Assembly: GCA_000310025.1 (NCBI GenBank) | Contig: FN649734.1 | Span: forward strand, 4,109,024-4,158,428 | DNA from: Ectocarpus siliculosus | Taxonomy: Eukaryota > Sar > Phaeophyceae > Ectocarpales > Ectocarpaceae | Reading direction: 5' to 3' | DNA length: 49,405 bases | In this document: piece by piece, positions 1-49,405 of the stretch | Numbering within the stretch: position 1 is the stretch's first letter | Layout: every line of letters starts with the position of its first letter | Position numbers and translations under genes: made by a program | The notes under the pieces: generated by a model | The model's input: the letters and a program-made list of their open reading frames with translations, nothing else | Database searches by the model: none | Told to the model about the DNA's origin: nothing

Positions 1-42
1 TCATGGTGCTCCATGGTGCTCCATGGTGCTCCATGGTGCGCC
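1..42. repeat. Tandem 10-bp repeat at window edge
   Basis: Four near-perfect copies of CCATGGTGCT in a row, the last ending CG instead of CT. The array probably continues to the left of the window. The unit contains the NcoI-like palindrome CCATGG. No coding meaning is apparent. Confidence 0.8.
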
Positions 43-325
43 ATGAACATGTTCACGGCGTGACCCAATAATGTCAAACCCCCCTCCAGACGAGGTGCAC
101 GCAGCAGCTACCTCACCGCGACAGCACAGGGCTGAGCACAGGGGTGGTCATATCTGGAGCATCTCCTTTGGATCGAGAAAAAGCACTGATACAGGAGTCA
201 CACCACGTTTTCTGCTGTCCACGATGATGACCCAGACAGTATCCAAGTTAGCTCTGCTGTTGCCTAGCCCTTGTGGTACGGCCTGTGGCGCCCTTGCCTG
301 GGGTTGTGGACTGATGCTCCACAAC

Positions 326-485
326 TTTGGAAAGCTTCCAACTATTTGGAACCAACTCGTTCCAAATTTTCGGGCCCAGGTGCCCAGGTTCGTTCCAAAG
401 TTTTGGAAGAAATTTGGAGGAACGCCTCCGTACAAGTTCCAATGATTTGGAACTTTGGAACTTTGGAACCAAAATTTGGAATGAT
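326..485. repeat. Cluster of TTTGGAA/TTCCAAA motifs
   Basis: About ten occurrences of TTTGGAAC or its complement GTTCCAAA, in both orientations, within 160 bp. Several are arranged as inverted pairs that could fold. A smaller cluster of the same words sits at 19941-19978. The ORFs across this stretch in both strands have repeat-driven composition and are not credible genes. Confidence 0.6.
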
Positions 486-1783
486 TAAAATGACCCAAAG
501 TAAGGCGCCCCCCCCTCAAAAGAAGAACTTCGGCCTCCTCTTCTTTCGGCGGTAGCACAGCAGCAGACGAAATCCGTACACACGCCAACCACGACCATAG
601 TATACGCAACATACACATGTGGTGATGATGCGTAGTGAATCATGGTGTCAATTCAGGAGGAAGGAGGAGAGGAGGAGAGAAGAGGAGGAACCACGAAGCC
701 GGCATGACAACAACACGTCGCCATGCGACCAAACGAGCGCTGCTGTGGAACCTACAGGCGGTCCAACCCCGCCCTGCTATGCCTACACACTACAACGCAT
801 GTGCACAAAGCCCGGGGTCTGACCTGTGACCGTTTAGAGTTGTGTTGCGGCTTTAAGACAGGGAGCTACCGCTGTAGATGTGGGTGCTGTCATCAAGTTT
901 TGCCGTCTGTATTTTTTTTTTGGAGCGTGATGACAACATCCTCAAATGCAAGCGAGCAAGCTTACTCGCGGTGTGGACGCCTGGGGGCTGACAAAAGAAC
1001 GCTGTTGTGTCTAAACACTACCATGACAAGCCCACACGAGCGCAGGGCATCACCTGTGTACGTTTGGAGCTATCACCGATGAGCTGCTTTTGCGAGCGAA
1101 AAGTCTTTAGGCCGGGTTGAAAATGCACGGTTTGATTCCGATTCCAGAGTTAGGGTTATTGTTAACGCAACGTCGAAATCGTTCTTTTTTTAACGAAACG
1201 GTTGAAAGAAAACCCGACTTTTTTTTGCTTGTTCTTTTCGTGATGTCATAAAAAAAAGCACGTTTCCTTCCCTGAATACACGCTTTGCTCGGCACACAAC
1301 AGGTTGACATGGTATTGCTCACCATAGAGCAGCGATAAAAGCGCAATAAGCAGCACCCGGCACAGAGGACAACACACTTAGAAAGATTCCGTCCACCCGG
1401 CCTGCTGTTTTCAGTTTTTTAAAGGCGTTTTTCCACCCCGTTCCGAACCAAAATCGAGCAGGAAGCAGGAAGTCAGTGTTCAGCCGGAAGTCTAAGATTT
1501 TCCTGTTAGGTAGTGATTGCTTCGCTTCAGTCCGATTCCTTCCTTGTCCTTCCTTTCTGTCCTCACTCAGTTGCTTGCTATCGCTCACTCCCAGGCAACA
1601 CTGCAGGAAACGCCCGTACGTCGCTTGCTGCTGCTAGTAACCATTGTGCCGCTACCTGCCTGATGTCGGAATACTGCCGGGAACGAAACTGGGCAGCAGG
1701 TGGTCGGAATAGTACTCAAAGCTTCAGGTTACCCGCCCACAGATGGTATCTTGGTCCAAACTTCCAAATGCCATAGAAGAAGC
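486..1783. other. No gene recognised
   Basis: Short ORFs only. There is a purine-rich patch (655-700) and two weakly similar segments near 730-840 and 995-1080 that share words such as ACCTGTG and CGTTTRGAG. T runs occur at 909-919 and 1183-1190. I see no exon, RNA gene or element end here. Confidence 0.4.
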
Positions 1784-2100
1784 CGGTCGCCCCGGTGGTC
1801 TAGTTGGTAGCCTCGTAACCTTCTAGAGGTCAGGTCAGGGGTTCGAATCCCGGCGTAGGCGAGCTTTTCTTGCAAAGTGAGTTTTTCTCTCGCTTCCGCT
1901 CCTGGCCAAGTGGATAGCGCTAGTTCGTGTGTACACAGAGGGAAGAGAGTGCTGAACTCTTCTCGCATGAAAAATCGAAGGCAAAGTACCGCAGGAGGGG
2001 AGGGTAGAGAGAGTCTCTTCTGTGTGACCACGGGTTGGAATAAACGGCACTAGTGCTGTGAGCGCTGATTTGAAGTGAAGAACAAAAAAAAAAAAAAAAG
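1784..2100 (+). mobile_element. tRNA-derived SINE, copy 1
   Basis: The head has RNA polymerase III promoter boxes: an A box (TGGTCTAGTTGG, about 1796) and a perfect B box (GGTTCGAATCC, about 1838), spaced as in a tRNA. The cloverleaf itself is degenerate: the acceptor and T stems do not pair fully. The body contains a second A-box-like word (TGGCCAAGTGG, about 1903) resembling a tRNA-Ser/Leu D arm, which hints at a dimeric origin. The 3' end is a 16-nt poly(A). A second copy lies at 12386-12676 on the minus strand and aligns from the head to about 2045, after which the tails differ. No clear target-site duplication was found by eye. Confidence 0.8.
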
Positions 2101-2540
2101 TAGGAGACCATATGCATACATACATATTATGTACAGCCAGCCGTCTTGCTTTTGACGAAAAAACAAAAACCAACCACCCGCCAATATATAATATTCTACG
2201 GATGGATGGCCGTCGTGTTACGAGCGCGAAGAATTCTTGCCACGCCCACAGGCGAGAAGATAGAACGCCAAGCTCTTACGGCGGCACCCACCAACAGCCA
2301 CACCTCATGATCACACCTCCTTGTTGTGCTGCTCTCACCATCATCCTCTTAGTTTGTTTTTTGGCATCAGATCCTGAAAGCCACCTCTTTGGGCAGGAAC
2401 GACCCCAACACACTCAGTCGGGAAGACGGACCATATATATTTTATGATTAGGACGAAGAGTACATACAAACCAACAAACGCAGAAAAACTACTACATACA
2501 CAGTTCTATTGACGAGCCTACTCTATGTTGTATATTTTGT
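2101..2540. other. No gene recognised
   Basis: A/T-rich stretches and a fragment resembling the start of repeat R1 (around 2250-2310, with words such as AGAAGATAGAACGCCAAG). No ORF of interest. Confidence 0.35.
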
Positions 2541-2544
2541 TGGT

Positions 2545-2640
2545 GTCGTCACAGTAAAAACCGTTCCGATCTCTCTACCCAGCAGCTTCATCTGCACGTG
2601 TACTGATCAAGCAGTTGGCCGACCGATTCCCCTGGTCAAA
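2545..2640 (+). repeat. Repeat R3, copy 1 (partial)
   Basis: This begins with a GTTG-rich stretch and contains the diagnostic word AACCGTTCCGATCTCTCT. It is followed by CTGATC and GATTCCCC-TGGTCA. The same order occurs at 5535-5880 (plus), 11417-11510 (minus) and 23530-23990 (minus). Here it runs directly into repeat R1, suggesting that R3 and R1 are parts of one composite element. Confidence 0.6.
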
Positions 2641-2714
2641 CAATGGCTTACTCGTCCGACATTCTGAGACTCTTCCCCACGAAACAATTCATGAAAGTGT
2701 GACCAGGGGAATCG
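2624..2714. repeat. Perfect 15-bp inverted repeat, 61-bp spacer
   Basis: The left arm CGATTCCCCTGGTCA (2624-2638) is the exact reverse complement of 2700-2714. The spacer contains the R1 word TCCGACATTCTGAGA. This could be a small terminal-inverted-repeat insertion or a stem formed at the R3/R1 boundary. Confidence 0.75.
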
Positions 2715-3400
2715 ATCTAGATTGATGGTTACAAACCGTGATCCGGTCGCCCACAGGGGAGAAGATCGAACGCCAAGAACCTGCCACACCGGCCCCACCC
2801 CACACACACCAACAGTTACACCTCATCACTCCTCCTCATACCCGCCAACAACAGCAGCAACGAGAACTGCTTCTTGCGCAGGTACGATCTCAATTGACAC
2901 ACGACTGACTGGGGAATGAAGTTGTTGAGTGTTGTTGAGTGTTGACTGTTGTTGCAGTTGGCGTGTTTCATTTGATTTTGTTTTTTGTACGTTCGGGCGG
3001 AATGAGGTCTCCTTGTTTCTCCCGTAAAGGGTCGAGACAACGCCGGGCGATGAGGGTGGAAATCTGTACGTACATTTGTCTAGTCAACTAACTGCAGCGG
3101 TCCGTCAGCATGGTGGGAAGTACCGATGACGCTTCTCGTAGTACGTCGTGGCCATCTTTCGTCTACCATCGTCTTGCAATCCATCCATGTATCGCAGGAG
3201 AGTTACATCCAAGATTTTGCAAGCACGTAGTCTGAACTATCTACAGGAGGGCGACATGGTTATATTTTGGTATGTAGCAAAGCAGTGTAGATAGATCCGG
3301 AGGGCGCACCGTAGAACTCGCCGATACAGTTTACCTAGCCTAGGCTACCGCACCCTCTGTTCGAAACCTGATGCCTTCCGACGAACGCACACGCGAGGAT
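2650..3400 (+). repeat. Dispersed repeat R1, copy 1
   Basis: Diverged copy of a non-coding repeat also present at 9865-10480 and 10610-11260. Shared landmarks in order are TCCGACAT, a GATCGAACGC-type word, CCACACC blocks, CGGCAACAGCAGCAACGAGA-type words, GTTCGGGCGGAA, TCGAGACAA-GGCCGAGCGAT, GGTGGAA-GCCTAC, ATACCGATGACG and GTAGATCCGG. No ORF is conserved between the copies. It is probably a non-autonomous transposon family. Confidence 0.65.
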
Positions 3401-3630
3401 GACCGTACGCGAGGATATTTGTAACACCCTGGCACGGTGGTGTAGAGGCTGTGGCATCGACGTTAGTCGAGGTGATGACACGTGCGAGAGGGTAGCCTGG
3501 AAGACGAGAGTCCTTCCACGGAGTGAAGAAGATGTAGAGATATTGGAACAATGTCGCTTAGATGGCCAACACAATCCGGAAGGATCACACGAGAGAGTGA
3601 GCTACTCGGCTACCATGCACCACGCAGAGA

Positions 3631-3890
3631 ATAAAGGAATAATAACAACACACACAGAAAGACTACCCATTCGAGATATACCCACAGTCGAACGGGATGT
3701 GGTGGAGTCTTTTCAGTGAGTGGAGGGAAACCGGCTGGGTACTGGACTTATTTCGAGTATTTTTCAAGTCTAGTCTATACACTGATGATTTATACCAGTG
3801 ATGCCAGCTGGTGTTAAGTACAAAAACATCTGTATAGGTAACTTACATTTTACAATACATCCCCTGTAGTTCTCTACTGGGTCAACGTGA
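3631..3890 (+). repeat. Dispersed repeat R2, copy 1
   Basis: About 260 bp that reappears in inverted orientation at 44162-44417 with over 90 percent identity by eye. It spans landmarks GAAAGACTACCCATTCGAGA, CCGGCTGGGTACTGGACT, GATTTATACCAGTGATGCC and CTACTGGGTCAACG. The copies are 40 kb apart. The last 50 bp here are one arm of the short inverted-repeat unit seen at 44105-44209. Confidence 0.8.
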
Positions 3891-5270
3891 CTCCACCCAG
3901 GGTTACTACCCCCGCGTTGACCCCTGTGTCCTCAACGCGGCAGTCGCTCAGAATACTACCCCCAGTCAAATCAAATACCGAGTACAGTTGGGTGGGCGGG
4001 GACGGCTGTTCTTCCTACCGTACTCTCCCTCCGTTAGGGTTGGGAAGGCTTGTCACGAGTGGGTGCTCTCTCCAAGCTTCTCTGCAGTCAGTCTGTTCTC
4101 ATCTGCGGAACCCCTTCGCGGTTCCATGACTTCGACATTATTTTACTGCGGGATAGTTGTCAACGATGTAGAGTTTGGGATGAAATGAGGCCTCCGGCTA
4201 CGGCACGGGATCCACCGATACTTTGCCTTTCAGCTATTCATGCTGTGTCGGTGCCTGACGTCTGATATTTTATCCCAAACTTCAAACTAGTAAACCGAGG
4301 GTTATAGACTAGTAGCCCGAACGCAAACGTTTCCGCGAAGCCTTCTTGCAGTGGCAAATCCACTGCTTGGATATATCGCTGTTCCTGCTCCCTCCGATCC
4401 GGATCTCGCGGACGCTTGGCGTGTGAACCCCCCCCGCGTATCATGGAGCCTACGTATCGCTGGGCTACCCTTCTCGTTTTCTACCCCACTAACTCCATAA
4501 GGGCTTCCACTGCCGTCCCCGCGAGGGACTGGCTGACGGCTCCTCCTACCCTAAAGGAGTGGATAGTACACAGGCCGTGGTGGTCGTTCAACCGGCCGTC
4601 TCGCATATGACACTGCAGACCCGCGGTCATGCGAGCGGCGGTCCACTGGGATGTCCCCCTCGAGCCATCTCCCTAGACCTCGGGAAACAAGTACCCCTCA
4701 CGCATATTCCAACCCACGGACTTCGCGACGATGAAAAATTCTTGTACCGCCCGGACCGGACACACTTCGTTACACTTCTTATCCCTTTTAGCAACGACTG
4801 CGTGTGACGAGCTGCGTAGCGTCTTGCCAAAGTGAAAGTTGAAAATCATCCCTTGGCCTTCGGGGAGGCGCAACACCTGTGCTGCTAATGCGCATGCCAA
4901 ATCGAATCCACGCTGTATCGTGTGGAAGGCGACTACAAACGCCGCAACGTCTCTACTTCGTCACTCGTTTTTTTTTTTTTTACTGCGAGAGTAGTTAGTT
5001 CCCGCATACACATACGTACGTTACCTTCGAACCGACATTCGAACCGACATATAGAGATATAGACGGATTTCCTACGGGCTGAGGGCTCACGAGATCGCAG
5101 GAAAGGCAATCCTGATCATCGGCAGAGCACCCATACATAGGGCAATTTTATTGTAAGACACGGAACTTCCAACAATTATCGATGTTTTAGAGGGGTAGAG
5201 CCGGGTAGATGCCTGACTCCCACCAATCACCCGTCGAGTTTGTAAGACATTTTGTAAGACAGAGACAGAT
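3891..5270. other. No gene recognised
   Basis: Short ORFs on both strands without recognisable domains. A T12 run lies at 4970-4981. Nothing here could be supported as a gene, RNA or element. Confidence 0.4.
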
Positions 5271-5274
5271 GATT

Positions 5275-5516
5275 GGGCGATGGTAGGGGCAGCCTTTATA
5301 GACGCGCGCAGCGCGGCTTAAGTCAGACTGAGAATATCGCGCGTAGCGGGATTAAGCCCGCCGCAGGCGAAAATTTTTTGGATCATCTTAATGCCTATTC
5401 CGCGTCTAAGTGTGTCTATCCGGCGTCTTAGAAATATAGGATTCGTCTTAACACATCTAAGTTTCGTCTAAGCACGTCTTTATTTCGTCTAAGTGCGTCT
5501 ATGGCTTGTCTAGATG
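5275..5516 (+). repeat. Degenerate CGTCTAAG repeat
   Basis: A GC-rich GCGCGC-type palindromic patch (5299-5360) is followed by six or seven imperfect copies of a CGTCTAAG-N-CGTCTWT word pair, roughly 17-20 bp apart (5404-5510). No coding potential is seen. Confidence 0.55.
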
Positions 5517-5534
5517 ACGTGTGTATGCATTGTT

Positions 5535-5880
5535 GTTGTTGTTGTTGTCTTCACATTCAAAACCGTTCCGATCTCTCTCTACCCAGTACCTTCGTATGTC
5601 CGTACTGATCCAACACTCGACGCGGTCGATTCCCCCCGTGGTCACAGGTTAACTTACCCCAAAAAGGTACACTCAAATAAACTGGCCCCGAGGGGTCCGC
5701 AAGTCAATAGAAATCAACGACAGATATTCTGGAATCCTCCACTCCCTCTTCGCGCTATGCGAGGTATCAACCGAGACTAGCAGTCAGTCACTATCTATCA
5801 TGGGCCGGAGAGAAAGAGGTACACCCCCTTGGTTCAATCTTGGTACTTCGCAACGTAAGCAGAGACAAGGCCATCTGGCA
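5535..5880 (+). repeat. Repeat R3, copy 2
   Basis: Begins in a GTT microsatellite, then AACCGTTCCGATCTCTCT, CCAGTACCTTCG, CGCGGTCGATTCCCC, CTTACCCC-AAAAAGGTAC, GCTATGCGAGGTATCAAC, and ends around GGTTCAATCTTGGT with AAGCAGAGACAAG. The copy at 23530-23990 matches it almost end to end in reverse orientation. There, an AT-rich segment (23815-23925) interrupts the match. Confidence 0.8.
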
Positions 5881-6002
5881 CAGAAAAAGAGAGAAAAAAG
5901 AGAAAAAAAGAAAAAAAGAGGAAAAAAGGAGAAAAAATAAAAATGGAAACCGTAAGGAGGAGAGAAAATAAATGAAAATAAAATGAAAATGAAAAAGGGC
6001 GA
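5880..6002 (+). repeat. Polypurine tract
   Basis: About 120 bp of almost uninterrupted A and G on the plus strand (GAAAAA, GAGAAA, AAATGAAAAT units). The Phe/Leu/Ser-rich minus-strand ORFs over it are composition artefacts. Confidence 0.75.
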
Positions 6003-6309
6003 GGACAAAGAGGGACCAGGCCGAAAAATAACAAGGAGTATGAGGCAGAACAAGGCACACGCATAGTCATCGATGGTTCATTTAAGTAGGTTGAGACCGC
6101 TCTCACAACCTGTACACATTCATGATGAAGGGGTCGAGTTTCACGACATGTTGAAGGTGTTCGATAGAGTGTTGTTCGAGGTGTATTGCACACGACTGTT
6201 GTTGTGTACCTACAGGTGGCCCGAAGAGTGGCACAGCAGCAGTGTACGCAGTAGTAGTATGCGCAGATGAGCAGGTTCGAAAGGCCTTCCGTGCATGATA
6301 TCAGCTACC

Positions 6310-6337
6310 ATGCATGGTACCTGCTGGTACCATGCAT
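6310..6337. repeat. Perfect 12-bp hairpin, 4-nt loop
   Basis: ATGCATGGTACC (6310-6321), loop TGCT, then GGTACCATGCAT (6326-6337). The stem contains nested palindromes (ATGCAT, GGTACC). Further GGTAC words follow at 6353 and 6375. Its function is unknown. Confidence 0.85.
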
Positions 6338-6493
6338 ATGCGTGTGCACCAATGGTACTGCTGTTGCACGGTAGGTACTATTTTCATGCAAGAAATCACG
6401 GACAGGTTGTACGGAGACGCTTTTCTCTCTTCTAATCGGGCCACCAGACAACAGGGAATAATACGGAAAATAAGGGAAAATTGCGGGCAAGCA

Positions 6494-6745
6494 ACTTGCT
6501 CAAGCCTGTTATTCGATCCGGACTCAAAACCTCAACACGACATCCATCGCTCTACGCAAACCGGAAACACGAATGAATCAAAACCAGCGAATATCCGAGA
6601 ACATTTACTACACAATACGTACAAACTGTTGGCGAACACTTGCTCAAGCCTGTTGTTCTATCCGGACTCAAACGTCAACACGACATCCATCGCTCTACTC
6701 AAGCCGGAAACACGAATCAACCAGTAAATAATTACTCTTACAATA
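6494..6745 (+). repeat. Tandem duplication, 144-bp period
   Basis: The segment beginning ACTTGCTCAAGCCTGTT at 6494 recurs at 6638 with a handful of differences (CGACATCCATCGCTCTAC and CCGGAAACACGAATCAA are shared). Two units. The plus-strand ORF covering both is a by-product of the duplication. Confidence 0.8.
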
Positions 6746-7385
6746 ATCAACAACCAACTGCGGGTGATTTTTGAGTCAACGACGAAAAAGCATATTGCTC
6801 TACTCTACGACCATGGCGTCGTTGGCCTGGGCCACGACGGTGTTGTCCTGGCTGATAGTTTGTGGAAACGGGTGCGCTGACAGCAGCACCTGCTGGTGCT
6901 GGTGGTGCCATTGTGTGTGTGGCGTTGTGGTTGTGACCCGAGGTAGCGGGCGTGTGTGTGCGAGGCTAGGGGGGCCGCCAGATTGTGATCAATTTTGAAA
7001 ATATTCAATAAGATACCCTTCCGACCCGAAAAATATGAAATCATATGGGCCTGAGGGGCAGGATAACTGCTGTTCTACGGAGAGGACGTGTCTTGTGTGC
7101 GTGTTCATGTCGTGTCACCTCGGAAATAGCTGCTCAGACGCCGTGACTGAAGACCTCCCATCCTCTAAGTCGACTGCAAGACGTGCTAAGCTGTCATACC
7201 GAGGCTTAGACGGACCTCTCTGTGGGAAACGGAGTAAGACGAATAGATAGATAGACGTGTCTATCAAGGCTGAGCCTAGGCGATGGGCACGACGCTCTCG
7301 GCAGAATCACTGAAATTCTCTCGCACAGCAGCACCATACACATCACGTACATCACGTAGACAACATGCGATACAACCAGCACAGC
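6746..7385. other. No gene recognised
   Basis: GT-rich segment (6840-6970) and short ORFs. No splice-compatible exon with recognisable protein sequence. Confidence 0.35.
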
Positions 7386-7387
7386 AG

Positions 7388-7960
7388 TATATGGACTGCT
7401 GTAGGCCAAGAGCAGCCAAAGGCATACATCATGGGAGGCGTTGGGTTGGACTCTTGCGGCCCGTTGCCTGCTGTCGGCAGCACAAGCGAGTGACGACGCA
7501 AGTCAACCCGCGGTCCGTCTGCATCACCCTCAACCTACCGATCTTTGGAGCTTCCCGCACAGACGTATCCCCACAACAGAGAAACCGAGGCCTACACACT
7601 GCTGTAGGCCAAGGCCCGCCAAAGGCACACATCATGGCTGGCGTCGGAAGCTATTTTTAGACCCCGAGGCCTACTGCTAGCAGCGTAAGCGAGGGAACAT
7701 GCGAGTGCACACAAGTGAGATCTGTGTCTGTCTGCGGTCTCTTCGTCTGCAGGCCGATCTTTGCTTCCACAACAGATGCACCCCAGAAACAGAGACAAGT
7801 GAGACGTACACAGCGCTGTAAGCCATGGGCGGCCAAATACGCACGTCGTGGGAGGGGTCGGGCCCAATTTTTCGAACCTGTTGCCCTCTGCTAGTAGCGA
7901 AAGCGAAGAAAGCAAGTGCGCACCCATGCACAGCAGCGCCGGCAGCAACAGCAAGCAGCA
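7388..7960 (+). repeat. Diverged tandem repeat, ~212-bp period, three units
   Basis: Units start near 7392, 7600 and 7812, each opening with a CTGTAGGCCA-type word followed by GCCAAAGGCA, CATCATGG and GGCGT. Mid-unit blocks include a CCTGCTGNNNGCAGC word, CCGATCTTTG and CACAACAGA. Part of unit 2 (AGACCCCGAGGCCT onward) also occurs as a lone fragment at 19825-19890. The overlapping ORFs on both strands are repeat artefacts. Confidence 0.7.
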
Positions 7961-8136
7961 GCAGCACTGCTGTCGCTGAGCTGATGATGATCAGAGCTAA
8001 ACATCTCTCCCATTCATCCCCTGACTGACTGGTGGTATCGGGCGAGGTGTGAGCGTGCGCACTGGTGACCTACGTGGTGGCGTAGGCTCCATCCGTAGCT
8101 ATCTACGCTTGCTTTGATGTCTCTCTCCGACCCTTC

Positions 8137-8170
8137 ATTTCGCGCTTCGCGCGAAATAATTTTTTTTGTT
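8137..8170 (+). repeat. GC-rich hairpin followed by T run
   Basis: ATTTCGCGC (8137-8145), TTC loop, GCGCGAAAT (8149-8157), then AATTTTTTTTG. It looks like a bacterial-style terminator by shape, but the context is eukaryotic. It could equally be an element end. Confidence 0.55.
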
Positions 8171-8199
8171 GTTGGACCCCTATGTATGGGAGGTGAGCC

Positions 8200-9860
8200 T
8201 GATCATCTCGTGAGCCTAGAGCCCCTTTTTTCGAGGTTTCTCCGCCCGTTGACCTCGCCTCGAAGCGAGACTTGCACCTACCGATAGCCCTGGGTTGCAA
8301 GGGCCCTCCCGGCGTGCCGCGCGCTCTCGGGGCGGACTGCGTGCAGCGCTAGCGAGGGCAGAAAGTCGCGTCTCCGACATCTACCATGGATCCACCAATC
8401 ACACCCCGATTTCTTGACAGTGCAGGCCACTCATACATACATTCGGCAAGCCGCTGACGTGGATTGTGCTTGTGCGCTGGCTACACACCGCACACCCTGC
8501 CACACACGACAGCCAAGCCACCAAGTCTCCGCATGAGACGAGACAAAGTACTCTACTGCTGTAGTGCGTCTCCCTTTTGATCCAGGCGAAAGGCGGGGGG
8601 GGTTAGCGGCCAGTGTCGTGCGCACAGCTGTCTGCAAAACTACTGTACACCCGCCCGAGAAAAAATAAAATGAAGTACGTACGTTGTTTGTTCCTCCGTT
8701 TCATGGAAATACTTGCTTTTTTTCCCGGAAATATCTTCTGGATACCTACAGCAGCAGTTTATTGTAGAGCGGCTACCGGGACCTGCTCCGCATCCCACCA
8801 ACACACACCAACACGCGAACTTCTACAGTCATCTGACTCCCAAAACCCTCTAGCAGAACATATACAAATACTACTGCTGCTGTGGGTTTCCATATTTTCA
8901 TAAATCGGCAGAAAAAGTTGTCTGCTTTTCTCTGCTTTTGCTTACTTACACACAACGTGCTGCAAAAACTAAAAAAACTACTGTATGCAAAACTACCGCT
9001 TTTCCTCGCCTCCCGTACTCAACCCCGATTCTCATCACCGACGGCTGTACATCAGATCACATACGAAGACCGCACACCCGAGAAGTAGCGAACTTTATTC
9101 AGCAACAACGTCTCGCTGAGGGGGTGGGTAGCACATGGATGGGAGAGAGGGGAGGAAGAGAGAGAAAATAAAGCTGGTTGCTTGATGTTTCTTTCTTTCT
9201 TAGTTTAATTCGACACACTTACAGTAACCCCTCTCGTGTCTTGTGAATAGTAGAGCATTTTAGGGGTCGCTCCTCTGTTTCCTTGTTGAGACGTTTCTTC
9301 TATGGTGTGGCCCGGTTCAGCTATTATTATGTTACGTAACCCTATTTTCCTACTTTTTTCGTGCAAAGTGAGCCTTTGTTTCTGAAAAACAAACTTCTTA
9401 CTCCCGAGAAATTAAATACTCTGTCCTCCGGCCGTCGCGTAACATATGAATGAATGTAGTCATTGTGCGTCTCTGCTCTTCGAACAAACAAACAAAATTT
9501 TCCCTCTTCGCAGCATTTTTTCTTCATATCTCTCATTTCAAAACTCCACCCGCACACACTTGCCATCGCCATTGAACCTACGAGCGAGCGTAGCGGCGAC
9601 CGCGAAGCGGTACGCCGCGAAGCGCCCTTGTATGAGATCTACAATATTCAAGAGCAGTTCTACTGAACATTTACTAATACTGGCTATGTGGTAACATTTC
9701 CATAACAGACCGACACTCGTTGTTGCTTGAGACGTTGGATTGGCGAGATTGTTCATGTTCGTTCGTTGGTGGCACATCTGCATAAATCGCACAAGAGCAC
9801 ACTATTTTTTGCCGTTGTATTGCATAAAGGTGCCGACCAAGCCGGAAATTATGATGCAGT
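8200..9860. other. No gene recognised; one shared segment
   Basis: The segment 8995-9060 (CGCCTCCCGTACTCAA, CCGATTCTCA, CCGACGGCTG) reappears in reverse inside the MITE at 27100-27165, so it is repeat-derived. A segment near 8190-8225 shares words with 5085-5140 in inverse orientation (CTGATCATC, TACATAGGG type). The rest shows nothing I can name. Confidence 0.4.
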
Positions 9861-9864
9861 CTGC

Positions 9865-10480
9865 ATCACTGCCTCCTGGCGAGGCGTCCGACATTCATTG
9901 TGAAATTCGTTGCGAAGGATCGAGATCGAACGCGAAGAATTTGCCACAAGATCAAACGCGAAGGTTGCCACACCCGTCGCTCCGCCCATACACCCCAACA
10001 GCCACACATCGTAACTCCTCCTCTCACCCGGCAACAGGACAGCAGCAACAACAATAGGTACGACCTTGCCCTCCAACACAGGACTCAACACAGGACTGAT
10101 TGAGGAGTGACCGTGTTGAGTGGGACAGCTAGCTGAACATATGCACTGAAGCTTGCGTGTTCCATTTCATTGGTTATACGTTCGGGCGGAAAGAGATCTT
10201 GTTGGTCTCGTAGGGTCGAGGCAAGGCCGAGCAATAAGAGCGGAAGCCTACACGGTGCGCGACGACCTGTATGCCCGATGTGATGTACCGATGATTTCCT
10301 CGTTGTTAAGTTGTGGCCTTCGATTGTTCACCATGTTTTTTTTGCTCATGTACATACTAGAAGTGTAGATCCGGGCACACCACATGGTTCGCCGACACAG
10401 AAGCTAAGTTTAGGCCACCGCACCGTCCGGAACCAGAGGCTTTCCGACAACCACAAAAGTCGCACGCAGACGACAGACTT
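9865..10480 (+). repeat. Dispersed repeat R1, copy 2
   Basis: Same landmark order as copy 1: GAGGCGTCCGACATTC, GATCGAACGCGAAGAA, TTGCCACA, CCGGCAACAG, GTTCGGGCGGAA, GGTCGAGGCAAGGCCGAGCA, GCGGAAGCCTACACGG, GTACCGATGA, GTAGATCCGGGC. It lies about 745 bp upstream of copy 3 in the same orientation. Confidence 0.65.
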
Positions 10481-10609
10481 GAAGTAAGTGCGTTGGATTG
10501 GCGACAATATGCATGTTTGTTGGCTGGTAAATCGCACAACACAATCATTATGCCGGTGTTCTTGCACAGTTGCTGACTGAACTGGAAGATGCTCACCTAG
10601 TCAACAACT

Positions 10610-11260
10610 AAATGCTGCCTCCCGGCGGGGCGTCCGACATCCTGAGATTATTTGCGAACGATCCGAATCTTGACGAAAACCTTATTATGTAGCTCAAAGA
10701 TGTCGAGAAGCGAAGAACAGTTCTATAATAGTGAAAATATACCTTGGCTACAGCCACTCAATCTAGACTAGATAACAGCCCCGAATGCAGTTACCCATGG
10801 GAGGGAAGATCAAACACAAGGAATTTGCCACAAGGTCAAACGCGAAGGGTTTGCCACACCCTTCGCTCCGCACACACACAGATAGCCACACCTCATCACC
10901 GCCCCTCTCAACCGGCAACAGCAGCAACGAGAGCGACTTCTTGCGCCCAGGTACGTCCTTCTTGCCGCGTAGTGTCGAGACAAGGCCGAGCGATAAGGGT
11001 GGAAGCCTACGTGAAGTAGTCAGTTGCAGCGATCGGGTCCAGGTGCTTAATACCGATGACGTTCCTCGTAGAAAGTTGTCGCCATCAATGTGTCTACAAC
11101 TGTTTTGTAGTGCATCCTTGTGTGACAGGAAAATATATCCATGCATGATTGATCATCAAGCATGCGTGAAGTCTACTGTAGGCTGCAGCAGATCGACATG
11201 ATTGTGTTTTGCGCAATGTAGAGCAGTGTAAAAAGATCCGGTCGAGGATGTCGGTAGTTG
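10610..11260 (+). repeat. Dispersed repeat R1, copy 3
   Basis: Landmarks are GGGGCGTCCGACATCCTGAG, GATCAAACACAAGGAATT, CACACCTCATCACC, GGCAACAGCAGCAACGAGAG, GTCGAGACAAGGCCGAGCGA, GGTGGAAGCCTACGTG, AATACCGATGACG and AAAGATCCGGTCG. It is closest to copy 1 in the second half. Confidence 0.65.
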
Positions 11261-11416
11261 TCGCACATGTACATGAGCCCCCTGAACCAGGAAATTCTGA
11301 TGCAGTCAAAGGAGCGGAGGGCCCCAGGCTAGCTGTCGTTGACTTACATCCAGCTTGCGGACCGGGTCCAGTTGTGTTTTGAGTAACCTATAATGTGAAC
11401 ACGGGATAATGTGAAC

Positions 11417-11605
11417 ACGGGAATCGCTTGGTCAAGTGTCGATCGGTACGGATAGATGAAGGTACTGAGTAGAGAGGAACGATTTCTTAAGGTGGCGACA
11501 ACAACAGCAGCAACAGTCTGCATGACGACCACTTGGCGAGGCGTCCGACATTGTGAAACCTCTGCGAAAGATCCCGATGTTGACGATAACTCTCCTTTAA
11601 CTCTC
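11417..11605 (-). repeat. Inverted R3 end next to R1 fragment
   Basis: 11417-11510 is the reverse complement of the R3 start (GGGAATCG, TCAAGTGT, GAAGGTACTGAGTAGAGAG, GGTGGCGACAACAACAGCAG). It is followed by a plus-oriented R1 start (GCGAGGCGTCCGACATTG, AAAGATCCCGATGTTGACGA) at 11531-11580. The back-to-back arrangement supports R3 and R1 being parts of a composite element. Confidence 0.6.
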
Positions 11606-12139
11606 CTTTGTTCAACCAAGATACATACAACCGCCAAGATATCTTTTCTGCACCATTCAACCATCCCGATAGGCTCAGGTGGATCAGAAACGCGTTATGT
11701 ATGGAAGATACGGACAAGAGGTAGTAAGAACGGTTGTGCGTGTAAATTTTTTTTCTGGTAGCACAAAGATTCACAGCGCCTCAAAACTGTGAGTGATCAT
11801 CATGGCGACATTTTATCGTTTATGATTGTTTTGGGGAGGGGACCCGTTGGATGCAAGGACGACATGGAATGTAGTGTGCCTTTTCTGGATTTTCCCGATT
11901 CGTTGACCTTCCGGCGAAGGGCTTCCATTCCGCAGATATACCATATACCTTATTCGGGATCCGAATGTAATTGTCTGTATTGCGGCTTCTAAGATTCTGT
12001 GAGACCTTTTTCCCCCAAGCAGCGGGTTTATTCAACACTTGTCGATTGAGTCTTGCCTGGCTTCCAACCACCCAGGTTAAACTTTACCCCCCGAAACAAC
12101 CCCCTCGTTTCCCATGGTTCCAGGACGCAACAGGATATT
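11606..12139. other. Upstream region of secreted-protein gene
   Basis: No repeat or ORF of note. It precedes the ATG at 12140 and may contain its promoter and 5' UTR, but no TATA or initiator could be assigned with confidence. Confidence 0.3.
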
Positions 12140-14806
12140 ATGAAGTTCAAGTGGACTGCGGCGGCGGCATGCGCCCTATCCTCCATGCTAGCTCATGCAC
12201 AAACGTGCCCCAACGTAACCGACGTACCGAATTATCTGGTGGGCGACCGGGAATGCGTCACGGATGGATGCACTGCAAACGACGTCAGGGTGAGACGCAC
12301 GGCTCCACTCAACTCACACGGAGCGCAAATGTGGACCATCGTGGAGCTACGATGAACATAAGCGTGAAATAGTACGCCATGTCGAAGTTTTTTTATTTTT
12401 TATTTTTGTCTTGTCCCAACCGGTGGTCACACAGAAGGGCCCCTTTCTACCCTCGCCTCCTGCGGTACTTTGCCTTCGATTTTTCATGCGAGAAGAGTTC
12501 AGCACTCTCTTCCATCTGTGTACACACGAACTAGCGCTATCCACTAGGCCAGGAGCGGACGCGAGAGAAAAACTCACTTTGCAAGAAAAGCTTGCTTACG
12601 CCGGGATTCGAACCCCTGACCTGACCTCTAGAAGGTTTCGCGGCTTCCAACTAGACCACCGGGGCGACTGGTTTTGCTACCCTTCGGACAGAACTTAAAA
12701 CTGGCTTCACGTGATGGCGGGTCACGCATACTTTCTCATTTTTCTGACCCCAGTTTCCTTATCAGTCTCCACATGTTCTACAGGTCTGTAAATCGGATGC
12801 ACTGCCCATATGTGCCCCGTGGGTGGCGGTGGGCTGTCCGCGAGCAACACGTCCGGGCCCATGGGTACCCTCCAACCGCAGCCAGCCTGCTCCCAATCGA
12901 TGAATCTGCTTTTGGACGGGCATTCTAGCTGCTTTTCCCTAACGCTTACCATAGCCGTAAGCCCCAAGCCCACGCGATGTTCTAAATTGGCACTGGCCAA
13001 GTTCCAGGTTGAGTTGGCCACGGTGGGCACTTTGTGTGCCTCCCATGGGCCCACCCATGAATTGGACGAGGGCGAGTCAGGTGCCCATGGGCGTCCCGGC
13101 GGCTTAGCTAACCTGTCAATAGTTTGGGAGTATCATCCGCCCCGCACGGTCGTTTTCTCTTCACCATTCTACAGGGTCAAGCTTGATACAACCTCAGGCA
13201 GATGTCTACGCCAAGGAGATCTGCAGCAGCGGAAGGTTTCAAAAATCCAGCAGCATTCTTACAGATTCGCACCCCAAGCTGCAGCATTCCGTTTACAACA
13301 GACACGTACGCGGTTGCCACAACACCAAGCTCGCAGAAGTTAAAATGATTTGACAACGTTCAGTGTCTAAAACAAAAGACTCGACTCGACAACACAACTC
13401 GTACCCGCCCGCTCTCGCAATTTCCTTTCGACTGGCAGGTTGGTTCTCTGGGAAAAATCAGTGTCCTGGATGGCTGCGACTCCCCGTGAGCAATGATTCT
13501 GCGTTGTCCCGATTAGCTACAGCAGTGGTGTAGGCTCCATGTCAGGTTGCAGTTTCTAGGGAGCCACCTACTTGTCTCGATTTTGATGTCGGCCACATTT
13601 CACGACGAATTGTTACAGGGACGACTTCGTGACCTTCACGGCGGATCTTGACGTGGTGGTGGGCGTCGCGAAGGGCCGCTACGATGTGGGCTTGTGAGTG
13701 CAGACGATTGATTCTCGCGTCTATTCTTTGGATGGATTGTTGTGGGCAGACGATTGGCGGAGTCTCGTGGGGGATCAGGCAATTCACTGTTACATTCTTC
13801 ACACGAATTGCCCGAGTCGCAGCACGAATCTAACAGTAGCTTCATGGGGGTGGATTCCGGTTGGCGGGGAGGTTCCGACGCGTACCCGGTAGGTTTTCGA
13901 AGGAGGCAGGCCCGATAAACGCGATGTGCACCGACTCGACCGATGCGTACAGTTTTTGTAGAAAGATTTGCGATAACACCTTGATGTTGTCCCCAAACAC
14001 TGAAGCTTCGCAATCTGCCACCTCATTGACCTTGCCAAATCTTAGATTCATCGACCTCGGCATAGCCGGCGATACACCGTGCAAAACGTACACCCTTGTG
14101 TGGCACAGTCGATGATGGCGACACTTGCGGTGACTTCCCTGGTACAGGCGATGTTACCACGGCCGGAACAACTACCGTCTCGGAAATTGAGCTCACGGTA
14201 CGTCAAGAACACATCTCCAAATGAGACTACATCCCATGACCCATGTGACGCCACCCAAATGACAGTCCGGAGCCTAAGCACAAGACGCCGCGACTCGTTG
14301 CGCTTAGGTGTCGGCCTTTTCCGCTCCCAGTCCCTCCAATCCGAAACTTGATTGTGCGTTTGTGACGACCTTCGAGACTCGCGCTGCCCACGTCAAACCT
14401 TGAAATCGTATTTTGATCCCTTCGGTGTAGTACACCCGCTTTCATGCAAGCTAGGAATGGTCCCAAGAGGTACACGCCCAGCTTGCGCCGCAACGGAAGC
14501 CCACACATGCCTCTACAAACCTTCAAATACATGTGGATTTGTGTAGACGGCTGTCGTTACTTGTGTTCGGTCCCACACTAAGCCTTCAACCGACCGTATG
14601 TTCCAAATAAAAACTATTTCTTGTTTCAGATCCCGTGCGATATCACCAATGGCCAGCTGGTGCTCCCGTACTGCACTGTCTGGAAGAACAACGTCGACGA
14701 CACCGACTGCGCCGGCCCTTCAAACGTTAAAGCAGACCCTACGTCCAAGTGCAAATGTTCGGACGAAGAAGATTTCGTGACGGTTGATATCTGTCAGGCG
14801 AGCTAG
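12140..14806 (+). CDS. Small secreted cysteine-rich protein (two exons)
   Basis: Exon 1 (12140-12289, 50 codons) starts with a typical signal peptide. It has Lys at positions 2 and 4, an Ala/Leu-rich core and an Ala-His-Ala cleavage site near residue 20. A Cys-containing segment follows (QTCPNVTDVPNYL, RECVTDGC). The donor is GTGAGA at 12290. Exon 2 (14630-14806) follows the acceptor TTGTTTCAG in the same phase and adds 58 codons with six Cys (IPCDITNGQLVLPYC; CKCSDEEDF) up to TAG. The mature protein would be about 88 residues and extracellular. The 2,340 bp intron contains the second SINE. Alternatively, a GTGACG donor within exon 2, after the DEEDF codons, would splice in phase to the exon at 15352 and make one larger gene with the next entry. 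I do not recognise the family. Confidence 0.6.
12386..12676 (-). mobile_element. tRNA-derived SINE, copy 2 (intronic)
   Basis: Reverse-oriented copy of the SINE at 1784-2100. The head is at 12676 with A box (TGGTCTAGTTGG) and B box (GGTTCGAATCC) intact, and the body again contains TGGCC-AGTGGATAGCGC. The tail is A-rich with interspersed T (AAAAATAAAAAATAAAAAAA on the minus strand). It lies in the long intron of the secreted-protein gene. Between the copies the head and body are about 90 percent identical by eye, and the tail is not shared. Confidence 0.8.
12700..14600. other. Remainder of long intron, nothing recognised
   Basis: Intronic by the gene model. Several ORFs of 60-180 codons occur on both strands, but none has splice context, a domain or biased composition. 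Confidence 0.35.
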
Positions 14807-15351
14807 ACTAGGGTCTTGCATACCCTTGCTTCTGTTTGCTCGATCGGATGCACACGACGGCGGCTTCACGCTTGTCGAGTGTTTGGTATGTGTGCTCGCC
14901 GAAGCGCAGTTGTAGCGTACACTGCGTGCTCAACATGAGGCCGACCTGTTAGAGGGAGTGGTCATCTGTGCTTACGGGGTGCCTCGGGAGAACGGTATTG
15001 TGCCATTCACTTACGGGGTCTGGCCGCGTGTTTGATGTGAGTCATCGCCCTCCGCAATTATTTGAGTGCCTTGGAGATGCAAGCACGTGGGTGAACTTGA
15101 ATGCGAAAAGCGTGAACTTGACATTCTTGGCGTGGTCATTAGCCAAAGATGTGCGTCTACGGATAGGGACTCACCAACTTTTGAAAATACACGAAGAGTA
15201 GGGTATGACGCAATTCCATGGCGTAGAGATCTCGATTCAAGGAAGCAGATGTTGTAATGCCTTTCTCGCTCTTCGCTTTCGTGTATATCGTCACGCTGTT
15301 GTCGCTCTGGCTGGCTACCGCGTGGCTGGAATACTTGCCTGCCTACTTCAG

Positions 15352-18029
15352 ATCTACGTCGACGAAGGAGTGTTCGTCGTCCAGAATCCCGACGAATGCC
15401 CGGCAGCAGGTATGTATACGCACGTTCCATCTCATACGCTTGATTGATGCTTGAGCACTCTATTTAGCATGGGATAGTCCATTGCGTCCCTTGTGGTACA
15501 CTATATGTAGAAGGGGTAAGTTGCTTGTCGCACCCCTTGACCTCTGTGTGTTCGTGCCCCTCTTTTTCTACCCCGGTATCCAGACTCGGACGTCGTGGTG
15601 ACCATCCCAGCCGGCTCGTTCATTGGAACTGGTAAGTCGAGGGAGCACGTGGGTGTGTTGAGCCCTGATGATCTGGTATCCAGAACCATGCATGAAGTAC
15701 ACCGCAGTACTCACGGTGAACGTCGCCAATTTCGACCCCTTGCACCGAGCAAGCTCCGACCGCACGTCAAAGACACACCAGGAATTATAGCGGTGATATC
15801 TTTCCCCTCGCGCCCGTGCGTTATGCCTCGCCTACGCCTTGCCTCCAGTCGACCCTGAGCTGACGGACTCAGCGTTCCTTGTCTCCGTGGACGGAACATC
15901 CGTCGTGGACGAGCCTGTTACCGCCGGGACCGACCTCATCCTGAGCCTCCCGAACGGCGACTACACCTTGACCGTGTCCAACCCTAGCTTCCAAGAGCAG
16001 CCGTGCACTTTCGACTATGCCTTCAACATAGACTGCCGTAAGTTCGAGCATATTTTATGCTTCGTCAATATCGGCGTTTTGTGCGTAGGGTGCTGTGCAT
16101 TTCGTTTTGGCGATCTACGCATGTCGCCAAGGTGTTGCTGACAATTGCAAACTAGCTATGCGCCCGCCGGCACGTACATTCGATTAGGCAAATTGAGAAG
16201 AGGGGGGCGTGACAACCTCCTTGTTTTTCTTCGATCCGCTTTTTTTATTATTTTGGCTACGGTTTAAGAAGATTTCCGTGAACCGTAGTATGTCTACAGC
16301 CGTGGGAGATGGACGCTCTCCCTTTCATCAGCTACCGCAAGAACTTGTGAACGGCAATGTATCCACCGCAAATATCGGGTACACTCCTGACACCCCTGCG
16401 TTTAAAATTTATTTGTGGCTTCGTGTAACTTGCCGCGTCCTTTCTCGCAACTCGCCCTTTTTTTTTTATGGCAAAGAGACAACGCGGTAGATTTAAGTTC
16501 GTTGCCTTGTAACAGGCCTCGCATGACAGTGCCTTTTTGCCTCATGACCACACCGAAGAACGAATGTCAACGTATCAACCACTCAATCATTGTCCACACC
16601 GCTCATGACCATTGCGTGGTTACTTCGGAATCAGGAGAAATAAGATAGGATATTACCGATAAAACCGCACCCAACCTTGCGCTTAACGTACATACTTGAC
16701 CCGTGTCACATGGTCGCCGTTTTTGCAGCTGGGCCGACTCCGCCGCCAACCCCCGCCCCCACCCCTGCTCCCACACCGGCGCCAACCCCGGCCCCTACGC
16801 CGGCGCCCACACCGGCGCCAACCCTCGCCCCTACCCCTGCTCCCACTCCGGCGCCAACCCCCGCCCCTACCCCTGCTCCCACTCCGCCGCCAACCCCCAA
16901 CCCTACCCCTGCTCCCACACCGGCGCCAACCCCGGCCCCAACGCCGGCGCCCACACCGGCNNNNNNNNNNNNNNNNNNNNNNNNNNNNNNNNNNNNNNNN
17001 NNNNNNNNNNNNNNNNNNNNNNNNNNNNNNNNNNNNNNNNNNNNNNNNNNNNNNNNNNNNNNNNNNNNNNNNNNNNNNNNNNNNNNNNNNNNNNNNNNNN
17101 NNNNNNNNNNNNNNNNNNNNNNNNNNNNNNNNNNNNNNNNNNNNNNNNNNNNNNNNNNNNNNNNNNNNNNNNNNNNNNNNNNNNNNNNNNNNNNNNNNNN
17201 NNNNNNNNNNNNNNNNNNNNNNNNNNNNNNNNNNNNNNNNNNNNNNNNNNNNNNNNNNNNNNNNNNNNNNNNNNNNNNNNNNNNNNNNNNNNNNNNNNNN
17301 NNNNNNNNNNNNNNNNNNNNNNNNNNNNNNNNNNNNNNNNNNNNNNNNNNNNNNNNNNNNNNNNNNNNNNNNNNNNNNNNNNNNNNNNNNNNNNNNNNNN
17401 NNNNNNNNNNNNNNNNNNNNNNNNNNNNNNNNNNNNNNNNNNNNNNNNNNNNNNNNNNNNNNNNNNNNNNNNNNNNNNNNNNNNNNNNNNNNNNNNNNNN
17501 NNNNNNNNNNNNNNNNNNNNNNNNNNNNNNNNNNNNNNNNNNNNNNNNNNNNNNNNNNNNNNNNNNNNNNNNNNNNNNNNNNNNNNNNNNNNNNNNNNNN
17601 NNNNNNNNNNNNNNNNNNNNNNNNNNNNNNNNNNNNNNNNNNNNNNNNNNNNNNNNNNNNNNNNNNNNNNNNNNNNNNNNNNNNNNNNNNNNNNNNNNNN
17701 NNNNNNNNNNNNNNNNNNNNNNNNNNNNNNNNNNNNNNNNNNNNNNNNNNNNNNNNNNNNNNNNNNNNNNNNNNNNNNNNNNNNNNNNNNNNNNNNNNNN
17801 NNNNNNNNNNNNNNNNNNNNNNNNNNNNNNNNNNNNNNNNNNNNNNNNNNNNNNNNNNNNNNNNNNNNNNNNNNNNNNNNNNNNNNNNNNNNNNNNNNNN
17901 NNNNNNNNNNNNNNNNNNNNNNAGGGCGTCACAACTCCCAATCTGGCTCCGGGAAAGTACACCCAAACGGATCTTGACCAAGGCGACTACTACATCATCG
18001 TGCACGTGGGCGAGACCTGCACGTGCTAA
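15352..18029 (+). CDS. Extracellular-type protein with Pro-Thr-Ala-Pro repeat (exons, 5' end uncertain)
   Basis: Exons by splice sites are 15352-15409, 15584-15631, 15849-16037 and 16729 onward, the last interrupted by the gap and ending at TAA 18027-18029. Every internal junction is phase 1, as in shuffled extracellular modules, and all join into one reading frame. The early exons encode short beta-strand-like segments ([57 protein letters not shown]). The last exon is a (Pro-Ala/Pro-Pro-Thr)n linker. After the gap comes a strand-rich tail with two Cys near the C-terminus. No start or signal peptide is visible in the first exon listed, so either an upstream exon is missing or the gene begins with the signal-peptide exon at 12140. 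This would be a cell-wall or secreted glycoprotein by style. The family is not identified. Confidence 0.55.
16735..16960 (+). repeat. 12-bp coding minisatellite (Pro-Ala-Pro-Thr)
   Basis: About 18 imperfect copies of a GC-rich 12-mer of the type CCNGCNCCNACN, encoding Pro-Ala-Pro-Thr with some Pro-Pro-Thr. All six frames are open because of composition, so the antisense ORFs here are not genes. The array runs into the assembly gap. Confidence 0.9.
16961..17922. other. Assembly gap (N)
   Basis: 962 unresolved bases inside the Pro-Thr repeat exon. The repeat almost certainly caused the gap, so the protein's length and the exon structure across it are unknown. Confidence 0.99.
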
Positions 18030-19220
18030 AGGTGCGCGATACGTACCTTATCATCAGAGCGATATTTCTCCTAGTTGTCGCCGAAACAGGGTTCGAAAAT
18101 CTTTTACTCCAAAATTCCCAGCGCGTGCCCGAACGATTGGATACTTTCCTCCTTTTTGTCAAAAGTCTGACTCGCACGAGCACCCCTTCCACTTGGCGCC
18201 TGAAGCGAATGCACTCTCACCAATTCTTCGTCTCTTGTCTCCCCTGTATGCCATTCCGATCATAACAGCAGCAGACGGGTAGAATATCACAGCAAAAGCA
18301 GCCGAGGCACCAACGGCTCGCGGGGAAGACTCGAAACGGAGTCCAAACGGCAAGGACACTGCACCGCGGCGCTGGATGATTTTTTGGTCATATGATATTA
18401 TTGTCGAATGGCGTTACTGGTAGCCGCGATGGGTCGGAGCTCATGACTGCCGCAGCGGGGCAATTTCCAACAGCACAGAAGGCGTCCGAACATGATGGTC
18501 ACGTCGACTGTACTAGCAGAGCTGAAATCGCTTTTGGAGAGCTGTGTTTATTTGGAAATGGTTTGTTGTGCTCTGCGTCGAGGGTCAGGGGGAGAATATT
18601 TGGCCTTACTGTAGCGTTAGCATCAGGTTGTCATCTTGACTTTTATAAATCTGTTAGCATCAGAATGACAGAATACGTGGTTGGTGTTGTATGTTGCATA
18701 TATATCCGGTTACGTACGTAACTAGATTTCCAGGGACGGGTCATTTTCCAAATTATGTAACATCTAAGGTATCGCAAGAAACTCTGACTTCAGAGCGGTT
18801 AACCCCTTTAGGGCTGGATCGCCTTTTGGGGACACTTTTTGTCCCCATCTTCCTCGCCTGCTTTACCTCGCGAAGATTGGCATGATTGTCTCCTCCTTCG
18901 CACTACTCGACCAGGGGGTGCCAGGGTACACAGGGACGACTCTATAGTCTAGTATGGATGCTTTGTAGAGTGGAGGAGTACGAGGGTAATGAACAGGTCG
19001 AATCGCGGGGCGATTACGCCGCCGGTTCAACAGCGAAGTTGCGCCGCGTCTGTTTACCCCTGGGTGGAAAGCGCTACTAGGGGCAAGCGCGGAAGAAGTA
19101 CCTAGACCACCGTTGATAGGAGGTACCAAGCAACCTAGGGCTTGAGAGAAGGTCTCGCTTTCCCTCTAGAGAAATATCTTGAAAACCTCCTTTTCGTGCC
19201 CCGTTTACCACGCTCCCGCC
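18030..19220. other. No gene recognised
   Basis: Intergenic stretch after the stop at 18029. Short ORFs only. Confidence 0.35.
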
Positions 19221-19226
19221 AGTTGC

Positions 19227-19295
19227 TGTCTATAATCCCTATTGTCCCCTCGTGTCCCCTCGTATCGAGGGGACAATTGATAGCGATTATAGACA
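19227..19295. repeat. ~28-bp inverted repeat around GTCCCCTCG
   Basis: The left arm (19227-19252: TGTCTATAATC, CCTAT, TGTCCCCTCG) pairs with the right arm (19266-19295: CGAGGGGACA, ATTGATAGCG, ATTATAGACA) across a 13-nt loop, with a 4-nt bulge. The loop itself repeats TGTCCCCTCG. It resembles a small palindromic insertion or a foldback RNA stem. Confidence 0.75.
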
Positions 19296-19299
19296 AGAG

Positions 19300-21400
19300 A
19301 CGGCTCAAGTGGGAAGGCAGCTTTGCACTTGCACCCAGGGATGGAACTGTCTGCACGATCGAATCAGCAGGCGTCGTTCGCTCTTTTTCTTACATTTCAG
19401 AAATTCCGCAAGACCGCCGAATTTTCTGTGCGTGGTATGTATCGCCGCATGGTAGCTGAGACTAGCGTGCTTGAATGAAATTATATTTGTACGCTCAGCA
19501 GCCGAATAACCAGCTTTTTCAGTTGTTGAAGCTGCAGACTTATCTGCGTGTAGTCGTGCGTCAATGCCAGGAGACTTGAGACTTATCGAGGGAGGTGTTG
19601 AATTCATCTTTGCCAAAAGGATCGGTCTTTTTTCACGAGAAACAAAAGCGGGGTTGCGGCAGACGGACCATGCATGTCTTGACTTCTTTAACTATCTGCA
19701 ATGGCGCTGTGTCGCGTCGTGGTTAGGGGTAGCAAGGGCAAAGGGAACGCGGTAGGCGGTAAGCGCGTCGGGCATGAGGGGAGTCTGGGAAGGGCGAAAA
19801 GCCCAGGAAGTAAATATTCTGCTTTAGACCCCGAGGCCTGCTGTTAGCAGCGCAAGATCGAGCGAGACATACATGCGAGTGCACCAAGGGCGCACAAAAA
19901 AATATAAAAAAATAATTTTTTATACCTGGGCCGTTTAATCATTCCAAATTGTTGTTCCAAAGTTTCCAAATATTTTTAGTCAAATACAGTATCCCAAATA
20001 GACTACTAATTTTTCGGCCCGGAACGCCGAAAACATTCCGAGAACTACCTAGTCGCAGGCTATTTCAGCGGTCCCCTGCGATGTCGGTTAGCAAAACAAA
20101 AATTGTCTCTTATAAAATCTACAAATTTAAAAAAAGACAATACTATTTGTACTACAGCACACACAGCTCTAGTCTACATCGACTAGTCACCGTGTAATGG
20201 TATTTGACCCCTTCCTTCAGAATCAATCACCTTTGAGCTGTGTGGAACTCTCTTGTCCGACCACAGTAGCAGGTTGTTGTTGCTTTCCGTTGTCCTCTCT
20301 CTCTTGATTAACGCTTTCCAAGCCAACTCACAATATCCCACGCACACACGATCATAGATCGCCTGTACGCACACACTGAACAGAAGGGCACATGTCTCGG
20401 CATAAAGCCCTGATCTAGCATGACGTCACGTCTTAGCATCCGACGGCGCCAAATAACCATGATCAACCACGATCAATCACATGTCTACTCCAAATACCAT
20501 CACAATAGCCCACCCTGAGTGGACGTAGATGCAGATACAGAAGCAAACCTCGGAGGGACTCTAGTCAATCAAGAGGATTGCGGGATGGATCGAAGATACG
20601 ACAACTCAAAACCCTCACCCGCACCTCTCCGTTAACCAAACCAAATAAGCGGAACCAAGAAAGAAGAAAACACAGAACAAACCGGGGCGGCAAAGTCGGC
20701 GGATAAAATCGGGAAAAGGCACATGGGTGCGAAAAATAACCAAAACATCCGAACCGAAAAGACCGTAACACGAAGTAACGAAATCGTGAAGAGAAAATCA
20801 CAAACGATCTCGCAGGAATGAACCGATCGAATACGCAATCAAGTAAGCCAAAACCTTACGGGAAGGGGGGCTACGATGCGATCGAGTTCCGAAATGCAAA
20901 CATAAATAATAAGAAACGAAAACCGAGCCGGCAAAGGATCAAACGATATGGAAAACCGTTAGGGGTCGACCAAAATCGAGAAAAGCAGGGAAAGAGGGGG
21001 TTTCCGGGAACGCAAACAACGGCCAAAGAAAAGGACAGGAACCAACGCCAAAAACAACGTTCGCATGTCACGATACAACGTGCTTGCGATCGGGGTGGGG
21101 CGAGGAAAACAATTCTACTTGTACGTCAAGGCCAATTGCATGAAGAAAAATGCTTTAGAAAGTAGCAAGATCGAACACGTTGGTTGGCCGTGGCATGCAA
21201 TAGAAGCACTGGCGGAACGTTGGACCACAAAATACGCAAAGCAAACCATAGGGGGGGGGAGTTAAACGATGCACCAAATTTGGGCGTCACCGCAACTAAT
21301 GACGACCTAGGTCGCATTGAAAAATAGGGAAAGGGGAGCGAAAACTTTCGACAACCGACCGAGCAGTGACAAACGGGGCGAGGAAGTACGCAACACCAAA
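19300..21400. other. No gene recognised
   Basis: Contains the fragment of the 212-bp repeat (19825-19890) and the TTCCAAA cluster (19941-19978). A purine-rich tract (20560-21300) has only short low-complexity ORFs. The last part may be the degraded 3' end of the gypsy element, but I could not identify a 3' LTR. Confidence 0.35.
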
Positions 21401-21402
21401 GC

Positions 21403-21605
21403 AAGAGCCAGTCTCAATGAGATTGAGAGGGCGAGCGGAACGCATAAAGGAGCAATAGCCATTTCCGAAATATTCGAGAGGGCGAGCTAGAAACGTGCAG
21501 AAGCAATAGCCACTCTCAAAAATCGATCGAGAGGGCGAGCTAGAAACATACAGAAGCAATAGCCAGTCTCGAAAATAGATCGAGAGGGCGAGCTAGAAAC
21601 GTACA
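21403..21605 (-). repeat. Tandem repeat, ~53-bp period
   Basis: Units starting GAGAGGGCGAGC on the plus strand at 21425, 21476, 21529 and 21582. Each contains AGAAGCAATAGCCA and a diverged TCGATC block. The array lies just beyond the chromodomain stop, so it may belong to the 3' untranslated part of the gypsy element. Confidence 0.8.
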
Positions 21606-21699
21606 GACAAACATACATCAACACAAACATGTAACACACAAACATATACACATATATATACATACACATAAAACAAGGAAAACAAGGGCAACAGTGCTA

Positions 21700-22584
21700 T
21701 CAGGCATCTATAGCCGTACCACGCGACTCGTCTACATTGCGCAAGATACCTCGCATGAAGGGACTACTTCGGTGCAGCTGAAGGCACCAAGAGCCACAAA
21801 CAGCTCCCAAAGCTGTCGTGTAGCGCGAAGGAGAGAGGGTGATCTTGACAGGTCCAGGGTCATCCAGGAAGCGAACGAAGAAGACGTTTGTAGTTGGAGT
21901 GTGTCCGGAGATTTTCCCTAGCCACCATAGAGCGTCTTGAGCCTTGTACCAGAAGTGTGCGCCAACAGGCAGCACGGTGTTGCGAAAACGGCGGGCCCAA
22001 ACATCGCGGGGAACATATTCGTACCCGGGCGACGAGGACCGCTCGTCTTTGATGCGAGACAGTTCACGTTCCGCTGCGCCAATGCGCATGCGACGATACA
22101 GACGGTTAGTCTGCCGGTGTTGGTCGGGTGTACCAGCCCAATACAGAAGAATCTGTTTTCGGCAGTGTTGGAGGTCCATTTCTCGTTCCCACGAGGGCCG
22201 CAGAAGACCTTTCCAGTGGGTCTCGTACATGACTGTGATAACGCCGCCACGTCCTCGAACCGACTGGTGTCCCGTGATTTTCTCAACCTCGAGCCTGCGG
22301 ACAGGCGCCGAAACATCGTCCGCGGTAACATGGTACGGCGGAGACTTCGTCGTGTAGTTGTTGAGAACATACTGCGTGAGGCCTGCAGGCAAGAACCGAG
22401 GCATGTCGTCACTATCGTGTGGGTTCGCACACGGTTTGCAACGAGCGACAGAAACCCGGCGCTTGGCATCCACTCCGGGCATATCGGAGGGAAGATCCAA
22501 GAACAGGAGCTTGTCAGCCACCGGGCTGGCATCGGGAGCCTTGTTGCAAGGACCGACTGCTAGGATTTTAAAGGACCTGTCCAA
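21700..22584 (-). pseudogene. Gypsy integrase C-terminal region with chromodomain
   Basis: 294 codons. Residues about 98-150 read as a chromodomain: a GRGGVITVMYETHWKG core with aromatic residues, then SWEREMDL and ILLYW. This is the motif that chromovirus integrases use to target histone-marked chromatin. Residues about 190-280 hold a second conserved block of this element type (FWYKAQDALWWLGKI, VRFLDDPG, GAVCGSWCLQ, LRNVDESRG), which looks like a Tudor/chromo-barrel-like fold by sequence, though I cannot prove it. It is out of frame with the preceding integrase ORF by one base (25-nt overlap), which is why it is called a pseudogene part. Confidence 0.8.
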
Positions 22585-23230
22585 TTCAAGGACAGCTTCT
22601 TCTTGAGTACCTGGGAGTCAGCGTCCGCGCGGGCTTTGGAAGTGAGTTTGGCACCTTGGCGGATGGTAGCCAAATGGTTGTAGACCCACACCCAACCACC
22701 GGTAGCGAAAACGGGTAGTTTGTGTAAGGCATCAGACAGTTTCGAGTTCCGTCTTTCCATACGGGAAACTGTGAGTGCGTGTTGTTCACGCACTAGGTCG
22801 TAGGAGCGCCGTTGCCGGTCGGCGGCAAGGTTGCAATACTCGAGCTGATCGCGGGCAAGCGACTGGTGACCACGAGCGTAAATGTTGTCAAGAACGGTCA
22901 GTGGAAACCTGGGAAGGCGCGCCATATGCACCTCATTGGGCGCCAAGCCTGTTGCAGCGCTAACGGAGTTGTTGTACGCGAATTCAACATGAGGGAGATG
23001 AATGTCCCAATCAGCTTGTCGTTCGTTCACAACCATCGCCAGCATCTGGGCCATGGTGTCGTTCACGCGCTCAACTCCTCCGTTGCCGCTAGGGTGGTAC
23101 GCGCTCAAATCCCCAAACAGGCATGTATTTATTGACAAGGACGTCAGCTGTACCTTCAGCTGTGAACTCGACGTCAGTCACTGCGTACATATTTGCTCTC
23201 CGACTGAAACGGTCAGTGAATAGCAAAATA
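22560..23230 (-). pseudogene. Gypsy integrase, core C-terminal half
   Basis: Starts at the Helitron junction with ILLFTDRFSRRANMYAV and continues VLVNKYMPVWG. It then jumps, with a frame change near 23100, to AYHPSGNGGVERVNDTM, which carries the catalytic Glu, and on to WDIHLPHVEFAYNNS. The SDNG-type segment with the second catalytic Asp, normally 35 residues before the Glu, is absent. Roughly 150 bp have been deleted, so the DDE triad is broken. The family (rve, PF00665) normally inserts element cDNA into the genome. Confidence 0.85.
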
Positions 23231-23529
23231 CTAGGGTTAAGGATTGGCCCCCCGCCCCCCAATGGGGCTGTGGGCCAACATCCAGGACGGATGGTGGTGA
23301 GTGTCCGGGAGGGCGGAAACAAGAAGAAGGGGAGTGGATTTGTATGGGCGGGAAGAAGGGACGGTGTTGGGAGAGGCAACGAAGTGGTGAAGAATTTCGG
23401 CACTCGACGAGCTCGCGGTCCCGTCGGGGGTGAAAGGGACATGTCAGTCCGTAGTCTTGTCTGTCGGGAATCAAAAAGCCGAAAATGGAGGTATACATTA
23501 TGTACACAACGATGGAGAAGGCCGACAAG

Positions 23530-23990
23530 GAAGGTACGAAAAGTCTTGTCTCTGCTTGCGTGTGAAGCACCAAGATTGAACCAAGGGGGTGTACCTCTTT
23601 CTCTCTGGCCCGTGATGCTGACTCCTAGTCTCAGTTGATACCTCGCATAGCGCGCAGAGGGAGCGGAGAACTCCAGAATTTCTGTCGTTGATTCTATTTA
23701 CTTGCGGGCCCTCGGGGTCAGTTTGTTTGAGCGTACCTTTTTAGGGTAAGTTAGCCTGTGACCACGGGAATCGACCGCGTCAAGTGTTGGATGAGTACCG
23801 ACATATGTACTCCCCAAACCCCAAAACAATTAATTAATTAAATCAAACACCAATATTAATTAATTACAAAAACAATCAAACACCAATTTATTAAATCAAA
23901 CACCCCCATATATTATCTATGAAGGTACTGTGGGCAGAGAGAGATCGGAACGGTTTTTAATGTGGAGACAACAACAGCAACAACAATGAT
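23530..23990 (-). repeat. Repeat R3, copy 3, with AT-rich insert
   Basis: Reverse complement of 5535-5880 with about 85-90 percent identity by eye. An extra segment at 23815-23925 is AT-rich and built from an AAATCAAACACC(A) word repeated three to four times with AATTAATTAATT stretches. It lies near the 3' end of the Helitron. Confidence 0.8.
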
Positions 23991-24164
23991 GAAGGTCGAC
24001 CCGTCCGGTGTCGTTCGGTGTAAAATGATAAATGCGAAAGATGGACTGCTGCGTAAAGATCCAGCGGTCTTTTCGGCAGTGGCAAAGAATTATGTATATG
24101 CAACCACATGCCGCAAAAAAAAAAAGTTGAGCGGGATACCGTAGGACACCGCCTTCTCTGTTGT

Positions 24165-24785
24165 TGCAGGCAAGTTTGCTTCCACAACCCGGGAGCCCAA
24201 CCCACTCTTGTATTTCGGCCTACAAGACTCCAATCGACACAAGCACCGGTAGGAGAGTGCGTGGGAGATGCCGTGACAACACAACTCCACTCTCCTACGA
24301 CATCTATGCAGTAGTACTGCTGTCGTTGTAGCACCATGTGGAAGATCTCCGAGGGGTCCTCCTGCGCGGTAACGACAACATGGCGAGAGCTCTACGTGTA
24401 CCTGTCGTCGACACATGTGGCAGCCGCGCCACACACGAACGGATGTTTGCATCGCATTTTACTGTGGTTCCCCGTGGCAGGAAGTATCCCATCCAGTTAG
24501 GTCGTTGCGGTAGTACGCGGACGTCGTTCGGCGTCTAGTCCATACTGCTGTTGCAAAAACACAGCAGAAATCGAGCTATGCATGAAATTTTTTGCTCTGG
24601 TTCACTTTTGCCTCCACAACCCGAGAATCCCACTGCTGTATATCGACCTACAAGACTCCAATCGACAAACCAGCCCTGGCAGAAGTGCGTGGAAGATGCT
24701 GTGACAGCACCACTAAGTCGACACTCGTACGACTTGATTGTTGTACAGTCGGCGTCTGGTCCATACTGCTGTAGAAATAGAAAAA
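24165..24785 (+). repeat. Direct repeat inside Helitron, ~425-bp period
   Basis: Blocks at 24175-24335 and 24605-24775 share CCTACAAGACTCCAATCGAC, a GTGCGTGG-AGATGC word and GTGACA-CAC. The word GGCGTCTAGTCCATACTGCT at 24529 recurs as GGCGTCTGGTCCATACTGCT at 24750. The ORFs here are repeat artefacts. Confidence 0.7.
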
Positions 24786-24989
24786 TCGAGCCATCTTTTT
24801 TTTTTTTTCCATACTAATAACAAGAAATTTATCACGTCACGACGACCATCCTGTGAGTATAGACTTAACTACAGTTATGTCGGAGGCCTGAGACGCAAGA
24901 GTTCAACCATTGTTGCACTCTAAAAGCAAGACGTTTTTTTTCGGTGCATCAGTTCGCGGTCGCCTTGAGACTTTTTTTTTCGCCGGCTG

Positions 24990-25275
24990 TTGCCCGCTGC
25001 AGCGGGCCAGTCTCTGGATCGCATCGCCCCTGTCGCGAGCTCGAAACTCCAAAGGCGAGTAGAGTTACAGCACGGTGAATGCACGCACTTTGTTTTTCAG
25101 TCATTGAGCTAGACGTTGCGGTGCGGTAAATAGGTTTTAATTGTTTTTAGATGGGGTTCAAACAATTTTTTCGGCCGTCTTCGCCGACGTGGGCGTGCCA
25201 CTCTCGCGATCACAGCGCCCCTGTCGCGAGCTCTAGACTCCAAGGGCGAGCCGAGTTACAGCACCGTGAAGTACG
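24990..25275 (+). repeat. Direct repeat inside Helitron, ~191-bp period
   Basis: Two copies of a GC-rich block: CGCCCCTGTCGCGAGCTC, ACTCC-AAGGGCGAG and GAGTTACAGCAC-GTGAA at about 25026-25079 and 25217-25270. Each is preceded by a T-run and a CGGC-rich segment. Confidence 0.65.
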
Positions 25276-25279
25276 GGTA

Positions 25280-26425
25280 AATATCGTGCATCCGGGCGCG
25301 TCTACGCAAGGGACTTCAAGGGACTGTGATCTCTAAAGAATCACGAAGCTCATTGGACGAGATTTCGGAGAACGTCAACTCGTAAATCATGACACATACT
25401 TGAAGTACAAGCATACATGCAGTACCTAGCACAGACTTTTTTTTGCAGCATGGTCTCATCTGTAGATAGATATCGACAGACTGTCCGTACTATCTATGTG
25501 GTATGTATGCGTTGTAGGTACAGTAGCATCCTGTCGCCTTCTCTAGCGTAAGCAACGCGAACTGGAGTATGTGCATCGTGTATTGTCACCGCGCGGATGG
25601 TTACGTACTACGTATGTATATGCCACACACACCCTCCAAGATGCACGTATTCTACAGCTCTGTAGTAAGGAAGATTGGACAAATGTAGATTGATCGTTGT
25701 TGTTGTGGTACGCCACAACAAAACTTTAGACTTAACTTGCCTTGTATTGAGCTTGAACATGCACGCAAATCTCACGGCATCATCAATTGCTGCAAGTGCT
25801 GCAAGGTTGGGGGCATAATATGTCTTCTGAAATACTGTGAACACTGCTGTTGTTGTACTGCTGTTGTTGTACTGCTGTTGTTGTATTGAAGGTGCTGCTG
25901 CTGTAGACTGCGCTATATCGTCTATGTACAGTTAAACAAGAGAGATGAACTTTTCGTGATACCACACCGTTCCATGGAAAATTGCTGCAAGTTAGTCAGA
26001 GGTTAGAAATTTGCTGGAAGTTTGTCTGTACAGAGTGAATGAAAGAGTGCACATTTCGTCGAATGTTCCGAAATTTCGTCTCCAAGTTAGTCAGAATTTA
26101 GTCTGTAAAGCGTGAAAACGTGCTCCAGCCCCACCGGCCCCACCCGATCACTTTCATTTTCGACATCCTCCCCTCTCATCCCCGCATCGACCTTCAGCTG
26201 CAACACAACATGAACGAACGCCCTCTCCCGTCGCTCCCCAGCAAAGCGAAAGTCCACCCAGTCAGAGAGTCGTAGTGGAGAGTCCCGCCGCCCTGAACAA
26301 AAGGCCGACACCAACTGGCCTTGCCCCGGGCCCGACTGCGACGACGGCGGTCACCTTTAGCTCGACGGTAAAGGCAAGTTTGCCCCTTGCGACCGTAACA
26401 ACAACCGCGACGAGGACACAGTTGT
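25280..26425. other. Helitron interior, mostly unassigned
   Basis: Contains a 15-bp ACTGCTGTTGTTGT repeat, three units at 25842-25886. A weak direct repeat (AAGTTAGTCAGA at 25989 and 26083) precedes a GC-rich stretch from about 26110. That stretch has a short protein-like reading (TNWPCPGPDCDDGGHL) in a frame different from the exon that follows, and is probably part of the captured gene in decay. Confidence 0.45.
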
Positions 26426-26427
26426 AG

Positions 26428-28057
26428 CGTATCCTGCACCATCCTCACCCCGTCGACAACTACCCCAAGCTGTGCCAGCTCTGCCTCACCCCGGTGGGAG
26501 GTACTCCTTCGCTCGGGATCCCAACCGAACAGGTCAACAGCCGCGGCTACAAAGGGAAAAGTAATTTCTCTCTTTAATTACAGTTAGCGCCCGCAATTAA
26601 GAAATATTTTGTTAAGAAATTGAGGCTCACTTTTTCACGAAAAATAAGAAAATAGGCTTAAGAACTAAGAAACATAGCTCAATCTGGGTCACACAGTAAG
26701 AAATGTCTCAATAAGAAACACAGCAGCGACTGCTGCCCTACTACATAAGAAACGAGGGGTTACGGGGGAGTGTGTCGAATAAGAAACAAACCCCACAGCT
26801 CTCTCGCTCTTTCCCCCTCTCCCCCTACCCCCCCCCCTTCCCATAGTGCATTATTATTAGATGTACGCCGAGGGGGGAGTGTTTTTTTTTGCGGCGCCCC
26901 CTCCGGCCCCCTGCGGGCTCTGCGCTCTGCCTTGCTGGCCGCTAAAGCTCTGATTTTCGTTGTTGGCTGTCAGCGTGCGGGTGAGGCATCATGCGGTGTT
27001 CATGTATTTGTTTAGTTTCAGCCCTCACTCATGAGGGGAGTACAAGACCTTGTAGCGATAGCAAGACGTTGCCGTTGAATACATTTCGCTTCTAGGGAGT
27101 GGCCTTACGTGCAGCCGTCGGTAGTGAGAATCGGGATTGAGTACGGGAGGCGAGGAAAGCAGAGAAATAAGAAATTGCCGATTTAAGAAATTCAGCAGGA
27201 TTTGGCTGCACCACAAAATAAGAAACATGATATATAAGAAACTGAACGACATACGCTGAGTTTATAGCCCACAATAAGAATTCGAGGCTGGACCTGAAAT
27301 GAGCGTTTCTTAATTGCGGGCGCTAACTGTACATCAAGTAATTCCGCCTGATATGTGCCCGAATGTTGTTCAGGTGTTGCATGAAGCCCTGACATGAAAC
27401 TTCATCGCAACCCCAACCGCTAAATCTCTCCACAACAATGCCCTTTTTGCTTGCTGCTGTTGTCAGAGTGGAATAATATCCACGCGGTGTGGCGTCTTTG
27501 CGCTGGTGCCAAGTCTTCGGGCGGCAAGAAGTTCAAGCACGTCACCGTCGCCCCCGCCAGCCTTATCGGGGTAAATCATGTGTACACCCGTTTACATCGG
27601 AACGTGATTGTGTAGTGAACAGTCGTGTGTGTGCGTAGTTACCTAGATATGGGTGCGCGGATGCATCCGACTGTTGCTGTAAATTAGTTTCCCATCTGTT
27701 ACAAAAGTAAATTACACCTTTTTTTTATGTAGTACAACCATGTGAAATTTATTCCTTATATTTTCCCCTGTCACCCATCCGATATCCACTGCAAAGGTGC
27801 ACTGCGAGTGTTCCGACGCAGCGACTAGCGAGGAAGACCTGGCCGACGGGTGCACGGGCGAGATCGTCGAGGACGACCTGATCATCAAGGATTGAGACTC
27901 CCCGCCGCTGCACTACCAGTGCGCACGCCGCCGGTGGAACCAGACCATCAACGAGATCCTGAACAAGACCGACGAGCACCGCGACCTGGGAACTACCCAC
28001 GACAAGGAGTCTTCCCAGCCCTCTGCCACCGTCCAGCCGCCCTCGCCGACCTCTAAA
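26428..28057 (+). pseudogene. Captured host gene fragment with three exons
   Basis: Three GC-rich exons in consistent phase: 26428-26560 (LCQLCLTPVGGTPSLGIPTE), 27467-27570 (WNNIHAVWRLCAGAKSSGGK, KHVTVAPASLIG) and 27797-28057 (VHCECSDAATSEEDLADG and QCARRRWNQTINEILNK). Donors are GTAATT, GTAAAT and GTAAGA; acceptors end TTGTCAG and TGCAAAG. The first join uses phase 1 and restores a Lys-Lys codon series. Cys pairs (CQLC, CEC) suggest metal binding, but the family is unknown to me. An in-frame TGA at 27893-27895 interrupts exon 3, and the region upstream is in another frame. It is therefore called a pseudogene, of the kind Helitrons carry. It lies antisense to the Helitron. Confidence 0.5.
26581..27329. 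mobile_element. Tc1/mariner-type MITE, 749 bp
   Basis: Perfect 24-bp terminal inverted repeats begin CAGTTAGCGCCCGCAATTAA (26581-26604 and 27306-27329), flanked on both sides by TA, the target duplication of Tc1/mariner elements. The CAGT start is typical of that superfamily. No transposase is encoded. The subterminal regions carry about 14 copies of TAAGAAA, nine between 26597 and 26790 and five between 27165 and 27280. All are in the same orientation; only the right terminal repeat carries the reverse. The GC-rich centre (26800-27160) includes a segment shared with 8995-9060. The element sits in the first intron of the captured gene fragment, 20 bp after the donor. Confidence 0.88.
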
Positions 28058-28176
28058 GTAAGACGCGTGTTTTCATTTCAGAAACAAGTAGTAAACGTCT
28101 CAAGTTATTCAAGGCACATTTGTTGCCACCTTCAACTGGTTTTCGCCAACTACCAATAGAGTAAAGATATCACCCT

Positions 28177-29190
28177 ATGTCTGACAATCATCGATGTCGG
28201 CCGACGCCAATTCATCGGGTAACTCGTTCAGCAGCCGCATCTCAAAATCGCCAAACACGATCACATACTGCACGTACCAAAGTTCCACACCCAGCCAGAG
28301 TAACACACCCTCAAGGAACGTACAAACAACTCCAACTCGACGACCACCTTCAGCTCGTCGAAATACCCAACGAAGATCGCTCACCCAACCACGGACGACG
28401 CCTGAAACTCGAACACCACAAACCTGTCCGGATAACGCGCAACACGTAGAACTAGCAAGAACTCGCAGACGAAGACGTGCTGAAATATTAACGGAACGTC
28501 GACGTCGCAATGCAAACAATAACACACCACACGACTCAGACCCTGAACTCGATATGATACGTCAACATTTTAGCCAAATGAGGAATCGTGCACCAAGGTT
28601 ACCGGCACCCAGCCTAGACAGCCATCGCGGTTATGCTAATGACCAAATCCGCCTTGGAGTGCAAGACATTGGCTCGCAATCATTCGACTTCCCCTCGGCA
28701 CCTTTCGAGCTAAAACACACGACGGATGGATTTGGATGATCCACAAAATATCACATGTTCTCACTGCAATGCTCAACTTTGGAAAAAAGAAAAGAGATTA
28801 AATTGTTGTAACAAAGGCAAGTCCTGTATCCATCCTCTCAAATCTATCCCGCACCATCTTATGGCGCTGTTTGAAACTACTAAATTCATTTCTGCTCAAA
28901 GAAGGTACAACGGGTTTTTCGGATTTACTGCATTAGGCGCAGGCGGTATTAAAAAAAGGACATGGACTGAACCGCCAGCCCCTTCAATGCTCACCTTGCA
29001 TGGACGTGCTTACCGCCGCATATTTGACCTCCAACAACACTATGAGAACTATTCCGTGTCGAAGAAATCATCGCAGCTAAACGAATTTTTGATGCTCAGA
29101 TAAACATCCACTTTCATGCCTCCACATTACCTCCTCCCCAACAACCTCTTTCTTCTGCTTTAAATTTACGTTATACGGTATCATCTAGGC
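28177..29190 (+). pseudogene. Helitron Rep N-terminal fragment
   Basis: Two overlapping frames: 28194-28739 (Arg/Ser/Thr-rich leader ending GVQDIGSQSF) and 28726-29103. The second begins with a Cys cluster (CSHCNAQLWKKEKRLNCC) and continues KGKSCIHPL, LMALFETT, SAQRRYNGFFGFTALGAGG and LHGRAYRRI, followed by a YENYS-type motif. This Cys cluster plus the RxYNxxxxFTSLGA-like motif is the conserved N-terminal region of eukaryotic Helitron replication proteins. Beyond 29100 the reading continues in another frame (NIHFHASTLPPPQQPLS) and then stops. The HUH nuclease and helicase parts are missing. The fragment is on the opposite strand to the surrounding Helitron, so it is probably a remnant of another element. 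Confidence 0.75.
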
Positions 29191-29199
29191 ATTATGACA

Positions 29200-30120
29200 C
29201 GTACACGCTCTTACATCCATCTCCCCAATAATTGCATTCTGCCGCCAGCGCAGGCACCCTACCGCCTGCACCATCACCGACATCATCGCGGCCATCACCA
29301 TCGCGCTTCAACATTAAGAAGCTCGAGACCTGACAAGGCTGCAAACGAAACCATACCTTCCGCAGTGGTAATCGGCAATAACCACCAGGACCGCAAGGGG
29401 CAACGATGACCCGAGGCGGGAGGCGTCAACTCTTTCTCCGTCAACTAGCGCCCACTTTGTCTGAATGTTGTAGGTGTTCGACTCCTTTCACAATGTGAGG
29501 GATACCGCATATCGGCGTCATTGGAGGAGGACATCGGAGAAGGGCGCGACATTAGAGCGGATCGACACTGAAGAAGTTAGAATATGACCATTCGAGCGGG
29601 ACGACACCGAAAAAGTTAGAATAATAGCTCCAGAACATTAGAGGGGGGCATTAGAAAAAGGCACGACACTGAAGAAGTTCGAATTTGAGAGCTAGGCGGC
29701 AACACACCATCAACTACCGGCAATACCGTCGAACAATTGCAGTGTTCGTTCTTTCTTTGGCCCCTTTGGGGAGGATATTGGCCACCGCAAAGCCACTTAG
29801 AGAACGTTTCCTGAGAGTGTGACTACGTTCTTACCGGCGCAAGAATGGGGAGGCGACCGTAGCTTACATCTCCTTTTCGTCCGCACCGGACGAAGCTAGA
29901 CAACAATTCACGTACACGCGACTCTTTTGGCTTCATGTTACACCGGGAACGACACATTTCTCGGATACAACGCGAAAATCTTCACGCCGTTCATTCGGTC
30001 ATCTGCGGCTTCATGCCCTTGGTGTGCTGTGCACAGCCTTCACACCTTCCCTTTAAGCCTACTGCTGAGGACGAGGGCGCCTCTGCGCCCGAAGTCCGGA
30101 GCCCTTGTATATATAACATG
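29200..30120. other. Helitron 5' region, no gene
   Basis: 29550-29690 holds three diverged copies of a CGACAC-GAA-AAGTTAGAAT word about 40-65 bp apart. The rest, up to the 5' TC at 30121, has no recognisable ORF. A TATATATA-like word (TTATATATAC on the minus strand) lies within 15 bp of the Helitron 5' end. Confidence 0.45.
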
Positions 30121-30121
30121 A

Positions 30122-30984
30122 TACGAGAAACCTCGCGGAGTTGTGGGAAGCGGACCAAAATAGTCGACGCTAATCGCGACCCCTGGTGCCGAAGGCAGAG
30201 GGATCGTGAGATTCGGCCAGCGAATAGTCTGGCGTGCAGTGTTGCGGGCCTGACATTTCAAACATCGCCGAATCCACCAACGAGTACTGATACTCATCCC
30301 AATCCACCAGTAAAACCTCTCAAGCAAGCTGAGCGTGCGAGCGGTACCAAGGTGGCAGAGGGCGTTGGCATGAAAAGCTTGCATGACCCAAGGTCGCATT
30401 AACATGGGCACGTAAATACGAGTGGGTTCGTCATTCAACAGACGTGCAGCTCGTCCTCCGGGACGGTCAGAAGAGACCGGGGGCTTGGTATTCCTTCGTA
30501 CCAAGAGGCAAAGGCCATCGTCAGTGACGAGGCGTCCTTTATCTGCAAGCTCTCGAATATCCTCCAACGATGGTCTATGCCTGGAGTGATATGACACTCT
30601 GGCAAAGAAATCGACAGGTAGACTCTGAGGGCGTTTGAGGAGAATGTAGCGGATGGTGGCTTCACACACCGGCTCTTTCTGCTGTTCCCGCGCCCAATCG
30701 GCACGCGTGTAGCGTTCGACGGACTCACGGAATTCTAACTCTGCAGGATTGAGGACCATGGAATCCACTGCGGGCGTTGCCTTACCAGCTGCAGCAGCAG
30801 GTTGTGACAAACCCAACAGAGGACCCGTAGGGGCGTCGGTAACCGTCTCCGGCGGCGCTATGGGCACCGTTGGGACAGGTTCGACAGCAGGCTCAGGCGT
30901 GGTGGCAGCTGGTGTCACTCGTGTTTGACGACGAGAAGCGCCTGCTGCGGCAGCTGCACGCGGAGCGTGTGGGGGGATCGACAA
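30122..30984 (-). pseudogene. Gypsy integrase, N-terminal half
   Basis: After a Pro/Ala-rich linker (residues 1-75) comes the integrase HHCC zinc-binding domain: HANALCHLG with two His, then RFYWWIGM and CLKC. The core then starts with VDYFGPLP, carrying the first catalytic Asp. It is cut after GFSY by the Helitron; the codons that follow in the same frame belong to the Helitron. The continuation is at 23230 downward. The frame is +1 relative to the RT ORF, which it overlaps by 92 nt. Confidence 0.85.
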
Positions 30985-33172
30985 ATAAATCAGGACCGAA
31001 ACCGTAGTTTACATCGGGTTGAGGCTGACCCGCAGCATCCGCGGTTCTGCGACGCGTACGAGTAGAGATCAGTTCCGACGGATCAATACGATGCGGTTGC
31101 AACCGAGAGGTCGAAGGCGGCGGCAATGAGTCGGCGGCATCCAAACGATCAGAGTGGGAGCCGGCGTCGACAGTTGCGGTCGCAGGAGACACGACAGGGG
31201 GCAACCGAGAGTTATCGTCGGCGGCCTGTGTGTCGTGGACAGGGAGCGCAAATGCAGCTGTATCCGCGTGGGGTCGCGCAGACGGTCCGTAAACCGTGGC
31301 GGTGTCCCTATACAATGGTCTCCTCGGAGACACAACAGGAGAAGCTGAAGACCGGAGTGCCGGCACAGCGCCCTGTTTTTTCTGGGTTGCAGCGGAAATA
31401 ACCTCAGGCACAGCAAATACGGAGTGGTCGGTGCAAGACAATGCACGATCATCCGCAAGGTGTCGCAAAGGTCCTCGCGCATTGACGTACGGAAAAACAC
31501 GAGCGACAAATTCTCCTGCAGGAGCATCAAGGTCGTCAATCCTCATTCGAGGCCCGTGTTTGCGAATATCCGCACAATCATCGGAAGTGAGGGGTAGCCC
31601 ACCCAAAGCGGCGTTCTCGCTCGGGGGCGCCAGCCCACCCAAACCAACGCCAGGTGTGGTTTGTCCGGGTGATGCGTGACCTGTCGCTCGGATCAGATAC
31701 AAACCAACGTCTTCTGGGGACGTCAAACGACTGTTACCGTTGATGTCGTAGGCAGTAGGCTCAATCGGCAGACGAGACAGCATGTCAGCGTTTCCGTTGG
31801 AGGCACCTCGTCGGTACTCCAACGTGTAGCTGTATGCTTCAAGGAACTCAATCCAGCGTTGGACGCGTGGGTTGTGCTCGCTGATTTTTGACAAATTTTC
31901 CAGCGCCTTATTGTCGGAATAGATGCGGAAGTGTGTGCCACGAAGGTATTCGCGGAGACGCTTGATCGCCCATACAACGGCTCCTGCTTCGAGATCGAGA
32001 GCGGTCCAGTTGCGTTCAGCGTCGAGCGTGGCTTTGCTGATGAAAACGATCGGCCGTACCGAGCCGTCTTTCTGCTCTTGCTCCAGCGCGGCGCCCAGAC
32101 CGTCGGAGCTGGCGTCACAGCAAAGACGTAAAGGGCGTGTACCGTCCGCGATAGCGCCCCAATCAGGAAACACTAAAATGGGCGGTTTGGCGAGCTCAGC
32201 CAGTAGGCTGCGAACATTTGTTTCCATGTCGCTCGTGAAAGCGAAGGGAACACCTTTTTTGAGCAAGTGCGTAATGGACTTCACACGCTTGGCCATGTCT
32301 CTGAGGAAACGTCGGTAGTAGCTCAGACCACCCATGAGTGACCTGAGTTGCTTGACGGTCGTAGGCATGGGCATACCTGCCAGGGCGGCTACTTTACGGG
32401 CGTTGGGGAGGATACCTTTCGAAGATATGGTGTGCCCCAAGAAGTCAGCCTTGGTGGTACCGATGGTGGCTTTCGAGGGAGAAAGTTGGAGGTCGTACTT
32501 TCTCAACCGTTCGAAGAGCGTGCGCATATTACAGACATGCTGCAGCGGGCCTTCGTCAAAAACAACGACGTCATCGTGGTATGCCTCGACTCCATCGAGT
32601 CCTTTGATTACTTCGTTGATCACTTTTACAAAGTGGCCTGCGGATTGGCTAGCACCCATCGGCATGCGGAGCCATTCGAACAAACGAGTGGGGGTCGCAA
32701 AAACCGTAAGGGGGATAGTGTCCTTGTGGACAGTGATCTGGTGGAAGGAACCCGTGAAATCGAATAGCGAGAAAATCGAACCTCTGTTGAGTTTCGTTAG
32801 AATCTCGTCGACTCGGGAGATGTGAAGTTGACCAAAGCTGCTGATATGGTTCAACTTTCTGTAGTTAACCGTGATGCGTATTCCACCAGACTTCTTTGGT
32901 ATAACCACGATGGGGCTGGAATAAGGAGAGGTCCAGTGCTGAATTAGGCCAGCAGCTAGATACTGGTCCAAAATGGTATCGACTTGCTTTGCAACCAAAT
33001 GATTCATACGGTATGGTTTGGACGTCACAGGGGGACAATCCGGAGGTACTTTGATCTCAAACGGCATCAGGGAACAGGACCCTAAATCCGTCGAGGATGT
33101 CTTGGAAATCATGCAAAAGATCACCAAGTTCTGTCGTGACCTCTGGTGACCAACCAGGACCGTGTAAATCAA
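30893..33172 (-). CDS. Gypsy reverse transcriptase-RNase H
   Basis: 759 codons without internal stop. RT motifs: IVVIPKKSGG (about residue 88), VNYRKLNHI, FSLFDFTGSFHQI with the first catalytic Asp (about 138), LRMPMGASQSAGHF, and AYHDDVVVF at about 197-205. This catalytic box reads YHDD rather than the usual Y[ILV]DD. Next come KADFLGH and LMGGLSYYRRFL. RNase H follows from about 345 (RLCCDASSDGLGAAL, KATLDAERNWTALDLEAGAV, YSDNKAL, NADMLSRLP). The long C-terminal extension (residues 480-759) contains MRIDDLDAPAGEFVARV, conserved in this element type, and low-complexity linkers. The first 116 nt overlap ORF B in a +1 frame; homology resumes at the SSTDLGSCSLMPFEI segment. Confidence 0.92.
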   Translation of the reverse strand: MIYTVLVGHQRSRQNLVIFCMISKTSSTDLGSCSLMPFEIKVPPDCPPVTSKPYRMNHLVAKQVDTILDQYLAAGLIQHWTSPYSSPIVVIPKKSGGIRITVNYRKLNHISSFGQLHISRVDEILTKLNRGSIFSLFDFTGSFHQITVHKDTIPLTVFATPTRLFEWLRMPMGASQSAGHFVKVINEVIKGLDGVEAYHDDVVVFDEGPLQHVCNMRTLFERLRKYDLQLSPSKATIGTTKADFLGHTISSKGILPNARKVAALAGMPMPTTVKQLRSLMGGLSYYRRFLRDMAKRVKSITHLLKKGVPFAFTSDMETNVRSLLAELAKPPILVFPDWGAIADGTRPLRLCCDASSDGLGAALEQEQKDGSVRPIVFISKATLDAERNWTALDLEAGAVVWAIKRLREYLRGTHFRIYSDNKALENLSKISEHNPRVQRWIEFLEAYSYTLEYRRGASNGNADMLSRLPIEPTAYDINGNSRLTSPEDVGLYLIRATGHASPGQTTPGVGLGGLAPPSENAALGGLPLTSDDCADIRKHGPRMRIDDLDAPAGEFVARVFPYVNARGPLRHLADDRALSCTDHSVFAVPEVISAATQKKQGAVPALRSSASPVVSPRRPLYRDTATVYGPSARPHADTAAFALPVHDTQAADDNSRLPPVVSPATATVDAGSHSDRLDAADSLPPPSTSRLQPHRIDPSELISTRTRRRTADAAGQPQPDVNYGFGPDLFVDPPTRSACSCRSRRFSSSNTSDTSCHHA

Positions 33173-35588
33173 ACTTAACCAACTTCACGTGAGGCGGCGA
33201 GCGATTCCACAATGACTCAAAGCTAACTCTCTGATCAGCGCTCAACCGCTCCATCACATGCTGTGGTGGCGGCGAGGGCGAAGTGTGAGCGGGGGCAGGG
33301 GCCGCAGGGGGTGATTTCCCTGCGTCCGGCATAGGAGGATCGGTGGATCGTAGGTTGTGCACGAAGGGATCGTGGCAACGCACCTGCGGATCGACGGTCC
33401 TGTCCGCGTTATCCTCGGTAGAACCCAAAATAGGTCCAGGCACCGAACATGAAGTATCAGCTTCGTCACTAAACTGTTGTTCTAAATGGTCTACCGGGAC
33501 GCGCATCAGCGGGGCGGCAGCAGTACCGAGCAAGTCTCCTGGCTCAAGTTCTGCAGCACCCGCGAGCGGCACAAACTGACGTCCGTCGGAGACAAAGATT
33601 TCTTCGTTCGACGAAACATCAGGCAACATGTCGACAAGGTATTGACCGATCAGAGCCGGTGTACCGTTGGAACGCACCAAGTTGACTTCAATCATTTGGT
33701 GGTCGTCTGACAATGAAGTACCCGTTGGCCCTGCATAACGGAGCTGGAATTGGTCCGCCGGGGCTGTGAAATCGGGCACATACGCCACCGCACCAGAATC
33801 ATCCTGGTGGGCAAGCGTATATTCACCAAAAACGCGATTGTCCAGTGGCCTCGGAGGCAACATACGGTACGTGCGAGTGTTAAATCGCATGAAACTATCG
33901 CGTCCCAATAGAATGGGAAACTGCATGGTGTTTGCAGGGACGATGTGCGCCCAAACGGCAAGAGAAGCCGAAGGCGTATCACCGTGGAAAAAATTCACAC
34001 TCAGACGGACTGTATCAGACGTCTGAAGAGACTCGAATTTACCAAAACCTCCCCAAGAACGTGAGTTACCGTGCGAGATGCAAGCCTCTGAGATGGCTCC
34101 CATGGCTTTGAGGGTACCGACAGCGTTGCTGTTGATGAACGTGGCCGGTGATCCAGAATCGAGCAGAGCGGCGCAACCATATTGTGATTTGGCTGGCCCA
34201 GCGTGGATTTTGACTCGAGTCGTAAATGAAGCGTCGTCAACTGTAACAACACCACCTACGAGGCAAGGACCATGCTCAGCGAGCAACGGTACACGATCTT
34301 CCTGATGATACTCAGCGGACGTAACCGCGAGAACTTCAGCGCTGTGATCCCTTGGAACATGCGCTGATTTTATGCGGTAACCTGACGACGGGGCGGCCTC
34401 CTCGGCGGCAGCCGTCGAAATACGCTCTTGCGTTGCAGGGTTAACCTCATGTATTGTATTCCGGAGCTGAGCGTCGGACGAAACTTGTGGTGGAAGTGTC
34501 GGCGTCGGCGCGTGCTCTCGGAGTAGGTCTCGAACAACCTGCAGGCTTTTGCCAAGCAGATTGGAGCCCCGCCATAAAGAGGGTTGGATTGCAGCAGGAT
34601 CATCCGCGCGATGTCCAATGCCCCATATGGCATCGAATGGGCTAGCTTCGACGAGCATTTTGTCGCCGGTGCCCAAACGATGTTGTCGCATAGCGGGATT
34701 TTGCGAAAATTTGTAGTAGGAGGCGACACGCACCACGTTTTCACGCTCGCGCTCCCAAACAGCTTCGTCAAACCCTTTAACTTGGCGTCCGTAACGCTTA
34801 TGTTTTATCGGGTCAGAAACACGCATAATCCGCCGCAACGTATCTTGGTCGCCAAAGAGACGAGCCTTGGCAGCCGCGAAGAATTGTTCTTCACAAGAGT
34901 ATTCCACACCATCTACAGTAAAGATGGAGGGCGTCCATTGCGAGAAAACCGACGGGGCTTGCCAGAACAACACCATGTCAGGTGTGCAGTACTCCTTGCT
35001 CGGATCAAACGCTGGTGGTGAACACCTGGCGTCGGTCGGAGGAGGAGGGTAGATACGAATACCAGCTTTAGCGGAGGAGGGGGATGTCTGTTTCCCCAAG
35101 TCCTCTACTCTACCAACAGCGCAACCCGGTGGGGGTGTATAGTCTGTAGTGCTTTCGCTAGAATCCATCACGTTGGAGACATGACGGACCTCCCTTGACG
35201 AGGGCCGCGAGTTTTTCGCTGTTTGTTCAGCGAGGGGCGCAATTGGAGCGTCCTCCGAATACGGTGTTGTCAGCACCTCCGTGGTCGCGGTTGGGGACCG
35301 CTCAGTTTTGGTACTCCGCGAATCGCAAACCACGGGAAATCGACGCGTATTTCTTTCAACGCAATCGGTCATACTCGCTTCACCGTGCGGCGAGTGACTT
35401 TTATTACCGTCTCGAGTTCCATCGGCTGTATCGCCGCAGGCTGTCGATGACCCGTACGCAGTGGACATGTCCAAAGCATCGCTCGAGGTGGCGAAACCCG
35501 GCGACACTTCATGTATTGTCGACAACGTAGGTGTCCTAACGGTCTTCCACGAGGACGTCTGAGCGGACCTCTTGGGCATGCTCGACAA
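33057..35588 (-). CDS. Gypsy polyprotein ORF with NADAR (YbiA-like) domain and aspartic protease
   Basis: 843 codons. Residues 1-200 are Ser/Thr/Pro-rich without known domain. Residues about 203-360 match the NADAR/YbiA (DUF1768) family closely: FSQWTPSIFTVDGVEYSCEE, QFFAAAKARLFGD, GRQVKGFDEAVW, YKFSQNPAMR, TGDKMLVEASPFDAIWGIG and GSNLLGKSL. These include the Glu of the EE/EH motif, the Asp-x-x-Trp-Gly-x-Gly box and the Asn-x-Leu-Gly box. NADAR proteins act on NAD-derived or ADP-ribosylated nucleotides. Residues about 443-590 form a retropepsin: ALLDSGSPATFIN with the catalytic Asp-Ser-Gly at about 477, and FPILLGRDSF as the second conserved hydrophobic-Gly strand. No CCHC zinc knuckle or capsid was seen. 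It overlaps ORF A by 53 nt and the RT ORF by 116 nt, both in +1 frames. Confidence 0.88.
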   Translation of the reverse strand: MSSMPKRSAQTSSWKTVRTPTLSTIHEVSPGFATSSDALDMSTAYGSSTACGDTADGTRDGNKSHSPHGEASMTDCVERNTRRFPVVCDSRSTKTERSPTATTEVLTTPYSEDAPIAPLAEQTAKNSRPSSREVRHVSNVMDSSESTTDYTPPPGCAVGRVEDLGKQTSPSSAKAGIRIYPPPPTDARCSPPAFDPSKEYCTPDMVLFWQAPSVFSQWTPSIFTVDGVEYSCEEQFFAAAKARLFGDQDTLRRIMRVSDPIKHKRYGRQVKGFDEAVWERERENVVRVASYYKFSQNPAMRQHRLGTGDKMLVEASPFDAIWGIGHRADDPAAIQPSLWRGSNLLGKSLQVVRDLLREHAPTPTLPPQVSSDAQLRNTIHEVNPATQERISTAAAEEAAPSSGYRIKSAHVPRDHSAEVLAVTSAEYHQEDRVPLLAEHGPCLVGGVVTVDDASFTTRVKIHAGPAKSQYGCAALLDSGSPATFINSNAVGTLKAMGAISEACISHGNSRSWGGFGKFESLQTSDTVRLSVNFFHGDTPSASLAVWAHIVPANTMQFPILLGRDSFMRFNTRTYRMLPPRPLDNRVFGEYTLAHQDDSGAVAYVPDFTAPADQFQLRYAGPTGTSLSDDHQMIEVNLVRSNGTPALIGQYLVDMLPDVSSNEEIFVSDGRQFVPLAGAAELEPGDLLGTAAAPLMRVPVDHLEQQFSDEADTSCSVPGPILGSTEDNADRTVDPQVRCHDPFVHNLRSTDPPMPDAGKSPPAAPAPAHTSPSPPPQHVMERLSADQRVSFESLWNRSPPHVKLVKFDLHGPGWSPEVTTELGDLLHDFQDILDGFRVLFPDAV

Positions 35589-36216
35589 TTTCCGACCTTC
35601 CGTACCCGCACCTCAAACCGACCCTTGCATTCGTGTAGCCAACACGTAATGGTTCAGGCTGGTTCGCGGGCGGCAACGTGGTGTACTCGGGCGTTGTGCA
35701 AGCTGCTCGAGCTGTGTTTAAGCTCGGGGAGCCGCCTTCAAGACAGGTCGCTCCTTGAGTTCCTAACCTTGGGGTATATTTACTGACGACAGCGCTGAAG
35801 CTGCCGTGTGTGCAAACTGCTCGAGCTGTGTTAAAACTCGGGGAGCCGCCTTCAAGACAGGTCGCTCCTTGAGTTCCTAACCTTGGGGTATATTTACTGA
35901 CGACAGCGATGAAGCTGCCGTGTGTGCAAGCTGCTCGAGCTGTGTTAAAACTCGGGGAGCCGCCTTCAAGACAGGTCACTTCTTGAGTTCCTAACCTTGG
36001 GTTATATGCATTGACGACAGCGCTGGAGCTGCCGTGATCGGGAGTGTGGGCTACACCATCTTCGCCCGATGAGGCCAAAGCACTACCGCTTGTAGCGGAA
36101 GTGTCGGTTGTAGGAACACGAGTGGTACACTCGACCGTACCTACTATACGCGCATCCTGCGACACATATCTAGCTGCTCCCTGTTTTGCCATCGGCGGGT
36201 CGGGGAGTAACGACAA
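35536..36216 (-). CDS. Gypsy ORF A with 38-residue repeats
   Basis: 226 codons from an ATG at 36216. The middle consists of three tandem 38-residue repeats with the core GGSPSFNTARA and AVVSKYTPRLGTQ, each containing one or two Cys. No Gag capsid, matrix or zinc-knuckle motif is evident. Its position at the 5' end of the polyprotein genes is that of Gag, so it may be a divergent Gag, an N-terminal extension or repeat-expanded junk. It ends inside the next ORF (53-nt overlap, +1 frame). Confidence 0.55.
   Translation of the reverse strand: MSLLPDPPMAKQGAARYVSQDARIVGTVECTTRVPTTDTSATSGSALASSGEDGVAHTPDHGSSSAVVNAYNPRLGTQEVTCLEGGSPSFNTARAACTHGSFIAVVSKYTPRLGTQGATCLEGGSPSFNTARAVCTHGSFSAVVSKYTPRLGTQGATCLEGGSPSLNTARAACTTPEYTTLPPANQPEPLRVGYTNARVGLRCGYGRSEIVEHAQEVRSDVLVEDR
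35703..36035 (-). repeat. 114-bp tandem repeat, three copies, coding
   Basis: Units at 35703, 35817 and 35931 on the plus strand start CTGCTCGAGCTGTGTT. They are over 90 percent identical. The period is an exact multiple of three, so ORF A stays open, which suggests expansion while the frame was under selection or recently. Confidence 0.9.
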
Positions 36217-36295
36217 GCCGCCGTTGGGCTGTCAGTTACTGTTTGAGTATTTGCGGCCTACGCCACTTATTTATCGAGTGAGACTGTTTCGGTGA

Positions 36296-36504
36296 TGTAT
36301 TAACTTCACGAGAGGTAGGCGACCGTCCTTCACACGGACGAAAGAGGGAGTGCTCCACACAGAGCAGCTCCAACGCTCCAACAGCAAGGAGGGGCCCCGT
36401 GACACATCACGGTGCCCCCTACCAAACGGCAATCTTACCAATCTGCGTGACACCAAATCATACAGCACGTGTATCTAACACCAATGTTCGCAGACTCTCG
36501 AACA
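36296..36504 (-). repeat. Copia 3' LTR candidate
   Basis: On the minus strand a purine-rich tract (CCAGGGAGGG, 36505-36514) is followed by TGTTCGAGAGTCTGCGAACA. The segment ends at AATACA, giving TGT...ACA borders and about 209 bp. It lies 220 bp after the copia stop codon, as a 3' LTR should. The partner 5' LTR is not in the window because the element is truncated, so the borders are unconfirmed. Confidence 0.6.
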
Positions 36505-36725
36505 CCCTCCCTGGTTCTTCACGCGAGTGACCAACCATTAATGGGGCAAGAACGCCCCTGGATACATCAGAAATACCAACATGGTAATACGTGGAGGGGA
36601 AACCCGGCGTCCGGGCAAAACCCCTCGAAAGAAACCCTAACACCACAAAGAAAAAACCGTCGCTATCACAGCAAATCACGACGGCCGCACTTATCAGAAA
36701 ATCCAACGCAAGTTCTAAAAAACAG

Positions 36726-38261
36726 CTACAGCTTCTCCGGCAAATTCATCAACTTGCGCCGGTGGTACTGCAGACTGGCCCTGCTAAGGGCCTTGGTTAG
36801 GAGGTCCGTGTGTTGCTCCGTTGTCGGAACGAACTTGACCGAAATATCCCCCGACCTAAACAATCCGCGGATAAAATGAAACCTCACGTCGATGTGTTTC
36901 GTGCGGCCTGAGCTGAGGGGGTTCTGCACCAACGCTATGGCCCCCTGGTTGTCCTCAAGGACCTGGATGCTGCTACCACTGGTCTCTGGGGCAACAAACG
37001 AAAACACAGCACGCACAAACAACGCTTCCTTGACGCCCTCCCCGGCAGCAATGTACTCGGCTTCCGTCGAAGACAAAGACACGATGCTCTGTGTCTTGCT
37101 ACCATGGCTGACTACGGTACCTCCAACCGTTGCTGCCAACCCTGACACCGAACGCCTATCCTCCGTGTCGGCGTAGCTAGCGTCTACGTACACGGCAAGC
37201 CCTAACCCCGATCCCCGTTGGTAGGTGATGCCGAGGTCCCTCGTCTGTTTTAGGTAGCCGAGGATCTTCTGTATCGCGTCCCAGTGCCTCTTCGCCGGGG
37301 TGTGGGCGTGGCGCGCTACCGCACGCACGGCGAACGATACGTCTGGACGCGAGAACGTCGACACCCACATCATGCTGCCGATGGCCTCCCTCACCGGCCA
37401 CTCCCCTCCCTTCTCGTCATCTCGCTTCGGTCCTAGGTCGGCACCGGGGGTAGCGGGGATGTGGGAGGTCGATTGCACATCAAAGCGTTTCACCATGCTG
37501 TCAATGTACGCGGTTTGGGAGATTCTAAGAGTCCCAGCCTCTACATCTCTCTCGATGGCACACCCGTCAAACCATTCACACTCTCCAAGGTTTTTGGTGG
37601 GAAATTTCTTGTTGAGAGAAGCAAGCAACTCCTCACAATCCTCGTCAGACCCAGCCACCAAAATGTCATCCACATAGATCACGATAATCATCACCACGAC
37701 TTTGTCTACCATCTTGCGGAAAACACACGGGTCCGCTTTGCACTGTTCGAACCCGTTCTCGACTAGCGTATCAGCAGCGTGGTACCCCCACTGCCTACCG
37801 CTCTGCTTCAGACCATAAATCGCACGCTCAGCCTTAACAATTTTATGCGATTTGTCCCCGCACCCAGCGGAGAGCTTCAGGAAAACCTCCTCGTCTAGCG
37901 TGGCGCGTGTGTACGCCTGTTTCACATCCCAGTGATTGAGGTTCATGCCCTTCTCGTTTGCTACCGCAAGCATCAGCTTAATGGATGCGGATGAGGGGCA
38001 AGGGGAAGACGAATGGAAATAATCGACGTTCGGGATTTGCGAAAACCCCCTAGCAACCAGACGCGCTTTGAACTTGTCTATCTTCCCTTCCTTGTTGGTC
38101 TTCCAACTAAAACACCACTTTGAGCTCACAGGCCTGCGCCCCTCTGGCGTGCCGTGTACGAATGAAAACGTCCCCGTGCCCAAGTGCCCTTCAAATTCTT
38201 CCCTCATGGCCTGTTCCCATCCCTCTCTGTACACAGACTTGGCAACACCGGCTACGGTCAT
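36726..38261 (-). CDS. Copia reverse transcriptase-RNase H
   Basis: 511 codons, uninterrupted. RT begins around WEQAMREEF and continues SSKWCFSWKTNKEGKIDKFK, ARLVARGFSQ, then VDYFHSSSPCPSSASIK, LNHWDVKQAYTRA with the first catalytic Asp, AIYGLKQSGRQWG and the catalytic box IYVDDILVAGS. RNase H follows: AVYVDASYADTEDRRSVSG, SLSSTEAEYIAA, VLEDNQGAIAL, TKHIDVRFHFIR and TDLLTKAL. It ends at a stop, with the LTR candidate downstream. Intact catalytic residues indicate a relatively recent copy despite the missing 5' half. Confidence 0.93.
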   Translation of the reverse strand: MTVAGVAKSVYREGWEQAMREEFEGHLGTGTFSFVHGTPEGRRPVSSKWCFSWKTNKEGKIDKFKARLVARGFSQIPNVDYFHSSSPCPSSASIKLMLAVANEKGMNLNHWDVKQAYTRATLDEEVFLKLSAGCGDKSHKIVKAERAIYGLKQSGRQWGYHAADTLVENGFEQCKADPCVFRKMVDKVVVMIIVIYVDDILVAGSDEDCEELLASLNKKFPTKNLGECEWFDGCAIERDVEAGTLRISQTAYIDSMVKRFDVQSTSHIPATPGADLGPKRDDEKGGEWPVREAIGSMMWVSTFSRPDVSFAVRAVARHAHTPAKRHWDAIQKILGYLKQTRDLGITYQRGSGLGLAVYVDASYADTEDRRSVSGLAATVGGTVVSHGSKTQSIVSLSSTEAEYIAAGEGVKEALFVRAVFSFVAPETSGSSIQVLEDNQGAIALVQNPLSSGRTKHIDVRFHFIRGLFRSGDISVKFVPTTEQHTDLLTKALSRASLQYHRRKLMNLPEKL

Positions 38262-39369
38262 GGGGGGGGGGTTCTACATCACTCGGACGCTTGCCTATGG
38301 GGGATTCACTTAGCTCGTGGGACGCCAGAGCCGTCTCGAAGGCGTCTGGCGAGTTGAGCACGAGGTCCACCGCGCCCAGCAGGAAGTTCTCCGCTTCTTG
38401 GCGCGCAGCGTGGGCCTCCTCGGCGCGCTCGAACAGCAACTCTCGCACCACCCTCGCCTCTAGCCCCTCCGCCACGTGGAGGACCGCCGAGAGCACCCAG
38501 CGGGTGAACTCCTCCGTGCTGCTGACGGGCAGACTCGCCACCGAGGCGAGCAGGGCTTCGGCACTTGTCGGCGACGGGGGCGACTCGTACCTCGGGTTTC
38601 TGCGGGGGTTCTCTCTGGTGCGGCGGCTGGTGAGTTCCGCCGGCTTGTCGAAGCGGGCGAGCCGCCGGGCCTCTGGCCCGCGGAGCGCCAGGAGATCCGT
38701 CTCGCTGTCGCTGTCGCTATCACTGCCGCTGCCGCTGCCGCTGCCGCTGTTGAAGCCGCTGTCGCGGCCGCTGTTGCTGCCTCTGTCGCTGCCGCTGCCG
38801 CTACCGCTGCCTCCGCTACCGCGGCTGCTGCTGCTGCGGCGGTCGTCCTCGCCGCCGCCCACATCGGCCATGCCGGTCGACGTGGTAGATGAGGCGACGC
38901 TCGCGCCTTCCCTGCTCGAGGGGGCGCCATCGCCAGCGTCGCCTGCGCCCGACTCCTGGGGCGCGGCCGGCTGCGCCGCCGGCGCTGCGCGCGCGGGCGA
39001 CCCCGCGGGTCCCGGGGCTGCCATCGTGCCAAGGTTGAAGCCTGGTCCTCCATCCACAGGTTCTTCCTCCGCCCTCCCTCCACCTTGGCTCGACGCGCCC
39101 TCCCCAACCTCGTCCTCCTCAGTCGCGAATTCCTCTTCCTCCTCTGCGATGGGAGGCAGCGACTGGGGCAGGGCGGTGGGGGCGGCGGGTACGGATTGCC
39201 AGGTGAAGTTGCGAGTTGTTATCGCTTGGCGTTTTTCGTTCAGGATGCGCACGCAATCACGGTTGGTGTTGATTCCCGGGCCGAGGTAAAAACACTTTTG
39301 GGCTTTCGGCTCGGACTTGTGTGATAGATCTTCAAGGCCTCCGCGGTTAAAGAGTATACTGGGCCTCAC
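38191..39369 (-). CDS. Copia integrase C-terminal part and linker (truncated)
   Basis: 392 codons. The N-terminus (KSEPKAQKCFYLGPGINTNR, VRILNEKRQAITTRNFTW) is the conserved C-terminal block of copia integrases. It is followed by a long acidic, Gly/Ser/Asp-rich linker (about residues 75-220) and helical sequence before the RT. The reading changes frame by +1 into the RT ORF within a run of ten C (minus strand) at about 38260-38269: DVEPPP continues as MTVAGVAKS. The homopolymer makes a recent slip or a sequencing error likely. The integrase catalytic core is absent. Confidence 0.8.
   Translation of the reverse strand: MRPSILFNRGGLEDLSHKSEPKAQKCFYLGPGINTNRDCVRILNEKRQAITTRNFTWQSVPAAPTALPQSLPPIAEEEEEFATEEDEVGEGASSQGGGRAEEEPVDGGPGFNLGTMAAPGPAGSPARAAPAAQPAAPQESGAGDAGDGAPSSREGASVASSTTSTGMADVGGGEDDRRSSSSRGSGGSGSGSGSDRGSNSGRDSGFNSGSGSGSGSDSDSDSETDLLALRGPEARRLARFDKPAELTSRRTRENPRRNPRYESPPSPTSAEALLASVASLPVSSTEEFTRWVLSAVLHVAEGLEARVVRELLFERAEEAHAARQEAENFLLGAVDLVLNSPDAFETALASHELSESPIGKRPSDVEPPPHDRSRCCQVCVQRGMGTGHEGRI
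38695..38845 (-). repeat. CGCTGC-type microsatellite in copia linker
   Basis: About 150 bp of (GCTGCC/GCTGTC)n on the plus strand, encoding Ser-Gly and Ser-Asp runs in the copia linker on the minus strand. It opens Ala-rich ORFs in other frames that are not genes. Confidence 0.85.
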
Positions 39370-39402
39370 GCCGGCAAGGCCCCAAGAGATCGGCTCGCAC
39401 GT

Positions 39403-41055
39403 GTGCGGGCGTTCACGACGCCGGCAGGCGGACGCCTGGCCGAGGGTAGCACTTGCTTGGATGACTCGGGCACAGCGTTGCAGATCGGCTCCCCGTTTGC
39501 GGCGCTATTCAAGCTTCGCGCAGGACGTCGCCAACCCGTGAGCTACTGTGTCGGGGTTCTAGTCGTATCTGCGCCACCAGCAGCTGGCGGCGAGGCCGCA
39601 GATGGTCAGGTGGTCAAACGGCAGCTAATGAGGATGAGGCTGGTCGGAGGTGAGGGCGATGGTTCGACGTTTGAGTGGGAGGACCGAAAGCTGCACACAG
39701 CGACTACTTACAGCTGCTCTCTTGCCCGGAACTGGACCCGACGTTGGAGATGGGCAAGCAGACGTACGTGTTCAGCATTGACGAGTTGATCACCACACAG
39801 AACGTGCTTCAAGCTGAAGTGGAAAGGGTACAAGGCTGGGCGGCGGTTCCTGACGTGCGACCACTACCACGCAACCAAGTCACCCCTCTTCCTCTTCATG
39901 ACAAGCTCACTTGCATGGCGGGCGGGGCTCTCGGGGCGGAGGAAGTTCCGGCAGCTTCTGTGGATGGGAAAGTGGAGTGCCCGCTGTGTTTCTCGGAGGT
40001 GTCCGCGAAACTACTGCTGCAGCACATGGGGGGACCCATCCTTCAGGATGAGGTAAGACGCTCGCAAGCAAGTGCACTTTGTTTCTGTTTCTGTGAGTTC
40101 AAAGGATTGCCTGATATTCCAAGTTGGACATCAGGAACGATGACAACGTTTTGTTTTGAATGTATTTCTGTTGATGGTACTGCCGCTCCCACAGGACCGA
40201 CGGCAGCGCAACACGTGCGGCTTTTGTGGCGGGGACATTGGGGAGAAGTGCAAGACGTGGGTTGTCGAAGCAAAGACGGGGAAGGCTGCGCCTCAGATAC
40301 ACTCCAACTGTTCTCTTGCGCCCAAGTTGGACTCGCGAACAAGTCTTGTTGCTATCGGCCTAAAAGCGGCGTCGAAGTTCACGACTTCTACACCTTGCAC
40401 CAACGTACCCCTGAAGTGCTTGTTTTGCAGCCCTGAAAAGTGGGTGTGGAAGTACTCCATGTCCCACCACGTAGACCAGGAGCATGCCACTTCGTTGGAG
40501 CTGAGCAAAACAGATCCGAACACTGCGAAGTTCACGAAGAGCTTTGCCGTAGGCGAGACTGAGAAGGCGGCGGTGGTGGGAAAGCGAAAGGGCAAGGGTA
40601 CGGCTGTCAGAGCCCCCGTCACACGCCGAAAGGTCCCACACCAGAAGAGTACGGCTGGCAAAGCCCCCGTAGCACGCCGTAAGGTCTCGCCGGGGGCGGA
40701 GGGGGTTGATGGTACAGACGGGTCACTCTCAGACGAGTCCTCAGCGGAGACGGGGGACTCGGTCGAAGATGAGAGCTCGCGGTCGGAAGAGGAGGAGGAG
40801 GAGGAGGAGGAGGAGGAGGAGGAGGAGGAGCAGGAGGAGGAGGAGCACGAGGAGAAGGAGGGGGGGGTGGGGGGGAGGGGGGAAGAGGATGAAGGGCGAA
40901 GGCGCTCAACGCGAACGCGCTCGAAGAAACGGCGGCGGTTTAGTCTTGTTGAGGGAGGTGGAGGGGTTTCGGGGAAAAATAAGTACCATGCAAGACAAAT
41001 TGCTATTATTTGTGGATGGGTGTTGCACGTGGCGAAGGTGATTCCACCGCCGTAG
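39403..41055 (+). CDS. Zinc-finger protein with acidic and basic C-terminal tail
   Basis: Reading starts at ATG 39403 or, in another frame, ATG 39675; homology-like sequence crosses frames near 39700 (EWEDRKLHTATTY, then LQLLSCPELDPTLEMG), so a 1-nt frameshift or an unseen intron lies there. The exon ending at 40052 contains VECPLCFSEVSAKLLLQHMG. A 142-bp GTAAGA-CAG intron (40053-40194) follows. Exon 2 (40195-41055) has CGFCGGDIGEKC, PCTNVPLKCLFC and WVWKYSMSHHVDQEH, i.e. three Cys/His clusters. It then has two basic RRKV-type repeats, about 20 Glu in a row (40789-40860) and an Arg-rich end. The CPLC-HMGG-CGFCG-PCTNVP-WKY order resembles a dispersed family of hypothetical eukaryotic proteins I recall from fungi and algae. 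It is probably nuclear and its function is unknown. Confidence 0.65.
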
Positions 41056-41059
41056 GCTC

Positions 41060-41640
41060 ATCGACAGCCCCTCTTCGGTATGTTGCCGGCTTGAGTAAGC
41101 TTGGAATGATGACGTTTCGACGCATGGGTATGTGTCATTTGGTTGTGCCATTTCGCTACATTCGACCGAGGTCAAATGTCGTGGACTTGTCGCAGAGGCT
41201 AGAGAAGTTCTAAGTTGCTTGTAGCTGAGGGGTTGTCCCCAAGCACTACTTCTGTACCTTCAAGACTTGAAAACCAAATAAGAAGTGTCCCCAGCCCATC
41301 ACAGGTTATTTCAGTACATGAAGTGGCAATCTACACCTTCCTAGTAACAAGGTCCTGCTTGCACGTCGTGCCGTGAACACCACCACACGCAAGCACACGC
41401 AATGGAGAAGGAGAAAGTCAAAAGAAAGCCTGTACGAAAATATTAAAAAAAAAAACTTTTTTCACACCCCTCCCTGGGGGAGGGGGGGGGCAGGGTTAGG
41501 TGTCGGAAAAAAAAAAAATGTGCGCCCTCGGGAGGTGTTTTTTTATTTTCTTACTATAACACAATAAACCCATCTCTATTCCCCAATTGCAAAATTGGGG
41601 TTTCAGCCAGCGCAATCCCGAAAAAAGCGATAAAGAAATC
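41060..41640. other. No gene recognised
   Basis: Contains A-rich and T-rich runs (41444-41461, 41507-41519) around a C/G foldback (ACCCCTCCC-TGG-GGGAGGGG, 41465-41484) and a short T-rich tract. No ORF of interest. Confidence 0.4.
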
Positions 41641-41645
41641 CTGTC

Positions 41646-41826
41646 CGAAATTTCGATACTTTAATCGAGTAAAAAAGCTGACAAAAATCCATACTTTCAT
41701 CAAGTCGAAAAACTGATCGAGATCCATACTGTAGTCAAGTGAAACATGTAATGGAAATCGACACATTTAACAAGTGAAAGCATGTAATCACTTCCATAGT
41801 TAAAACAAGTAAAACAATGTCACACT
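41646..41826 (+). repeat. Degenerate tandem repeat, ~35-bp period, five units
   Basis: Each unit has the pattern ATC/ATT-CATACT-TT-ATCAAGT-GAAA-ACTGAT. Units begin near 41650, 41687, 41722, 41757 and 41792, and diverge steadily from first to last. AT-rich, not coding. Confidence 0.65.
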
Positions 41827-41889
41827 TTTTACTTGCTTGAGAGACCCTGATGGAATTGGAATCGTTTATATATGTCAAGCGTTCTAAAC

Positions 41890-43085
41890 TCACTGTTTTG
41901 GTCTGCGCCAACATGCACAAAAGCGTCATTTCTCGCGTTTTTCCTCTTTTCGGACAAAACTACAGCAGCACCGGCCCCAGACACAACATTCACCACTACT
42001 GCTGCGTGTGTCCACTGTTATGTGCTCCCACAAGATGTCGTGCGTTCTACACTGACTGCTGTCTCCCACCATGTAGTGTGCAAACTCGCTGCAATACAGC
42101 AGCAGTACTGCTGTGTGCAGGCGTGGGTCTGTGGATGAAAGCTTGTCGCGATGATGGCAGCGACCCCAGCGCCTCCTCCGCCACCAGACAACAAACAACA
42201 TTGCACACTAATGTACAGCTGTGTGTGCAGTGTGCTCCCACACTGCTGTGTGCTCACACACTGACTGCTGTGTGCTGCCACACACTGGGGTTTCGACACG
42301 CTGGTGTCAGCAAGGAGCGAAACAACACCAACAACGGCCTTCATGTGTGTCACGCGTTCTATAAACTCACCGTTTTGGCCTGCGCCAACATGCAAAATCT
42401 TTTCGGACAAAACTACTACAGCAGCACCGGCCCCAGACACAACATTCACCACTACTGCTGCGTGTGTCCACTGCTGTTATGTGCTCCCACAAGATGTCGT
42501 GCGTCCACACTGACTGCTGTCTCCCACCATGTAACGTGCAATCTCGCTGCAAGCGTTCTATGTTTTGGTCTGCGCCAACATACTACATACGCAAAAATAG
42601 CGTCATTTCTCGCGTTTTTCCTCTTTTCGGACAAAACTACAGCAGCAGTACCGGCCCCAGACACAACATTCACCACCACTGCTGCGTGTGTCCACTGCTG
42701 TTATGTGCTCCCACAAGATGTCGTGCGTTCTACACTGACTGCTGTCTCCCACCTGTAGCGTGCAATCTCGCTGCAACACAGCAGTAGTACTTACTTACTG
42801 CTGTATGCAGGCGTCTGGATGAAAAAGCTTGTTGTCGCGATGATGGCAGCGACCCCAGCGCCTCCGCCACCAGACAACAAACAACATTGCACGCTAATGT
42901 ACAGCTGTGTGTGCTGTGTGCCCCCACACTGCTGTGTGCTCACACACTGACTGCTGTGTGCTGCCAAACACTGGGGTGTCGACACGCTGGTGACAGCAAG
43001 GAGCGAAACAACACCAACAACGGCCTTCATGTGTGTCACGCGTTCTAAACTCATCATCACCGTTTGTTTGGTCTGCGCCAACATG
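41890..43085 (+). repeat. CTG-rich tandem array, 449- and 223-bp units
   Basis: The word GGACAAAACTACAGCAGCA marks unit starts at 41957, 42406 and 42629. The first and third units are full length (about 450 bp). The second is a 223-bp short form lacking the second half (the block from GGCGTGGGTCTG to AACGGCCTTCATGTGTGTCA). Units are over 90 percent identical. The array keeps a 302-codon ORF open on plus and others on minus, but the translations are Cys/His/Thr runs from CTG/CAC repeats and look non-coding. Confidence 0.8.
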
Positions 43086-44104
43086 CTTTTCCATTAGCAA
43101 GGGGGAACACAGTGACCCGTGTCCCTTGCAAAATATCATTGCTGTAACCAATTCTTCTAATCTCGGATCCCAAATGACGTCATATGACCCAGTGAAATTT
43201 CTTCTAAAACTTAGACCCAATGACGTCACATGACCAGGTGAAAATACAACACCTCGACGGCCTCCAAATCTACAGTTGAGCCCATGGTCGGGAAGCCCCT
43301 TTCGCACATTCCCAGTTTGATCCCTACCGCAAGCCTCCCATTGTGTTCGGAGCAGCCGGCATTCGGATCCCTGCCGTGGTACCACATATATAGCCCCTCC
43401 GATAGGACTTGAGGCAAGGCGGGAAGGCTGTATCGGGTTTCGTGCTAAGGTGCTCTCCCATATTGACCTCGTGGCTGACACACATCGTCTTCGCTGCTGA
43501 TCGCTGTACATCCAGGTGGGTAATTTCTACGTGTTGTATTCTTCGCCACTCCGTAACATGTCCACACCACTGCTCCACACGGAGAGACCAACTGCTACTC
43601 GCTGCTGCTGCTGACCTTCATGACGGATGCTCTACGACGTGATTACGACATGGTTGCGACAAGATATCTCGACAAACCGCTTTGAGGAACACCAGGGAAG
43701 TTGACAACAACCACCACATAAGATGTATATCATTTGGAAACTTTCCATGCTCTACTGATGGTGTTTACCAACACCCAACATAACAAGAAACAAGCTAACA
43801 TGATACAACCTGAATGGTATGCCCTACCTACCATGCACCAGGTATACCATTCTCATCTACTGCTGTATAAACATCCCTGATACGTTACCCCAAAGGATCA
43901 AAAACGATTTGTAAATTCAAAAAAACGGCGGGAAACACCTACTGTCCGTGAAATTCAAAAACCTGTAGATAAACGAGTGATGTAGGGCTGGTGATGTACT
44001 GCTGTAGATTTTGTTCCACCTTCCATGAATTTTACAATATTATTCCTAATATGTCTAATAAACCAGCAAGCTGTCAATAGACACTGCGCCGTGTCCCCTG
44101 TGAA
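43086..44104. other. Segment inserted between array parts
   Basis: Separates the main CTG-rich array from its fragment at 44420. It contains two TGACGTCA palindromes (43175 and 43221) in similar contexts (AATGACGTCA-ATGACC-AG-TGAAA), a CATATATAGCCCC TATA-like word (43384) and a hairpin GAATGGTATGCC/GGTATACCATTC (about 43811-43852). It could hold a solo LTR or a promoter, but no borders could be proven. Confidence 0.4.
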
Positions 44105-44209
44105 GGTTACATTTTACAATACACGACACAACGGAGGGTTTCTCCTCGATATTTTGTCGTTGACCCAGTAGAGAACTACAGGGGATGTATTATAAAATGT
44201 AAGTTACCT
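44105..44209. repeat. 105-bp inverted-repeat unit
   Basis: The left end GGTTACATTTTACAATACA (44105-44123) pairs with the right end TGTATTATAAAATGTAAG-TTACC (44187-44209), with three extra bases in the right arm. The right arm belongs to the R2 copy that follows. It resembles a very short foldback element. Confidence 0.7.
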
Positions 44210-44417
44210 ATACAGACAGATGTTTTTGTACTTAGCACCAGCTGGCATCACTGGTATAAATCATCAGTGTATAGACTAGACTTAAAAAGACTCGAAATAA
44301 GTCCAGTACCCAGCCGGTTTCCCTCCACTCACTAAAAAGACTCCACCACATCCCGTTCGACTGTGGGTATATCTCGAATGGGTAGTCTTTCTGTGTGTGT
44401 TTATATTATTCCTTAAT
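44162..44417 (-). repeat. Dispersed repeat R2, copy 2
   Basis: Inverted copy of 3631-3890. Boundaries: CGTTGACCCAGTAG at 44162 and GTGTGTTTATATTATTCC near 44415. Immediately downstream the CTG-rich array sequence resumes, so R2 (with the preceding segment) appears to be inserted in that array. Confidence 0.8.
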
Positions 44418-44419
44418 GC

Positions 44420-44745
44420 ACAACAATCTTTTCGGACAAAACTACAGCAGCACCGGCCCCAGACACCACATTCACCACTACTGCTGCATGTGTCCACTGT
44501 TATGTGCTCCCACAAGATGTCGTGCGTCCTACACTGACTGCTGTCTCCCACCATGTAGCGTGCAATCTCGCTGCAACACAGCAGGCGTGGGTCTGGATGA
44601 AAGATTGTCGCGATGATGGCAGCGACCCCAGCGCCTCCGCCACCAGACAACAAACAACATTGCACACTAATGTACATACAGCTGTGTGTGCTGTGTGCTC
44701 CCACACTGCTGTGTGCTCACACACTGACATGTCACCGCCCAGCAC
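44420..44745 (+). repeat. CTG-rich array fragment
   Basis: Resumes with TTTTCGGACAAAACTACAGCAG and proceeds in the same order as a full unit to CTCACACACTGAC. It is about 330 bp, with small deletions compared with the units at 41957 and 42629. Confidence 0.8.
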
Positions 44746-46470
44746 ATCCATATCACGACATATTATATGGTGTGCCGCGTCGACCGTATCTCTTTCCCTT
44801 GCAATGCCCCCTAAAGAAGACAGTCAGGACAATTTGTGGCAGGAACGACAAGGAAAGAAAGAACCCGCAAATTCTTTGTAGCGCCGAAAGTAGTAAGGAC
44901 GACAAAACCACCCGACGGCCGCGGCCATCATAGAAAAGAGCTTTTTCGCATTTCGACTACAGTACTGTAGTACTACATACAGTAGTAGGATATTTTTTGC
45001 TGTTTTTCTTTTTAGCACCACCTATCTATATATTATATCTATCTAGACTATGTATGTATGTATATATATGATGACACGCCATAATTATTTGGTTCGGATA
45101 CAACTAACAGCACCATGGTGTGTATTATTGCTGGGGGGTGTTTTTTACACTCACTCCGCGCCACGCGTGCGTCCGTGCGTGCGCGCTTTTTCCCCGGGAC
45201 AAAAAAAACAATTGGGGAAGCAGCCGTGGGCACACGGCAATCTATCTACAGAAAAAAGTCTAAGATAGATTAGCAATGAATCCATAGCGTCAGCGAAGGG
45301 CTATCTGTGTGTCTACGATTTCCCGAACAGCACACAGCGACATCTCTACTGACTGTGGGTGACAGCCTGTTTTCTGTCTTTTATGTTGGATTGAAGCGTG
45401 AGAAAACAGCCAGCGTCAAGACCCCTTTTATTCGCCTTATCTATAAGGTACCATCGCGCATGCAGTGTACTCCTCACTACCTGACTCCAAACGCCCACTC
45501 ACGTTTTAGTCTGCCTTATACTGTGTGCTTCTTGCCCGTCGTCTGAGTAGGGTTGTGGTGCGCCGGGCTAACAACAGACCAACCGACACAGCACCTCCGA
45601 GCAGCGCAAATATTCTGGAGGCACACCAGACAAAAAAATAAACCTATCCCTACCCTATCTGAAACTCCTAGTCGCGTGCTCCAACTGCTACCCGCCTCGA
45701 CAGCAGTACAGCAGTACAGCGAGACAAAGCACTCAAGCGCTGCACCGACACACGTCCCGGATAGCGTACGAGCGCTTTTGCTTCCCCTGTGGGTGAGTCA
45801 TTTTCCCACCTGTGTAGTCGTCTGTGTCAATGGCAAACTTTTTGCTAACCCAAGCATTCTTTGGCTGCAAATTCGCTGGACAGTTTGAAATTTGAACGCA
45901 AGCTTTGAAACTAGTCTACAATACTGCAAGCGTTCTCGTGTACGTGACGCCCTCGCTCGACTGCTGTCTCTCTCGCGCTGCTGTTGAGTTTCCGGGCAAT
46001 ACGTCGTCCTAACACGGCCTGTTTCAGCTGCATGGCTTGATTTTCCCTAGAGTTTCCTCAAGTTTCTCTTTTGTCCTTTCTCCGAGATAGTAGAGTGCAG
46101 CAACCTACACTGCTGCATACAGCAGTACAGCAGTTGCTGTGCCGTCCAAGCTCACCTGTGCACACCATATGGCTTGCTGCGTGCAGCAATACAAAGCGTA
46201 TTGCCTGCTGCAGGCTAGTGTGCGTATCAAAGAAGGCAGGCTGTCTGCTTAGAGTGTAAGTGTTGTTGTTGTTGTAGGGATAGACATGTACTGCTGCAGG
46301 GACCCAGAACATGAACCAAACTCACTCATCGTCTTCTTGTAGAATGCCCGGGAGGACGGTAACAATGTGCGCTTGAACGCACGGGGGTGCGGTCGATTGT
46401 TCAATGATTTCGTTCTTGACTTTTTGTCGCGATCGTGGTCGTGTCGCGAGGCCACCGAACCCCTTCCTTG
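44746..46470. other. Intergenic region upstream of topoisomerase gene
   Basis: TATATA-rich stretch at 45030-45070, short CTG/CAG patches (45700-45720, 46095-46140, 46250-46275) and short ORFs. No gene recognised. Promoter elements for the topoisomerase gene would lie in the last few hundred bases, but none can be assigned. Confidence 0.4.
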
Positions 46471-46633
46471 GCCGTGATTGGTCAATCTCTCGTGCACACC
46501 TTCCTTCTTCGAAACACCCATACGGCAACAAATTTATCGCAACAAATATTTATCGCATGAAAACAGGGGCGTGCAAAGTGTCGCTTTTCTTGGGACACCG
46601 GGCTCGGGGGTTGTGCTGGGCCTCCGGGTGGGG

Positions 46634-49315
46634 ATGGCGGTGATCAAGGCGATCAATGTCGCGGAGAAGCCCTCGGTGGCCAAGGAGCTGGCCAACATCC
46701 TGGGCGGGGGCAACTCCAGAAGGCGCCAAGGACGCTCGCAGGTAAAAGCGGTCTACATACAACGTGCTGTGCCGTATCGTCTAGACTTCGTGTCTTGCAC
46801 GCAGACCGGGGTCACAAGTTGCGTGGTTGCCTTTATGCGGTAACTCTTTTTCTGGTCCTTCCGGTGCTTGTGTAGGTTGGTTGCACACTGGCTGGGGTGT
46901 CGTATCTACATAAGTTGGAAGGGCTCCACAAGCCGCGATTGCTGCAAGCGACAGCCCCGACACACGAACAGAAACAAGGGAAGCGGAATGATCGGTGCGC
47001 GCCCAAACCACGACGCAGGGCAGTGTGTGTAGCCCACAGCATGCCGCAGGCCTTGTAGAGACGCCACACAACACCCCGTGTATGTAGTGAATCTCCAGAA
47101 TGCTGTATCTCCGAGCAAGAGGGGCACCCAAGGCGACCACGGCCGCGTTGGAAAACACGTTGTCGAGGAAGGCAGCTTTTTCAACAACAACGGCACCACC
47201 GTGCCATGCCCAATCCCCCTGCACCGCCGGTTTGACACAAAAACCCGTTACGAGCCGTCAGTTTTACCTCGTGTACTTGGCTTTTGTGGTTTTCTTCGTG
47301 ACGTGCCAGTACAACCCGATCTTCGAATTCGAGAACTGTTCGATGATGGGTCAGTCGGTCAACATGAAGATCACCTCCGTTACGGGCCACCTGATGGAGC
47401 TGGAGTTCGCCGAGCCGTACGGGAAGAAGTGGGGGGCGTGCCAGCCCGTGGAGCTTTTCACGGCGCCCCTTATCCGCTACGTCAAAGACGTGAGTCGATA
47501 ATGGTGGTGAATTAAGACGGAGGCCCTAACCTTCCTTTTTTTTTTTTTCTCCGACCATTTTCCGCTGTGTGACCCCCCGGCTTATACATCAATCGTATGT
47601 ATGCGCACCCAAAACGTGTGTGGACAGGCTTCAGGATAGATTGTTGAACGGATAAACATACAAACAATGATTCGCGCTCGCCACGTACACGATGCGACGC
47701 CATCCGTACGGCAATTCCAGGAGCGCAAAATGCCCGAGACTCGAGCGTGCGACGTTGTGGTATGACACGCAGCTGGCGCATGTAGCATGCTGCTGCTGCT
47801 GCTGCTGCTGCTGTTCGTGCGGCATCACAGAACAGGGTGTCAAACGTGTGGGTTTGTGCGTTGGTGGTGATGGTGGTGTTGTTGGTCGTTGTGTGGGAAT
47901 TGATGCGTAGTATTGGTGTTACTTGTTCGCGTGTCGGGTGTGTACCCAGCAGATTGTAGGCCTGTGACGGATATATTTACCCCATGTCTCGATGCGGTGC
48001 GTTAGTGACCCGAGAGCGTCAATGTTCTTGCCAAAAGCGACTCACGCTGACGTCTTTATCGTCCCAGGAAGGTGGGATTGTGCCCAGACGAGGTGTCTCT
48101 TCAACAGCGCACAGGACAGCCACCTCCTTCTTTCAGTGCTGCCCATACGTTTGTGTCGTGTTGCTGTCTCATCACAAAAGTGTACGCTGAAAGTATGTGG
48201 CAGTTGCGGAGCGTCGTTTTGCGTGCTGATGATCGATAGAGCACGGGCGCCCCTCCTGCGCTGCGTGAATGATACGGGGAAGCGTGTGATAAGGCCATCC
48301 ATCCTGCATGAACCCCCCGCAAGCTCCGCCGCCCTCAATTTTCCCGCGCCGCGACTAGAATCCTGGACAGTGTTGCGTACCGCAATAAACGATATTTTAC
48401 AAAATGAACGGTATGATTTTGCTCTTTTTTTGCTAGCGCTTTCTGTCTATGTATCGTTCGTCAGAACAGGGGAGAGAGAGAGAGGGCGAGCGAGAGAGTT
48501 GTGGCGAGTGTGTCGAGCTCCCAATCAAACCAATTCTCTATGTAAGACCACCTACTCAGCCCCTTCGAAGAACACCTCGCAGGGCAACCCTGGCGACGTC
48601 TCTGCGATGCTGAAGCCCTCGCCGAACGCGGCTGTGGTCGCTCGTGTGTCCTGCGTTTGTGGTTGGGCTCTGCGATGCTGATGTTCTCGCTAATTGCAGT
48701 TATTGTCGCTCGTGTGTCTTGCGTTTGTGGTTGGGCGGCACTGGGTGCATCTTCTTTGTTGTGGGTAGGATAAGAAAGATCTGGAGAGGCAGCTCGTCGA
48801 CGAGGCGCGCGGCTGCCAGTGGCTCGTGCTCTGGCTAGACTGCGATCGAGAGGGAGAGAACATCGCCTATGAGGTCATCGAGGTGTGTTGCTACGCTTCT
48901 GTTGTTGTTCTTGTTGTGGCTGTCGCTCTTGTTCTTTGCTATTTTTCCTGCTGCTGCTGGTGCTGCTGCTGCTGTTGTTCTGCTCTTCTGCTCCTTGTTG
49001 AACGGAATGTCATTGAGTTTATCATATGACTGAAGGTCGAAACTGACGGGTACCCCCCGCACCCTACTGCACCTATTTGTTGTACGATACTCCCATGCGC
49101 GCCGGTGCTTGCGCTGGAAGGTGTGCAAGCGGCGCAACCGGAACATCCGAATACTCCGCGCCAGGTTCTCCGCGCTGATCCCCCGGGACATCCTCAACAG
49201 CGTGCAGAACCTCGTGCCGCCCAACGAGCACCAGGCGAAGGCCGTGGAGGCCCGGCAGGAGATAGACCTGAGGCTGGGGTCGGCCTTCACGCGCTTCCAG
49301 ACGATGCGATTGCAG
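46634..49315 (+). CDS. TOP3A: DNA topoisomerase III alpha (first four exons, continues past window)
   Basis: Type IA topoisomerase that passes single strands and, with RecQ helicases and Rmi1, dissolves recombination intermediates. Exons are 46634-46741, 47310-47489, 48769-48882 and 49121-49315, all phase 0, with GTAAAA, GTGAGT, GTGTGT and GTGTGG donors. The TOPRIM domain opens with [17 protein letters not shown], carrying the catalytic Glu at about residue 11. It continues [23 protein letters not shown] and [10 protein letters not shown], then [16 protein letters not shown] with the DxDxE acid cluster (about residues 120-124). Exon 4 gives [18 protein letters not shown] and [19 protein letters not shown], as in the alpha class. 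The catalytic Tyr lies beyond the window. An in-frame ATG at 46478 would add 52 residues, so the start at 46634 is chosen by homology. Confidence 0.95.
47788..47815 (+). repeat. CTG microsatellite in topoisomerase intron 2
   Basis: About nine consecutive CTG/GCT triplets within the second intron of the topoisomerase gene, in line with the CTG bias of the whole window. Confidence 0.9.
48627..48745 (+). repeat. Short tandem duplication in topoisomerase intron 2
   Basis: GTCGCTCGTGTGTC-TGCGTTTGTGG-TTGGGC occurs at about 48637 and again at about 48705, a 68-bp period. It lies just upstream of the exon 3 acceptor (GTGGGTAG, 48761-48768). Confidence 0.7.
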
Positions 49316-49405
49316 GTGTGGTCATACTCGAGTATTGGGTTATGTTCGACTTTGGTGGAGGTGGGGGTACTCGTAGTCGTGCATGCCGTAGTCGTTAGAC
49401 CATTG

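Follow-up and report, generated by a model that had tools for sequence, protein, structure and literature searches.

What does a NADAR (YbiA-like) domain do inside the polyprotein of a Ty3/gypsy retrotransposon? The question is raised by a locus in a 49,405-nucleotide stretch of the Ectocarpus siliculosus genome (contig FN649734.1), referred to below as the window. An earlier note on this DNA had recognised the domain, proposed that it might remove host-applied ADP-ribose marks or manipulate host NAD signalling, and was aware of no described retrotransposon family of this kind. That statement has been superseded. A NADAR-bearing Ty3/gypsy lineage of Ectocarpus (e.g., Gypsy-12_Ec32) was described in Genome Biology in September 2025 (PMC12477816), and the fusion itself is thus already known; identity of the present elements with the families of that paper is presumed from the passages describing them. 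The main text of the paper contains neither 'readthrough' nor 'stop codon', and 'purifying selection' occurs once, on another matter. Relative to its passages on these elements, what is added here are selection and active-site data, an in-frame UGA-C and myxobacterial relatives, along with NADAR in other retroelement-like metagenomic polyproteins, one of them with a confirmed reverse transcriptase (RT). Among the literature matches listed, no other description of NADAR in retroelements was found.

The copy in the window

The window NADAR matches the PF08719 profile over positions 2-163 of 163 with 153.5 bits (cut-off 35.1; E=7.7e-45), and corresponds to C9:4143541-4143990 in a profile search of the genome. 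As the earlier note had read it, a full-length domain lies in an 843-codon ORF (35588-33057) and is followed by a DSG site (34160-34152); the profile match places the domain at residues 208-357. The note had read RT, RNase H and integrase in the next ORF. The first two are indeed there (33172-30893); the integrase is found elsewhere, in 30984-30040 and, past an insertion, in 23138-22560 and 22584-21700. The features of this copy are given below, where L021 is a copy 97.7% identical to that of the window over 5.8 kb.

20192..20508 (-): 3' LTR (96% identity with the C14 copy's 5' LTR)
21700..22584 (-): ORF whose C-terminus resembles a chromodomain (PF00385 E=1.4e-4, 22.1 bits, cut-off 25.1)
22560..23138 (-): ORF with C-terminal integrase part, collinear with L021
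23231..30120 (no strand): insertion of about 6.9 kb splitting the integrase (L021 aligns down to 30121 and again from 23230)
30040..30984 (-): ORF with integrase zinc-binding domain (H2C2; PF17921 2.6e-13), ending inside the insertion
30893..33172 (-): ORF with RT and RNase H (RVT_1 1.1e-21; RT_RNaseH 3e-31)
33057..35588 (-): ORF of 843 codons holding the N-terminal part of Pol, NADAR and a retropepsin-like region (translation)
34280-33891 (-): protease (PR) region (tblastn)
34152..34160 (-): DSG aspartic protease site, 3' of NADAR (motif seen by eye in the translation)
34518..34967 (-): NADAR domain, residues 208-357 of the 843-codon ORF (PF08719 E=7.7e-45)
35536..36216 (-): 226-codon ORF of the Pol N-terminus, overlapping the NADAR ORF in a different frame
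35695..36036 (-): tandem repeat of 114 nt (38 codons), three times, in the Pol N-terminus (repeat search)
36232..36234 (-): UGA, with C as the next base, where relatives have their Gag/Pol boundary (window sequence, L021 alignment, stop survey)

The window copy is a broken and incomplete member of a large Ty3/gypsy family, because its frame is interrupted, its integrase is split by the insertion, and its similarity to L021 ends at the Gag stop (36239). The Pol frame of L021 is open, and there the Pol N-terminal region and NADAR form one 2175-codon frame, whereas two frames are needed in the window; the 114 nt repeat is present three times in the window and twice in L021. A search of the window at E 1e-10 detected nothing resembling the part of L021 upstream of the Gag stop, and just past 36239 lies a Ty1/copia RT ORF (RVT_2 2.1e-49, 38261-36729). 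A repeat search of window positions 16000-40000 yielded no LTR repeats of at least 80 nt, because only the 3' LTR is present there. Pfam gave no protease match in the NADAR ORF and no match of its own for the ORF at 22560..23138. The chromodomain (PF00385) scores below cut-off both here and in L021 (0.016).

A lineage throughout the genome

In the genome searched (189 Mb, 492 contigs), the 150 scored NADAR matches (best of 230 candidates) all lie above the PF08719 cut-off, and an RT of the lineage follows on the same strand within 15 kb in 123 of them. The spacing is 1-3.5 kb in 122 of the 123 pairs, with a median of 2010 bp. A survey from the other side, with the L021 RT as query, found NADAR upstream in 124 of the 150 best RT matches (of 439 candidates). 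There are also NADAR matches without RT (27/150) and RT matches without NADAR (26/150). Both lists stop at 150 matches and include fragments; host NADAR genes or elements devoid of NADAR may be among the unpaired matches. The two outcomes on which the earlier note would have abandoned its reading were no PF08719 match and absence of the domain from all other copies; the searches found a strong match, and the lineage's RT downstream of 123/150 NADAR matches.

Thirty-five loci from the 150 NADAR matches were inspected by sequence. L009-L028 are the 20 best-scoring matches and are biased toward the HMM; L033-L046 were picked because their frames stay open over a long stretch, and in two cases a low score was a further reason. 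The order NADAR, protease region, RT was seen by tblastn in 35/35 copies (34 loci and the window), some with stops or frame changes. The Pol frames of L021 and L022 (2175 and 2015 codons) contain NADAR, RT, RNase H, H2C2 and rve, although the rve match of L022 (29.0 bits) is below the 32.6 cut-off. Thus RT, RNase H and then integrase (H2C2, rve) follow one another in a single Pol in these two loci; in the window they are spread over several ORFs. These two copies also have an LTR at each end (3 mismatches over 315 nt in one, 1 over 299 nt in the other), and such near-identical LTRs suggest that both are recent insertions. The exact LTR ends are unsure; with the LTR shifted by a few bases, the 5-base AAGGG could flank the C476 copy, and the C14 copy has no clear target-site duplication.

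Active site of the domain

The window NADAR is similar to the Phytophthora nicotianae NADAR (8bau; phmmer E 1.4e-16) and to Escherichia coli YbiA (2b3w; 2.4e-9). Residues of the ADP-ribose site named in the passages of PMC11543638 on that structure were transferred through the phmmer alignment to 8bau and counted in 31 clean copies; L033 and L034, with a stretch in another frame within NADAR, were left out. The substrate site is intact: 12 of the 13 mapped positions are invariant in 31/31 copies. Eleven of these (E43, K50, K75, G78, R79, V81, W89, R93, E125, D130 and W133) are identical to the crystallised oomycete protein, in which G78 and V81 make backbone contacts (PMC11543638). At the Y84 position, the adenine-stacking Tyr of P. 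nicotianae NADAR, all 31 have Phe. The D86 position is not conserved.

The passages on catalysis in PMC11125620 and PMC11543638 give the YbiA family a catalytic Glu, versus the Asp of BC4488 and the His of phage. By its residues the element NADAR belongs to the YbiA family, since Glu occurs at the E125 position, together with E43 and K50, in 31/31 clean copies. PADLOC gives a match to the candidate defence family PDC-M42C (8.3e-36).

Selection

The 35 loci gave codon sets of 33 NADAR rows (L009 and L020 were dropped for a stop), 32 PR rows and 32 RT rows. Between subfamilies, synonymous sites are near or at saturation (pS 0.65-0.88) and NADAR is 51-78% identical, with dN of 0.17-0.50, compared to 0.12-0.51 for PR and 0.06-0.39 for RT in those pairs that had one. 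For L035 and L037, the subfamily pair nearest to each other, omega is 0.054 (NADAR), 0.077 (PR) and 0.036 (RT), with dS too high for these values to be exact. Judged by these codon comparisons, the domain is under long-term purifying selection in the Gypsy lineage, because it has stayed this similar while synonymous sites became saturated. The dN/dS comparison across copies that the earlier note proposed therefore shows constraint between subfamilies.

Omega within four groups, from sums over 29 of the 33 NADAR rows and fewer PR and RT rows in some groups, is 0.62, 0.24, 0.16 and 0.31 for NADAR, 0.45, 0.13, 0.13 and 0.68 for PR, and 0.36, 0.48, 0.39 and 0.16 for RT. The NADAR value of 0.62, the highest, is that of the window's own very recent subfamily (PR 0.45, RT 0.36), where divergence is low and dead copies are included. 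Conserved catalytic residues under strong constraint favour a working enzyme.

The Gag/Pol junction

Going upstream from NADAR, the first in-frame stop closes a long frame of 333 to at least 708 codons in 8 of 21 long loci. That frame is taken as Gag; in L021 this putative Gag frame has no Pfam match. The stop is TGA-C in 8/8 loci, which represent four subfamily types (L020, L022 and L027, with the other five loci belonging to the window's subfamily). The remaining 13 of the 21, including the window, have a different stop, closer to NADAR. UGA-C is a leaky stop context. RNA structure downstream of the UGA was significant in none of 5 folds (z +0.29 to -1.79), and a conserved structure as stimulator of readthrough was rejected for lack of a significant fold.

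Origin of the domain

A quick tree of 94 rows was drawn from 131 database proteins and seven of our own copies, and a second tree was made with 72 rows, from which P0005, whose end branch was 3.06, was omitted together with 21 other database rows. P0007, P0008 and P0010 were assigned to Gypsy once the first tree was known. The Gypsy NADARs of the 72-row tree, together with three short database proteins, fall into a single clade (14 rows, support 100/95), and this clade sits among stand-alone, mostly unnamed NADARs. A protein of Ectocarpus sp. CCAP 1310/34 (P0004) groups with L035 inside it.

Among the best 80 of 580 relatives in a collection of bacteria and archaea, the closest that carry a bacterial name come from Nannocystis and a Polyangia MAG, with 56-57% identity. 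For the Ectocarpus Gypsy NADARs, blastp relatives were almost only bacterial according to the relevant passage of PMC12477816, and the YbiA of the myxobacterium Chondromyces crocatus is described in PMC11125620 as an antitoxin against the ADP-ribosyltransferase (ART) YarT. The donor was most likely a bacterium. The donor may instead have been a eukaryote, because P0076 and P0077, two of the 120 listed stand-alone relatives (51-52% identity), come from eukaryote transcriptomes.

What the domain may do

The reading we tentatively prefer, while granting it somewhat less than an even chance, is that NADAR is a captured eraser of ADP-ribose on the element's own nucleic acid, packaged with Gag-Pol as a counter-defence. 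In a Ty3/gypsy lineage, apparently brown-algal, a stand-alone NADAR gene of the YbiA type would have been acquired in a single event, most likely from a bacterial donor, and retained on the N-terminal side of Pol, before the protease, where it serves as an enzyme. NADAR would most likely be made only in the Gag-Pol product, through readthrough of the UGA-C. Its position in Pol behind a probably leaky stop argues for packaging in low copy number with RT and integrase. The domain would most likely work as an N-glycosidase on element RNA or cDNA, taking off ADP-ribose that is probably linked to guanine, and so would undo modification by host ADP-ribosyltransferases. Such action on nucleic acid fits the conserved site and is argued from related enzymes, since bacterial, phage and oomycete NADARs are active on guanine-ADPr in the experiments described in PMC11543638 and PMC11125620.

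Host writers were also searched for. Four partial PARP matches in the genome (best 4.5e-6) count for the eraser, although they are short and two of the four contain a stop, which counts against it. An exon-wise search found no match to DarT, also counted against the eraser, and none to KptA. No ART of these algae is known to modify the nucleic acid of retroelements. Further points against the eraser are the omega of 0.62 for NADAR in the window subfamily, the variation at D86 and the lack of a significant fold at the UGA.

NADAR could be a functionless passenger or, an outcome the earlier note allowed for, one chance insertion of a host gene. The broken window copy, the omega of 0.62 in its subfamily, and the best-scored NADAR and RT matches that lack a partner (27/150 and 26/150) could be read this way. 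It is nevertheless highly improbable and was rejected on the selection data and the 123/150 pairing of NADAR with RT: several diverged subfamilies carry the domain at the same position, in one clade and under purifying selection. A retained domain need not be catalytic, and NADAR might bind ADP-ribose or RNA, or serve as a scaffold, within Pol. There is a precedent for a NADAR protein in an RNA complex, the nematode SNA-3 with CBC-ARS2, in the part of PMC9303266 devoted to it; yet SNA-3 was impaired by mutation of the homologous residues, an effect in which its authors did not exclude folding. In the Gypsy lineage the E125, E43, K50 and D130 positions are invariant in 31/31 clean copies with synonymous sites near saturation, and a purely binding module seems improbable.

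If the enzyme is active, its substrate could be small. NADARs also act on riboflavin-pathway intermediates (passages of PMC9303266 and PMC9503650), so an N-glycosidase working on small NAD or ADP-ribose derivatives or on by-products of RNA processing, rather than on ADP-ribosylated nucleic acid, is conceivable; it would protect the element against immune signals that diffuse in the host, or aid the processing of the RNA intermediate. The same conserved site would serve, a role in RNA-intermediate processing is what PMC12477816 proposes for these NADARs where it discusses them, and PMC9503650 posits in one passage a possible preference of viral NADARs for ADPr derivatives in soluble form. That paper, however, favours macromolecular ADPr for the NADARs of eukaryotic RNA viruses, and a low-copy Pol domain beside RT would suit nucleic acid better than a diffusible metabolite. 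We consider a small substrate rather unlikely. Readthrough has its own competitor, in which ribosomes enter the Pol frame by reinitiating or at an internal start and NADAR-Pol is a separate product. An in-frame ATG 39 nt past the stop codon in L021, of the window subfamily, and the insignificant RNA structure after the stop are compatible with it. However, the stop-proximal ATG of L022 is out of frame, and single in-frame UGA-C stops recur in four subfamily types, which makes a separate product unlikely.

A captured ADP-ribose eraser held by selection in a mobile element would imply that the host marks retroelement RNA or cDNA in a way not yet known. Whether nucleic-acid ADP-ribosylation serves eukaryotes as a defence could then be tested directly in algae like Ectocarpus. 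Active-site invariance and selection, which favour a working enzyme, are absent from the passages of PMC12477816 on these elements.

NADAR in other large polyproteins

A search for large proteins with a Gypsy-type NADAR found six. Four of these carry RT/RNase H of the Gypsy lineage's kind, one being the protein of Ectocarpus sp. CCAP 1310/34. Of the other two, P0005 (3333 aa) combines NADAR with a C5 DNA methylase and P0006 (2839 aa) combines it with an RT (RVT_1 2.1e-15; hhalign 94% to Gypsy RT). The P0006 RT is probably not of the Gypsy kind, an assignment made from the absence of RT_RNaseH and integrase matches in P0006 and not from an RT tree. A second search, with P0006 as query, found six proteins including P0006 itself, the others being P0129-P0131 (ENA) and two Haliotis proteins. 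P0130 has SET and a weak phage-integrase match (4.8e-4), and the phage-integrase match of P0129 (0.011) is below cut-off. Searches of viral contigs gave either five loci, on IMG/VR contigs of 20-360 kb, or no match.

P0006, P0129, P0130 and P0131 cluster in the quick tree, with a long-branch warning attached. A separate origin of the P0006-type NADARs was not upheld, as one clade with Gypsy is not rejected (p-AU 0.289). Tyrosine-recombinase retroelements were likewise dropped as proven second carriers, the RT and recombinase motifs having been seen by eye only. In profile comparison, the RT-like stretches of P0129 and P0130 showed no match to the RT of P0006 or of Gypsy (probabilities 0.2-0.3 percent). 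By these profile matches, P0006 is the only apparently non-Gypsy NADAR polyprotein with a confirmed RT.

It is possible, if doubtful, that retroelements of unrelated classes acquired NADAR on repeated occasions, which would mark a general anti-retroelement ADP-ribosylation of nucleic acid in algae, protists and molluscs. Such a reading takes in the Gypsy lineage, the published oyster Tx1 LINEs, and the metagenomic polyproteins P0006, P0005, P0129 and P0130, whose partner domains are an RT of another kind (P0006) or SET, cytosine-methylase and weak tyrosine-recombinase domains (P0005, P0129, P0130). If true, retroelements would carry the eraser of a general, undiscovered ADP-ribosylation defence.

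Comparison with known systems

No difference is shown from the Ectocarpus NADAR Gypsy lineage of PMC12477816, with which the present elements were compared through its descriptive passages. The Tx1 LINEs of Crassostrea gigas, in the passage of that paper that treats them, likewise encode a NADAR-like domain in a retroelement; unlike the Gypsy lineage, the element is a LINE and the NADAR is divergent and placed in ORF1. P. nicotianae NADAR and E. coli YbiA share sequence similarity and the YbiA-type catalytic Glu with the Gypsy domain; they are stand-alone cellular enzymes, whereas the Gypsy NADAR has Phe for Tyr and has not kept D86. In positive-strand RNA viruses (nidoviruses and others) NADAR is likewise embedded in a polyprotein, that of the replicase, according to the section of PMC9503650 concerned. 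In contrast to the Gypsy lineage, these viruses have no reverse transcription. Capture of an enzyme acting on nucleic acid is also known from the cytosine methyltransferases in retrotransposons of Symbiodinium and Klebsormidium (PMC5890265, in which NADAR has no occurrence), and the KnitGypsy-Dnmt3 methyltransferase is reported there to be kept at Ka/Ks < 0.2. As those passages describe them, the captured methyltransferases write methylation; in contrast, the Gypsy NADAR putatively removes ADP-ribose.

Repeats and Insertions

Some element copies of the NADAR Ty3/gypsy lineage carry tandem repeats. The window holds the following features, within its broken copy or outside it:

23231-30120, insertion of about 6.9 kb inside the integrase
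35695-36036, 38-codon tandem repeat at the Pol N-terminus, three copies
36726-38261, minus strand, Ty1/copia RT ORF (RVT_2, 2.1e-49)
41942-44676, interleaved direct-repeat families D2, D4, D5 and D6, 72-224 nt

The 38-codon repeat is present in three copies in the window but in two in each of four other genomic copies (L013, L018, L021 and L026), so that repeat number differs among element copies. Tandem repeats of 53 or 50 nt are also found in the 3' part of elements (L021:9506-9829, L013:9500-9898, L018:9505-9822 and L022:307-606).

The one ORF of the integrase insertion that was compared with Pfam gave a best match at chance level (E 0.12). Near the insertion edge, 23545-23698 has an inverted second copy at 5706-5869 (86% identity). 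The Ty1/copia ORF adjoins the broken Gypsy copy on its upstream side, and the element to which it belongs is perhaps nested in that copy at the Gag stop; the sequence at its edge was not detected elsewhere in the window.

NADAR in Other Contexts

Two NADAR matches in the same genome were reported within open frames of 10887 codons (C3:3913787-3914242) and 6365 codons (C489:435177-435536), which are implausibly long and perhaps caused by runs of N.

Five very long metagenomic polyproteins contain NADAR. In P0005, P0006, P0129 and P0130 it is joined to a C5 DNA methylase, an RT, a SET domain or a weakly matched tyrosine-recombinase domain; in P0131 Pfam matches NADAR alone. Further motifs in these proteins, among them a stretch resembling OTU, were assigned by eye only; P0005, also read by eye, has Ala at the position of the catalytic Glu.

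Giant NADAR proteins occur in the abalones Haliotis asinina (P0127, 4719 aa) and H. rufescens (P0128, 4240 aa). P0127 scores 574 bits against a query of 191 residues, which suggests several NADAR copies.
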